This document shows positions 1-64,000 of a stretch of DNA of 64,000 nucleotides, piece by piece (within the stretch, counting starts at the first letter, position 1; every line of letters begins with the position of its first letter). This DNA is from Rhynchopus sp. YZ270_cl-10. Its lineage: Eukaryota > Euglenozoa > Diplonemea > Diplonemida > Diplonemidae. A model generated the notes under the pieces. It was not told the origin of the DNA. It made no database searches and saw only the letters and a program-made list of their open reading frames with translations. A program made the position numbers and the translations under genes. The stretch spans positions 1 to 64,000 of the forward strand of contig OZ037842.1 in the NCBI GenBank assembly GCA_964035575.1, written 5' to 3'.

Positions 1-1230
1 GGGTTTGCGGGTTTGCGGGTTTGCGGGTTTGCGGGTTTGCGGGTTTGCGGGTTTGCGGGTTTGCGGGTTTGCGGGTTTGCGGGTTTGCGGGTTTGCGGGT
101 TTGCGGGTTTGCGGGTTTGCGGGTTTGCGGGTTTGCGGGTTTGCGGGTTTGCGGGTTTGCGGGTTTGCGGGTTTGCGGGTTTGCGGGTTTGCGGGTTTGC
201 GGGTTTGCGGGTTTGCGGGTTTGCGGGTTTGCGGGTTTGCGGGTTTGCGGGTTTGCGGGTTTGCGGGTTTGCGGGTTTGCGGGTTTGCGGGTTTGCGGGT
301 TTGCGGGTTTGCGGGTTTGCGGGTTTGCGGGTTTGCGGGTTTGCGGGTTTGCGGGTTTGCGGGTTTGCGGGTTTGCGGGTTTGCGGGTTTGCGGGTTTGC
401 GGGTTTGCGGGTTTGCGGGTTTGCGGGTTTGCGGGTTTGCGGGTTTGCGGGTTTGCGGGTTTGCGGGTTTGCGGGTTTGCGGGTTTGCGGGTTTGCGGGT
501 TTGCGGGTTTGCGGGTTTGCGGGTTTGCGGGTTTGCGGGTTTGCGGGTTTGCGGGTTTGCGGGTTTGCGGGTTTGCGGGTTTGCGGGTTTGCGGGTTTGC
601 GGGTTTGCGGGTTTGCGGGTTTGCGGGTTTGCGGGTTTGCGGGTTTGCGGGTTTGCGGGTTTGCGGGTTTGCGGGTTTGCGGGTTTGCGGGTTTGCGGGT
701 TTGCGGGTTTGCGGGTTTGCGGGTTTGCGGGTTTGCGGGTTTGCGGGTTTGCGGGTTTGCGGGTTTGCGGGTTTGCGGGTTTGCGGGTTTGCGGGTTTGC
801 GGGTTTGCGGGTTTGCGGGTTTGCGGGTTTGCGGGTTTGCGGGTTTGCGGGTTTGCGGGTTTGCGGGTTTGCGGGTTTGCGGGTTTGCGGGTTTGCGGGT
901 TTGCGGGTTTGCGGGTTTGCGGGTTTGCGGGTTTGCGGGTTTGCGGGTTTGCGGGTTTGCGGGTTTGCGGGTTTGCGGGTTTGCGGGTTTGCGGGTTTGC
1001 GGGTTTGCGGGTTTGCGGGTTTGCGGGTTTGCGGGTTTGCGGGTTTGCGGGTTTGCGGGTTTGCGGGTTTGCGGGTTTGCGGGTTTGCGGGTTTGCGGGT
1101 TTGCGGGTTTGCGGGTTTGCGGGTTTGCGGGTTTGCGGGTTTGCGGGTTTGCGGGTTTGCGGGTTTGCGGGTTTGCGGGTTTGCGGGTTTGCGGGTTTAC
1201 GGGTTTGCGGGTTTGCGGGTTTGCGGGTTT
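1..1230. repeat. (GGGTTTGC)n minisatellite, about 154 copies
   Basis: Uninterrupted head-to-tail 8-bp units fill the left edge of the window. The only variant I see is one GGGTTTAC unit near position 1195, four units before the right boundary. Because 8 is not a multiple of 3 and the unit lacks stops, all three plus frames stay open; these frames are not genes. The G-rich strand carries regularly spaced GGG runs and could form G-quadruplexes (inference). Confidence 0.97.
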
Positions 1231-2777
1231 CTAATTATTACGGGTTTGAGGGGTACAAAATGGCGACGCTGCGGGATTGCTGGATCGCGTGGTCCCAGTA
1301 TTTCTGATATGACACTCCGGTAGACTGGGGCCCAAAAACGACGTAATGTACTGGGTTTGGATGTTAGCATTTTCTGGCAATATTTTAAAATTAAAAATGA
1401 GTACGAATACCCTGTACTACCATGTATTCTGTATAAAATAGCCGTAAAATTACGCCACATTTAACCACAACTACTCAAAATGTGAAATCTGTTGCTTTAA
1501 TGGACTCATAGAGCATTTTTATAACCTGGACATGGGGGTCAGATTCCACTTTAGAGCACCTAAAATTTGGTCAAAATAATTTTTTTTCACTATTTCTGCC
1601 TCTGGGTATCTAATTATTACGGGTTTGAGGGGTACAAAATGGCGACGCTGCGGGATTGCTGGATCGCGTGGTCCCAGTATTTCTGATATGACACTCCGGT
1701 AGACTGGGGCCCAAAAACGACGTAATGTACTGGGTTTGGATGTTAGCATTTTCTGGCAATATTTTAAAATTAAAAATGAGTACGAATACCCTGTACTACC
1801 ATGTATTCTGTATAAAATAGCCGTAAAATTACGCCACATTTAACCACAACTACTCAAAATGTGAAATCTGTTGCTTTAATGGACTCATAGAGCATTTTTA
1901 TAACCTGGACATGGGGGTCAGATTCCACTTTAGAGCACCTAAAATTTGGTCAAAATAATTTTTTTTCACTATTTCTGCCTCTGGGTATCTAATTATTACG
2001 GGTTTGAGGGGTACAAAATGGCGACGCTGCGGGATTGCTGGATCGCGTGGTCCCAGTATTTCTGATATGACACTCCGGTAGACTGGGGCCCAAAAACGAC
2101 GTAATGTACTGGGTTTGGATGTTAGCATTTTCTGGCAATATTTTAAAATTAAAAATGAGTACGAATACCCTGTACTACCATGTATTCTGTATAAAATAGC
2201 CGTAAAATTACGCCACATTTAACCACAACTACTCAAAATGTGAAATCTGTTGCTTTAATGGACTCATAGAGCATTTTTATAACCTGGACATGGGGGTCAG
2301 ATTCCACTTTAGAGCACCTAAAATTTGGTCAAAATAATTTTTTTTCACTATTTCTGCCTCTGGGTATCTAATTATTACGGGTTTGAGGGGTACAAAATGG
2401 CGACGCTGCGGGATTGCTGGATCGCGTGGTCCCAGTATTTCTGATATGACACTCCGGTAGACTGGGGCCCAAAAACGACGTAATGTACTGGGTTTGGATG
2501 TTAGCATTTTCTGGCAATATTTTAAAATTAAAAATGAGTACGAATACCCTGTACTACCATGTATTCTGTATAAAATAGCCGTAAAATTACGCCACATTTA
2601 ACCACAACTACTCAAAATGTGAAATCTGTTGCTTTAATGGACTCATAGAGCATTTTTATAACCTGGACATGGGGGTCAGATTCCACTTTAGAGCACCTAA
2701 AATTTGGTCAAAATAATTTTTTTTCACTATTTCTGCCTCTGGGTATCTAATTATTACGGGTTTGAGGGGTACAAAAT
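1231..2777. repeat. 379-bp tandem satellite, four copies plus a partial fifth
   Basis: Units start at 1231, 1610, 1989, 2368 and 2747 with a constant 379-bp spacing and look identical by eye. The fifth copy stops after about 31 bp and gives way to unrelated GC-rich DNA. Each unit contains a GGGTTTGAGGGG stretch resembling the neighbouring 8-bp array, so the array may have expanded from this site. Short repeated reading frames on the minus strand are by-products. No gene is seen. Confidence 0.95.
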
Positions 2778-2945
2778 TTCGACCGAGCGCACCCACCACG
2801 CGCAGCGTGGTGGGGGCGCGAGGGAGAGCGGAGCGAGCCTTTATGCGCAGCGTGAAGGCGAGTGGAGCACGGGGGGTCTGGGGGGGCAGTGCCCCCCCAG
2901 AAAAATTTTTGAAGTTAGGCAGTCCTGATTTAGGAGTTTTTTTGT
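2778..2945. repeat. GC-rich palindromic segment
   Basis: A GC-rich block follows the satellite. It contains CCACCACGCGCAGCGTGGTGG-like self-complementary sequence near 2790-2813 and a perfect palindrome at 2878-2900, built of seven G and seven C flanked by CT and AG around a CAGTG centre, followed by AAAAATTTTT. No convincing coding content is present. Confidence 0.6.
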
Positions 2946-4994
2946 AGATTTGTATGTATTTTTGGGTGAGGGAATGCTCGAGAGAGAGAACATATCAGTG
3001 AAGCGAGGAGGGTGCTCACCAGGATGTCAGGTACTTTAGGTAAGGTTACTGTGTTCGCGTTAGTAGTGTCAGAGCTATTTATACTCACAAGCGCCCTCTA
3101 TTAACATATGTAAGAGTCCTTCTACGTGTACATGCATGAGTAAGTGCAGGTAAATCTATGAGTAATTGCCTTTATAGATACATGGCTTTAAGACTACACC
3201 AAATTGAAATATGTGAAAGTCAGCATTTGCGGTGCTGAACCACACAAACCTGCCACAAAAAAGCGAGATAATTTGTAGACATTAGACTCAGAAATGATAT
3301 GGGGCCAAATGAGGTTCAAAACCAGCTCTAACCAATAGCTATCTGGTAGTACTCATTATTGGTAGTGGCCAAATAGTCTGTCTCTCAACCACACCTGAGA
3401 TGTCATGTTTCAGCGAGCTTTATTATAATGGAATATTATGGAAGAGTTTTTCTGGACTAAACCGGTCGGTACAACTCTCTGCCAATTTTTACCAAGACTT
3501 CTTACATACACATGTACCATTATCTACCATTACCTGAAGAGCAAATTATCTTCACACCCACACCGTGAAATAATCTACCGACTTTCTTCACTCCTGAATA
3601 TTATGAGCAAAAGTTCTGTCAAAAACCTGGCACTAAAAGCGAACTGCAGACGTATTTTTATGTTATTATTAGCGGAGGAGCCTTTGAACCACACCATCCT
3701 GCGACACATAATTTTTCTGAGAATCAGTCATTATTAGCGGCGGATCTAAATAGCCTAATAACAATCAGCCTGTTCTACATTAGCAGTGAATATAAGCGGT
3801 GGAGCAAAGTGCCTCTCAACCACACCCTCCTGCTCCTACATTTTAGCAACCTTTCTTCCATGCACAAATGAAATAAATCCGCCAACACTTTAGCAAACTA
3901 TCTTCTCTATTCGAATATGTCAGTATTAATATCATAGAAATAAAATAGTCTCTCATTGAGACTCAACCACATTATTCATTGAAAGATTTTGATTTTTGAT
4001 TCTCCGTAGTCTGTGCGTGCTGTGATGGGGTCAATTTACGCTGCGAAAAGGGTATATTCTTAACCTAAAAATGCATGTATCAGTTTTTATCCACCATATT
4101 ATTTACATGGTGAAACGTTGCGAGCTTTTTTCTCACATATTAGTGATATTGAGCCAAATAGGTTCACAACCACACCAGTCTGTTATGTGGCAGCATATTT
4201 GCTGCGTGAGCAAAATATCCAAATATTCAATAACACGAACCTGCTGTTTTTAGCATAATATTAGAAGCTACATCCTGTCGTAGATTTTATATCCTATACC
4301 CAAATTGTGAACCCAATATCTCCACAGTTAAGTGGTACGTGGGGAAACTCAAATGTCTTCTCACCCAGAGCCTCCTGCCAAATGTTAGTGTTAGAGCTTT
4401 CAATTTTCATAGAAATCTAAAAAATTCGTAGAGGAACAAATATTAGTATAAATTGCGTCAGATCCCAACGTTGCGCGCAGACCATGCCTCCGTTTGTGAG
4501 CTTTTCTGTACTACTACCACCAATGCCTCAACCACACCATTTTAGCAAGCTCTTTTCGCGTTTGTGGCCACACCAGCTTATTGCAGTCAATATTCTCTGC
4601 GGAGCCAAATAGCCTCTCAACTACACAAACCTGCTGTTTTTAGCAGTATTTAGTGCAATCAGTTGTTATTAGAGCCCAAATCCTGCCATAAATAAGCTGC
4701 AGAGCGAAATACCTCTAAACTACACCATCTTGCTACAGTTTATAACACGTTACTATAATCAATTACTCTGTACATATTAATCACTCATGTCAGCAGTATT
4801 CATAATAATTCACGGCGGAGCAAAATGCCTCATACCCACCCCATCATGCCTCATGCATGCTTTTCCGTGCCATTCAGGTTCTCCAGTGAATTTTAGGTTA
4901 CATTGCGTGTTTACATATCATTACTCATACCTTAATCGCATCAACACAAAGTAGGTATAACCAAACCACATATTAGCGAGCTTTCTTCTTGTGC
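2946..4994. repeat. Gene-free region with a degenerate dispersed repeat
   Basis: I see no gene here. Variants of a motif resembling GGAGCAAAATGCCTCTCAAC, followed by CACACCATCCTGCT and a TTTAGCA tail, recur near 3236, 3391, 3686, 3815, 4170, 4235, 4530, 4625, 4720 and 4835. Spacing is irregular and the copies are diverged, as expected for a decayed satellite or multiplied transposon end. Short open frames have no recognisable content. Confidence 0.5.
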
Positions 4995-5203
4995 GGGTTT
5001 GCGGGTTTGCGGGTTTGCGGGTTTGCGGGTTTGCGGGTTTGCGGGTTTGCGGGTTTGCGGGTTTGCGGGTTTGCGGGTTTGCGGGTTTGCGGGTTTGCGG
5101 GTTTGCGGGTTTGCGGGTTTGCGGGTTTGCGGGTTTGCGGGTTTGCGGGTTTGCGGGTTTGCGGGTTTGCGGGTTTGCGGGTTTACGGGTTTGCGGGTTT
5201 GCG
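4995..5203. repeat. Second (GGGTTTGC)n array, about 26 copies
   Basis: Same 8-bp unit and orientation as the array at the window start. A GGGTTTAC variant again lies near the right edge, two or three units from the boundary, so this edge probably shares ancestry with the first array. It abuts the left end of the giant inverted repeat. Confidence 0.95.
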
Positions 5204-5935
5204 AAAAATACAATATCTCTCAGCAGGGAAGCATGGTCAACAACACATGGCCACTTATGCCCACCCACAAAGCACCAACGGAGGCGGCAGGTGCAACGAA
5301 AAACCACACCAACCAGATAACGCAACCTAGAACCTGCAGATTCCCGCACACCCACACCCACCAGCCAGCTTATCAACCACACCAACCAGATAACGTTGCC
5401 TGAACCCCGCGCACCCGCACAACCACCAGCCGGATAACGCAACCTAGAACCCGCAAACCCGCGCACCCGCGAACCCGCAAACCCGCACCAACCACCAGCC
5501 AGATAACGCAACCTAGAACCAGATAACGTGCCCGAACCCCGAGAACCCTATCAACCACACCAGCCGGATAACGCTGCCCGAACCCCGCGCACCCGCACCA
5601 CCACACCAGCCAGATAATGCAACCTAGAACCCGCAAACCCGCGCACCCGCGAACCCGCAAACCCGCACCAACCACCAGCCAGATAACGCAACCTAGAACC
5701 AGATAACGTGCCCGAACCCCGAGAACCCTATCAACCACACCAACCAGATAACACTGCCCGAACCCCGCGCACCCGCACCACCACACCAGCCGGATAACGC
5801 AACCTAGAACCCGCAAACCCGCGCACCCGCGAACCCGCAAACCCGCACCAACCACCAGCCAGATAACGCAACGTAGAACCAGTGAAGTGCCTGAATAGCA
5901 CCTGAATGGCCACACGAACCTGTAGATAATGACAC

Positions 5936-6566
5936 AAACTAGGTCCAGTGTCTCTCAAGATCGGTCACCAATATTGCCAGACTGGATTGGGTGCACATGG
6001 TGACATAGTGGTACCAAATCGGGTGCACAGGGTGCCCCCAAATGGTGCACAGGGTGCCTTTTGGGCTCTGAATCGGGTGCACAGGGTGCCCCCAAAATAA
6101 GGGTGCACAGGGTGCCCCTGAAAATCGGGTGCACAGGGTGCCCCCAAAAATATGGTGCACAGGGTGCCAATACGGGTTTGCAATCGGGTGAACAGGGTGC
6201 CCCCCACGTTATAAGCCCCGGCTAAAAAGCACCCTGTGCACCCGATTTTTTGGGGGCACCCTGTGCACCCGATCGGCACCCTGTGCACCCGAGTGGCCAA
6301 CGTGGGGGGCACCCTGTGCACCGGATTGCGAACCCATAATGGCACCCTGTGCACCGGATTAAAAGGGGCACCCTGTGCACCGGATTTGTAGGGGCACCCT
6401 GTGCACCGTTTTTTGCGGGCACCCTGTGCACCGGATCCAGTGCCAAAAAGGCACCCTGTGCACCTTTTGGGGGCACCCTGTGCACCGGATTTGGTACCAC
6501 TATGTCACCCTGTGCACCGGATTCAGGCTGCCAATATTGGTCACCGAGTTTGAGAAACTAGGTTAC
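5936..6566. repeat. Core foldback of GGTGCACAGGGTGCC motifs
   Basis: The inner part of the giant palindrome consists of many copies of a roughly 15-bp motif centred on GTGCAC. Left of about 6230 they read GGTGCACAGGGTGCC; right of it they read GGCACCCTGTGCACC. The outer ends match in inverted order: ACCAATATTG at 5967 against CCAATATTGG at 6531, and GACATAGTGGTACCAAATC against its complement near 6490. The same motif recurs near 8950, 10030, 21190-21340 and, diverged, 23698. Confidence 0.8.
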
Positions 6567-7108
6567 GGTCTCTGGCTAGTGGTTGTGCGGGTTTGCGGGT
6601 TTGCGGGTGCGCGGGTTTGCGGGTTCTAGGTTGCGTTATCCGGCTGGTGTGGTGGTGCGGGTGCGCGGGGTTCGGGCAACGTTATCTGGCTGGTGTGGTT
6701 GTGCGGGTGCGCGGGGTTCGGGCAACGTTATCTGGTTCTAGGTTGCGTTATCTGGCTGGTGGTTGGTGCGGGTTTGCGGGTTCGCGGGTGCGCGGGTTTG
6801 CGGGTTCTAGGTTGCGTTATCCGGCTGGTGTGGGGGTGCGGGTGCGCGGGGTTCGGGCAACGTTATCTGGTTCGTGGTTGCGTTATCTGGCTGGTGGTTG
6901 GTGCGGGTTTGCGGGATCCAGGTTGCGTTATCCGGCTGGTGTGGTTGTGCGGGTGCGCGGGGTTCGGGCAACGTTATCTGGTGCGGGTGCGCGGGAACCT
7001 GCTGGTTTAGGTTGCGTTATCTGGTTCTAGGTTACGGTATCCGGCTGGTGGTTGGTGCGGGTTTGCGGGTTTGCGGGTGCGCGGGTTTGCGGGTTCTAGG
7101 TTGCGTTA

Positions 7109-7110
<2 letters not shown>

Positions 7111-7144
<34 letters not shown>

Positions 7145-7590
7145 CCCCAGGCTCGCTTTTTTTATCTACATCCAGTGACAGAGGGGGTACTTACTAGTCA
7201 AGCGAGTATGTAAACAGCTAGATGTCCAGACAAGGGCACTTTACTATTGTACTGGCAAGACAGTGCCTGAAAACACAGTTAGTGGCACTAAAATAGAAAG
7301 CATGTGGGACAACTACAACCAACACTTCCCTGCAAATAAGCAAAAGGGTCGTATGTGAGTGCAATTTTTCCCAAAAGGAAAAGGGGAGGGGATGGGACGG
7401 GAGGGTTGCTCTGTCTACCGGTGTAGTTATATTTTGCTTTGTCTTGGGGAGGGGAGGGGAGGAGAAGGAGGGGATTGAGTGAGCCGTTTCCTCTGTAACA
7501 CACAAACAAATAAAAAGGAAGTTCCATAATCTTTTTAGTAGTTTTCTTTTTGGTGAAAATTTTTGAGAACTTCTGTAAGTGTGACCTGAC
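7111..7590 (-). mobile_element. 5'-truncated retrotransposon tail with poly(A)
   Basis: Positions 7143-7590 match 10240-10690, the 3' untranslated end of the full-length non-LTR element, with only scattered differences. A T run at 7111-7142 is the minus-strand poly(A) tail. Similarity to the longer copy stops after GTGACCTGAC at 7590. The insert is flanked by TTGCGTTATC at 7101-7110 and 7595-7604, a candidate target-site duplication, although this string is also part of the host palindrome repeat. A short, 3'-anchored, poly(A)-tailed copy is the expected product of target-primed reverse transcription. Confidence 0.85.
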
Positions 7591-7955
7591 GGGTTTGCGT
7601 TATCCGGCTGGTGTGGTTGTGCGGGTGCTGCTGGGTGTGGTCGATAAGCTGGCAGGTGGGTGCAGGTGTGCAAACCCGCAAACCCGTGGGAATCTGCAGG
7701 TTGCGTTATCTGGTTGGTGTGGTTGTGAGGGTTTTTTGTTGCGCCTGCTGGTTGGTGCTTTGTGGGTGGGCATATGTGGCCATGTGTTGTTGCACCACCA
7801 TGCTTCCCTGAGAGATGGCTTTTTTTCTTGTGTATACTGTTTTCTGTGTATATTTCTTTAGTGAGTTTCTGCTTTATGTGAGGTTCTTGGGCTACTAAAG
7901 TGGTTTGTGTTGTACTAGTCCTCACTGTAATACTATGCTTCCCTGCTGACGGAGG

Positions 7956-8828
7956 GTGTACTGTGTACTGTGTACTGTGTACTGTGTACTGTGTACTGTG
8001 TACTGTGTACTGTGTACTGTGTACTGTGTACTGTGTACTGTGTACTGTGTACTGTGTACTGTGTACTGTGTACTGTGTACTGTGTACTGTGTACTGTGTA
8101 CTGTGTACTGTGTACTGTGTACTGTGTACTGTGTACTGTGTACTGTGTACTGTGTACTGTGTACTGTGTACTGTGTACTGTGTACTGTGTACTGTGTACT
8201 GTGTACTGTGTACTGTGTACTGTGTACTGTGTACTGTGTACTGTGTACTGTGTACTGTGTACTGTGTACTGTGTACTGTGTACTGTGTACTGTGTACTGT
8301 GTACTGTGTACTGTGTACTGTGTACTGTGTACTGTGTACTGTGTACTGTGTAATGTGTACTGTGTACTGTGTACTGTGTACTGTGTACTGTGTACTGTGT
8401 ACTGTGTACTGTGTACTGTGTACTGTGTACTGTGTACTGTGTACTGTGTACTGTGTACTGTGTACTGTGTACTGTGTACTGTGTACTGTGTACTGTGTAC
8501 TGTGTACTGTGTACTGTGTACTGTGTACTGTGTACTGTGTACTGTGTACTGTGTACTGTGTACTGTGTACTGTGTACTGTGTACTGTGTACTGTGTACTG
8601 TGTACTGTGTACTGTGTACTGTGTACTGTGTAATGTGTACTGTGTACTGTGTACTGTGTACTGTGTACTGTGTACTGTGTACTGTGTACTGTGTACTGTG
8701 TACTGTGTACTGTGTACTGTGTACTGTGTACTGTGTACTGTGTACTGTGTACTGTGTACTGTGTACTGTGTACTGTGTACTGTGTACTGTGTACTGTGTA
8801 CTGTGTACTGTGTACTGTGTACTGTGTA
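7956..8828. repeat. (TGTGTAC)n minisatellite, about 124 copies
   Basis: Nearly perfect 7-bp units. I see two variant units, TGTGTAA near 8350 and 8630; they are 280 bp apart, exactly 40 units, which suggests a block duplication inside the array. The unit contains no stop in any plus frame, so the long cysteine/valine/tyrosine frames it creates are artefacts. Confidence 0.96.
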
Positions 8829-8870
8829 GGACTGCCCTCAGAATATGTTTTCCTTGGTCAGAGGCTCCAT

Positions 8871-8966
8871 ACAGGTGAAAGGTGAAAAGTTTTCAAGCAG
8901 CAAAAAAAAAAAGTTTTGCCTGTGAAAGTCATAAGGTGCCAATCTCAAGGGCACCCTGTGCACTTT
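8871..8966. repeat. Dispersed segment shared with 21118-21200
   Basis: The stretch from GGTGAAAAGTTTTCAAGCA through GCCTGTGAAAGTCATA to GGCACCCTGTGCAC is repeated almost unchanged at 21118-21200. It ends in the GTGCAC motif that also builds the foldback at 5.9-6.6 kb. No coding content is recognised. Confidence 0.75.
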
Positions 8967-9921
8967 TTTTTCTCTTTTATGTACTTGGTCTTTTTTTGTA
9001 TGTGAGAATAGAAGAAAGGAAAAAGGAAGAATGGAGTAAACAATAAAGACAATAAAATGAACAGGAAAATGGAAAAGGAAAAAGGAAATGAAAAAATGAT
9101 GACCAAAAAAGGTCGGTGTTTCAAGTTTTAGTATAAAAGGTGGGCGGTAAAGTAAAGTAAGTGGCCACTTCCTCCTAAACAAAACAAGAAACTGCATCGT
9201 GTGTTTGTTTTTTATTCTTTTTAATCAATTTGAATACACAGGCGTCACACTTATGGGGCAAAAAAAGGAAAAAAAGAAGACCTAATCCTCCTTACTTAAA
9301 AGAAGGGAAGGGAGAATAAAAAACACACGTGCCCATTGTTTCGTTGTCTGCAGGATGTCTTGTTTTAGTGCCTCACCTGGAAAAAGAAAAATGGATTCCA
9401 CTCAGTAAAAATAGCACACCTGTTGAACACACGTCAGGCCAGGAACAGAAGAAAAGCAAACGCTTCCACGAATGGAAGCAAAAGAAAAGTGTGGTGAAAA
9501 AACCCTTTTGGCCAAGGTGGTCTTGACTCTCTGTCTACATACTTTGGGGATGCATGAAAAAATGAAACTAGATGATAGATAACAAGGAGTGTGCGAGAGT
9601 GGCCCTTCTCCAAGCTAAACAAAAAGCAAACACCCTCCACCCATCTGATCCCGCCCACAAACACAAACAATCACGACAGAAAACAAAACAGGCAGAGGAT
9701 GACCAGGGTAGGTTTTACTTGGACAGCGAACCTCTGCCTTGATTCCTCTCACGCTCAGCAGGCGAGTAGGGACAGTTGCCTCAACTCTCCAGACCTGTGC
9801 TGCAACACAGGCCTGCACCTTTAGCCGCTTTTCGCTTCATGCCCCTCATCTGGCGCACTACTAACGGGGGACGCCCCATGTAGGCACATCGGTAGGATTT
9901 CGTCTTAACATAGTTTTTTGT
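8967..9921. other. Gene-poor interval
   Basis: Purine-rich, A-rich sequence with no gene I can support. Open frames near 9329-9526 and 9434-9670 are short and have no recognisable features. Confidence 0.4.
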
Positions 9922-10072
9922 GTAAAAAAAAATGAACCCCTGTAAAAAAAAATGAACCCCTGTAAAAAAAAATGAACCCCTGTAAAAAAAAATGAACCCC
10001 TGTGCACCCTTTTTCGGGACCAAAAAAGGCACCCTGTGCACCCTTTCTCGGGGGCCAAAAGCACCCTGTGCA

Positions 10073-10115
<43 letters not shown>
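9922..10115. repeat. 20-bp A-rich tandem repeat, GTGCAC motifs and T run
   Basis: Four copies of TGTAAAAAAAAATGAACCCC lie at about 9922-10001. They run into two GGCACCCTGTGCACC motifs at 10028-10074 that duplicate 21215-21268, and then a run of about 40 T at 10076-10115. The T run may be the poly(A) tail of another minus-strand retroposed copy (inference). Confidence 0.75.
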
Positions 10116-10117
<2 letters not shown>

Positions 10118-10184
10118 GCACACTACTTTGTGAGCGGAAAGTGTCACGTCGTTCACTCACCCAACCGTGCTCCGCAACACCACC

Positions 10185-10228
<44 letters not shown>

Positions 10229-10229
<1 letters not shown>

Positions 10230-11216
10230 GTGTTGTTCAACTTAGCCCTAGGCGCGCTTTTTTTATCTACATCCAGTGACAGAGGGGGTACTTACTAGTC
10301 AAGCGAGTATGTAAACAGCTAGATGTCCAGACAAGGGCACTTTACTATTGTACTGGCAAGACAGTGCCTGAAAACACAGTTAGTGGCACTAAAATAGAAA
10401 GCATGTGGGACAACTACAACCAACACTTCCCTGCAAATAAGCAAAAGGGTAGTATGTGAGTGCAATTTTTCCCAAAAGGAAAAGGGGAGGGGATGGGACG
10501 GGAGGGTTGCTCTGTCTACCGGTGTAGTTTTATTTTGCTTTGTCTTGGGGAGGGGAGGGGAGGAGAAGGAGGGGATTGAGTGAGCCGTTTCCTCTGTAAC
10601 ACACAAACAAATAAAAAGGAAGTTCCATAATCTTTTTAGTAGTTTTCTTTTTGGTGAAAATTTTTGAGAACTTCAGTAAGTGTGACCTGACCCGACTGAC
10701 TGACACCCAAAGGGGAAAACAACAATAACGCACAACAAAATCAACAACAACAATGGTGGGTCTCGTGCTTACCTGTGGTGGTTTTGAAAAATGAAAAATT
10801 GAAATTGACCTTCACAAGGTAAAAATGAAAAACTAAAGGAGTGAAAAAAGGAACTCAAAGGACAAGAGTTCTGTACAAACTCTACTCTACTGCACAATCT
10901 ATAAAAGTGGCCCAATGGCTCCTGATGCCACTGGCCTGGCTCTTAGACAGGTCTTACTCCGAGACTGCCCTCTACCCTCAGAGCCTCGTCCAAGGGGTAA
11001 GGGCCGTCGCTGGGGTAGACCCGTCCTAGCCAGCAGCCAACCAAAAATATTAACAAATAGGAAGGGGGGCGGAAAGGGGGGAAAGGGGGGGCAAACCCCA
11101 AAGGATGAAAAGAACCAAAAACACAAAATAAAAAGGGTTAAAAATAAACATGGGGCAAACTGTCATTCTCTACACGCTTCTACACACACACTCTCACCCT
11201 CTAACTCTCTAACTCT
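10229..11216 (-). other. Retrotransposon 3' untranslated region
   Basis: Non-coding sequence between the polyprotein stop and the poly(A) tail. Its last 450 bp are duplicated in the truncated copy at 7143-7590. The differences include the tail junction, where this copy has an extra GGTGTTGTTCAACTT. Reading from the stop, it begins with short AGAGAGTT repeats. Confidence 0.75.
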
Positions 11217-14200
11217 CTAATTCTTTTTATTCCCCTTTTTCCCCTTCCTTCCTCCGCTCTGTCTCCCCTTCTGTCCACCACCGCGACCATTGCGCCCTCT
11301 CTGCACCTCCTGGGGCGAGAGCACATGCTGCGTCGCTTGTGCCACTGCGTCGGTGAACACGTTCGACGTGTTGGACCTACCCTGAGCTGCATGGCGCTGG
11401 GGTCCTTTGGGAGCTGGGGAAGGAGCAGGTTGGGCGGAGGAGGTTGCATTGCCACGGCCTGCCGATGAGGAGGAGGAAGAAGTGGAGACTGCAGGTTGGG
11501 CGATGGAGGTTGTAGTGCCACGGCCTGCAGAGGTGGAGGAAGAAGAAGAAGAAGAAGAAGAGGAGGCTTGAGGTTGTCGGCCTATTCCCTCTCGAGCCGC
11601 TCGTGCCTCATTCTCCCTCCTTGTACTCTCCGCTGCAAAGGCCTGCCCCCTACTGCTCCGGTTGTCCGTCAGGGCATGCAACGTCGACTTTGCCTTGCAC
11701 TTTTCCTGAACCGACCACTCATGCAAACCCACCACCTTCATCACCTCATACCACTGAGTGAAAGTAGCGGTAGAGAGGGGGAGTGACAACAAGGGTCTGC
11801 CATCCTGTTTCTCTCCCTGACGGTAGTGGAACAGGGAGATCCACTTCGTCACAGAAGAAGGCACCGGCGACCCCATGGTGAGGCACGGGAAAAGACCCCC
11901 CCTCTCCGTCCGCTCCTCCTCCGTCCACATCCAAGCCTCGCTCTGCGCCCTCAGCAATTCCCTCACCCTCGCTTGCTTCTTCTGGTCAGGGATGCCTTCC
12001 ACTGACAGAGAATGCGAGCGATCCGCCCCCTCCATCGCGGTGTCGAGGTCCTCCTCCTGCTCCTGCTCATCATCATCCATCTCCTCCACCTTCACACGCA
12101 CCTCGGTGTCTGCCGCCTCGGCCTGTCGCCCCACCTCCTCCTCCAGCTGATCCCGAGAAGGGGTTCCCCAGCTGACCCTGCCTTCCCGAACGACGATGAC
12201 CGCGCTGGTCTTGCCCCAGGTATCGCAGTATCCGGCCTCCCCTGCTATCTTCCTAACCGCCTGACGGGCGACCACCGACTCCGGGCAATCACCGTCCCCC
12301 TCCCCGTTCCCACTCCACGGCTGCTGTGTCGCCCAGCAGTACAGGAACTCGCCCGGGCACGGAGAAGCACCTTGAGGACCAAAGAGAGCCATCCAGTCGC
12401 CGACACAGTCAGGTTCAAGTCCTTCAGGGTCGTCGCCCACCGCTCTCCGCACCGCATGGCAGGGGAGGAATAGCCGCCCTTCGCACACCACCCCAAAGCA
12501 CCGCCCGTATGCCACCATGCGTTCTGCCTCCAGCTGTCGGGAGAGGTTCACCGCCGTCAACAACAGAGTGGTCGCCTTCTGCTCCGACTCATGCTTAGCT
12601 GCGATGGCGTAATGCCTCTCGCAGCGTTGCCTGTCATACTCCGCCCGGAGCGACTCTCCTGCTTCGGGGTGCCGATCGCAGTCTTCCAAGTACTGCGCAT
12701 GCATCTTCTTCGCGTCCTCTGCGAGTTCCCGCTTGTGCCTGGCGGTCAGCTCCTCCACACGATGCCTGTCCGCCGCCTTCGCCTGGTCCAGACGCACATT
12801 CTGTTCCTCCAGGAAACGACTCAACTCCTGCTGGCGGTCGCCAAAAGTGCCCCGAAGCGCGGCCAAATCCGGTCCCCACGACCGACGATGCTCCCGCCGT
12901 ACCTCCAGGGCTTGCTGCCACGCGTCCGACGCACGCTGCAACGCTTCCTTCTTATCCTGGTCCGCCTTTTGTTGTTGCTGCTTCTGCTGTTTCCGTTGCT
13001 TCTCGTGCTTCTGCTGCTTCTGTTCTGCCTGCTGCCCCTCTTCGCCCGCCATTGGCGTGTCTACCTCCTCGACGTCCTCGCCCTCGGGAGCTGGCACTGC
13101 TGGAGAAGGAGCCCGTTTAGGTGGTGGGTCTCCGCTCCCCTCCGCAGAGGCAGCCTGAGCCGGAACATTCGAGTGCAAAAAAGACAGGGCACTGAAGTAT
13201 TCCGCCCTGCCAATTTGCGACAGAGGGCAGTGCTTGGACCCCTGAGCGCAGTGCAGACATGCCAAGCCACCACACGTGTGACAGCAGAAGTGTGCGTCCG
13301 ACGCATCGAAGAGCTTGCTGCATTGTTCGCACTGCAGGAAAGTGTTCGACGCCTCCGCCTCCCTCGCTCCCACAAAAGCCATGGGGCGCTCTGACTGGCA
13401 CTCCCCCTTACCACCTGTGGCCTCAAAAGACAGGATGTGCTGCTGCAGAGCCGGGTCCATGGTGAGGGGCTCGTAGTGTCCCGGGATACTGCCGGATCCA
13501 TCTGCCGCATCCTGATCACCCGAGTGGAGGAGAAGGACCACTGCCTTAGGCCGTTTTCTTGGCACCATCAGAGAAGGGCGGGCGAACTCGTTGAGGATGA
13601 CCACAGATACCTCAAGAGCCTCCCCTGCCCCCGCCACTGCAATGGCATCCGCCCACGTACGCTGGTCTCCTCTGTCCCCACTCGTCATCAGCCGCTGCCA
13701 GACCCCAAAATTAGGGACAGCCGCACTCGACAGATCAGCGCGGCCCTGGACCTTCTTCACTGCCGCCTGGCGCAGACCCTCCACCGTCAAATCCGTGCGC
13801 CCGGTGGCGAAGAGCAAAGCCTCAAAAGCACAGTCCCCCGCCACAAACGACCAAGTCACCTTCGAGGCTCCCAGCTTGGCCGCCTGCTCCGTCGCCCGAG
13901 GCCTCTGCGCTGCCGGGCACTCACGCAAAAACTCCCACTCACGCACCACATCGAGACCAGGCCCTTCCGGAATCACGGTGGCCGAATCGAACCTCCCGGT
14001 CCGCTTCCTCGGTGGCTCCACGTGGTCCGGCTTCACGTCCCTCTTGCGCTTCCCCTGCTGCTCCTCCGTTCGGTCTGCAGGACGACTCATATCGTCGTCA
14101 GGGTTCGCATCGTCACAGAGAGGTTCCACGGCCCCTGCACTGCGGCGTCCAAACCGGTCCATGTCCTCTGCAGACGGTGCCACATCTACCTCCACACACG

Positions 14201-17200
14201 GCTCCCGCTTCAGGGTGGCAATCCCTACACACATAGCACCCCGCTCCAGAAAGGAAGATGCGACCTTTTTCTGGTACGCCACCGCAATGCTCTCCCGGAT
14301 GCGCAACTCTGCCGACCCTGTCAGGTGCGACGTCTGTCCCGTCGTCAGGCCTCCAAGCTGCGCAATCAAGAGGTTCGCCTCGTCGCCTGCACCCCCGAAG
14401 GCTTCAAACACAATAGGGGAGAACTTGGTATTGATCTTGTTCAAATCCCGCTCGTGCTTCTCCCGTTTGACCTGGCCCTGGTTCTTCGCCGACCAGCCCA
14501 CAAACTTCGAGGCCCCTGTTCTGTAGGAAGGCAAGGTGGGGCACACGTGGGTGATGTCCAAACAACGAGGTCCATTTTCCGCCACTCCTACTGGGAGGTA
14601 GACGTCGCCTGGCCGCTTCTTCGACTCCAACTCCACTCGCACGGTCTCCTCCAAAGCAGGGTCCAAGCCCGCCCCTTGAGCAGCTCGGTACACCGAATCC
14701 CGCAAGGCGTTGTGGCGGGCGACGCGGTGTTTGGAGTAGGGGCAGCCAAAGGTGTGGTCGCCAAAGGAGTCCATGACAACCCTTTTCTGCCCCCCCTGAC
14801 ATGCCGAGCAAGTCGTTCCCTCCGCATGGATGGCCACCCCTAGTCGGAAACGGGTCACAACCGCAAAATCCGCTGAAGACATCTGGTTCCTTGCTGAGGG
14901 TGTCGCCGTGAGGTACGTCCCGGAAAGCGGCAGGAGAAGGGACTTCATCCGTGCTCGGTCTCGCATGCAGAGCTGTTGCATCAACTTGTCTGCCTGGGCG
15001 TCAATCACCGCAGATGACAGACTCTGCTGCTCCAGGATCTTCTTCGGCTGGGCCCTGTCCACGTGAAACGCCACCGGTACCCTGGAGTTGTACTCCTCAG
15101 CCGCGCTGTTCCATCTCTCCTCATCCCAGGTGAAGGCAGGGTCCAAGGCCTGCGACAGTTGCAGGTTCCCTGACTGAGAGGCGAGGGACGCAGCTGTCCG
15201 ATGGTCCACGGTGCGACGGATACCCAGCCCCCCAAGCGCCACAGGAAGCGCCGCCTGCGCCCTTGCCAACTCCGGCAGCGCCCCATCCGGGTCATGCAGA
15301 AGCGCAGCCAGGCACCTGTCGATCAGGTCGTCAAAGGCCGTCAGGTACTCCGCGCACTGTGGGATCCCCCGCATGTAGAACACCATGCGGCAGTAGCCTT
15401 CGCAGTATCTCAGTACGTAGAAGGCTGCCTGGGAGTCCCCGAGGTCCACAAGGGCTTCCAGGTTGCGGCGGGAATCGTCCACCTTCTGGGCCATGTACTC
15501 CTCGCAGAAAGCCACAGACCCAATGGGGATGCCCAAGAAGTCGAACCCATCCACATCCAACAGCCGGAACCCGCCTTCACCCATGGCGTCCTGTCCACCC
15601 TCGTTCAACGTGAACCCCACGGCCTCGAGATCCTCCTTGGAGACGCCACCAGTGGAGATGAGCTCACACTTGTTCGCGTTCACCTCCAACCCCAGTTCGG
15701 AGCTACGAGTGCACAGAACCTGGTACGCCTCAAAAACCGCCTTAGGGGACCCCCGCAGAGAGCCGTCATCGAGGTACCACAAAGTCCCATCCAGGCCTGG
15801 GTGCCCCTTCAGCTCTAGCGCCATCTGGTGGATGGTCAGGGAGAAGAGAAGCGGGCCCAAGGGATCTCCTTGTTGAGCTCCGCGCTGTGACCTTATGGTA
15901 TCCCCACCATAAAACAGGCTGGAGGGCTCCAGGTAACACCATCGCACCCATGGGGCCAGCTCGGGGAGGTTCGCGTCGACCGCTCTTAGCATCGACAGGC
16001 GGTCTACGCAGTTGAACGCGTTACGGTAGTCAATTTTCAAAATGACTTTACCTTTTCCGCGGTTGCGCACGGCGTACTGCGAGATAACATCAGTCGCCAC
16101 TGCCGCCCCCCTTGCCGTTGCCACCCCCACCTGGTTCCCTCGAAGAAGAAGCGTCCTAGCAGGCACCCGCACTCGCGCCGACAGAATCTTTCCCACCAGT
16201 CTGCGGAGAGTGTCCCCAACCGCAATCGGTCGCACGTCCTCCTCCAGGCCCGGCCCCTTTGCAGGCTTCCGGAGAGCCACCAAGTTAGCGCCGGCGAAGA
16301 ACTCAGCCACCTCCACTGGAGCATTTCCTCGTGCCAAAGACGTCAACACTGCGGCCAGCGCTGCCAAAGTGCCCTTAGCCCGCCTCTGTAGGCAAAGTGT
16401 ACGAAGGTGCGCGCCCGTCACGTTCGAGGGACCCGCCGCCGATGACTTCGGCATGCTCCGCAGGGCCTTCATCACCTCCACCACTGTCACCGGTGGGACC
16501 TCCTGAGGCTGGGGCCAATCCGCCTGCTCCAGGGCCTTGGAGTCGGCAGCGGCTGGGTGCTTCGTCTGAAGCTTTTCCAGCGTCGCCGGTGTCTGTGGGG
16601 CGAGGCCGTCGCTGGTAGCGCATGACATGGCCTGGCTCGGGAGTCCTGCTCTCGCTTTGGCGATGGTGCGCTTCCGTCTCCCTTCGTCAGTGTCTTCATC
16701 CGACCACCCCGAGGGCCTTGGCTTCCGCTCCTCTACCGTTTGCTCCCACAGGGCGACATACTGGCCAGCCTTCCAAGCCTCCAAGTCCTTCCCCCAGGTG
16801 CTCGTCAAACGTCGCTCCTGGTCCTTGCCCCCTCGTTCTGTCCGTGTCCGGTGCAACACTGTGAAGAACAGTGCAAGGCGCTTCCAGGCCACCTCGTCCT
16901 GGTACTCCAGGATGTCCATGAGGACCCTCAGGAAGAGCTCGCTGTACAGCTGTAGGTGTTTGTCTGGGCACCCGCCCTTCAGCTGGATCCTGGTGGTCCC
17001 CATGACTTCAAAGGAGGGGAGGTCATCCTGATCTGTCAGCATTCCTCGACTGGAGGGAGACGGAGCGGTGAAGCCTTCTTCGCCAAAGTGCACCGTACAG
17101 GTGTTGCAGACCTCCTTGCTCTGCGGCAATAGCATGTCGCACTGATCGTTCGCACAGCGCGACATGCCCAAGTGGCCCAACAGCTCGTCGGGGATGTACG

Positions 17201-18872
17201 CTCCATCCGCCTGGTGGCGACGCATATGCTGCAGCAAGCCCTTACGAGACAGGCCCCCGACCGCATCACTCGAAGACAAAATTCCCGCTCTGCATCCATC
17301 AAAGGGGCAGAACACCCGATCCGCATTGATGTGCCCCAGCTTGGTAGCCAGGGGGGCGGTGGTGGTGGTGTTGGTGGGGATGATGCCATCCAAATGCGCT
17401 GTGTCCAGCACTGCCTGCCGAGCCTCCTTCCTCATCTTCTCTGCCATCCCCTCCTTGGTCTTCCCCACCTCCGGGACAAGCTCCACTGCCTCAAAGTGAG
17501 AGTCACAGAGAGCGATGACGACCGTGGGAAGTTTCGCTTGGAAGCTCTCCGCGTACGACTTGGCGACTCTTTTGCTACCAGGGGTGATGCGCACGAGGGG
17601 GTTCTCTTCCGACGCCTGCACCACCACGATGTTGATGCGGGATGCTGTCGCGGTGAGCTGAAGCCCCAAGTGGTTGAGGTGGGCCTCGCCGGTCACACCA
17701 TTGGCAAACTCCGTCATGGCCTCCTGCGACCCCAGCACCTGCACCAGGCGGTTCGACACCTCCACTGCTGTGTCATACAGCTGCTTGCGCATTGCCCTCA
17801 CGTCCGGCTGCGTGTCGTGGTCCCAGAGGTGTAGTGCCACATAACCACAATCATTAGTAGACACGTTGGGGATGCGTTTAGCTCCAAACTTCGCCAGAGT
17901 CGCGTCCACAGACACCGCCTGCTCTGTATACGCAGGAGCGTTCACGTTTGCGCACCCACCGGTCAACGCAAACGGGGACAAGCTTACCGGGTGCTCCGGA
18001 TCAGCAGGGGCAGGGCGCAGGTCCCAGGGCGTCACCGCTCGCCACAACAACGACAGCAAGACCAGTAGGGACACCGCCAGCATGCCAAATGCCATCCCGA
18101 TCCTACGAGTCCACCTGCGTGCTGCCACACGGCGCACCTCCAAGAGAAGAACCCAGCCAAGTGGGCGCGCGACGCCGACCAGTGCCACAAAACCCGCCAA
18201 ACAACCACCTGCGGACCATGCAACCCACACCCACTCGGCTGCACGCACCGACAACTGACCCACCCCCATCACACTGGCTCTCACCAAGCTGGCAGCCACT
18301 CGGATCCCTCCGGTCCATCGGTGCACTCGCTCGCTCGCCCCTTCCAGCCACCGCCACCCCCTGCGTGCGCGGCACAGTCCCCGCAGCAGACCCACCCCCA
18401 GCACCTCCGCGTCCCGAAACAGCGCACAACCCAAAGCATGTGGCGCTGACCTCCCAAGCTCAGACCCCACAAAAACCAGAACCCAGATGGCCACACACTG
18501 CAAAGCACCTCTCAACGCATCGGCGACCCTGATCCTGCGGAAAACTGGGTGCGCTGCCGGGGAGGGCGGACGATTGCAGGGCGCCTTGCGCCGACGGAGC
18601 CTGCCCGCCTGTGACTTGGTCCAGTTCAAGGACCGGTGTCCTCGTCGCGTCCTCCTGGTCCTCCTGCCCACCAGCCACAAAATGAGATGACTGAGGGTAG
18701 GGGCGCGTCTGTCCTTCCACAGATCCAGGACCGCGAACGACACAAATACTCCCCACTCAGGTGCCTCGGCTACCCAGCAGGGGTCAGGCTGACGCAAGGA
18801 GGTGAAGACCTCCCAGAGGTTGCACGGTGTGAGTCGAACCAAAACTCTATCTGTACACACCCCTTTTGCCAC
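11217..18872 (-). CDS. Retrotransposon polyprotein: OTU, zinc fingers, reverse transcriptase, REL endonuclease, second OTU
   Basis: Predicted LINE-type protein of 2551 aa that would copy element RNA at a nicked target. Domains in order: an OTU-like cysteine protease at about 320-480, with an N-D-C-G-Y motif (Cys342) and a S-H-F-E motif (His459); C2H2-like fingers at about 520-600; reverse transcriptase at about 800-1130, with QRGAQQGDPLGPLLFSL and catalytic YLDDG near 1033; a zinc knuckle plus RHN and KRPGD/LDITHV motifs at 1355-1445, typical of restriction-like endonucleases; a second OTU-like domain at about 1670-1800 (GDCAFEAL, GHYEPL); a cysteine-rich finger at about 1845-1882; a long charged coiled coil at about 1930-2130; and a basic Gly/Lys tail. 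I see no apurinic-type endonuclease. The first 300 residues are Arg-rich and hydrophobic and may be untranslated leader, so the true start is uncertain. Confidence 0.9.
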   Translation of the reverse strand: MAKGVCTDRVLVRLTPCNLWEVFTSLRQPDPCWVAEAPEWGVFVSFAVLDLWKDRRAPTLSHLILWLVGRRTRRTRRGHRSLNWTKSQAGRLRRRKAPCNRPPSPAAHPVFRRIRVADALRGALQCVAIWVLVFVGSELGRSAPHALGCALFRDAEVLGVGLLRGLCRARRGWRWLEGASERVHRWTGGIRVAASLVRASVMGVGQLSVRAAEWVWVAWSAGGCLAGFVALVGVARPLGWVLLLEVRRVAARRWTRRIGMAFGMLAVSLLVLLSLLWRAVTPWDLRPAPADPEHPVSLSPFALTGGCANVNAPAYTEQAVSVDATLAKFGAKRIPNVSTNDCGYVALHLWDHDTQPDVRAMRKQLYDTAVEVSNRLVQVLGSQEAMTEFANGVTGEAHLNHLGLQLTATASRINIVVVQASEENPLVRITPGSKRVAKSYAESFQAKLPTVVIALCDSHFEAVELVPEVGKTKEGMAEKMRKEARQAVLDTAHLDGIIPTNTTTTAPLATKLGHINADRVFCPFDGCRAGILSSSDAVGGLSRKGLLQHMRRHQADGAYIPDELLGHLGMSRCANDQCDMLLPQSKEVCNTCTVHFGEEGFTAPSPSSRGMLTDQDDLPSFEVMGTTRIQLKGGCPDKHLQLYSELFLRVLMDILEYQDEVAWKRLALFFTVLHRTRTERGGKDQERRLTSTWGKDLEAWKAGQYVALWEQTVEERKPRPSGWSDEDTDEGRRKRTIAKARAGLPSQAMSCATSDGLAPQTPATLEKLQTKHPAAADSKALEQADWPQPQEVPPVTVVEVMKALRSMPKSSAAGPSNVTGAHLRTLCLQRRAKGTLAALAAVLTSLARGNAPVEVAEFFAGANLVALRKPAKGPGLEEDVRPIAVGDTLRRLVGKILSARVRVPARTLLLRGNQVGVATARGAAVATDVISQYAVRNRGKGKVILKIDYRNAFNCVDRLSMLRAVDANLPELAPWVRWCYLEPSSLFYGGDTIRSQRGAQQGDPLGPLLFSLTIHQMALELKGHPGLDGTLWYLDDGSLRGSPKAVFEAYQVLCTRSSELGLEVNANKCELISTGGVSKEDLEAVGFTLNEGGQDAMGEGGFRLLDVDGFDFLGIPIGSVAFCEEYMAQKVDDSRRNLEALVDLGDSQAAFYVLRYCEGYCRMVFYMRGIPQCAEYLTAFDDLIDRCLAALLHDPDGALPELARAQAALPVALGGLGIRRTVDHRTAASLASQSGNLQLSQALDPAFTWDEERWNSAAEEYNSRVPVAFHVDRAQPKKILEQQSLSSAVIDAQADKLMQQLCMRDRARMKSLLLPLSGTYLTATPSARNQMSSADFAVVTRFRLGVAIHAEGTTCSACQGGQKRVVMDSFGDHTFGCPYSKHRVARHNALRDSVYRAAQGAGLDPALEETVRVELESKKRPGDVYLPVGVAENGPRCLDITHVCPTLPSYRTGASKFVGWSAKNQGQVKREKHERDLNKINTKFSPIVFEAFGGAGDEANLLIAQLGGLTTGQTSHLTGSAELRIRESIAVAYQKKVASSFLERGAMCVGIATLKREPCVEVDVAPSAEDMDRFGRRSAGAVEPLCDDANPDDDMSRPADRTEEQQGKRKRDVKPDHVEPPRKRTGRFDSATVIPEGPGLDVVREWEFLRECPAAQRPRATEQAAKLGASKVTWSFVAGDCAFEALLFATGRTDLTVEGLRQAAVKKVQGRADLSSAAVPNFGVWQRLMTSGDRGDQRTWADAIAVAGAGEALEVSVVILNEFARPSLMVPRKRPKAVVLLLHSGDQDAADGSGSIPGHYEPLTMDPALQQHILSFEATGGKGECQSERPMAFVGAREAEASNTFLQCEQCSKLFDASDAHFCCHTCGGLACLHCAQGSKHCPLSQIGRAEYFSALSFLHSNVPAQAASAEGSGDPPPKRAPSPAVPAPEGEDVEEVDTPMAGEEGQQAEQKQQKHEKQRKQQKQQQQKADQDKKEALQRASDAWQQALEVRREHRRSWGPDLAALRGTFGDRQQELSRFLEEQNVRLDQAKAADRHRVEELTARHKRELAEDAKKMHAQYLEDCDRHPEAGESLRAEYDRQRCERHYAIAAKHESEQKATTLLLTAVNLSRQLEAERMVAYGRCFGVVCEGRLFLPCHAVRRAVGDDPEGLEPDCVGDWMALFGPQGASPCPGEFLYCWATQQPWSGNGEGDGDCPESVVARQAVRKIAGEAGYCDTWGKTSAVIVVREGRVSWGTPSRDQLEEEVGRQAEAADTEVRVKVEEMDDDEQEQEEDLDTAMEGADRSHSLSVEGIPDQKKQARVRELLRAQSEAWMWTEEERTERGGLFPCLTMGSPVPSSVTKWISLFHYRQGEKQDGRPLLSLPLSTATFTQWYEVMKVVGLHEWSVQEKCKAKSTLHALTDNRSSRGQAFAAESTRRENEARAAREGIGRQPQASSSSSSSSSSTSAGRGTTTSIAQPAVSTSSSSSSAGRGNATSSAQPAPSPAPKGPQRHAAQGRSNTSNVFTDAVAQATQHVLSPQEVQRGRNGRGGGQKGRQSGGRKGKKGNKKN

Positions 18873-20035
18873 ACCCGCATCATCACACAGCCACTCTGTC
18901 CTTCTCGCCCCGCAAGGCTGACCCCGAACACCAGCATACCTCGCTCACCACCCCCTAGGTTGTTGTCGCTGATGTTGTTGCTGCGTCTGCTGTTGATGTT
19001 GGTGCTGCTGTTGGACCTGCTGTTGGAACTGCTGCTGGAACTGCTTTTGGAGACGCTGTTGGAACCGCTGCTGCAGAAGTCTGTGGAACTGCTGTTGAAA
19101 CTGCTGTTAAGCCTACTGTTGGAACTGCTGTTGGACCTGCCGTTAGAGCTGCTGCCGCAGAAGTCCTTGCTGATGAAACTGCTGTTGTGCCTGCTGTTGT
19201 GCCTGTTGCTGGAACTGCTTTTGGAAACGCTGTTGGAACTGCTGCTGCAGAAGCCATTGGAACTGCTGTTGAAACTGCTGTTGTTGTGCCTGCTGTTGGA
19301 ACTGCTGCTGGACCTGCTGTTGGAACCGCTGCTGCAGAAGTCTGTGGAACTGCTGTTGAAACTGCTGTTAAGCCTACTGTTGGAACTGCTGTTGGACCTG
19401 CCGTTAGAGCTGCTGCCGCAGAAGTCCTTGCTGATGAAACTGCTGTTGTGCCTGCTGTTGTGCCTGTTGCTGGAACTGCTTTTGGAAACGCTGTTGGAAC
19501 TGCTGCTGCAGAAGCCATTGGAACTGCTGTTGAAACTGCTGTTGTTGTGCCTGCTGTTGGAACTGCTGCTGGACCTGCTGTTGGAACCGCTGCTGCAGAA
19601 GTCTGTGGAACTGCTGTTGAAACTGCTGTTAAGCCTACTGTTGGAACTGCTGTTGGACCTGCCGTTAGAGCTGCTGCCGCAGAAGTCCTTGCTGTTGAAA
19701 CTGCTGTTGTTGAGCCTGCTGTTGGAACTGCTGATGGACCTGCCGTTGGAGCTGCTGCTGCAGAAGTCTTTGGAACTGCAGTTGAAACTGCTGTTGTGCC
19801 TGCTGTTGGAACTGCTGCTGGAACTGCTTTTGGAAACGCTCGTGGAACTGCTGCTGCAGAAGCCGTTGGAACTGCTGTTTAAACTGCTGTTGTGCCTGCT
19901 GTTGGAACTGCTGTTGGACCTGCTGTTGGAACCGCTGCTGCAGAAGCCTTTGGAACTGCTGGTGAAAAAGCTGTAGAGCCTGCTGTTGGAACTGCTGCTG
20001 TAAAGGCCTTTGGAACTGCTGCTGCTGCACACCAG
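18873..20035. repeat. CTG-rich higher-order repeat with 261-bp period
   Basis: A quasi-repeat of 12-15 bp modules such as GTTGGAACTGCT and GCTGCTGCAGAAG is organised into a 261-bp unit: the module GGAACCGCTGCTGCAGAAG recurs at about 19060, 19321 and 19582. Long frames stay open on both strands (Leu-, Ala/Gly/Thr-, Gln- or Ser/Asn-rich). The 261-bp unit is 87 codons long, but no frame is a convincing gene. It lies just upstream of the retrotransposon frame and could be its 5' region or an unrelated satellite. Confidence 0.75.
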
Positions 20036-20319
20036 GGGTGATACTGGGACCCCACCCAGGACTCCGAAGATTTCGTTTTTGCTGCTATCACAGTTGCAGC
20101 CACTGATGTGGTTGGGCATACATTGCCTCTTTTTGGGGATATCATGGAGGGAAGGGGGGTGTGGGTTGTTATGACAACAGTTCTTTGCTTTGTTGCCTCC
20201 ACACACGTTTTTGTTGCTGCTATCAAAGCTGCAGCTGCTTGGGTTGTTGGGCTCAAGAGGCCTCTTTTTGGGGTAAAAAAGGGGGGGAAGGGGGCTCCTG
20301 CTACTGCTGTTGATGCAGC

Positions 20320-20337
20320 TTAAGTTGTTGCTCCTGT

Positions 20338-20378
<41 letters not shown>

Positions 20379-20775
20379 TTGTTGCTGCTGCTCTTGTTGC
20401 TGCTGTTGCTGCTGCTGCAGTTGCAGCTGGTGTAGCATATGTTGTTGCTGCTGTTGCTGCTGCTGCTGCTGTTGCTGCTTTTGTTGCTGCTGTTGCTGCT
20501 GTTGCTGCTGTTGCTGCTGTTGCTGCTGTTGCTGCTGTTGCTGCTGTTGCTGCTGTTGCTGCTGTTGCTGCTGTTGCTGCTGTTGCTGCTGTTGCTGCTG
20601 TTGCTGCTGTTGCTGCTGTTGCTGCTGTTGCTGCTGTTGCTGCTGTTGCTGCTGTTGCTGCTGTTGCTGCTGTTGCTGCTGTTGCTGCTGTTGCTGCTGT
20701 TGCTGCTGTTGCTGCTGTTGCTGCTGTTGCTGCTCTTGTTGTTGCTGCTGGTGTAGCTCCTGCTGCTGCTGCTGA
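20320..20775. repeat. (TTGCTGCTG)n 9-bp repeat
   Basis: Long run of 9-bp units with irregular borders. It encodes poly-Leu on the plus strand and poly-Gln, Ala/Thr or Ser/Asn on the minus strand, depending on frame. No flanking domain, start context or splice site suggests a real polyglutamine gene. Confidence 0.9.
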
Positions 20776-21060
20776 TGCAGACATGCAGCACCACCCACAA
20801 CGCCCCCAAAAGGGCCTTCCTCCTCATTTTTAAAAAAGCAAAAACCAAAAAACGAAAACAAAGAAGGACAAGACACACTACGCCTTGCGCTTCGCCGGCC
20901 TGCACTCCTCTACCGTTGCCCAGGGACCGCCCCGTGGAGGCGTACAAGGCTCACAATAAAACAAAGGAAAGGGGGAGGGAGGGAGGGTAAAAAGAAAGGA
21001 CAAGTGTGTTGTAATGTGTAAAAAATGGTCCCCAATGAAGTACAGAAACTGTAGCTTTAG

Positions 21061-21345
21061 AAATCGTTGGTGAAAAAAGGTGAAAAAGGGTGAAAAAAGG
21101 TGAAAAAAGGTGAAAAAAGGTGAAAAGTTTTCAAGCAAAAAAAAAAGTCTTGCCTGTGAAAGTCATAGGGTGCCAATCTCAAGGGCACCCTGTGCACCCT
21201 TTTTTGGGACCAAAAAAGGCACCCTGTGCACCCTTTCTCGGGGGCCAAAAGCACCCTGTGCACCTTTTCAAAATCCAGTTCCGGGGGGTTTCGGGAGAGT
21301 TTCGTGCAGTGGGTTTTCAGGCACCCTGTGCACCTTAGATACCTG
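21061..21345. repeat. GGTGAAAAA tandem run and GTGCAC-motif segment
   Basis: About six copies of GGTGAAAAAA occupy 21069-21128. They are followed by a segment duplicated at 8871-8966 and 9998-10074 and containing GGCACCCTGTGCACC motifs. The segment ends with GCACCTTAGATACC, a string also found near 23709, which marks another diverged copy. Confidence 0.75.
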
Positions 21346-22183
21346 CAAGGATGCTGTGCAAGGATGCTGTGCAAGGATGCTGTGCAAGGATGCTGTGCAA
21401 GGATGCTGTGCAAGGATGCTGTGCAAGGATGCTGTGCAAGGATGCTGTGCAAGGATGCTGTGCAAGGATGCTGTGCAAGGATGCTGTGCAAGGATGCTGT
21501 GCAAGGATGCTGTGCAAGGATGCTGTGCAAGGATGCTGTGCAAGGATGCTGTGCAAGGATGCTGTGCAAGGATGCTGTGCAAGGATGCTGTGCAAGGATG
21601 CTGTGCAAGGATGCTGTGCAAGGATGCTGTGCAAGGATGCTGTGCAAGGATGCTGTGCAAGGATGCTGTGCAAGGATGCTGTGCAAGGATGCTGTGCAAG
21701 GATGCTGTGCAAGGATGCTGTGCAAGGATGCTGTGCAAGGATGCTGTGCAAGGATGCTGTGCAAGGATGCTGTGCAAGGATGCTGTGCAAGGATGCTGTG
21801 CAAGGATGCTGTGCAAGGATGCTGTGCAAGGATGCTGTGCAAGGATGCTGTGCAAGGATGCTGTGCAAGGATGCTGTGCAAGGATGCTGTGCAAGGATGC
21901 TGTGCAAGGATGCTGTGCAAGGATGCTGTGCAAGGATGCTGTGCAAGGATGCTGTGCAAGGATGCTGTGCAAGGATGCTGTGCAAGGATGCTGTGCAAGG
22001 ATGCTGTGCAAGGATGCTGTGCAAGGATGCTGTGCAAGGATGCTGTGCAAGGATGCTGTGCAAGGATGCTGTGCAAGGATGCTGTGCAAGGATGCTGTGC
22101 AAGGATGCTGTGCAAGGATGCTGTGCAAGGATGCTGTGCAAGGATGCTGTGCAAGGATGCTGTGCAAGGATGCTGTGCAAGGA
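21346..22183. repeat. (AAGGATGCTGTGC)n minisatellite, about 64 copies
   Basis: Perfect 13-bp tandem units with no variant that I can see. It begins immediately after the GTGCAC-motif segment, whose GCTGTGCA-like end resembles the unit. Open frames through it are artefacts of the stop-free unit. Confidence 0.96.
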
Positions 22184-22990
22184 AGACTGATGCTTGTCCT
22201 GTGACGCTGAAGAGAACAATCACAGACTTGTCCCTCAGCGACGAAAGGAACTCCTGCGTCTGCGGTAGCAGGAGTGCTCTGACGTGCACAGACCGCTGCT
22301 TGTCTCCTTCACAGACGCCTCCAGTGAGTTGAGCCTTCACAGTACAACAACAGCGACGCTGATGTGCTCAGGAGTCACTGAGCGTGGGTCAGACTGGGAG
22401 CGTTGCAATGAAGGAACCTACTCACAGGATGGGAGCTTCAGCTGACTGTCACAGAAGGGCTTATTCCGCTTTGCGGGTTTGCTTTTGGAAGGAGCATCAT
22501 GTTTGACCATGGGGTTCCTATTATGCTGTGAGCAGTGGGCTCGCAAAGTCGCTGAGCACCGTTCTCTTGCTGTTCTTGTTACGCCGTTCTCTTTCTTCGT
22601 AAAGCACGTTCAGTGTCGGCGGCTCACCGTGGTTATTGTCTCTTCACCTCCTCTTCACCGCGCACCTGCTGCACTCTTGTAGGGCCTGTATGTGGGGTAC
22701 GTCTTGTGTCTGGGTGTGTCTCGCTGGTTTAGCTTGGTTCAGTCCTGACAAAAATTTGGTGAAATCTTACATGGTGAGGGTGTGTGTGGGCGTGGTTCAC
22801 ATCTCTTTTGTTACCTACTCCCCCCCGTGCATAAGTCCGATGACCGGTGGTGGGGAGAATTTTTTTTGGCGCGTTTTCCCACTCGCGAAGCGAGCGGGGG
22901 GGAAATATTGGGTGTTTTTCCGCGCGAAGCGAGCGCAATTTGTTTTTTATTGGCGGTGTATTCACCAGGGATCATCTTCTCAGCTTCTCA
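22184..22990. other. Intergenic, with short CGAAGCGAGCG palindromes
   Basis: No supportable gene. Two hairpin motifs, CTCGCGAAGCGAGCG near 22874 and GCGCGAAGCGAGCGC near 22921, sit in a T-rich context. Similar palindromes occur near 25440, 44570, 59960 and 60310. A minus-strand frame at about 22190-22330 has mildly protein-like composition, but this is too weak to call. Confidence 0.4.
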
Positions 22991-23450
22991 TGACAAGCCT
23001 CTGGTGCAGGAAGTCACATCAACCTCTATCGCCTTTGCGACATCATCAGTTCCGTCTGCCCACCAAGTTGTGCCCTTCAACTTGAACCACAGTAAGTAAT
23101 CACAGTACCCAGCCTTAGCACCTTCTGCTTGCACTCCATGCGGACAGTACGACCTGATGGTGGAACGGATCATCCCCACCTCCTCGGTCCCCAAGTTCAG
23201 CACACGCAGACAGTCGGTGGAGTTCATGCTGATCATGGCAAAGCGCCCCCGTCTGTCGCAGTGCGCTTGTCCGTGAAGTATAATCTGTCTGGAACGACTT
23301 CCCCTCCATCGCCTCAAAGAAATCCGGAGAACCCGTTGCCCCAACACAATGTTGCTGTTGCAACACCCACAAAACAAACTGTGAACCCACCTCGCATCTT
23401 TTTTGGATAGCCTTCACAATGTTGTGTGGAGTGTGTACAAAAATGAGGTA
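22988..23450 (-). pseudogene. Coding-like remnant, family unknown
   Basis: Minus-strand DNA here has protein-like composition spread over two frames, one containing FVLWVLQQQHCVGATG and the other KAGYCDYLLWFKLKGTTWW. Neither frame alone makes a plausible protein, and no start, stop or splice pattern resolves this, so a decayed gene is likely. I do not recognise the family. Confidence 0.35.
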
Positions 23451-23915
23451 CTCCCCGATAAATATGATGCAGAAGCACTGGCCGTATCGCGCTCTGTGCC
23501 GGTCTCATCTCGAAGCTTTCTTTTGGCTTTTGTGTGAATCTGTGCCTGTGTGTGTGTGTTTCATCACAAGTACTGGAAAAAAAATGGCAAGGACCTCACG
23601 CACCTGTGCTGGGAAGCATGCCACAAGTGTCAATGTTTTACAAGGTAAAAAATGACCAAAAAAGCTGATTTTTGGCCGAATGCCACATGATTAAGTCGGC
23701 ACCCCTGTACACCTTAGATACCATAGGAGCGAGCGAGTAGCAAGGAGGTAAGGAACAAAGGGACCTGAAGCAAGGGAGCAACGTTTCTTTTTCTCCTCTG
23801 TTTGAGGTAGGCATAAGAAAAAACTTCAGTGTGAATACACTGAAGGACACGGTGAACAAGCAAGTGTGGCACACGAAGAAAATAAACAGATTCCATAAAA
23901 AGGAGCCAGAATGAA

Positions 23916-24305
23916 ATGAAACCCTCAAAGATATTGCTACAGGCTCAAAACAGCCTTACGCCAGATACCGCGTCTCAAGACCCATCGACTACGCAAAACC
24001 CATCGACGCCGAGCCCCCCGTCCCAAGGCTCCGCGGATGGTGCGGCGCAGGTCTCCCAGGAGACCAAGGACAAGCTGCGGAGAGGGCTGGAGAAGAAGTG
24101 GGATCGCATTAAAAAAAAGGACGTTATAATGACGAGCGCTAAATCCCTGCACGCCATCGGCGAAAAATGGTCAGGGACAATCCCACAACTCCGCAAAATA
24201 GTTGTGGACTTCGAGCTGGGCCTCGCAGTAGCAGAAGCCATGGCCCCCCCGAACTGTGTACACCCTGTACCCCGACCGTTAATGTGGTACCCCGGGACAC
24301 CCTAA
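23916..24305 (+). CDS. Hypothetical short ORF, 129 aa
   Basis: A plus-strand frame, opposite to all confident genes. The N-terminal half is Ser/Pro/Thr/Gln-rich. A charged helical middle contains KDKLRRGLEKKWDRIKKKD, followed by a hydrophobic amphipathic stretch ending VVDFELGLAVAEAMAPP. I see no recognised domain, no signal peptide and no neighbour on this strand. It could be an exon or a fragment of a mobile element, and the last 20 residues run into diverged GTGCAC-like repeat sequence, which argues for a fragment. Confidence 0.3.
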   Translation: MKPSKILLQAQNSLTPDTASQDPSTTQNPSTPSPPSQGSADGAAQVSQETKDKLRRGLEKKWDRIKKKDVIMTSAKSLHAIGEKWSGTIPQLRKIVVDFELGLAVAEAMAPPNCVHPVPRPLMWYPGTP

Positions 24306-24508
24306 AATAGTGTTAAATGTTCATTTTTTTGGTGAAATCCTACCTATGGTGAGGGGGGTGTGGCACACATCTCAAAAGTAAAAACTAAAAAACTAAGGTT
24401 TTTTAGAATTTTAATAGCCGTAAAATTATTTCCTCAAGCCAAAATCCTTCTAGGAGCGGAGTTTTAAGAATGCCATAATTGACGTCTGGAAATAATTGCA
24501 GTGGAGGT

Positions 24509-24605
24509 ATTTTAGCCGGGTTTCCCACACAAAAAATAATTACCGTGTAATTATAGGAAATAATTACACGGTAATTATTTTTTGTGTGGGAAACCCGGCT
24601 AAAAA
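24509..24605. repeat. Perfect 45-bp-arm hairpin
   Basis: Left arm from TTTTAGCCGGGTTTCCCACA at 24510, right arm ending in GGGAAACCCGGCTAAAA at 24604, with almost no spacer. The arms appear perfectly complementary over about 45 bp, which indicates a very recent foldback or a small inverted-repeat element. Confidence 0.9.
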
Positions 24606-24649
24606 AAAAATCGCGATTTTTTTTCTTTTTTTCTTTTGTGAACACCCCG

Positions 24650-25005
24650 GGTTTGATACCTGTACCGCAGGCATTCCTCTGAGTCTAACGATTGATAATC
24701 AGAGCTCGGTTTGTTGTCAAAGACATCTTCCACCATGCATTGAGGAGGGTAAGACAGTGGTCGCAGTTTGTACTTGATAGCATTACAACATTTAACTTCT
24801 CCACGGGGGTCTTGGGCCGTTCACTCGGTTATACCTTGACCAGCGGAAGAGGCCTTTTTGGTCTCTAGAATATCCGGTATTCCCGAACGGAGGCACACTT
24901 TGTGTGTTACTACGACCTGGCAACTTCCAGCAGTAGGTTAAGTAATGCTTTCTTGTAAATTGTTGGATCATTTATCTCCTCAGTGACTGGCGGGTTGGCT
25001 GTGGT
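24650..25005 (-). pseudogene. Coding-like remnant, family unknown
   Basis: Minus-strand sequence has strongly protein-like codon patterns distributed over more than one frame, for example YKKALLNLLLEVA in one and YPPQCMVEDVFDNKP in another. Either it is a broken gene or mobile-element fragment, or it contains very small introns. I do not recognise the family. It abuts the minisatellite at 25022. Confidence 0.4.
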
Positions 25006-25019
25006 TGCCCTGTCACGAC

Positions 25020-25238
25020 TTACCTGTGTACCTGTGTACCTGTGTACCTGTGTACCTGTGTACCTGTGTACCTGTGTACCTGTGTACCTGTGTACCTGTG
25101 TACCTGTGTACCTGTGTACCTGTGTACCTGTGTACCTGTGTACCTGTGTACCTGTGTACCTGTGTACCTGTGTACCTGTGTACCTGTGTACCTGTGTACC
25201 TGTGTACCTGTGTACCTGTGTACCTGTGTACCTGGGTG
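25020..25238. repeat. (TGTGTACC)n minisatellite, about 27 copies
   Basis: Perfect 8-bp units, degenerating at the right end into CTGGGTGAC and similar. The unit equals the 7-bp unit of the 7956-8828 array plus one C, so the two arrays may share an origin. Confidence 0.95.
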
Positions 25239-25354
25239 ACTGGGTACGTACCTGGGTAAATGTGACCAGGTGACCTGGTCAGACCTCTGACCAGCGCACC
25301 GTGACAGCACAGGCTGCCGAAAACGGATTTTGGCTTTCGGAAATAATTTTACGG

Positions 25355-25525
25355 CAATTAAATATCAAATTCCATGCAATTATTTCACAGAAAATTGCAC
25401 TCGGAGGTGTATTTTTCACTCGTTTTGTTAATTGCACTCGCTGCGCTCGTGCAATTAACCACTCGTGAAAAAAACACCTCCTCGTAGCAATTATGGTGAA
25501 ATAATTGCATAGTAATTAAATACTA
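25355..25525. repeat. Foldback element, centre 25442
   Basis: Inverted repeat with a perfect outer match, ATGCAATTATTTCAC at 25374-25388 against its complement at 25496-25510. Further matching blocks are GGAGGTGT...CACTCG and TTAATTGCACTCG, arranged around CTGCG. It is MITE-like in size and structure and has no coding content. Confidence 0.85.
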
Positions 25526-25897
25526 AAAATATCGCACGAACGAAAACACACCCAGTAACGCACGCTGTCGCGCACCACGACCATGAAGAAAAATTGGCTG
25601 TCCTGAACGCAAATGGACGCACAGGCTCCGCAGTATTGAAAGATTTTTTTTTCCTTCCATTTTGTAACTAGCTCTTTCCTCTGGTAAAAGGGTGGAAACT
25701 CTTTTACTTATTGTTCGAAGAAAGATTTGCACATTGGGCTTGTCAAAAACAAGGTGAGGAGCAAGAAAAACGAAAAGTGCATGCAAGGCAACGCGGAGCT
25801 ATGTGTTTGACGCTTGAGTGGTGTAAATTTGAATGAATTTTTGCTCTCGGTGTGTGATATTCTCTGCTCTCAAGCTAGGATTTGTCATGAAGGTGAA

Positions 25898-28684
25898 CTA
25901 CGACAACAGGGCACCGTAGTCAGCTTCGGTGTACTCGACAAACAAACCTGTCTTTACCTCACACGGAACAGGCATGGGTGCCTTGCCCTCTTCTTCAAAC
26001 TTCTTGATTCTGTGTATCAGTTCCTTGTCGTAACGAGTGCTGGACTCATTCATGTGACCTAGTGCCTCTGTAAACAACCCTGCGTACAGGCACACAACAG
26101 CTCTGTTGTAGGCTGGAAAAGACATGTCCTCATCCTCAATACCCATCTCGTACATCCACTGGTCACATTCTGTTCCGATCTTCCGAAAGGCTTCTTTCAT
26201 TAAAAAATGCTTTGTGCGAGTGGCCTGTACGCGTGCCACGGCTCGTAAATCGAAATCTACTGCATCGCGGCACACGCCTTCGTCGCACAGGTTTGAACAA
26301 CCCCAATCCGTGCACAATCTGAGCGTAGACCACACAAAAGCCTCCGCTTCACCAATAATACCGAAACGCATGAGACTCGGACACCCAACGTTGCCGCACA
26401 TCGCCTTCCCAGACACTGCTGCAGAGACCACATCCAGCTTGTACTCCTTCTTCAGACCCACAACGCATCGCAGGGCCATATTGCAACTCTGAACAGATGA
26501 CTCGGTCGCATTGTACGAAGAATGGACTTTTTCACCAATCACCTCATCCACCACACCGCGGTACTTCGACACACAGCACTGCACAGCCTCCAGATACGAC
26601 GCCATGGTTGTGCTGACTTCTGAAGCGTCTTTTTCTAACAAAAAACCCTTGAAACTTGTTACAACGAGACAGACATCACGCTGTTTCACTCCAGTGGACA
26701 GATTCACAATCTCTCTCCGTTTCTCGGTTCTTGCTGAGTGCATGGATTTCCCGGAAAAGTACGACGACTTTCCCGAAAACGAATGCTCTGTCTCTTTCAT
26801 GCTATATAAATCCTGATCGCTGTCATCATCGTTGTTTTGTGTTTCCTTCAGAAACAGCGACTGCGGCATGTACGCCTTGTACTGGTTCATGCGGCTCACA
26901 ATCTCGATAAACGAAGCCTGGATAGCGTTTGGCGTCTTCAGCTCTTGAAGGTACGCAACCTGGTCCAGCTGCATCGAAGCAATGGCCTTCGCACACCGTG
27001 CAGCCACAACGTTGTCCGCAAACTGCAGTCTGTACGCTTCATTGCTCTTCCGGTACTTGTACACCAGGAACAGGATGACCAGCACTGCAATGGCACCACC
27101 CACCACAATCAGGGCAATGTGCCATCCTTCCAGCGCATCCTCAACCGTCGTCAGCACAGTGGGTGAAACATAAGGCGACATCCCCATCGTCTCACGGTAC
27201 AGGTCGCGCACCTTCTCCAGACCGTTCCGCTCCGCACGGATCAGCCACAGCTTCCTGATCTCCTCCAGGGACTCGTCCACAGTCAGGTTCCCTTCAAGCG
27301 CCTTTGCAAACACGGTGCCCACGTCCAGTGAGAAAAACGGAGCTTCAGGCAACGTCGAGTCTGGGGCGATGTTCTTCTCACCGATGTTTGTGAACCGCAC
27401 AGTCTCAATGAACTGGTCCGCAATGTCCTTGCCCCACTCCTTCTCCCAACCAGGTGCGTACAAGTGCGATGCACGGAACGGCTCAAACGACGCAGACTGT
27501 CTGTCTGTCACCCATTCAGCAGAATTCTTCGGCTCAATCAGATGCGACATGAAATCAAATGTGGCATCAAAGTGCTGTGAGTGTGTTCCGATCAGCAACG
27601 TGTACCCTCCCCCCAGTGCTGCGTACGGTGCATAGTTGACCAACTTCCCAGATCGTCCCTTCACTGCATACGGGCAGCTCGTTTCCGTGCACTCCGTCAG
27701 GTTCTTATCGATATCGACGTGGGTGGTTCCTGGGAATGGAAAGATCCGTGTCCTGTTCGTACCGACACCTGAGTACGTGTTCTCCAAGTAGAAATCACGC
27801 AGGATCCCACCCTGCCAGTTCATAGAGAACGCACACGTCCCGTTCCCCCACCTGATACGCGGAATGTTCATGCCGGATGTCGAGTCTGCGTGTCTGTTGC
27901 ACTCGTTGCCTGTGGCACGTGTGCCTGCCTGCCACACCGCAAGCGCCATTTCGAATCCCTTCCTGAACCCCTCGTGGTCAATCTGGGCCTCAATGGTCAC
28001 AGGGTCAAACCAGATGCCCTGCTTCGGCCCCTTGGTTTGCATGTAGGTTGCAATGAACTGCATCACATACTCACCGTTCACAAGTGTCGTCAGGATGTCA
28101 TCTGTGGGTCCTCTGCACTCACACCACCCACGGTCAGGAATCCCATCTCCGTTCAGGTCCTGTCCGTCCAGGCGCTTCACCATCTCCAGCAGTTCCTCCA
28201 CAGTCTCTGGCTCACTTCCGACCGGGACCAGGTCTTGCCTCCCAAACATCCCAATCAGGCCACCATCAGACGGCATCCCGTAAGTGCGCTTCCGGTACGC
28301 AGAGTTCTGATCACGGTAGAACGGAAGCAGATCATCCCATGCCAGTTTGTCATCACCACGAATCCTGTCCGTCAGGTCACGGATGTGCCCCGAACGTGCC
28401 AGCTGCGGAAGGTCAACTGCAAGAATCATGTACCCATCCTCACCAAACCCACTCTCCGAAGCTGCTGTGATTCTTTTGATGAGTGAGGCTGAGTCGTCAC
28501 GCACAAGCGTCACGTTGCAACCTGTTTCTTCATAAAAGCGTTGCACGTAAGGTCCAAACGGGCGCATTGCCCACTCCGACATCACAATGCTGACCTGCAC
28601 TCCTTCATACTTCCGTGCTGCCTGCACATGTGTTCCGAGCGACAGGAACACAACAAGAACAGCCACAGATCTGGCTAACGTCAT
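25898..28684 (-). CDS. Receptor-like pseudo-cyclase, solute-binding ectodomain (copy 1)
   Basis: Predicted type I membrane protein of 928 aa. Signal peptide at 1-22 (start MTLARSV, chosen because all three paralogues share it; an in-frame ATG 19 codons upstream is not shared). Residues about 27-515 resemble bacterial family 1 extracellular solute-binding proteins, with a D-L-N-G-D-G-I-P-D calcium-loop-like motif and several N-glycosylation sequons. One membrane span at about 521-543 (HIALIVVGGAIAVLVILFLVY) is followed by a juxtamembrane module ending YKAYMPQSLF. The cytosolic half aligns with class III cyclases, but the first metal aspartate is replaced (LVVTSFK in place of VVFTDI) and the Asn/Arg transition-state motif is absent, so catalysis is unlikely. 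This copy has the most diverged cytosolic part. A pyrimidine-rich CACTTCCAG lies just upstream of the start. Confidence 0.9.
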   Translation of the reverse strand: MTLARSVAVLVVFLSLGTHVQAARKYEGVQVSIVMSEWAMRPFGPYVQRFYEETGCNVTLVRDDSASLIKRITAASESGFGEDGYMILAVDLPQLARSGHIRDLTDRIRGDDKLAWDDLLPFYRDQNSAYRKRTYGMPSDGGLIGMFGRQDLVPVGSEPETVEELLEMVKRLDGQDLNGDGIPDRGWCECRGPTDDILTTLVNGEYVMQFIATYMQTKGPKQGIWFDPVTIEAQIDHEGFRKGFEMALAVWQAGTRATGNECNRHADSTSGMNIPRIRWGNGTCAFSMNWQGGILRDFYLENTYSGVGTNRTRIFPFPGTTHVDIDKNLTECTETSCPYAVKGRSGKLVNYAPYAALGGGYTLLIGTHSQHFDATFDFMSHLIEPKNSAEWVTDRQSASFEPFRASHLYAPGWEKEWGKDIADQFIETVRFTNIGEKNIAPDSTLPEAPFFSLDVGTVFAKALEGNLTVDESLEEIRKLWLIRAERNGLEKVRDLYRETMGMSPYVSPTVLTTVEDALEGWHIALIVVGGAIAVLVILFLVYKYRKSNEAYRLQFADNVVAARCAKAIASMQLDQVAYLQELKTPNAIQASFIEIVSRMNQYKAYMPQSLFLKETQNNDDDSDQDLYSMKETEHSFSGKSSYFSGKSMHSARTEKRREIVNLSTGVKQRDVCLVVTSFKGFLLEKDASEVSTTMASYLEAVQCCVSKYRGVVDEVIGEKVHSSYNATESSVQSCNMALRCVVGLKKEYKLDVVSAAVSGKAMCGNVGCPSLMRFGIIGEAEAFVWSTLRLCTDWGCSNLCDEGVCRDAVDFDLRAVARVQATRTKHFLMKEAFRKIGTECDQWMYEMGIEDEDMSFPAYNRAVVCLYAGLFTEALGHMNESSTRYDKELIHRIKKFEEEGKAPMPVPCEVKTGLFVEYTEADYGALLS

Positions 28685-29060
28685 TTTATTTTTGAAAAGT
28701 ACCTGGAAGTGAGTGGTTGTGGAATGAGGGAAAGAAGACACAGACCATACAACAGGAACGTTATTTGTTGTAAATATTAGGGTCGAAGAACCTTGGGCTT
28801 AGGTACATCCATGGATGTCAAAGTACTTGACCCTTTACCTTGTTCGAATTTATTATGGCACTTGAAGTACTTGACCCCCCTTTTTTTCCTCTCAAAATGA
28901 CAGTCAAGGAATCGAAACCAAACCGTTTTTGCCGAGATCGGAACGTGGAGGTGCCGATGGGGGGTGTCTTGCTTGACACATATTTTTTCAAATGTGATTG
29001 AACAATATTAAACCTCCGTGCTGTCTTTGGGAAATAACCTGATCCGCCTTCAGGAAATAA
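28685..29060. promoter_or_regulatory. Upstream region of copy 1 with candidate splice acceptor
   Basis: On the minus strand, CTTCTTTCCCTCATTCC leads into CACTTCCAG about 20 nt before the ATG. The same leader, ACTTTTCAAAAATAAA before ATG, precedes copy 3 but not copy 2. This could be the 3' end of a 5'-UTR intron or a trans-splice acceptor. The remainder is unremarkable intergenic DNA. Confidence 0.4.
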
Positions 29061-29560
29061 AAAATGTTATTTGGAAGGAAAGACGGGTCGAATGGGCGGG
29101 CTAAGAGGTGGAAGCGCTGGTGCACGGGTGGTGCCGTCACGTAGTGTACGTGTGTCCTGGGAGCCGTGCTTGCACCAAAGAGAAGGCAGAGATTGCTGCG
29201 GAAGCCGTCCTGCAGTGCAGCTGGTTGTGGACATGGACACTGCTACGTCTGCTGTGCTTGCAGAGCTGGTGCGTGCCAGGAAACCACCACTTCTGTGAAG
29301 ACAGAGAAGCTCCACCAAAGAACTACTGGACGAGGTGAAGTGTCACCGTGCGCTGTGTGACGATGCGCTCGATGATGCCGACGTGTTCACTAAAAGCATC
29401 CCTTTTCTCGAGTTGCCTGCAACTATGATGTCGCCTAACGAAATTGTGACCAAACTCGAACAGACGTCCAAGGGAACCCGTTTGCAAACCCGGGTGTGCG
29501 TTTGCGGGTTCGCGGGTTTACGGTGGTGCGTTGATAGCACGGTTGTGTTTAGGGTAAAAC
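29061..29560 (+). pseudogene. Coding-like remnant, family unknown
   Basis: Plus-strand sequence with protein-like composition in shifting frames. One frame near 29335-29490 contains CHRALCDDALDDADVFTK and LPATMMSPNEIVTKLEQ; another near 29200-29290 is cysteine-rich. There is no complete frame and no family assignment. It runs into a short diverged GGGTTTGC-like stretch at about 29490-29520. Confidence 0.3.
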
Positions 29561-29850
29561 GGTACACAGAACCAAGAAAAAAAGTTTGTCCACTCTAATG
29601 CATTGCGGTGTAGCACTTGCCACCCAAAGGAGCGTAATAAAGGACAGAGACACCTTGCGACACATGAATTCAAATTCAAATGCTGCGTGATGTATGTCTG
29701 GCGAGAGTGGAAACCCTCGAAATAATTCCTACTTATTTTCAACGGAAAACAGAAACCATGAGGCAAAATATATGGGACGAACAAATTGAGCCCAACAAAC
29801 GAATGCTGCCTGACAGCCTGAGTATAATAGGCTGAGTATTTAAAAAAAAA

Positions 29851-29972
29851 TGGTAGTAGTTGATGCAGGCACCTCCGAATGACTCAACGATGCCAGCCAT
29901 CCGATAAGAGCGCAAGTACCCTGCGCCAACAACAGAAAGTGAAAAGGAAACCTAATGGCTGGCCCGTACGTG
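29851..29972 (-). repeat. SINE-like element, copy 1
   Basis: About 120 bp matching copies at 36845, 56574 and 61921. On the minus strand the conserved core runs from GGATGGCTGGCATCGT through CGGAGGTGCCTGCATCAAC and is followed by a T run. The string GGGTCAGTCGGAGG in sister copies resembles a tRNA A box. Pol III origin is inferred. Confidence 0.65.
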
Positions 29973-30209
29973 TGAACGGGGGCACAACCGCTCGTCGGCG
30001 GCACCTTATGCTGAGTTGTGAGCTGGCAAGTACTCCCGTTCGCTGCACCCAACGCTAGCAGTGCACGATTATTGAGAAGAGAGGGGGGCACAGGGACAAT
30101 ATCTCTCTTCGCTTCCCATACTGTACGGCATACTGTACCGACAGTGGGCCTTCTGGAGGGATACATGGACATGTGGCCTGGAACAGCAGACTACGAGGTT
30201 TTCTAGGAT

Positions 30210-32999
30210 TTACAAATCAGCGTAATGGTCTTCGGTGTACGACACAAGCAAACTCTTCTTCACCTGACAAGGAATGGGCAACGGTGGTTCGCCAGAGAGC
30301 TGGAACTTCTCGATTCTCTCTGAAAGTTCCTTATCATTCGGTGTACTGGAGTTGTTCATGTGAGAGGCTGCCTCGTCAAACTCACCGGTGTAGAGACACG
30401 TGACAGCCTCGTTGTACGCGCCGTATACCTTCTCCTGCTCCTGCTTGTCCATCTCGTACATCCACTCGTCACATTCTATTACCAGCTTCCGAATCGCTTC
30501 CCTGACTAAGAAATCCGTCCCTAGACTGACCTTGACACGTGCCACAGAACGCAACTCAAAGCTGAACCCATCGCGGCACACGCCTTCGTCGCACAAGTTT
30601 GTACAACCCCAATCCAATGCCAGTCTGTGTACAGACCACACCAGTAACTCCGGTTGACCAACAATACCGTAACGCATGAGGCCTGTGCACCCAACGTTGC
30701 CGCACATCACCTGCCCAGACACTGCTGCAGAGACCACATCCTGCTTAAACTCCTTCTTCATGCCAACAACGCATTGCAGGGCCATGCTCCCATGCTGAAT
30801 TGACGGCTGTGTAGTGTTGTACGAAGAATGGACCTTGTCTCCAATCACCTCATCCACGATCCCGCGGTACTTCGACACACAGCACTGCACAGCCTCCAGA
30901 TACGACGCCATGGTTGTGCTGACGTCTGCGGCAGCCTTGTCAATTAGTGACTCCTTCAAACTTGTTACTACGAGCGACACCTTCCGCTTCTTCACTTCGG
31001 TGGACAGATTCACCTTCTCTCTGTGGTGTGCGAGACTCCGCGAGACAGAGGAGTGACCCCTTGAGTCCTGTGAAGACTTCACAGAGTTACTAACCGTCTT
31101 GCTATATTCCCGGCCACTAAAGCTTTTCTCCTGCTCCTTCCCCTCCTCGCTTGATGTTTCCTTCAGAAACAGCGACTGCGGCATGTACGCCTTGTACTGG
31201 TTCATGCGGCTCACAATCTCGATAAACGAAGCCTGGATAGCGTTTGGCGTCTTCAGCTCTTGAAGGTACGCAACCTGGTCCAGCTGCATCGAAGCAATGG
31301 CCTTCGCACACCGTGCAGCCACAACGTTGTCCGCAAACTGCAGTCTGTACGCTTCATTGCTCTTCCGGTACTTGTACACCAGGAACAGGATGACCAGCAC
31401 TGCAATAGCACCACCCACCACAATCAGGGCAATGTGCCACCCTTCCAGCGCATCCTCAACCGTCGTCAGCACAGTGGGTGGAGCATAAGGCGACATCCCC
31501 ATCGTCTCACGGTACAGGTCGCGCACCTTCTCCAGACCGTTCCGCTCCGCACGGATCAGCCACAGCTTCCTGATCTCCTCCAGGGACTCGTCCACAGTCA
31601 AGTTCCCTTCAAGCGCCTTTGCAAACACGGTGCCCACGTCCAGTGAGAAAAACGGAGCTTCAGGCAACGTCGAGTCTGGAGCAATGTTCTTCTCACCGAT
31701 GTTTGTGAACCGTACAGTCTCAATGAACTGGTCCGCAATATCCTTGCCCCACTCCTTCTCCCAACCAGGTGCGTACAAGTGCGATGCACGGAACGGCTCA
31801 AACGACGCAGACTGTCTGTCTGTCACCCATTCAGCAGAATTCTTCGGCTCAATAAGATGCGACATGAAGTCAAATGTGGCATCAAAGTGCTGTGAGTGTG
31901 TTCCGATCAGCAACGTGTACCCTCCCCCCAGTGCTGCGTACGGTGCATAGTTGACCAACTTCCCAGATCGTCCCTTCACTGCATACGGACAACTCGTTTC
32001 TGTGCACTCCGTCAGGTTCTTATCGATATCGACGTGGGTGGTGCCTGGGAATGGAAAGATCCGTGTTCTGTTCGTACCGACACCTGAGTACGTGTTCTCC
32101 AAGTAGAAGTCACGCAGGATCCCACCCTGCCAGTTCATAGAGAACGCGCACGTCCCATTCCCCCACCTGATACGCGGAATGTTCATGCCGGATGTCGAGT
32201 CGGCGTGTCTGTTGCACTCGTTGCCTGTGGCACGTGTGCCTGCCTGCCACACCGCAAGCGCCATTTCGAATCCCTTCCTGAACCCCTCGTGGTCAATCTG
32301 GGCCTCAATGGTCACAGGGTCAAACCAGATGCCCTGCTTCGGCCCCTTCGTTTGCATGTAGGTTGCAATGAACTGCATCACATACTCACCGTTCACAAGT
32401 GTCGTCAGGATGTCATCTGTGGGTCCTCTGCACTCACACCACCCACGGTCAGGAATCCCATCTCCGTTCAGGTCCTGTCCGTCCAGGCGCTTCACCATCT
32501 CCAGCAGTTCCTCCACAGTCTCTGGCTCACTTCCGACCGGGACCAGGTCTTGCCTCCCAAACATCCCAATCAGACCACCATCAGACGGCATCCCGTAAGT
32601 GCGCTTCCGGTACGCAGAGTTCTGATCACGGTAGAACGGAAGCAGATCATCCCATGCCAGTTTGTCATCACCACGAATCCTGTCCGTCAGGTCACGGATG
32701 TGCCCCGAACGTGCCAGCTGCGGAAGGTCAACTGCAAGAATCATGTACCCATCCTCACCAAACCCACTCTCCGAAGCTGCTGTGATTCTTTTGATGAGTG
32801 AGGCTGAGTCGTCACGCACAAGCGTCACGTTGCATCCTGTTTCTTCATAAAAGCGCTGCACGTAAGGTCCAAACGGGCGCATTGCCCACTCCGACATCAC
32901 AATGCTGACCTGCACTCCTTCATACTTCCGTGCTGCCTGCACATGTGTTCCGAGCGACAGGAACACAGCAAGAACAGCCACAGATCTGGCTAACGTCAT
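30210..32999 (-). CDS. Receptor-like pseudo-cyclase, solute-binding ectodomain (copy 2)
   Basis: Paralogue of 929 aa with the same layout: signal peptide 1-22, solute-binding ectodomain to about 515, span at about 521-543, juxtamembrane module to about 633, then a Ser-rich variable linker and a cyclase-like domain from about 665. The ectodomain differs from copies 1 and 3 at only a few positions that I can find, for example PYAPPTVLT where copy 1 has PYVSPTVLT. The linker after QSLFLKET is unrelated in sequence. The cyclase-like part lacks the first metal aspartate (LVVTSLK) but keeps the VIGDKV aspartate. Predicted cell-surface sensor without catalytic activity. Its upstream sequence differs from copies 1 and 3. 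Confidence 0.9.
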   Translation of the reverse strand: MTLARSVAVLAVFLSLGTHVQAARKYEGVQVSIVMSEWAMRPFGPYVQRFYEETGCNVTLVRDDSASLIKRITAASESGFGEDGYMILAVDLPQLARSGHIRDLTDRIRGDDKLAWDDLLPFYRDQNSAYRKRTYGMPSDGGLIGMFGRQDLVPVGSEPETVEELLEMVKRLDGQDLNGDGIPDRGWCECRGPTDDILTTLVNGEYVMQFIATYMQTKGPKQGIWFDPVTIEAQIDHEGFRKGFEMALAVWQAGTRATGNECNRHADSTSGMNIPRIRWGNGTCAFSMNWQGGILRDFYLENTYSGVGTNRTRIFPFPGTTHVDIDKNLTECTETSCPYAVKGRSGKLVNYAPYAALGGGYTLLIGTHSQHFDATFDFMSHLIEPKNSAEWVTDRQSASFEPFRASHLYAPGWEKEWGKDIADQFIETVRFTNIGEKNIAPDSTLPEAPFFSLDVGTVFAKALEGNLTVDESLEEIRKLWLIRAERNGLEKVRDLYRETMGMSPYAPPTVLTTVEDALEGWHIALIVVGGAIAVLVILFLVYKYRKSNEAYRLQFADNVVAARCAKAIASMQLDQVAYLQELKTPNAIQASFIEIVSRMNQYKAYMPQSLFLKETSSEEGKEQEKSFSGREYSKTVSNSVKSSQDSRGHSSVSRSLAHHREKVNLSTEVKKRKVSLVVTSLKESLIDKAAADVSTTMASYLEAVQCCVSKYRGIVDEVIGDKVHSSYNTTQPSIQHGSMALQCVVGMKKEFKQDVVSAAVSGQVMCGNVGCTGLMRYGIVGQPELLVWSVHRLALDWGCTNLCDEGVCRDGFSFELRSVARVKVSLGTDFLVREAIRKLVIECDEWMYEMDKQEQEKVYGAYNEAVTCLYTGEFDEAASHMNNSSTPNDKELSERIEKFQLSGEPPLPIPCQVKKSLLVSYTEDHYADL

Positions 33000-34079
33000 G
33001 TTGTACTAATTTCAAAACCTGAAAATTGCCTGGAGTGAGCAGGTTGTGAAGAAACCGGAGAAAAGATGCGCACGCAAACAGTGTCGCATCGGGAGCGGTG
33101 GCGAGTGGCCAGAAAACGAAGGGGTGCTGTATTTGTTTAAGTTTGTAGGCACACGCAGTGTCAGAAATATGTTGATAGACTTTGTTTGTGGGGGGCAATA
33201 AAACATACGGCAGGTAAATCGAAGTCTCGCTCAATAAGGAGCAAGAAAAGGTGGAGCCAAGATACCCTGTTTGTGTCGCAGTGATCCAACTCAGCTCAGA
33301 AAAGTCGCAAACAATAGTGTTCGCAATAGTACAGGTGCGGAATGCAAGATTGGTTTCTTTGATCATCTTCACAATGTGAATAGTAAGTATTTTCACAAAT
33401 AAAGAAATGTCAAGATCCAAGTAACATTGCCCCAAGCTTCGGTTTGCTGGGTTCTGATTCTATTCGGCCCGCAAAATTGATCTTGGATCCTGCCACTTGA
33501 TCACACATAAAAAGTTGAAAATAACATGTGGCCGTGGAACTCACGCAAACATCAAAAAGAGAAAAAAAATGTGGACAAAAAAGAGACGTGGACACTTCCC
33601 TCTTCAAAGTAACTTCTCAATCGAAGCTAACTTCACATCGCCCAAGAGTACACCGTTTCGTTCAGATAAAATACAAATGGTTGTAAGAGACACAACGCCT
33701 ACAATAAATACACACACAAAGACAAAAAGAAAGCAGAACAACGAAAAGCGCACAAAGAAACGAGACACGTGTCAGGTGAACCGAAGGAAGAAAAGTGGTA
33801 GATACAATGGCCATATGACCGTTGTTTGTGCGCACGACGTAAAAACCCTTCATGGGGGTATTTTTACAGCAGACGCCCATTGACTTCTTTGTGACAATTG
33901 CTACATCTTCACGGGGTAGTGCAGTGCCGAAATCGTCTATCAGTCGGATTTACGAATCTTTGAAACGTACAAACAATAACAAAATACAAATATCGCGAAA
34001 TAAAGTCACCTACACAGTAGCCAGGTCCAGATGAGATCAAGGTGGGAGAGCAAAGAGGGAACAATGTTTATTCCGACCA

Positions 34080-34205
34080 CATAAATGTTTGTAGAAAAAT
34101 GAGCCCGGTCACTAAAAGGAGCGGCCATTTTCATCCAAAATTTTCTAAAACCCTGGTCCAGATTGTAATATTGACCTCCCCTGCATCGATTTTCAATACA
34201 CCACC
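34080..34205. repeat. Dispersed repeat related to 36650-36785
   Basis: Shares an ordered series of blocks with the segment at 36650: ATGAGCC, CCATTTTC, CCAAAATT, CCTGG, TTGACC and CATCGATTT-CAATAC. Sequence between the blocks has diverged. Part of an old repeat family of unknown class. Confidence 0.55.
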
Positions 34206-35710
34206 CTGGGTTGTGACCCTGCGAGAAAAACAAAAATTTTCTCGTACGACGACGATGCGTCGGAGCCTGTGAAGTGTAACCCTTGTTGCGGGGTAGAATA
34301 TGAAAAATGGCGCCGCAGGCAAAAAAAAAATTAAGGTACAACCTGCGTGTGGGATTTCTTGGTGGTAAGTTCCGGTCAGTTCCGAACCCAGGTCCCCATG
34401 GGGAACTGGGCTTTTGGCATCCCACCTTGCTGTCCCACCTGGTAGCCACCGTGTAGGCCAACAGGGTGCTGTATAGCATCTGCACGCTGCGGTACAAAAT
34501 TATTTCCTTTTTTTTTTTTTTTCAAAAAAATATATCATCAGTACATCACTAAGATAGGTACCGCACAACAACAAAAAATCTGAAAAAAAGAAACCCCCCC
34601 CCCCGGTGATGATGTAAGATGAACTTAATAAAAACAAACAGTATTACGTGGCGTGGTCATGTGAGGAATAAATGAAGCCGCACGGTAAACCAAAACGGGG
34701 TGCATTCACCAGCATCCGCAAAAAAAAAAGAAGTCTGGAAAAGGGGCTGTGGGGTGGGCAAGTGCGTTTGCGTCGGGTCTGCTGTACGTCCAAGTGCTGT
34801 GTGGTTAAGTTGAGAATAAGCAGGGGAACTCCAATTTACAAATTCCTGTCCTTACTATTTAACAAACAGTAAGCATTCAAGGAAACCCCTATTTACAAAA
34901 AAAAAAACCCCACATAGAAAATACAGAGAAAAACACTCAACGTGACTGTCCTTTGTGAGGAGTTCGCAATACCTTCACAAAAATGATTAAGATATTCTTT
35001 TCAATCGAAAGATGGAGTTTTGTCCACCAGCGTCGTCTCCTCTTTTCTTCACAAAAAAAAAAAAAGAAAGAAAGAAAGATTCTTAGAAAGAAAGAAAAGA
35101 AAAGAAAAGAAGAGAAGTGCAAACACCTCACAGTTCTCTGCGGGTTATCGAACAGAGAGCACTTCATTGGGAAGCACACGGCTACCACGAGGGAGGTTGT
35201 AAGCAAAGAAAGAAAATGTTACCCCGAAAAACGGAACTGTTTATCTTTTACGGAAATGCGCTGACAAAGGCTGGCAACAACATTTCCAAAGAGGACCACT
35301 TTCGGAGAAAAAATCGGATTTTTTGGGATTAGTGTTGCTGCCATGTATGACAGTCTTCACTGTATTTTTTTGCTTTTGTGTTGAGTGGATGCGTGACTGT
35401 CTACCTATGGGATTAGTATGGATGTTTTCATCACCAGGACGCAGGTACATCCACCCCTGTCTGACGTACAACGTGCAGACATCCTCCAGAGGAGCAGAGG
35501 GGAAATAAACTACAGGGGGGAAAGGGGAACAAAAAAAAAACAACCCTGATATGGTAAGTGAAAGGGAAAAAGGTTTTTTCGTTGATCGCTCAATTACCCT
35601 GTCGGGCGGTTGGCGACCGTATCGAAGGAACTATTTCTCCTTTGAGCTACGCTTTGCAGGTACAAAACAAAAACACGTAAAATGTGCCTCACAAAAAAGT
35701 TGGTATGACA

Positions 35711-35734
35711 TGAGCCTCTCTCTGTGCTTAGTCA
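35711..35734 (+). repeat. Stem-loop family member
   Basis: TGAGCCTCTCTCTGTGCTTA followed by GTCAC. GAC/GTC and AGC/GCT can pair around the shared CTCTCT loop. See the family entry at 56063. Confidence 0.5.
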
Positions 35735-35935
35735 CAAACTTTCTCTGGCACAAAGACACAATATTCCGTTTCAGCAAAAAAACGAGAATGCCGTGCTGCA
35801 CGGTAAAATCAAGGCTATCTCTGAAAGCGCAGTAACCGGGTTCCGCGGGAAAGCACTTCAGAGCACAAAGAAAGAAAAAATAAAGTAAAGACAGGGCAGG
35901 GAAGAAAGGAAGGGGAAAGAGAGGAAGAATAGAAG

Positions 35936-35962
35936 GATGAATGTGCCTCGTCGTGCACACGT
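35936..35962 (+). repeat. Stem-loop family member with altered stem
   Basis: GATGAATGTGCCTCGTCGTG followed by CACACG. Here TGTGC pairs with GCACA, replacing the CTAAGC/GCTTAG stem seen at 56073, while GATGAA and the CTC-rich loop are kept. Confidence 0.5.
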
Positions 35963-36649
35963 CTAATCAAAACCTTGCTGTAATTCGAAGGAACACGGGA
36001 CGGAAAAGGCCCTTGTTTTTAGTGAGACTGCATAGTGATGCATCTATGGTAATCGAAGGGGGTCCAGAAAAATTACTTCAACGCAGATAGGATGTGCTGA
36101 TAGTAAGCTTCGAAATATCTTTCCGGAATGTGTGCAATAAATTGGGGGGAAACAATGTAACTTGAGATCAATGAAGGGCGATATGGACCGTAAGGGCACA
36201 GCAAGTAAATAATACGCTGTGCTTGGACCACTGCCTTCGTGTGTAACTTTCCGTGGCAAAGTTAAGTTGGTCGCATGTGTCCATGGTACCGGGCTGCATC
36301 GTGACATCGCTACTTACCATTGAGCCATGGGCCCATTTGGGTGGCAAAACACCTGCAAAACCCGGTCTTGCCCAAAAATGTTTGTAAGACGTCGGACACA
36401 GGCAAACAAAAAAAAGTTAATGCGATGACCCTCAGTTTCTCTCGCTTAGCCACCTTCATTTTTTTATAGAAAAAAAATAAGTTCTTCTCTTAGCAACTAG
36501 TTGTTTTCACTGTTGTTGTTTTCCACGCACCTTCCTTCAACCCCTGCAGGATCAGTTGTTATTTATAACCTGAAATAACACATCTCAAGGGAACAAATTA
36601 AAAGGGTCCTTATTTGCATTTTTGGGATTCACCGCCCGTGCAGTGGTGG

Positions 36650-36785
36650 GGTCGATGTTGAAAATTGGACAATTTTTTGACTGGAAATATGAGCCAGTGG
36701 CCCATTTTCGGCCAAAATTGTCCTCAAAATCCTGGGTTTGTAATTGACCCTTTAACCCCCACCCACATCGATTTCAATACTATAC
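36650..36785. repeat. Dispersed repeat related to 34080-34205
   Basis: Same ordered blocks as the segment at 34080. In addition, GTCGATGTTGAAAATTGG at the left end is an imperfect inverse of the CATCGATTTCAATAC end, so the unit may have terminal inverted repeats. Confidence 0.55.
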
Positions 36786-36844
36786 CTTACTTCACCTTCG
36801 TTTACCCTTACAGGGGGTGAAGGAAGGTTGTGGAAAACAAAAAA

Positions 36845-36968
36845 AGTAGTTGATGCAGGCACCTCCGACTGACCCACGTACGATGCCAGCCATCCGATAA
36901 AAGCACAAGTACCCTGCGGCCTACAACAGTAAATGTAAAAAGGAAACCTAATGACTTGCCCGTACCGT
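36845..36968 (-). repeat. SINE-like element, copy 2
   Basis: Best-preserved copy. On the minus strand it ends GGTGCCTGCATCAACTAC followed by seven T, a canonical Pol III terminator, and contains CGTGGGTCAGTCGGAGG, which resembles an A box. Confidence 0.7.
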
Positions 36969-37510
36969 AAGAGAACGAGGAAAATAATAGAAACGTTTTG
37001 TTGCGCTGCGACAACATCTGTCACATTTTATCTTCGGCTACCATATTTCCATGCACGTTAAAGCTTGGTTCTGCGCCTTGACCGCGGGTTTGAGAACAAG
37101 GCACAGTCAGTGTATTGTGCAAGCCTGTTTGAGGCGCACACTACTACTACTTTGGTACTCGAAAAGAAGGTCCGCAAAGACGCCTGCTGGGTGATGTAAA
37201 GAGAAAAGCAAACAGTGCGACACTCAGGTGAATGCTACACTGACGTGCACAAACGTGCACAGTGCACAAAATGCATTTGCAATTTTTTAACAAAAAACCA
37301 ACAATTTCGTTCAGTACCTACGCATCAAAAAAGGGGCTCGTTTGTGAAGGAAAGATTCGGGATCAAAAAAGCAAATAAAATACCGCACAGGCACCTAGAA
37401 ACTCTCACATGAAACAAAAAAATCTGTAAGCGAGTGCTTGCTGAATCAAGTAAAAGTGAACACAAAAAAAAGAAAAAAAAAAGCGTTTGTCAAATTGACA
37501 CAAAATATAT

Positions 37511-37640
37511 TTATTGAGGTGATCCAGTGCGCACTTTTTCTCGTTTTTTATCGTTTTTTCGCTTCTGATAACACTTGTTCACACTTTTTTCTCATTTTTC
37601 ACGGATGTGAAAAAGTGCGCGCTGTATCACCTCAATGATA
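37511..37640. repeat. Foldback element, about 130 bp
   Basis: Left arm TTATTGAGGTGATCCAGTGC then GCACTTTTTC; right arm GAAAAAGTGCGCGCTGTATC then ACCTCAATGATA. The arms are about 30 bp and nearly complementary around a T-rich centre. MITE-like, no coding content. Confidence 0.85.
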
Positions 37641-37660
37641 TAAAAAAAAGAACCCTTGAA

Positions 37661-37690
37661 AAGATGAATATGCCTCTCGTGCACACATAT
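37661..37690 (+). repeat. Stem-loop family member
   Basis: AAGATGAATATGCCTCTCGT followed by GCACACATAT. ATATG/CATAT and TGC/GCA can pair around CTCTCGT. Confidence 0.5.
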
Positions 37691-38151
37691 ATATAAAAAG
37701 TAAAGAAGAAATACAAAAAGGAAGAACACATCAACACAGTCTCACAAAAAGAAATCAACCCTCGTCGCGAACTTGTTGGTCTTACAAGGATTCGACACAA
37801 GTGATTGATACACTTTTTTTTGTTTTGTTTTGAAAACTTGGTTGTATTAGTGTAGACACCCGAGGATGAACTCCACTATATAAGTTTTGTTTTGTTTTGT
37901 TTTGTTTTGTTCAATACAAAAAAAGTGAATACTTAAAAGATGACCCAGCCCGCAAAGTCACCTTTAAAAAAACACTTAAAACTTGGGAAAGACACAGGTT
38001 CCTTCCGGCCAGCCTAGAGCTAGTCCTTTTGAAAGTCCAGCCATGTAACACTACACCTGGCAGAGAGCTAAAGAACGAGACGTCAAGTACCTAATGAAAA
38101 TATTTTAGACTCTTTCGCAACGTCGTATCGCATTAAAATAAACGAAAAGTA

Positions 38152-38185
38152 GTGACGCAGCCTCTCTCATGCTTAGTCACCGAAC
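38152..38185 (+). repeat. Stem-loop family member near the 3' end of copy 3
   Basis: GTGACGCAGCCTCTCTCATG followed by CTTAGTCAC, about 70 bp beyond the stop of the pseudo-cyclase copy 3. GTGAC pairs with GTCAC. In the transcript of that gene it would lie in the 3' untranslated region on the opposite strand sense. Confidence 0.5.
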
Positions 38186-38241
38186 CAAAGAAGAAAACAT
38201 CAAAAAATGAAGGGTGTAGAAAAAATGAAAACATAAGAATC

Positions 38242-41040
38242 TCATAGCCCATTGTAGTCAGCATCGGTGTACATGACGTCCAAAGCCTTCTTCATCTCAC
38301 AAGGAACTGGGGTGGGTGCAGCTACCAGTTGTTGGAACTTCTTGATCCTGGCGGTCAACTCATCGTCGTGATCTGTGTTCGAGTCGTTCATGTGGTTCAA
38401 CGCGTTGTTAAACTCACCAATGTAGAGACACGTGACAGCCTTGTTGTAGGCATGATAGCGGTTGTCCTGCTCCTGCTTGTCCAGCTCGTACATCCACTCG
38501 TCGCATTCGGTTTCGATCTTCCGCATCGCTTCCTTCATCAAAAAGTCTTTCGTGAGGTTCGCCTTCACACGTGCCACGGTGCGCAACTCGAAGTTCAACC
38601 CATCGCGGCACACGCCTTCGTCGCACAAGTTTCCACAACCCCAATCCAATGCCAGTCTGTGTACAGACCACACAAATAACTCTGGTTGACCAATAATACC
38701 GTAACGCATGAGGCCTGTGCACCCAACGTTGCCGCACATCACCTGCCCAGACACTGCTGCAGAGACCACATCCTGCTTAAACTCCTTCTTCATGCCAACA
38801 ACGCATTGCAAGGCCATGCTCCCATGCTGAATTGACGGCTGTGTAGTGTTGTACGAAGAATGGACCTTGTCTCCAATCACCTCATCCACGATCCCGCGGT
38901 ACTTCGACACACAGCACTGCACAGCCTCCAGATACGACGCCATGGTTGTGCTGACGTCTGCGGCAGCCTTGTCCATTAGTGACTCCTTCAAACTTGTTAC
39001 TACGAGCGACACCTTCCGCTTCTTCACTTCGGTGGACAGATTCACCTTCTCTCTGTGGTGTGCGAGACTCATGGTTGCTGTCGTTGAACGTGACTTCTTC
39101 GAATGCTGCGAAGACTTTGAAAGGATCGACGCAGGTCCCCTCGAGCCGCTGCCACGATCCTTCGCAAGGCTGCTCTCCTCCTCAGTAGAATCATCTACAT
39201 CGTTCACAAACAGCGACTGCGGCATGTACGCCTTGTACTGGTTCATGCGGCTCACAATCTCGATAAACGAAGCCTGGATAGCGTTTGGCGTCTTCAGCTC
39301 TTGAAGGTACGCAACCTGGTCCAGCTGCATCGAAGCAATGGCCTTCGCACACCGTGCAGCCACAACGTTGTCCGCAAACTGCAGTCTGTACGCTTCATTG
39401 CTCTTCCGGTACTTGTACACCAGGAACAGGATGACCAGCACTGCAATTGCACCACCCACCACAATCAGGGCAATGTGCCATCCTTCCAGCGCATCCTCAA
39501 CCGTCGTCAGCACAGTGGGTGGAGCATAAGGCGACATCCCCATCGTCTCACGGTACAGGTCGCGCACCTTCTCCAGACCGTTCCGCTCCGCACGGATCAG
39601 CCACAGCTTCCTGATCTCCTCCAGGGACTCGTCCACAGTCAGGTTCCCTTCAAGCGCCTTTGCAAACACGGTCCCCACGTCCAGTGAGAAAAACGGAGCT
39701 TCGGGTAACGTAGAGTCTGGGGCGATGTTCTTCTCACCGATGTTCGTGAACCGCACAGTCTCAATGAACTGGTCCGCAATGTCCTTGCCCCACTCCTTCT
39801 CCCAACCAGGTGCGTACAAGTGCGATGCACGGAACGGCTCAAACGACGCAGACTGTCTGTCTGTCACCCATTCAGCAGAATTCTTCGGCTCAATCAGATG
39901 CGACATGAAATCAAATGTGGCATCAAAGTGCTGTGAGTGTGTTCCGATCAGCAACGTGTACCCTCCCCCCAGTGCTGCGTACGGTGCATAGTTGACCAAC
40001 TTCCCAGATCGTCCCTTCACTGCATACGGGCAGCTCGTTTCTGTGCACTCCGTCAGGTTCTTATCGATATCGACGTGGGTGGTGCCTGGGAATGGAAAGA
40101 TCCGTGTCCTGTTCGTACCGACACCTGAGTACGTGTTCTCCAAGTAGAAATCACGCAGGATCCCACCCTGCCAGTTCATAGAGAACGCACACGTCCCGTT
40201 CCCCCACCTGATACGCGGAATGTTCATGCCAGATGTCGAGTCTGCGTGTCTGTTGCACTCGTTGCCTGTGGCACGTGTGCCTGCCTGCCACACCGCAAGC
40301 GCCATTTCGAATCCCTTCCTGAACCCCTCGTGGTCAATCTGGGCCTCAATGGTCACAGGGTCAAACCAGATGCCCTGCTTCGGCCCCTTCGTTTGCATGT
40401 AGGTTGCAATGAACTGCATCACATACTCACCGTTCACAAGTGTCGTCAGGATGTCATCTGTGGGTCCTCTGCACTCACACCACCCACGGTCAGGAATCCC
40501 ATCTCCGTTCAGGTCCTGTCCGTCCAGGCGCTTCACCATCTCCAGCAGTTCCTCCACAGTCTCTGGCTCACTTCCGACCGGGACCAGGTCTTGCCTCCCA
40601 AACATCCCAATCAGACCACCATCAGACGGCATCCCGTAAGTGCGCTTCCGGTACGCAGAGTTCTGATCACGGTAGAACGGAAGCAGATCATCCCATGCCA
40701 GTTTGTCATCACCACGAATCTTGTCCGTCAGGTCACGGATGTGCCCCGAACGTGCCAGCTGCGGAAGGTCGACTGGAAGAATCATGTACCCATCCTCACC
40801 AAACCCACTCTCCGAAGCTGCTGTGATCCTTTTGATGAGTGAGGCTGAGTCGTCACGCACAAGCGTCACGTTGCACCCTGTTTCTTCATAAAAGCGCTGC
40901 ACGTAAGGTCCAAACGGGCGCATTGCCCACTCCGACATCACAATGCTGACCTGCACTCCTTCATACTTCCGTGCTGCCTGCACATGTGTTCCGAGCGACA
41001 GGAACACAGCAAGAACAGCCACAGATCTGGCTAACGTCAT
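38242..41040 (-). CDS. Receptor-like pseudo-cyclase, solute-binding ectodomain (copy 3)
   Basis: Paralogue of 932 aa with the same layout as copies 1 and 2. Ectodomain differences I can see include ILPVDL for ILAVDL and LTDKIRG for LTDRIRG. After QSLF the linker is acidic then Ser/Arg-rich and unlike the other copies. From REKVNLSTEVKKRKVSLVV onward it closely matches copy 2. The first metal aspartate is missing and the second (VIGDKV) is kept. The C terminus ends in the family pattern Y-T-x-A-D-Y. The 5' leader matches that of copy 1. Likely role: surface ligand sensor signalling through dimerisation rather than catalysis (inference). Confidence 0.9.
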   Translation of the reverse strand: MTLARSVAVLAVFLSLGTHVQAARKYEGVQVSIVMSEWAMRPFGPYVQRFYEETGCNVTLVRDDSASLIKRITAASESGFGEDGYMILPVDLPQLARSGHIRDLTDKIRGDDKLAWDDLLPFYRDQNSAYRKRTYGMPSDGGLIGMFGRQDLVPVGSEPETVEELLEMVKRLDGQDLNGDGIPDRGWCECRGPTDDILTTLVNGEYVMQFIATYMQTKGPKQGIWFDPVTIEAQIDHEGFRKGFEMALAVWQAGTRATGNECNRHADSTSGMNIPRIRWGNGTCAFSMNWQGGILRDFYLENTYSGVGTNRTRIFPFPGTTHVDIDKNLTECTETSCPYAVKGRSGKLVNYAPYAALGGGYTLLIGTHSQHFDATFDFMSHLIEPKNSAEWVTDRQSASFEPFRASHLYAPGWEKEWGKDIADQFIETVRFTNIGEKNIAPDSTLPEAPFFSLDVGTVFAKALEGNLTVDESLEEIRKLWLIRAERNGLEKVRDLYRETMGMSPYAPPTVLTTVEDALEGWHIALIVVGGAIAVLVILFLVYKYRKSNEAYRLQFADNVVAARCAKAIASMQLDQVAYLQELKTPNAIQASFIEIVSRMNQYKAYMPQSLFVNDVDDSTEEESSLAKDRGSGSRGPASILSKSSQHSKKSRSTTATMSLAHHREKVNLSTEVKKRKVSLVVTSLKESLMDKAAADVSTTMASYLEAVQCCVSKYRGIVDEVIGDKVHSSYNTTQPSIQHGSMALQCVVGMKKEFKQDVVSAAVSGQVMCGNVGCTGLMRYGIIGQPELFVWSVHRLALDWGCGNLCDEGVCRDGLNFELRTVARVKANLTKDFLMKEAMRKIETECDEWMYELDKQEQDNRYHAYNKAVTCLYIGEFNNALNHMNDSNTDHDDELTARIKKFQQLVAAPTPVPCEMKKALDVMYTDADYNGL

Positions 41041-44000
41041 TTTATTTTTGAAAAGTCCCTGGAAGTGAGTGGGTTGCTGGGGATGAGAGAAAAATATTTC
41101 AACTTAGATTTGCCTATATTTTGAAAAACATGGAACAAGACATGCAATATAAAACTGAGCCACAAGAAAATACGGGGAAAATGACTGTAGGTATTTGTGA
41201 TACTCCTTCGCGTGTACACACAAACGAGGTTCTCCCCATCCCGTCAAGAGTCTGGCGATCACCAGACAACGTGTCTTGTATATCTTCTCCTTGTTAGGCC
41301 GCAAAGCAGTCTGTCAAGGATCTTACAAGTGGGGTAAGCTTCTCACCTACCATGGGAAGTAAAAGAAAGGGGTTCTCGCAAGGAAACTTGCCGTCAAAAA
41401 AATCAAGAATACTAGAAATATAAAATATAGACAAACACATACACAACATGTGTGCTCACATGAATGGGAGCGGATGCCTCCAAAACAAGAAAGGAATAGA
41501 CAAAGGCAGTACAAAAAATATATTGAGAAAACCCATCACGGCGGCGAGATTGTTGGGCAGAAAACGTGTTCTATCATCTACACATTAACTCGCTTTCCAT
41601 TCTTGGGTTTTCTTTCGCATGACTCAAAACTGGGCTGCGCATGAATCACGTCGACTTAATGTGCTCTGATTTCCGCAGATGTAAAATACATGAACAAGTG
41701 GCTTCTATTTAAGACGAGGCCACCTGGATGGTTAGCTACTAGGATTTGGCATCTGTGGAGGAAGCACCTACCAACACCATTTCAGACCTTCGGAAGAATA
41801 AACCACGAAGGAAACGCTTATGATGTGGCACTGTCTTGACAATGTAAAAACACACAGTTTATTTTCTATTTGCACAATGTACCCTACAAAAAAACTAGAG
41901 CACTATAAAAACCCCCCCGACACCAAACACCCCCGATACCACTCTGGAAGCGTTGGGCTAGTAAGTAGTAGTCGTGTATCAGACGCAGGCACTGCCCCTG
42001 GTGATGTAATAATAATCGTTGGTTTGGAGCAGAAATTACATCGACATTGCCAACAGTCCAGACCCCAACACAGCACAAATGTTTAGACAAAAAACCACGT
42101 TTGAATTTTTGTATTCCGTGCACACTCCTTTGATGTACATGACAAACCACTTATGGGGAGTATGGGATTAGAGGAGTAGCTTTGGCGCACCCCCCGGATT
42201 AGGGAAAAGGGAAAAGGGAAAAGGGAAAAGGGTAAAAAGCCCCAAAAAAAAAACACCAGGGTACCCCACTTTTGGGGAGTTTGTGCGGCTTTTACCATGT
42301 ACACCATGAACGCTTCTTCTATTCAACAAGGGTGCCGCGATCTTCCCCTCACCCCCCCTCCCCTAATCTCCAAAGAAGACTGACCGAAACGTACACACAC
42401 ATAGAATAAGAATATATAAAGATTGTGTATTTTTTTGCAAAAAATAAAATACAATCAGAGAAAAAGATGGGGTTTTTTTTCCGCCGTTTCCGGTTTTTCT
42501 GGTTTTCAAAAAAAAATTCACGCGCCTTCGGCACGCGAAACCTCCACATTACACGCTCGCCTGGGTATGGTCCCCTCAACCCACCCGGTCCTCAACCAGG
42601 GGCCACACCTGACAGCGGTATATTCACTGCGGTTTTGAAAGGCTCTTCTGGACAGAGACGAACTCAAGAATCAACCAAACCCACCCCGTGTGTTATTTTA
42701 TTTTTACGCCCTTCGGGAAACCCGGGAAAACCAGAAACCAGACCCCATCTCGACCCTGAACAAAGAAAAGAGCACATCAATGTCCACAAATGTGAAAAAA
42801 AAAAAAAAGGGTGTCTGCACAGATATCTTTACTAACTAAATGAAAGACTACAAGGAGTGAAATCTTGTGCAGCGCAGTGCACCCGAAAAAAAAGGTAATA
42901 AACTTTCATATTCAAAGAGAAAGCACAACGACGTTCAAAAAGGAATTTTTTTTTTTTTTGGTGCTTGAAACGCCTTCGGCTCAGGCCATGGAAGGCGCTC
43001 CTCTCACTGGTTGCCAATAATTCGCCAATGCTCATACGGAAACACCGAGACGGGATCTAAGGTGTATCCGCTCATTGCACTGGGGATCAGAAGGGTAGAG
43101 ACACAGCAATGAACGGGAGCCCATCGCAGTTGTGTTTGCACGTTGCGTTGTCTTCAAAAGCCTATGCAGGAACGATACCGTACGCAAGCACAGACGAGAG
43201 AAAAGACACCTTTGCCGTGCGCCCACTATAAGATAATAGTAATACATGGAAAACTCTGCTGCCGTTTTAAACGCTTTGACACACTGCCAAAAAACGGACC
43301 TCAGCAACAACATTTGGGGCAAAAGAGGCAAAAAAAAGGAAACAAAGATGGTCAAAGTTGAGACCCATGTCAGGGCAAGAGAGGGATGAACGTCATGGTA
43401 TAGAGCCAATCGATCCGCTGTCCTTAGCCTCAGAGAGACGAAACAGTGTATGGTGTTTTGACGGTGTTTTAAGGTTTTATATTCTCCACTTCACTGGTGG
43501 GGAAACGTTGTGACTTTTTTTTTTGGAAAAAAAAAATCAAACAGAATACAAAGATACAAAACCAGGGTGTTAACTAATTTTGGAACTTTCCTGGAAAATT
43601 TTTTGCCTCCCGTGGAAACAAAAATTCTCCTCGAAGAAAAAAAAAGGGGCGTTTTCAGCCCCAAGCCCTGAACGAACCAGAAACATCTTTTTTTTCCCGA
43701 AAAAAAAGACCAAAATCTTAAACCTTTACTGGGAGGGGGATGAATACAAGCCCCCGGTAAAGGTCTTGTATTCACCATTCAGCTTTGGGGGGCAAAACTG
43801 ACTGATCGATGTGTAGTGCATCCGGAAACTGCCGGGTGCACATCATCTCTATGAACAACGCACATCTGCTTACCCAATAAGCTGCTAGAGGAGCAGCCTC
43901 TACAGGTGCAAGATGCCTCATCACTTACACGGCACGGTAGTCAGCAAAACGACAACCCAAATAATATGGCATATGACCCCAGAGTTTTTTGGATTGTCAA

Positions 44001-45467
44001 CTAACAACTCAAACATGACTGTCGCAAAGACATCTCACATGCAAATAAGGTTGTCAATGGCATGTCATTTGGGTTGTCATTCCGCACCGTGTAGGGGCTT
44101 AGGGGGACTATTCTTTTCTTAAATTTTGCTCTGCAACAGCAGGACTTACAAAATAAAAGACACGCGCAAAAAACAAAGCACGAAACAAAGAAGAGAAATG
44201 GAAAGAGCAAACGCCTGGTCTGGCGATGGTGCCTCAAAAAAAAATATCGAGACGCTCTTCAGGAAAAGCCCTAAAGAGGATCGTTTTGGGAGACAACGAA
44301 CGAGGTGTTCCCCCGTTGTTGAAATAGGAACGGGACATTGGCTTCGTTTTGCGGGGGGGGGAAGGAAACAAAATTTGGAGCCGAAAAAGTTGAAAAAGAA
44401 AAAAAGAAAGAAAAATTGAAAGATGAATATGCCTCACATACATACGCCTCTAAGAAAAAAATAAGGAAATATGTACCAGGTACGCACACTGCTGTAGCGT
44501 CCTAAAAACAAGCATGTCCTTAAATCGGGGAAAAATCAGGGATTTTATGATTTTCAAATCGCAAAATTTTCGCGCTGCGCGCGAAAATTTTTCGCGCACA
44601 ACTGGAGAAGATATTCTTTTTGCTGTTGTAGGGCCGCAGTGCGGATGGTCATATTTTTCTCTTCCCCCACCCCAGTGTCTTATCCAGGAATCCAGATTTC
44701 AAGGGGGTCAGCTTGTTTTGTTGCCCAATATTATTTCCAGCGCTGCTGACCAGGGAACATTGGGAGCTGTATATAAAATGGCGCCGCAGGCGAAAAAAAA
44801 TTTGGAGCGGGGTGTAAAAATCTAGCTTTTTACACCACAGAGTCACTCAACGAACCCTTTTTTGCGGAGCAAAAAAGGGAAAATGGCGCCGCAGACAAAA
44901 AATTTTTAGGATACAGCTTTCATGGTGCGGTCAGCAACCCAGTTCCCCAGGGAACTCCCGTGGTTCAACCACGTTTCTACCATTACTCTTTTGACCCCCC
45001 CGGGCGCCCCCATTTCAAAAAGACACTACCCCATGTCCATACGAAAAATTTTTCACCTGCAAAAATAAAATTTTCTTATAGAAAATCCCAAATCGCAAAC
45101 CGGATTTAGAGGACAGCATGCCTAAAAAATACAAAAAAAAAAAAAAAAAAAAACGTGACATGATGCAGAGTGCCCAGCATTTGTAGCAAGGAGGGTGTTG
45201 AACCACATCGCCTGCCTCCAACTAGTTGGTCACAGTTTAAAATGGAATATACAGTAAAACGAAATGATAGAGGACGGGAAAATTACACATACGGGTGGGG
45301 GAGCAAGAAACGGGAGAAGAACGAGAAAGGGGAAAAAAAAACGAAAAAAAACAAAAACAAAAACGAAGACTGTAGAGTAAGAATAAATACTGATGTGCGT
45401 CTGACCCTGCACGTAATGGTGTACATTTGCAAAACACCCACGACAGGTTTGATTGACATTTAGCAAT
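41041..45467. other. Long intergenic interval
   Basis: No gene supported in 4.4 kb. Contents: a G/A-rich tandem AAAGGG stretch near 42205-42235, palindromic GCCTTCGGC motifs at about 42520 and 42970, a foldback at 43933, a hairpin GAATACAAG/CTTGTATTC near 43741-43771, a weak stem-loop family member at 44421, and AAAATGGCGCCGCAG motifs near 44777 and 44880. Confidence 0.5.
43933..44091. repeat. Foldback element, about 160 bp
   Basis: Ends CACGGTAG and CGCACCGTG are inverted. GACAACCCAAAT at 43951-43962 is exactly complementary to ATTTGGGTTGTC at 44067-44078, and ATGGCAT/GGCATGTC extend the match imperfectly. MITE-like. Confidence 0.75.
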
Positions 45468-48400
45468 CTATTGGATTGTTGGCTTTACCCTTTCGCGGGA
45501 ACCACCAGTGTGTTCCTCCAAGAACTCGCACACGAGGCCCATGGTACGGTCACCCTCGACGTGCAGGTGGGCGGAAATCAGTTTGTAGTTAGACTCGGTG
45601 AAGGCAACGGTGTACTCTTCGCCCCACAGCCAGTCTTGCTCGTCGCCCTTCAAGAAGTCCATCTGGTACACGGTCAGCTGCTCGGACAGAGACGACGAAA
45701 TGTGCAAACGGCTGACAGGCCGGATGACCCCCTGCATCATGTGGTCCGTCAGCAGCGACAGCTTCTGTGAATACGAAGCAACGCACGCAAAACACTTGAA
45801 GTGCTCCGCCTCCAGAACCAGCGAATGTGCAATGTTGATCGGCGTCCCCACAACAGTCATGAACTTCTGCGATCCTGTCCCAACCATGCCACACACAACG
45901 CTGCCGGCGCATATCCCCATCGCCGCTGAGTAGCCGTGCTTCAAGAAGTGCTCCTGAGACAACTCAACAAAGCGAGACGCCAACAGCATGTGCGACCCAA
46001 CGTTCTGAGTGGGGACAGTGTTCCACCCAACAATAAGGCTCGTGTTGTGTGCAGCAATGACATTGCCCTTGGTTCTTTCCAGGTGCACGAGAACAGAGTT
46101 GAATGCACCCGAAAGCATCTCCGCAGTTTCGCCCTCGAAGGCATCGACGAAGCTCATGTCCATGCAACACACTGTTGCGCTTGCAACAACGCTGAAGGAG
46201 TTTGACGTGCCACGGTCGCCAAAGGAGCGCACAGTTGTTGTGTCACAGAAGGGGTTCTTCCCTGGCGAGCCTGCCAACTGCTGGCGTGCCTGTGGGCGAG
46301 CAATCTGCCTTTCGTGGAGGTGCATCAACACATCCTCACGCCTGCCTTCCAGTGTGCGTGGCAAAAGGATCGACAGGTCGTGTGTGCCGCTGAATCCCTT
46401 TAGCGTGGTGTTAGGCAGCTCTACAATGACAAGCTCCTTGTACTGGTCACGGTCCTCCTGCAGCTTCTCCAGCACGCCCCCAGCAACACACACAGATCCT
46501 CCCACACCAGCCGCTTCGAGCCGTGCCGCCTTGTTCACAGTTGAGCCAAAGTAGTCCACACGCCCTGTGAGGGTGTTCGTCTCTGTACTCACCGGCCCAC
46601 TGTGGATCCCGATGCGCACGCGAAGACCCTTCCAATACGAGCCGATCTGCCTACTGGCAGGGTGCGTGTGCAGGTTCGGTGGCCACAGCTCGCTCTGCAG
46701 AAGCGCAAACTGGAAGTCAAGCGCAAACCTAAGCGCCTGATGGTCTGTGTCGAAGGTCACCATAAACGCGTCGCCAATGGTTTTGACCTCGTACCCGTTG
46801 TTCTTCACAATTGCCTTGCGTGCAAGGGTGTTGTGGATGTTCAGCGCTGTCTGCATGTCGTTTGCAAAAGACTCCCACAACTCCGTTGAGCGCTGAATGT
46901 CAGTGAAGACGACAGCAGCAAACTGTGTGTCCAGCCCTGGGGCAAACCTGTCGGGGGGGAAGTTGCCGCTGTCTTCGAGAGATTCGCAGTGCTTGGCAAG
47001 AAGGGAGCGTGGGAGGTAGCGTTTGTACTCAGCAAGGTTGTCGATGATCTGGATGAAGGAGCTGACAATCTCGGAGGGGTTCTGTATGTCACGTATATCC
47101 TTCAGGTCCTCAAGCTGCATGCGTGCGATGCTGGTTGCGCACCGCATTGCGACTGCTGTCTCTGAGTGTAGTTCTGTGATCTTCGACCTGTCGCGAAGCA
47201 CTCGTGTGCACACTAGCGGGACTGCAATCACCAGCACGCCACCGACAATCGCCGATACGATAATCGCAATCAGGATGTTTGAACTCTCATCCTCGAGAGG
47301 GCAGTGAACGTTCCCAAAGCCAGAGTTCGTGTAGCCGCTCGGGCAGGGCGTGCACGAGGAGGCACCTTCCTCGGAGAAGGTGTCCTGTGCACACTCCGTA
47401 CACTCCGCAGCACCGTCCTCTGCGCTGTATGTGCCGGCAGGACACTTCGAGCATTCCTTCACACCTTCGACAATGTCGGTTACGTTTGAGTACATCCCAG
47501 CCAGGCAGGGGTGGCACTCAATTCTATAGGACGGAATCGTTTGGTTGATGTCCTCCACGTAGCGCGTACCACTGGGGCAGGCATCCCCAAAGTGGCTGAG
47601 CTGGCCCACGTCGGTGATGCCCTCAACGAGATACGTCATGTTCACCTGCAGGTAGTAGTCATCGATGCACGTAGCGTTCAGCTCCTGCTGCACAAACTTG
47701 CCTTCATCGTTCCAGATGGGGTAACAGAACGGGTCCCACCCGCCCTTCAGCTTTTCCACCGACTCTTCGAACAGGGAACGTGTATCGGAGCTCACACGGA
47801 AAGAGGGGTCGTAGTTCACAGACACGCCACTAGGGTATCCGTACCAAATGCCATGGTTCCCGTCGCGGAAGTTCCCCGTGTAGGAGCGGTTAATCATCTC
47901 CTTGTAGATTGGACCCCAGTTGAAGTTGGACGACGTCAGGACAGACTCCCCAATGAACTTCCTCCCATCTGTGTTCGCAGCCACGCTTGTGATGTTCACC
48001 TCTTTCGCGTACTTGGAGCCCTCCTGCGTGTTGGTGTGGTATGCAATGACATCGCACCCAAGCAGGTGCATGCGGCGTGCTGCCTCGCGCTCCTTCACAG
48101 GGTCGTAGAAGGTTCCGATCCACATCACCACCACGTCCACTTTGTGCTCCACGTATGTACTGTTCACAATGGCACCGGCACCCACCTGCGCACCGAGGTA
48201 GAAAGCGTTGGCAGACCTGTACACCTCAGCGATGGGGAGGGACGAGATGTAGGAGACGCGGTTCGTCTTCGTCTCGCCGCCTGCCACCACACCCGACACG
48301 TACTTGCTGTGGTACACACGTCCATGCGCAGTGGCGAAGTTGTCGAGACCTGAGTGGTACCCTGTCATGTGCACAAAGTCCATATTCGGGTGGGAGCGTG

Positions 48401-48779
48401 CTGCAGCAAAGGTCTGGTCGTGGTATGTGAAGGACGTGCTGAAGACCATGTCGTAGCCGTCTGCACTGATCTGCCCCATGAGGTCTAATGCGTTGCCGGG
48501 CTCAACGTTCTCGAAGATCTCTGTCCTCAGCGAGTCGCCCCGATCCACCATGTACGGCCGCAGCTCATCGTGTGCCCGAATGCGCCCTTCGTTGTGGGTG
48601 TACGACCACCCGAAGTCCGAGATCACTCCGTTGTACAAGAACGCAACCTTGAATTCTCTGCACAGCACTGCTGGGAGGAGCAGGATGCCCAGCAGTGCGG
48701 GGTACATAGTCGTCATGCTGCCGCCAAAAGGAGCGACAAAACAACAAAACACCTGATGGGTTGTGGTTGTGGTGGCCAT
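45468..48779 (-). CDS. Receptor adenylate cyclase with Bmp/PnrA-type ectodomain
   Basis: Predicted to make cAMP at the inner membrane face in response to an extracellular ligand. 1103 aa from the ATG in a CACCATGG context; an ATG 12 codons upstream is possible. A hydrophobic leader (MYPALLGILLLPAVLC) precedes a basic-membrane-protein-type periplasmic-binding domain (KVAFLYNGVISDFGWSYTHN) to about 345. A cysteine-rich repeat follows at about 418-490 (CPAGTYSAEDGAAECTEC), then a span at about 501-525 and the family juxtamembrane module ending YLPRSL. The class III catalytic domain keeps metal aspartates D627 (VVFTDIQ) and D670 (KTIGDAF), adenine-specifying K666 and D742, and an Asn/Arg motif (STVNKAARLE), so it is an adenylate rather than guanylate cyclase. 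A second, degenerate cyclase domain follows, lacking the second aspartate. No intron is needed. Confidence 0.92.
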   Translation of the reverse strand: MATTTTTHQVFCCFVAPFGGSMTTMYPALLGILLLPAVLCREFKVAFLYNGVISDFGWSYTHNEGRIRAHDELRPYMVDRGDSLRTEIFENVEPGNALDLMGQISADGYDMVFSTSFTYHDQTFAAARSHPNMDFVHMTGYHSGLDNFATAHGRVYHSKYVSGVVAGGETKTNRVSYISSLPIAEVYRSANAFYLGAQVGAGAIVNSTYVEHKVDVVVMWIGTFYDPVKEREAARRMHLLGCDVIAYHTNTQEGSKYAKEVNITSVAANTDGRKFIGESVLTSSNFNWGPIYKEMINRSYTGNFRDGNHGIWYGYPSGVSVNYDPSFRVSSDTRSLFEESVEKLKGGWDPFCYPIWNDEGKFVQQELNATCIDDYYLQVNMTYLVEGITDVGQLSHFGDACPSGTRYVEDINQTIPSYRIECHPCLAGMYSNVTDIVEGVKECSKCPAGTYSAEDGAAECTECAQDTFSEEGASSCTPCPSGYTNSGFGNVHCPLEDESSNILIAIIVSAIVGGVLVIAVPLVCTRVLRDRSKITELHSETAVAMRCATSIARMQLEDLKDIRDIQNPSEIVSSFIQIIDNLAEYKRYLPRSLLAKHCESLEDSGNFPPDRFAPGLDTQFAAVVFTDIQRSTELWESFANDMQTALNIHNTLARKAIVKNNGYEVKTIGDAFMVTFDTDHQALRFALDFQFALLQSELWPPNLHTHPASRQIGSYWKGLRVRIGIHSGPVSTETNTLTGRVDYFGSTVNKAARLEAAGVGGSVCVAGGVLEKLQEDRDQYKELVIVELPNTTLKGFSGTHDLSILLPRTLEGRREDVLMHLHERQIARPQARQQLAGSPGKNPFCDTTTVRSFGDRGTSNSFSVVASATVCCMDMSFVDAFEGETAEMLSGAFNSVLVHLERTKGNVIAAHNTSLIVGWNTVPTQNVGSHMLLASRFVELSQEHFLKHGYSAAMGICAGSVVCGMVGTGSQKFMTVVGTPINIAHSLVLEAEHFKCFACVASYSQKLSLLTDHMMQGVIRPVSRLHISSSLSEQLTVYQMDFLKGDEQDWLWGEEYTVAFTESNYKLISAHLHVEGDRTMGLVCEFLEEHTGGSRERVKPTIQ

Positions 48780-50044
48780 GGTGGGGTGCTGGTAACGTAA
48801 AAAACTCATCTGCATCCTTTTTTTTGTTTACGAGCCGAATCATGAACGTGAAAGCACCTCCTCCTTCGGGGCGTTGCCACCAATTAAGTGCAGCTTTTCC
48901 CCAAAAGTAGATTCCCAACTAAAAATAAGCGAAAAAAACAAAGTATAGTGAAGTTGTCGCAAGGGAAAGCATGACTCAAAAGATGAAAATCCTCACACAA
49001 TTCAGAGGAAAAAAAATTTCTGTAAGATCCCAAGCCTCGCATGCTTGCCATCTTACCTAAAAATAATGATACGACAATGTGGACGGAAGCATGTAGTTTT
49101 TGGTCATATGGACCACGAATAAGAACCGGAGACAAAAAAAAAAAAACCGAAAATCATTTGAAAAAAAAGAGCAACAATAATTCAACAGCTTTCTATTCAG
49201 GAACAGAAAGACAAAAATGTGTGAGTTGAGGGAGAAAAAGGTTGAATTGAAACGGGCTGTGCAAGGGTTTTGCCGTTACAAAGAGAAAAAAAGAAGGGCC
49301 AGACAGAGACGAATACACGAGGTGCTGGATTCATACCGATGGACTGTCCCCTCGTAATATGAATTGTTTTGCAACACTTCCCTTTCGACGAGGACCTCGA
49401 TGGCGTCCTGTGTGCCACAACAGATGAGTTATCAGAGGTAGCATTTTCCGCTGCCTTAGAAAGGAAAACATTAGGTGCGCCATCTATGATCGTCTCCGTG
49501 AGACGCGACAGGCTGTGAGCTTGTGAGAGACTGCGAGAGACTGTAAGACGTTGAGAGCTACTGAAAAAAGCTCTCCCCGTTCATAGCTGGTCCAAACAGA
49601 GTTCAAAAACAAAAAGTAAATACAAAAATCACAAAAAGAAAGTTGGTGGTACACATGCTTCGTGGATGAACCCCTGCGGTGCCCTCAAAAGAAGGAAAGC
49701 AGACCGAGACAAAACTCACTCTGATCAGTGTGTAATTTTTATTGTCCCTTTTGTCAAAATCTCTTTGTTTTCTTTTTGCCTAGTTTTCTTGCATTTCTTA
49801 TGATTCTTGTACCTTCTCTGTTTTGGTTGTTAGATACGCTCAATCGCCTATAGTTCTGTGAAAAGCACGAAACTCCTTTTCATGTGTATCTATGGAAAAC
49901 AGTATCATATGTGGTACCAGGGCGCATTCCCACTCCATTCGGTTTTCTCTTACTTAGAAAAAAATTGTATTACAACAGCCCGCTCGTGACGGTGTACCTA
50001 CACTGTCACGAGCCAAAAAATAAACAGGCAGCACTACTTTTTTT
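48780..50044. other. Intergenic interval
   Basis: Just upstream of the cyclase start the minus strand reads TTTTTTACGTTACCAG, a possible splice acceptor. A plus-strand frame near 49390-49515 has acidic, protein-like composition (FDEDLDGVLCATTDELSEVA) but is short and has no start context. A-rich DNA makes up the rest. Confidence 0.4.
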
Positions 50045-53000
50045 TTACATTTTTTCATGCACTGAAAAAGATCCTTTTCACTATTAGGTGAAAGACACGC
50101 ACAAAAAACCCCATTGACCCCACAACCTTTTACCCCCCTACCCTACTTACCATTCGGTGAGTCAGTGTTTTCTGACGAGAGCGTCTCGAAGGTGCCTACG
50201 GTCATGTACGGGACGACCTGCGACTCCTCGAGGCGGCCCTGCATCGTGAGGAGAAGTCTGTCCCCTTCCTGTAGACAGCCGATGTCGACGCTGAAGACCT
50301 GCTCGTCGCGTTTGCAGACCCTCTGTGCGAAGGGGCGGTACAGGTAGCCACTCCGCTTCAGCATGCTCACCATATGCGTGTCGCGCGATGTGTACAGAAA
50401 CGGACGATCGTCGCCCGTCAGCTGCGACAGCGCCAACGAGCAGTGCGTCGCCCCCGTCGCTGTGATGAAGCGCTGGTCCTGTGTCCCGACGTACCCACTC
50501 AACACACCACCCGTGCACACTCCACAACGGATCTGCTGTGAGCGGATGATGAGGCCCACACAGCGGAAGCAACTTTCGACGTGCGACACGCACTTCTTCG
50601 TCGCGTTCCACCCCGCAATGACATACGCCCCGACTACAGTCGCGATTACGCCGTCAGTGCGCCCCAGACACGACACCGCTGTCGTGACGAAGGAGTTGAG
50701 CATTGCTGTGGCGGTACGCGGCAGCTGTTCATCAACATCGTGGACGATGCTCGCCACTGTTGCGCTGTCGATGCTGCGCAGGGTGCCCGAGATGTGCACC
50801 AGTGCAGAGGTACGCTGTGCACCGTTAGCCCGCCGCTGTGCCGAGCTTGTGGCCGAGTGTCCGCTCGCACTGAGCGATGCACTGTTGGTGCGCGGCAGCT
50901 TCTCCACCTCCAGGATTGTCTCTGCCCGTTCGGAAAGCGATGTCGGGATCAGAAGTGTGATGTGCACAGGCTCTGCAATCCCCTTGAGTGTGCGGTCGCC
51001 CAAGGGCACCTCCAACGCACCGTGGCAGTCCTGTGAGGTGGCACGCGAGGTGGCAACCGACACAGCACCACCCGCACACCACGACTGGATGCGTGCAGCA
51101 CGGTTCACAGTGGGCCCGAGGTAGTCTGCTCTGCCTGTGGCATCGATCTCCGTGTTGATGGGGCCGTAGTGCACACCGATGCGCACGCGGATGACGTGCC
51201 CGTCTGCGGCAAGCGACTCGGGCCACGCCACCTTGGCCAGCTCCTCTTGCACAAAGAGGCCAAAGCCAACACCGGCGTGCATGCTGTCGAAGGTCACCAT
51301 GAAGGCATCGCCGATCGTCTTCACCTCGTATCCATTCCACTCCACTATGCAGGCCCGGATCGTGAAGTTGTGCATCTCGAGCGCCGTCTTCATGCCTTCG
51401 AGGCTGTGCTCCCAGAGGTACGTCGAGCCTTCGATGTCGGTGAACACGACTGCTGCTTCGCCGTTCTCAACACCTGGGGGGTCACGTTTGAGCAGCGGGT
51501 TGAAGTGCTCGTGGTCCACGTTGAAGATGACCTGCGGTAGGAAGGACTTGTACTCAACCATGTTGGAAACCAGGTGCCGTGTGGCGTTGCGCATCAGCTT
51601 CATCTCCGTGATGCGTATCGGCAGGTTCTCGATGACAGCAGACGCCGACTCGGTGTCCATGGAGGCTACGTTTGAGATAGCAAGGGACAGCTGCTTCATC
51701 GGCAGTGCAATGAAAACCAACTCCACACCCGCAATCGTGATGTCAATCAGCAGCACCAGCACAGAGAACACCACCAAGTACAGAATGGCGGCGTTCACCT
51801 TCCCCTGCACAGAGCTCACAGGACGCATCCACAGCAGCTCAAGGTCCTCATGGCTGTGTATCCTGCTCATGAAGATCTCCGTGCCCTTGCACGTCTTCTT
51901 CGCAAACGAACCAAACTTCATGTCTGCACTCTTACTGAACGCCTCGCGCAGAGACGCAGAAAGGTTCCCCACAGAAAACGAACACCTCAAGTTCAGTTCG
52001 TTGATCTGCGTAATGACTTTACTTTCACTCGGCTGGCACCAGTCTGGGATCATCGGCCCTTCTGTGGAGGCATATATGATCTCCGTCCGTCTGTCCACGA
52101 GAAGCACCGTTGTGTCTGGGTGCTCTAGTCTGTAGGTGTCGAAGGGCGGTTGGAAGGACTTAAAAAGAAACCCGACCCAGACTGACATGTGTTTATAGCC
52201 GTGCCAAGGGTGTGGTGGCGGGGGTGGTACGAAGAAGGCTTGGAACTCTGCGTAGGAGTAGAGGTTCTGGTCGGATGCGTACCAGCGACGTGGCTTCCAC
52301 CAACGTGCGGCGATTGCGTCGCCGGGAGGTGTGCCCCAGACGTAGTGCTCGTTGGACACACCGGGGACACCCATGCCGCGTCCTGTGAGCTCCCAGTCGT
52401 ACACAAACTCTTGGAGCTCGCCTGTATCCCTGCCGATTTTGTAGCTGGGCACTGTCATGACACCGGTGCCGTTTGTGACTGTGAACATCTTTTCCGGCAG
52501 GTGGTCCCCGTACACCCCGAAGACGAGCTCTTGCGAGCCGTTACGCAGGACGTCGCCCCAGACGCCTGCGTAGAAGCCTGACGAGTCGTTCTGGTTGAAT
52601 GTTTCGAGCTGAACTGTTGAGTCGTACAACTCAGCCTGGCTCGACACCTGCGCGAAGGTGATAGAGCGCACGAGAGACGACCACTCGCTCACATTGCCTG
52701 TGGAGACACGCTCTTTTGAGTAGACAATACGCTTCAGGGTGTCCGCCGCCTCCTCCACCTTCGTGAGCTTCCCACGCACCTTGTCCTTCAGGAACGAAAG
52801 CTCCCCTGCACTGGTCTCGCGCACGCTGTCCTCAAGTGCCTCAACGCCTTGGAGGTACATGATCAGTCCACCCGCAATGGACGCTACTGTGCTCAGCAGA
52901 CTTGCCACAAGGATGACAGAGCACACGGAGACATGGAACTTTGTCTTCTTCGGCGCGACGCACACGTTGTCGTCCCCTTCATAGCTGCCCCTCTCATCGG

Positions 53001-53052
53001 AGAGGAATAAGGGCGGGACCGGGACTGGGAGGGAATCACTCAGGTCGCTCAT
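50045..53052 (-). CDS. Receptor adenylate cyclase with Cache-like ectodomain; two exons proposed
   Basis: Predicted cAMP-producing sensor. A short cytosolic N terminus leads to span 1 at about 40-66, an extracellular region of about 350 aa with Cache-like sensor features and several N-glycosylation sequons, span 2 at about 418-447, and a juxtamembrane helix ending EYKSFLPQVIF. The class III domain keeps D539 (VVFTDIEGST) and D582 (KTIGDAF), K578 and D643 for adenine, and PTVNRAARI. A second cyclase-like domain lacks the metal residues. The frame would end six codons after TDSP inside GGTAAGTAGGG, a good 5' splice site. Splicing from 50151 to TCTTTTTCAG at 50062 adds only five residues and a stop at 50045. 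The small second exon is inference; exon 1 is firm. Confidence 0.88.
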
Positions 53053-53590
53053 TGTATGGTTTATACATCATGTGTTCCTGGACGTGGCGGTGAGGTGAGA
53101 GGAGGGAGGCGTAGGTGGAAAATTGTCAAAAAAGGATCATTTTGTTAGTGCGCGAGGGGGTCATTATTTTCATTCTTCGCATCACCCATCTTCTCTTTTT
53201 TAATTGTAAAGATCTTTTCAGTTCAACAGAAAAAGCAACGAAGCTAGGCTAGATGCGTAGATTGGAGGCGACATGTTCAGATGGCATTGAACAGCCCTCA
53301 TACATGTCGGGAAAGGAAACAAAAAAATTGCAAGATGGATTGTGCGACTCGGATACATGGGTCAGGGTTGTAACTACACTCGGAAGTCGGAAGAGCACAC
53401 CCCTTGCTTGTCTCTCAGCCCCTAAGCCACCTTGGGGGAGCAAAAGGTCAGGAGAGTGCAGCGTCAGAGATGGGCCCACAAAGGGGCGGGGGGTATGTTG
53501 GCTTTTTGCTGGATCGCTGCCGAAGGTTCTGAGGAATGTTCTGTACTCAACGTTATTGAAGGCTAGTGTGCTTGTTATTGTCGCAATTCA
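53053..53590. promoter_or_regulatory. Upstream region of the Cache-type cyclase
   Basis: On the minus strand a pyrimidine-rich tract (CCTCCTCTCACCTCACC) runs into CACGTCCAG about 33 nt before the ATG, consistent with a splice acceptor in the leader. An upstream ATGATGTATAA lies between the two. No other gene is seen between this and the neighbouring 3' end. Confidence 0.4.
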
Positions 53591-55588
53591 TCACGCGGCA
53601 CGAATCTCTTTTATCGCCATGCACCAGTCGAACATCTCCTCTTCAGTCTCGCACTTCAGCTTGAATGTCCTGCAAGAACAGATTTTTTTCCATGAAAAAC
53701 ACAATATTCTGAGAAAAGCTACCAAAACGTTAACCGTTAACCTCACTCACCATTACATACTGCCCCTTGCAAGATCAAAACCTTGACCTGATGTGGCGTC
53801 TTTATTTTTTGAAAAAGTACATACTGAGCGGTCCGGGAGCTGAGATACCCATCGGTGTGTCCGTGCAATGTAAACGCGCCGCAGGAGGTCTGAAACAATG
53901 GTGTTTTTCCCCCTTTTCAACATTTTCTATTTCTGACATACCTCTGTACGGGGGTGCGTCTCGGCCTCGGTGAGGTGGATTGTGTAGTACGGCTTGCTTG
54001 TCTCGTCTGCGAAGACGTAGAGGTACTTGTCCATCGTGAGGACCGCGAGGTAGCGTGTGTAGCCTGTGAGGCCCTTGACCTTGAGGGGGCCTGCCTTGTG
54101 CACCATCTCGGAGTGCATGCTGTCCATGAGGGGCACCGTGGCACGTTCCTTCAGGACATCCTCAACAGACGGCTCTTCAGGTTTGTGCTCCACGTCGTCG
54201 TCCGTCTGCGTGCCAACGTCGTGCTCGTCCTCCTCCACGGGCGGTGCAGGGAAGCCCGTGCGCGACAGCATGTCCCAATACTCAGTCTCCGCAGTCTGCC
54301 ACACATCCACACACTTAGCCTGCCCCGTGCTCAGTTTGTCAAGTGCGGTAACAGCCTCTCGCTTGAAGGATTCAAAAACAGCACTATAATGGTTCGACTT
54401 CAGAATGTATTTGCGCTCGCACAGCCACAGCTGCGTGTCGCCCGCAGCAACGCTCGTTGCAGAGAGCAGCTGCAACGTCTGCTCAAACTGCGTCGCGGCC
54501 TCCTTGTGGGCGGTCTCGAGCTTCTTGGAGACAGAGCGCAGTTCGCTGGTGGCGCTGTCGACGTTGCTGGTGGCGTGCTTGCAGACGGCACGCAGGTTGC
54601 GGATGGCGCCGATCGCCAGCTCCGTGCCGTCCTCGCCTGCGAAGGAGATGATGGAAGAGTGCGTGCGCTCCTGCAGGCGGTCTGAGAGCACCTGCAGCGG
54701 GTTCACCAAGGAGACGGTGGTGGGGTCTTGCTTGCCGCTCGAGCGGAGTTGGTGCTCAGTCAGCTTCTGCACCCTGCGCATGACAGACCTGCGTGCCTCG
54801 ATGACACCCTCCATGTTGTCTGCCAGCACCTTCAGGTGGCGCCCCGACTTGGCCAGCTCTGCAGCCACCACACCGACACGCGCCTGCAGCGACGTGCCCT
54901 GCTTCGTCTCTGCGTCGTGTGCCTTGCAGCGTGACTCCTCATGTCGCTTCAGGTAGTTGATGCGCGCATTCTTGACGGTGTGTGCAGACTGCGCCTTTTC
55001 GACAAGCGCAGAGCTCGAGAACTCTGGCTTGACACATGCCGCACGCTTCCACACACGGCGCCGCACAAGACACGAGGCAGTTTTCTCCTTTGAGTACGGC
55101 CCGCCAAAGCCTACGGCATACTCCCACCCTGCGTGATCCGTGTGTGCGGTGGTCTCTAGGCGCCACTCCTCGCTGTGCCAGCAGCACTCCTTCGAGGGGT
55201 GCCCCCACACATCCGGTACAGGCCAGTCCTCACGACGCCGCTCGTACACTCCATCCTTGCACGACCACGCGTAGCGGTCTGTGGGCAGCACATTCGTCGA
55301 CCACCCGCTCAAGGGCACCCACCGCTGGTTCTCGTAGCTGACGGCGTGCGCGATGCAGTTGCCGTCAGGTCCCATGACGTTGTCCTCGCCGCGCCATTGC
55401 TTGTCGTCATTGACAAATGCACGGGGTGCACTTTCGGGTGTGGGGGAGGGGGCCTCGTGTGTTATGTGGGTCGTTTCCGTATCAGGGGCGGCGGTGGCTG
55501 TGGTGGCAGTTGCAGTGGCAGTGGCAGTGGTGGTGTGTTTGGCAGTGTTGCCTGTGGTTGTTGCTGGTGTCGTGTCAGAGTCAGTCAT
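53591..55588 (-). CDS. DysF-helical-PH domain protein, three exons
   Basis: Probable peripheral membrane protein of 596 aa, given exons 53942-55588, 53825-53889 and 53591-53669. A Thr/Ala-rich N terminus is followed by paired DysF (dysferlin/peroxin) elements, RWVPLSGWS with YAWSCKDG at about 89-113 and WEYAVGF with RRRVWKR at about 155-182. A long, probably coiled-coil, helical region occupies about 195-440, an acidic linker follows, and a C-terminal PH domain starts at about 495. Only splicing completes the PH domain: donors GTATGT at 53941 and 53824, acceptors TTTCAG before 53889 and TTGCAG before 53669, in compatible phases, giving a final strand and helix (TFKLKCETEEE, FDWCMAIKEI). DysF/PH combinations are known in TECPR1-type membrane-contact and autophagy proteins; that role here is inference. 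Confidence 0.88.
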
Positions 55589-56062
55589 GGTGTGTTGTGT
55601 CTATTCTGTGCGATTTTTGTTCTGTATTTCTTGGTGTCAAAACAAGAGTATGGAGCCAAAAGTAGCCAAAAAATACATTTCCCTCTAGATCTGTTCCTGT
55701 TGGATATATTTTTTTCTGCTCTTTTTTTGTATCGACAAATCACCATCTCCAAAACAAAACAAAAAGGAGAGTTTTTTGGGTTTTTGGTGTTTGACATCAT
55801 GATTTTTTGTTTTTCGACACTTTTCTATCAAAAAATATTGAATTTGGCGTCTTTTGGGTGGACCCAGGGTGTTCGCTGACAAAACTTCGAAGTGTTGAAA
55901 TTTGTTTTACGAGGGTTTTAAATATAAAACAAAGACGATTAAACCACCTCGACAAAAGGTATCCCCATTTTGTAGGGAGTAAAAAAGGGAGGGAGAGAGA
56001 GAGAAGCAACAAAGAACTGCAAATTTGCATCTTTGAAGAATCGACAAAATAAGGAAGGTTTA

Positions 56063-56100
56063 TAAGATGAACCTAAGCCTCTCTCGTGCTTAGTCACCTT
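56063..56100 (+). repeat. Stem-loop family, type member
   Basis: AAGATGAACCTAAGCCTCTC continues TCGTGCTTAGTCACCTT. CTAAGC pairs perfectly with GCTTAG around a nine-base CTCTCTCGT loop. Related copies lie near 35711, 35936, 37661, 38152, 56129, 57659, 57984, 58405 and 58929, with conserved GATGAA, loop and TCACCTT and variable stems. Confidence 0.65.
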
Positions 56101-56128
56101 AAAAAAAAGAGAATAAATTGGCAAAGAA

Positions 56129-56152
56129 TAACCTAAGCCTGCTTAGTCCTTT
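56129..56152 (+). repeat. Stem-loop family member with shortened loop
   Basis: TAACCTAAGCCTGCTTAGTC: the CTAAGC/GCTTAG stem is intact but the loop is reduced to two bases. It lies only about 55 bp from the type member. Confidence 0.5.
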
Positions 56153-56573
56153 CGTAACCTTCACAAAGGGTTTGTCACCTTGATTGAAAAGAAACAAAAA
56201 ACAACCACCTCAAAACTAAGTTGTTGATACACATAAAAGACCACCTGACTGATTCCACCTCCACACGCTTTATTCATTTGAATTCACCGATTGTCTAGAT
56301 TTGTTTTTTAGGCAATAAGGCAAACATCAATGTTGAAATGTTATTCGCATTTTGCGGGTTTAGATACCCAAAAGGTTACAAGCATTCACATTTTCCAATA
56401 AAAAAGCGTGCTTTTTTGTGAATTCAGTCTTAACTTTACCATTTTTTTAACCAAAAGAGCATTTTTTTTCTCCTCCAGAAACTAGGGAAACAGCAGAACG
56501 GAGACGAAACGACAAAAGGGGGGTAGGATCGCAGTATGAGAAGGGCAGGGTAGGATGATGGTGAAGTAAACTG

Positions 56574-56672
56574 TAGTTGCCGATGCAGGCACACCTCTGA
56601 CTGACCCACGTACGATGACAGCCCCGGATGAAAGCACAAAGCACCCTGCGGCCTACGGTAACAAATGACTTG
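56574..56672 (-). repeat. SINE-like element, copy 3
   Basis: Diverged copy: minus strand CGTACGTGGGTCAGTCAGAG, then TGCCTGCATCGGCAACTACA and GTTT. It lacks part of the 5' third seen in copies 1 and 2. Confidence 0.65.
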
Positions 56673-57653
56673 AACTTTGTGGTTTTACCTGTATTTCACC
56701 GTTGTAAGCCAACGATGAAACTACAAGTCAAGTCAATTTCTTCACCATCATGCAGGAAGGGCATGGTATGTATGGGGAAAAGAGGGAGGAAAATGTGGAT
56801 CGGAGAAAGAAAAAAAAAATTTTTTTTTTGTGGATATTTGTGGATTGACAAAGCGCTGCTATGTTGTGCACACAAAAAAAAAACAAAAACAAAAACTGAA
56901 ACTGAAATTAAAAAAAACTGATCGAGACTTCATTTCCTCCACAAAAAAAAACACACACAACAAAAAGGGGCCCGCCCCAATGAAAGAGTTGAAAGAGAAA
57001 GCCTCACAGAACACCTGAAAAATAAATGACAGTAATGATTCACGCGGAGCATTTTTTTTTTTTTTTGGACCAAATGCTTATTCTATTTTTTTACTACTAT
57101 TTTTTTTTTTTTTTTTTTTTTTTTTTGAAAAATTCGTTGGAGTAGTGGGCCTGCTACTGTGATGCCACAACTGCGCACTTAATCTCCACTATTTTTCATC
57201 TGACAATATGTCATTGCAAATAAAACATACCCCCTCCCCACATCTTGCTGGGTCTGAGGGTTGGGTAAAAGAAAGCTTTTTTCCTTGGGGGGGAAAATGG
57301 GATTTTTGTTGGAAAACAGTGCAGAATAAAAAAGGATAGAGCCGTACAATGTAGCTTTTCCTACGCATATTCCTTGCACACTTTGCGCGGGGAGGGGATG
57401 AATGAAAGCTGTATTATGTATTTCAGATTTCTGATAATTTTTTTATATCAGACCACATCATAACATGCCAGATATGCCTGTAATATGAAGCCTTCTTCTC
57501 GCTCAAATACCTCATATTCAGCACAATACAGCCACCATCCTAAAGGGGGGGAACCCTTCATTTAAAAGGGGGGAAGAAGTTACATTAAATGATTTAAGCT
57601 AATCCACACGTTTTCCCACAGACCCACTTCCGCCCCCTCAGAAGAAAGAAAGG

Positions 57654-57696
57654 TATATGAGATGAACCAAAGCCTCTCGTGCTTAGTCACCTTGAA
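57654..57696 (+). repeat. Stem-loop family member
   Basis: GATGAACCAAAGCCTCTCGT followed by GCTTAGTCACCTTGAA; AAGC pairs with GCTT. Confidence 0.5.
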
Positions 57697-57981
57697 TAAA
57701 TGGGTAGGGCTTTTAGACTGAAAGCCCTCTAAAGAAAAGACAGAGTCTTTCTCAAAAAAATGGGTACAAATGGCATCGTAAAGGCAAAGGGTATTTTAGT
57801 GTCAGATGAACACACCTTGGCCATAATGCGCGGAGACCCGAATCGGACGTTAAACCCGTTAAACTCGTTAAATTGGGATCTCTGCTTGACGCTTTGTATG
57901 TTCTGTATGTAGTGCCTTAACTCTGTGTAGATCTCTCCGATTTTCCGTCCAGTCTGTCAAAAAAACTTAAGAAAAAAATGG

Positions 57982-58018
57982 TAAGATGGAACATAAGCCT
58001 TACGTAGCCACCTTGAAA
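57982..58018 (+). repeat. Diverged stem-loop family member
   Basis: AAGATGGAACATAAGCCTTA then CGTAGCCACCTTGAA. Flanking GATG and CACCTTGAA are kept, and the stem is weakened. Confidence 0.35.
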
Positions 58019-58927
58019 AGAAGAGGTTACGCACAGTGTAGCTCTCACGGTTCTGGATTGTGTACAACAGTGCTGTGATGTTTTTAAATTGTCGAAAAAA
58101 GAAAAAAAGAAAAAAAATAAAAATAAAAATAAAGAAAGAAAGGGATTACACAAAGGCTTTCAGACGTCTGAAAGGGAGACGTAACGCTATTTATTTAGAA
58201 TAGCAAACGTCTCCAATGGACGTAAGCCTAAAGGTGGGGGGGCGAGGTATCACTGTCTCCTATCACCCTATCTACTGTCACAGATTCGCAAAAAAAAAAA
58301 AGATACGAAAATGCCTTCCGAGAGTGCGTAAAATCAAACATTTTTATGTTTTTTTGAAAAACGTTTGATGAAAAAGGGGGGAAATTTAAAAAAAAAGTTT
58401 GTAAGAATGAACCTAAACCTTGCGCTTTATGCCGCCTTACAAATGGATAATACAAAAGCTAGCTGCAATCCTGCCGAATATTAGTTACACTTAATTAAAA
58501 GCCCTTCAGCTTCGAAGGACACAAGGCATGTGTCCTTCTTCGGAAGATGTAATCACCTCCCTTTGCATTGGCATCGTTACTCTCTACAGCTCAGACCCTA
58601 CAGAGGAAGGACGTGGAGAGATTGCACCTAGTAAAAAAAAAGTTGAAATACAACTGCCGGATCGAGACACCTTGGTATCGGCTGTAGCTGTGTGGTTGGA
58701 CCCCAACCATAAAAAAAGAGAAAAAGCTAATAAGTCCTATGTGCACACACATCAAAAAAATAAGAGAAATTTGATTAATGCAAAGTCCTCCCGTTGACAG
58801 TGTACCTTTGGTGCACCATAAGGCACCCCTAGATCCCATTTGCGTGGTTTACATCTGAGAGAAAAAAAAGCTAAGATGATTCTCAGCATTCTGCTACCTT
58901 GGCTGCCTAGGGGGGGAAGAGAAAGGT

Positions 58928-58962
58928 TGATGATGAACCTAAGCCTCTCTCGCTTACCTTTT
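58928..58962 (+). repeat. Stem-loop family member
   Basis: TGATGATGAACCTAAGCCTC then TCTCGCTTACCTTT; TAAGC pairs with GCTTA around a CTCTC loop. Confidence 0.45.
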
Positions 58963-59777
58963 AAAAAACGCCCAATATTTTTTGGTTAAAATGAGGAAGA
59001 TTTTTGTGGGGAAAAAAAAATTGTACATTCTCCATGGTCCATGTGCACAGTCACTCCACACCCTTTATACTGTACCCCTGAGAGTCGCATCTCCTGAGGT
59101 GTTTTATGCACACAAAACAAGATGCCGTACAAAGAAAATCAGCCTCAAGCCAAAGTAGAACAAGCGCAAATCCCTTGAAGGGTGTGTGGGGTCGTTCGTC
59201 CCTTGGAAGCTAACAGTAGGCCCACAGTCAAGGACCTCTTCCACCCAAAAAATGCGTTATTGACCAATCCCTCCTCACGAAATCCCACTACATAAAATAC
59301 CAAACAAAAAGGCTTGAAAAATACATCAATTAAAGATGAGGGTAACTACCTGCCCCCTCCTTCCCTAATACAAAGCCCTCTCGTGACAGAGTACCAAAAA
59401 AAAAGAAACACCCCCCCACCTCAATGTGAACACAATCAAAAATTGGCAAAATGAGCGTATGTCTTCGACCTCCAAAAATCAATAAAAATAAAAAATAAAA
59501 AATAAAAATAATGTTCAAGGAAGCGGGGTTTCTATCTTTGTCAATAGATAACCCCTTTTTTGACGTAAACAAAGCAATGGGGCTAAGGGGATCTGAGGAG
59601 TTGCCAGCGAAAAAAAAAAACTCCTTTACTGTTTGCTCAAACTGAGGCGGGAGGGGGGAGGGTAGGGGAGGGGATGGTTGAGAGAGGAAGATATGTATCG
59701 CTAGTTGTGTTCATTGCAGCATCGACAGGCCAGGTGTTTTTTTTTTTGCTTTTTTTTTTTTTTTTTTGCTTTTTTTT

Positions 59778-60447
59778 CGTACAGGCCTTTTGCTAACCAT
59801 CATGCCATCATGCCACGTTTTTGGGCGTTTTTTATTTTTTTTTCCATCATGCCACCATCATGCCACGGGGGGTGGTGGGGCAAGGCTTTCGCTATCCATC
59901 ACCTGGGGATTTCCCCCCAGATGGCATGATGGCATGATGGCACCTTAAAATTTTTCTGCTCGCTGCGCTCGCGGAGGTATACCTCAAAAAAAATTCCGCT
60001 CGCTTCGCTCGCGCTGTACGCCATTTTCTTCCTGCCTACGGTGCCATTTTACAATGTCTAGGGGGATTCCCTTGCATTTTACAGCCAAAAATGAAACTTG
60101 ACTCAAGCTGCAAAAGTTTGACCATTTTTAGTTCAAAGTGACCCAACCGTTGCAACAGCCCCTGCTTCTGGAAGACGTATTGATTTTGTACGGTTAGTGT
60201 ACGTAAGGCGCAAGACCAAGCGCCGTTAATAAAGGATTAGATTCCGTTTTTTTGTTATCTCGCAAAGCTGACCCTTCGCCTCTCCACCCTGTGGCTGGCA
60301 GGGAGGCGCGCGCGAAGCGCGCGACGACCGCTTTCACCAGGTGGGAAAGCTCGGAATGTACTTTTTTTCCAGGAAATTATTTTTTTTTGACCATCATGCC
60401 ATTCAGGGGGAAAATCCCAACGTTAGCAAAAGGCCTGTTTTTCGTAC
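59778..60447. mobile_element. Candidate non-autonomous inverted-repeat element
   Basis: ACAGGCCTTTTGCTAAC at 59781-59797 is the exact inverse of GTTAGCAAAAGGCCTGT at 60422-60438, and CGTAC lies at both outer ends. Just inside, CATCATGCCA repeats are followed near 59925 by inverse TGGCATGATGGCATGATGG and again near 60390 by CCATCATGCCA. The interior holds palindromes CTCGCTGCGCTCG and GCTCGCTTCGCTCGCG. There is no transposase frame. It looks like a MITE or a foldback derivative; I could not verify target duplications. Confidence 0.55.
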
Positions 60448-60635
60448 AACAATACAGGGCCCCAATCACCCCCCGCGAGAGCCATGACAACATAAATGTA
60501 CTCAAAGCTGTTGCCAAGTCTCTCTGGGACTCAACCATGGGTCCCATCCGTGTCTTGGCAACAAAATCGTTTTCACTGACTACACCTCGGATGCAGGCAC
60601 AAAAAAAAAAAAAGACCAAAAAGCCCTCTGCTTAG
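60440..60635 (+). pseudogene. Coding-like fragment with basic C terminus
   Basis: The plus-strand frame contains NINVLKAVAKSLWDSTMGPI and a Lys-rich tail before a TAG. The upstream part of the frame is low complexity and part of the inverted-repeat element, so only the last 55 or so residues look protein-like. Family unknown; it may be the 3' end of a degraded gene. Confidence 0.3.
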
Positions 60636-60834
60636 GTCATACCCTTTGCCATTTACCTACGGCAAAGTTATGTATTTTTCATCAAAGTGTTTTTCAAAAG
60701 AAGGGGGGAGAGAGTGGGGGAGGGAAAGGTGTTCTGCTTGATCCTTTTACACTACACAATACACTCACAGGCACCGATGCAAGGCACACGGTTTGTTTGT
60801 TTTTTTTTTGCCATGCCACAGAACCCCCCCGACC

Positions 60835-63800
60835 CTACATGTCGTAGCCACCTGGTTTGGGCGGGCTCGAAACGGAGGTAGTCATTTCGTTGGCGGTCTG
60901 CTGGTTGATTGCCTGGTCGAAGTCTTCGTTGAAGCACTGGTCCTCGTTCATGTGCTGGACAAACTCGGAGTAGTCGAGTGCCTGCGACTTCTTTCTGTAG
61001 TAGAAGGCAGCACCACCGACCAGTGCACAGCAGAGCAGAACACCAAGGATGATAGCGATAATGATCCCAATGTCAATCCCGCCGCCCCCATCACTGGAGC
61101 TCGACTCATCACCGGCGGCAGCACTGATGTCGCACCTCTTGAGCGTCTGAGCTGCAGTGATGCCCGACGTCGAGTGCTTTGCCCAGCTTGAGAACACCCG
61201 TCCCGACCCCGAAGCAAAGGCAAAGTCCCAAGCCTGTCCCTTGTCCAGCGGGTACATCTGGTTATCCACACCCAGAATGAACTTGAAGGTGAGCTTCCCC
61301 CCCACGTTGCTCGACTGGTACCACCAAATGTTCTGCAGCGTCGCTGCGTCGGCCTTCTCAGGTGTGCCGCCACTGCTCGTCACGATCTTGGCGTTCCCTG
61401 CTGCACCCTGTGTGTCAGCCACGAAGATGAGGAAGCCCTTCATGTTCTTCTCGGTAGAGGCAGGCCTCAGTGCCACACCACCGTATGTGTCCTCACCCGA
61501 GGGTGCAGGCATCTCGACAGTGAACTGCACACCGTCCTGTTTCTCGCCGAAGACGATGCCGAACTGGTACGACGCCGTCACATCTGGAACGGCTACACCG
61601 TCCTTCAAGAAGGTCAGCGGTGTTGCTGGGTGTGTCACGCCTTGCACAAGACACGGACTGAACGTGCCGTCGTAGAAGCGGCTCGAAGGCGGCGAGAACG
61701 TGCTGCCTGGCGGCGTTGCTGTGAAGGTGGGAGGTGGGGTTTAGGTAACAGATTACTATAGCATGGCTCTCTGTTTTCATCACTTTATTAAATAGCTCCG
61801 AAAAATGGCGTTTAGTGCTGTGTCTGGAGGGCGGGGTTGTCAAAAAAAGCAAAAAACTCCTGTGAAACTTGCTCAAAGCTTAAGTGGCAATAGTAGGCAA
61901 CGTCCAGAAGCAGATAAAACTGTAGTTATTGATGCAGGCACCTCCGACTGACCCACGTACGATGCCAGATACAACAGGCTTACTTGATATTTATCAAGTA
62001 TCTAGCTAGTTTATCATATTCAACCTGACGTGGGGGTAAGGGTAACATACGAGGAGGAGGCAGGGGTGCCAAAGTCCTAGGCGAGCGCGACTCACCTGCA
62101 CCGAGGGGGCCAAGTGTAGCAGGGACACGCGACTCGCCTGCTGGTGCTGCTGTGTCCGTGGGCGAGTAGCTTGCTTGGTATGGGGCCAGCGTTCTGTACG
62201 GAGCGAATGTGCTTGGCGTGTCGGTCAAAGGAGCGCGCGACAACCCAGGAGGTGCCTCCGAACTGTCTGGTGAGTACGTCGACGGTTGCCCAGGCGCGAA
62301 GGAACGTGGCACGGATGTGACGTACGGAGCCAACGTCCTCACGGGAAGTGGCGCACGTGAAGATCCTGCCGGTGCTTCGGACAAGTCTGGTGAATACGTC
62401 AGTGTGGCCGGGGAGAAAGACCTCGGCGTGCCCGTTCCAGGCACAGGGGCCAGCGTCACACCAGGTGCATCTGTGACAGGTGCACGTGAAGATCCTGCTG
62501 GTGCTTCAGTATCCTGTGGAGAATATGTCCCAGGGCTGAGGGACCTTACCACAGGCACTCCTGTGGCAGGTGCATCTGTCTGCGGGGGCAGTGTCAGCCC
62601 AGGCACATTGGTGATCGGAGCAACTGTCATTCCTGGTGGTGCCTGAGTCGTGTCAGGAGAGTATGTTCCGGGTGTCAGCGATCTTGGAGTGAACGTCGGC
62701 GGGGCAGGTGTGGGAGGTGCGTTTGTCTGTGGGGGAAGTGTGACTCCTGGAGCAGCTGTGATGGGTGCAACTGTCATTCCCGGTGGTGCTGGAGTCATGT
62801 CAGGAGAGTATGTTCCAGGTGCCAGTGATCTTGGAGTGATCGTCGGCGGTGCAGGTGTGGGAGGTGCGTTTGTCTGTGGAGGAAGTGTGACTCCTGGAGC
62901 AGCTGTGATTGGTGCAATTGTCATTCCTGGTGGTGCTGGAGTCGTGTCAGGAGAGTACGTTCCAGGTGTCAGTGATCTCGGGGTGATGGTCGGCGGTGCA
63001 GGTGTGGGAGGTGCATCTGTCTGTGGGGGAAGTGTCACTCCTGGAGCAGCTGTGATGGGTGCAACTGTCATTCCCGGTGGTGCTGGAGTTGTGTTAGGAG
63101 AGTATGTTCCAGGTGCCAGCGATCTTGGGGTGATGGTCGGAGGTGCAGGTGTGGGAGGTGCGTCTGTCTGTGGAGGCAGTGTGACTCCTGGAGCAGCTGT
63201 GATGGGTGCAACTGTCATTCCCGGTGGTGCCTGAGTCATGTCAGGAGAGTATGTTCCAGGTGCCAGCGATCTCGGGGTGATGGTCGGAGGTGCAGGTGTG
63301 GGAGGTGCATCTGTCTGTGGGGGAAGTGTGACTCCTGGAGCAGCCGTGATTGGTGCAACTGTCATTCCTGGTGGTGCTGGAGTTGTGTTAGGAGAGTACG
63401 TTCCAGGTGCCAGCGATCTTGGAGTGATGGTCGGCGGTGCAGGTGTGGGAGGTGCGTTTGTCTGTGGGGGAAGTGTCACTCCTGGAGCAGCTGTGATGGG
63501 TGCAACTGTCATTCCTGGTGGTGCCTGAGTCATGTCAGGAGAGTATGTTCCAGGTGCCAGCGATCTTGGGGTGATGGTCGGAGGTGCAGGTGTGGGAGGT
63601 GCGTTTGTCTGTGGGGGAAGTGTGACTCCTGGAGCAGCTGTGATTGGTGCAACTGTCATTCCTGGTGGTGCTGGAGTTGTGTTAGGAGAGTATGTTCCAG
63701 GTGCCAGCGATCTTGGGGTGATGGTCGGCGGTGCAGGTGTGGGAGGTGCATCTGTCTGTGGGGGAAGTGTCACTCCTGGAGCAGCTGTGATGGGTGCAAC

Positions 63801-64000
63801 TGTCATTCCCGGTGGTGCTTGAGTGGTGGCAGGAGAGTACGTTCCAGGTGCCAGCGATCTTGGAGTGATGGTCGGCGGTGCAGGTGTGGGAGGTGCGTTT
63901 GTCTGTGGAGGCAGTGTGACTCCTGGAGCAGCCGTGATAGGTGCAACTGTCATTCCCGGTGGTGCTGGAGTTGTGTTAGGAGAATACGTGCCAGGTGCCA
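60835..64000 (-). CDS. Mucin-like surface protein with DOMON-like domain (5' end beyond window)
   Basis: Predicted type I membrane glycoprotein. Exon A runs from beyond 64000 to 62051, exon B from 61718 to 60835; the intron has donor GTATGT at 62050-62045 and acceptor CTTCACAG ending at 61719. The junction is in phase and keeps the Pro-rich pattern (LAPLPPP joined to TPPGSTFSP). Exon A encodes about nine near-identical 49-aa repeats containing VAPITAAPGVTLPPQT and RSLAPGTYSP, then about five diverged repeats. They are Pro/Thr-rich with NTT sequons, typical of a heavily glycosylated stalk. Exon B encodes a roughly 190-aa beta-rich domain with DOMON-like features (YGGVALRP, MKGFLIFVAD, WDFAFASGSG, WAKHSTSG), a membrane span (IIIAIILGVLLCCALVGGAAF) and a 50-aa cytosolic tail with a YSEFV motif. 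The DOMON assignment is tentative. Confidence 0.8.
61921..61978 (-). repeat. SINE-like element, copy 4, inside an intron
   Basis: Short copy within the intron of the mucin-like gene: minus strand TGGCATCGTACGTGGGTCAG then TCGGAGGTGCCTGCATCAAT, ending in ACAGTTTT. It includes only the 3' half of the element. Confidence 0.65.

Follow-up and report, generated by a model that had tools for sequence, protein, structure and literature searches.

Three diplonemid receptors with solute-binding ectodomains and a putatively non-catalytic, C2-type cyclase domain

We analysed a stretch of 64,000 nucleotides from Rhynchopus sp. YZ270_cl-10 (contig OZ037842.1, positions 1 to 64,000; referred to below as the window), in which three genes on the minus strand, all with uninterrupted frames, encode receptors A, B and C. 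In each receptor, an SBP_bac_1/8 ectodomain is joined through one transmembrane span (TM) and a juxtamembrane (JM) module to a Ser-rich linker and then to a C-terminal class III cyclase-like domain, for which, in these proteins and their relatives, we use the name PsC; the signal peptides and TM spans were assigned by eye. The window also contains two active-type receptor cyclases, in which an intact cyclase domain (C1) is accompanied by a degenerate one (C2). In a class III active site, one chain contributes Asp1 and Asp2, and its partner supplies Lys, Asp, Asn and Arg.

25898..28684, minus strand: receptor A (signal peptide, SBP ectodomain, TM, JM, linker, PsC, tail)
26162..26707, minus strand: PsC domain of receptor A (Ser677; Glu718 replaces Asp2)
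30210..32999, minus strand: receptor B (layout as in receptor A)
31440..32933, minus strand: SBP_bac_8/SBP_bac_1 ectodomain of B, with the fold of sugar-binding ABC proteins
31371..31439, minus strand: single transmembrane span of B, from the sequence by eye
31167..31370, minus strand: juxtamembrane module of B, common to active receptor cyclases by sequence comparison
31014..31166, minus strand: Ser-rich linker of B, diverged between A, B and C by sequence comparison
30468..31013, minus strand: PsC domain of B, a putative pseudo-cyclase (Ser680 at the Asp1 place, Asp721 kept)
30213..30467, minus strand: C-terminal tail of B, starting at the EWMY motif
38242..41040, minus strand: receptor C (layout as in receptor A)
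38500..39045, minus strand: PsC domain of receptor C (Ser683, Asp724)
45468..48815, minus strand: active-type receptor cyclase (the 45.5-kb gene; Bmp/PnrA-type ectodomain, ephrin-receptor-like repeats, TM, JM, C1, C2), with intact C1 at 46347-46919 and degenerate C2 within 45471-46181
50143..53052, minus strand: active-type receptor cyclase (the 50-kb gene), with intact C1 at 50929-51456 and degenerate C2 within 50146-50766

The preliminary description had seen three receptors with bacterial-type solute-binding ectodomains at these coordinates, and the open reading frames and Pfam confirmed them: SBP_bac_8 and SBP_bac_1 were matched in all three proteins above the Pfam cut-off (E 2e-9 to 6.9e-9), with the expected fold present, and the ectodomain would bind a small solute, probably a sugar. 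The open reading frame of receptor A was listed as 25898-28741 and starts at GTG; an in-frame ATG at 28684 gives an N-terminus matching B and C. Like euglenozoan receptor-type adenylate cyclases, the receptors combine a binding-protein ectodomain with one TM and a class III domain in the cytosol; by the motif alignment, they lack an intact catalytic domain. The neighbouring cyclases, earlier called intact, are so in their C1, to which it should be added that each also carries a degenerate C2. The JM module, described as common to all five genes, was clear between A, B, C and the 45.5-kb gene and looser, by eye, in the 50-kb gene, and Pfam gave a named JM domain in neither cyclase gene.

Class III cyclases are much expanded in this genome, with at least 150 loci over the Pfam cut-off (150 of the 150 scored, from 493 candidates), and their C1 is closest to GRESAG4.1/4.3 by both sequence and fold. 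To describe the tandem arrangement, we took 32 C1 open frames by the FTD motif in the loci read; 19 of them passed a C2 motif, and five more (L020, L027, L030, L036 and L037) were added and their C2 then aligned. In the resulting 24 tandems, a C1 with all six catalytic residues is followed by a degenerate C2; the intact Asp1 is a consequence of picking by the FTD motif, the other five residues not having been selected for. Among the other eight C1 frames, L015 had a C2 by eye, L017 and L021 had none in the open frame, the second frame of L012 was cut, and L033, L034, L035 and L038 were not judged for C2. In L019, C1 was present and no C2 was seen in the open frame.

The class III nature of C2 is indicated by the AF2 model of the JM-C1-C2 part of L044 (mean pLDDT 81.2, C2 block means 71-94, pTM 0.51) and by a profile match to OaPAC-type cyclases and to residues 278-419 of human soluble adenylyl cyclase (sAC, ADCY10), which we take to be its second domain. 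Apart from the query itself, a sequence search with C2 matched one protein, suggesting that this domain is hard to reach via sequence words. Like the tandems described here, ADCY10 has two class III domains per chain; its C2, however, supplies catalytic residues, whereas the C2 of the 24 tandems has Asn in only two and Arg in three. In Foldseek, the two domains of the L044 C1-C2 model were not placed as C1 and C2 are in sAC or AC9 (rmsd of 17 to 21 across 392-508 columns); against AC9 9u3u, the rmsd was 14.0 over 311 residues. The model thus gives no support for an sAC-like pairing of C1 and C2 within one chain, nor any structural support for C2 or PsC pairing with C1.

No Pfam cyclase model matched A, B or C, and none of 13 single PsC members matched PF00211 at E<=1. 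A profile built from 13 such domains did match class III cyclases in PDB, namely 2w01 (E 1.9e-13), 6fht (3.7e-11) and 3r5g (6.4e-11), so that the relation is visible by family profile only. This profile similarity places PsC in the class III nucleotide cyclase domain family by descent and bears out the cyclase-type domain assigned to A, B and C before. In the predicted structure of PsC, which is of low confidence, the order beta-alpha-beta-beta-alpha-beta could be seen, with pLDDT block means of about 52-75 for residues 671-760 and below 50 for 758-856. The nearest solved sequence, cyanobacterial guanylyl cyclase Cya2 (2w01), is titled an enzyme and keeps Asp1 (TSDL), where PsC has VTN or VTS.

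Between the two cyclase domains of the tandems, PsC was closer to C2 (hhalign probability 97.4, E 1.4e-11) than to C1 (41.9, E 2.7e-4), as in an earlier test with fewer sequences (96.5 against 5.4). The HMM medians on PsC pointed the same way, with 28.3 bits for the C2 HMM, 1.2 for the C1 HMM and -0.4 for the C2 HMM on shuffled PsC; between C2 and C1, hhalign showed no link (0.2%). On these comparisons we rejected the idea that PsC is a decayed copy of the C1 of its neighbours. PsC retains Asp2 in 23 of 24 domains, whereas C2 lost it in 24 of 24, which makes PsC a relative of C2 that is distinct from C2 proper. With PsC being of C2 type, the receptors lack a C1, and A, B and C are very probably euglenozoan receptor cyclases without C1 that carry a non-catalytic C2-type class III domain.

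The residues were compared in 24 PsC domains, 22 from this genome and two from EukProt. The Asp1 place was occupied by N (15), S (5), H (2), A and Y, with no acidic residue and no Asp1 of the FTDI type in any of the 24; at Asp2, the one exception is the Glu of receptor A. In the 23 domains reaching the later motif, Asn was present once and Arg never. The EWMY/QWMY motif was found in 23 of 24, the 24th being a piece that ends earlier, and five of five further loci (L058-L062), as well as one piece in L024, likewise had Asp1 replaced and Asp2 kept. The change of VVFTDI to LVVTS and the loss of the Asn and Arg positions, noted before in A, B and C, were found again, and the loss of Asp1 (24/24), Arg (23/23) and Asn (22/23) supports the earlier reading of these proteins as pseudo-enzymes; the IGD motif, said to be kept, is present in B and C and is IGE in A. 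The dN/dS of PsC was 0.11-0.38 in 10 of the 11 pairs computed and 0.61 in L045-L046, values which gene conversion lowers and mixes and of which six came with a dS above 1. These low values suggest purifying selection, by which a non-catalytic domain would be conserved and not decaying.

A, B and C are a few members of a large family of putative PsC receptors. Receptor B gave 49 scored matches in the genome among 786 candidates, 16 of which include the SBP part (one of them nothing else) and 33 match the TM/JM-PsC part only. Two PsC queries gave 127 and 124 rows and a union of 185 PsC-like loci, few of which were read, most being known by match alone. The preliminary description had proposed a profile search for such a pseudo-cyclase family; it yielded the class III kinship, and the sequence queries yielded the loci. 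Its view of A, B and C as local, dead counterparts of the neighbouring enzymes did not hold, since they carry a C2-type domain and are few among many. In 107 of the 127 rows of the first query, the match starts, by eye, at query residue 1 or 2, meaning that the JM end is joined directly to PsC and leaves no room for a C1. The EukProt transcript proteins P0006 and P0009, possibly from one species, have the same C1-less layout, with best identities of 58% and 56%, respectively, to 16 compared loci of this genome; the receptor type does not look private to it. Open frames, the family and these transcript relatives also led us to reject chance or artefact as the origin of A, B and C.

The ectodomains of the family vary. 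The PsC receptor in L056 has a dCache-like one that falls short of the Pfam cut-off (E 5e-5), and that of L024 is 5'-nucleotidase-like (E 4.8e-10), in an open frame just upstream of the PsC piece. At L024:5020-7501, this ectodomain resembles the C-terminal part of 5'-nucleotidase and lies in a separate upstream frame from PsC (an intron or a frameshift); the PsC piece adjoins an active-type C1-C2 cyclase.

Positions were compared for 185 PsC-like loci, made up of 125 of the 127 rows of the first query (second pieces of two split loci omitted) and 60 of the 124 rows of the second (rows repeating first-query loci and one second piece omitted), with the 150 listed C1 loci of 493 candidates. None of the 185 lay within 1.2 kb of a listed C1, 17 lay within 25 kb (about 9 expected) and 30 within 50 kb (a uniform distribution would give about 18), and tight genomic pairing with active C1 genes was therefore left unsupported. 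Another PsC-like locus was found within 50 kb for 128 of 185.

Some sensors are shared between the two receptor types. L044, of the active C1-C2 type, and L042, a PsC receptor, are 95% identical over 628 residues of ectodomain and JM. Within the array, the ectodomain-TM-JM part has a dS of 0.036-0.061 and the PsC part 0.34-0.73, and the flanks of A, B and C gave no alignment; in L044 and L047 (G000:C5), both C1-C2, the dS is 1.08 from ectodomain to JM and 0.029 in the post-JM part. Repeated conversion or exchange, its borders lying close to TM-JM and the linker, would explain this most simply and would place nearly the same sensor on active and dead outputs, as in L044 and L042.

Trypanosomatids have many receptor cyclases, the ligands and logic of which are largely obscure. 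Their GRESAG4/ESAG4 enzymes resemble the receptors described here in being euglenozoan, with a large periplasmic-binding-type ectodomain, one TM and a class III cytosolic domain. The ectodomain here is, however, of the SBP_bac_1/8 (sugar) type, the active receptors have an extra C2, and A, B and C have no C1 and a cyclase-like domain that appears dead. The trypanosomatid enzymes have one cytosolic cyclase domain, with which an excerpt of PMC6027212 agrees. The excerpt of PMC6337498 calls the number of these receptors a mystery and contains nothing on dead receptor cyclases. No description of a PsC-type receptor was found among the open-access PMC titles and abstract starts listed, which for some queries were the top 10-15 of 31 to 192 papers.

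According to excerpts of PMC6027212 and PMC4561360, trypanosome receptor cyclases form dimers, and a dominant negative ESAG4 form has been used according to that of PMC4509711. Through its ectodomain and JM, a PsC receptor would be able to pair with an active one, and a C1:PsC pair would, by the class III mechanism, have two incomplete sites and no complete active site; a PsC receptor that shares its ectodomain and JM with an active receptor would thus be a natural decoy. That such receptors heterodimerise with, or titrate, the active enzymes, as the preliminary description proposed, is still a hypothesis, to which the nearly identical ectodomain and JM of L044 and L042 lend indirect support; PsC receptors would then be ligand-set decoys or regulatory subunits that lower or gate cAMP output. 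We give this whole mechanism a probability of about 0.4. Against it stand the L044 model without sAC-like C1:C2 geometry and the weak closeness of PsC and C1 loci (30/185 within 50 kb). A further extension, in which gene conversion would move ectodomains between active and dead outputs and more than a hundred ligand-sensing pseudo-cyclase receptors genome-wide would set cAMP responses combinatorially via mixed pairs, we consider doubtful.

Decoy action needs no Asp2, yet Asp2 is conserved, and PsC may do more than block, for example bind nucleotide. The main rival is accordingly independent signalling by PsC homodimers, which would bind nucleotide or metal through Asp2 and serve as ligand-gated scaffolds whose output is the EWMY tail, with no involvement of cAMP synthesis. 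The conservation of Asp2 and EWMY/QWMY (each 23/24) across SBP, dCache-like (L056) and nucleotidase-like (L024) ectodomains and the clustering of 128 of 185 loci with others of their kind (<=50 kb) favour it, and so does the presence in the Foldseek list of 6yii from Pseudomonas aeruginosa, by its title a 'class III adenylyl cyclase-like ATP-binding protein'; its TM-score to the L044 C1-C2 model, compared by Foldseek alone, was low (0.26-0.27). The Glu of receptor A and the loss of Asp1 in all 24 domains argue against it, and we hold this rival to be rather unlikely. Alternatively, PsC might pair with the C2 of active receptors instead of their C1, which would be freed or misplaced and its activity changed in trans; C2 is the closest kin of PsC and is mostly unable to complete the C1 site, and still this arrangement seems improbable to us.

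The conserved Asp2 and its surrounding hairpin could also be taken to mean that PsC is catalytic through an alternative metal ligand, but with a non-acidic Asp1 place throughout (24/24) and no Arg (0/23) this is very unlikely. That A, B and C are decaying relics, as the loss of Asp2 in receptor A might suggest, is scarcely credible in view of the open frames, low dN/dS, conserved motifs and the transcript proteins P0006 and P0009. The matched pair of active L044 and dead L042, with nearly the same ectodomain, allows the role of the dead paralogues to be tested; they would form a receptor pseudo-enzyme family as large as a sensory repertoire.

In the window as a whole, Rfam gave no family at threshold. 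The contig starts with about 154 copies of GGGTTTGC (1-1230), followed by a 379-bp repeat at 1225-2777, possibly a subtelomere, and near-perfect tandem arrays of 7 bp and 13 bp occupy 7956-8828 and 21344-22183. A spliced-leader exon pattern had 736 matches in the genome with at most one mismatch and none for a reversed control, which marks the genome firmly as euglenozoan; the fuller exon in the window, CCAACGATTTCTAAAGCTACAGTTTCTGTACTTCATTG (21033-21070, minus strand), resembles the Diplonema leader and makes a diplonemid likely. This exon lies upstream of a reverse-transcriptase element on the same strand (11217-20947, minus strand), and a GT intron start was not found directly after it; a trans-spliced RNA of the element may have been copied back, or the element may target leader genes. 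Finally, the protein encoded at 53927-55588 matches Pex24p weakly, just under the Pfam cut-off, and at 60835-63998 a repeat protein rich in Pro/Thr, which by eye is mucin-like, adjoins a small single-TM protein.
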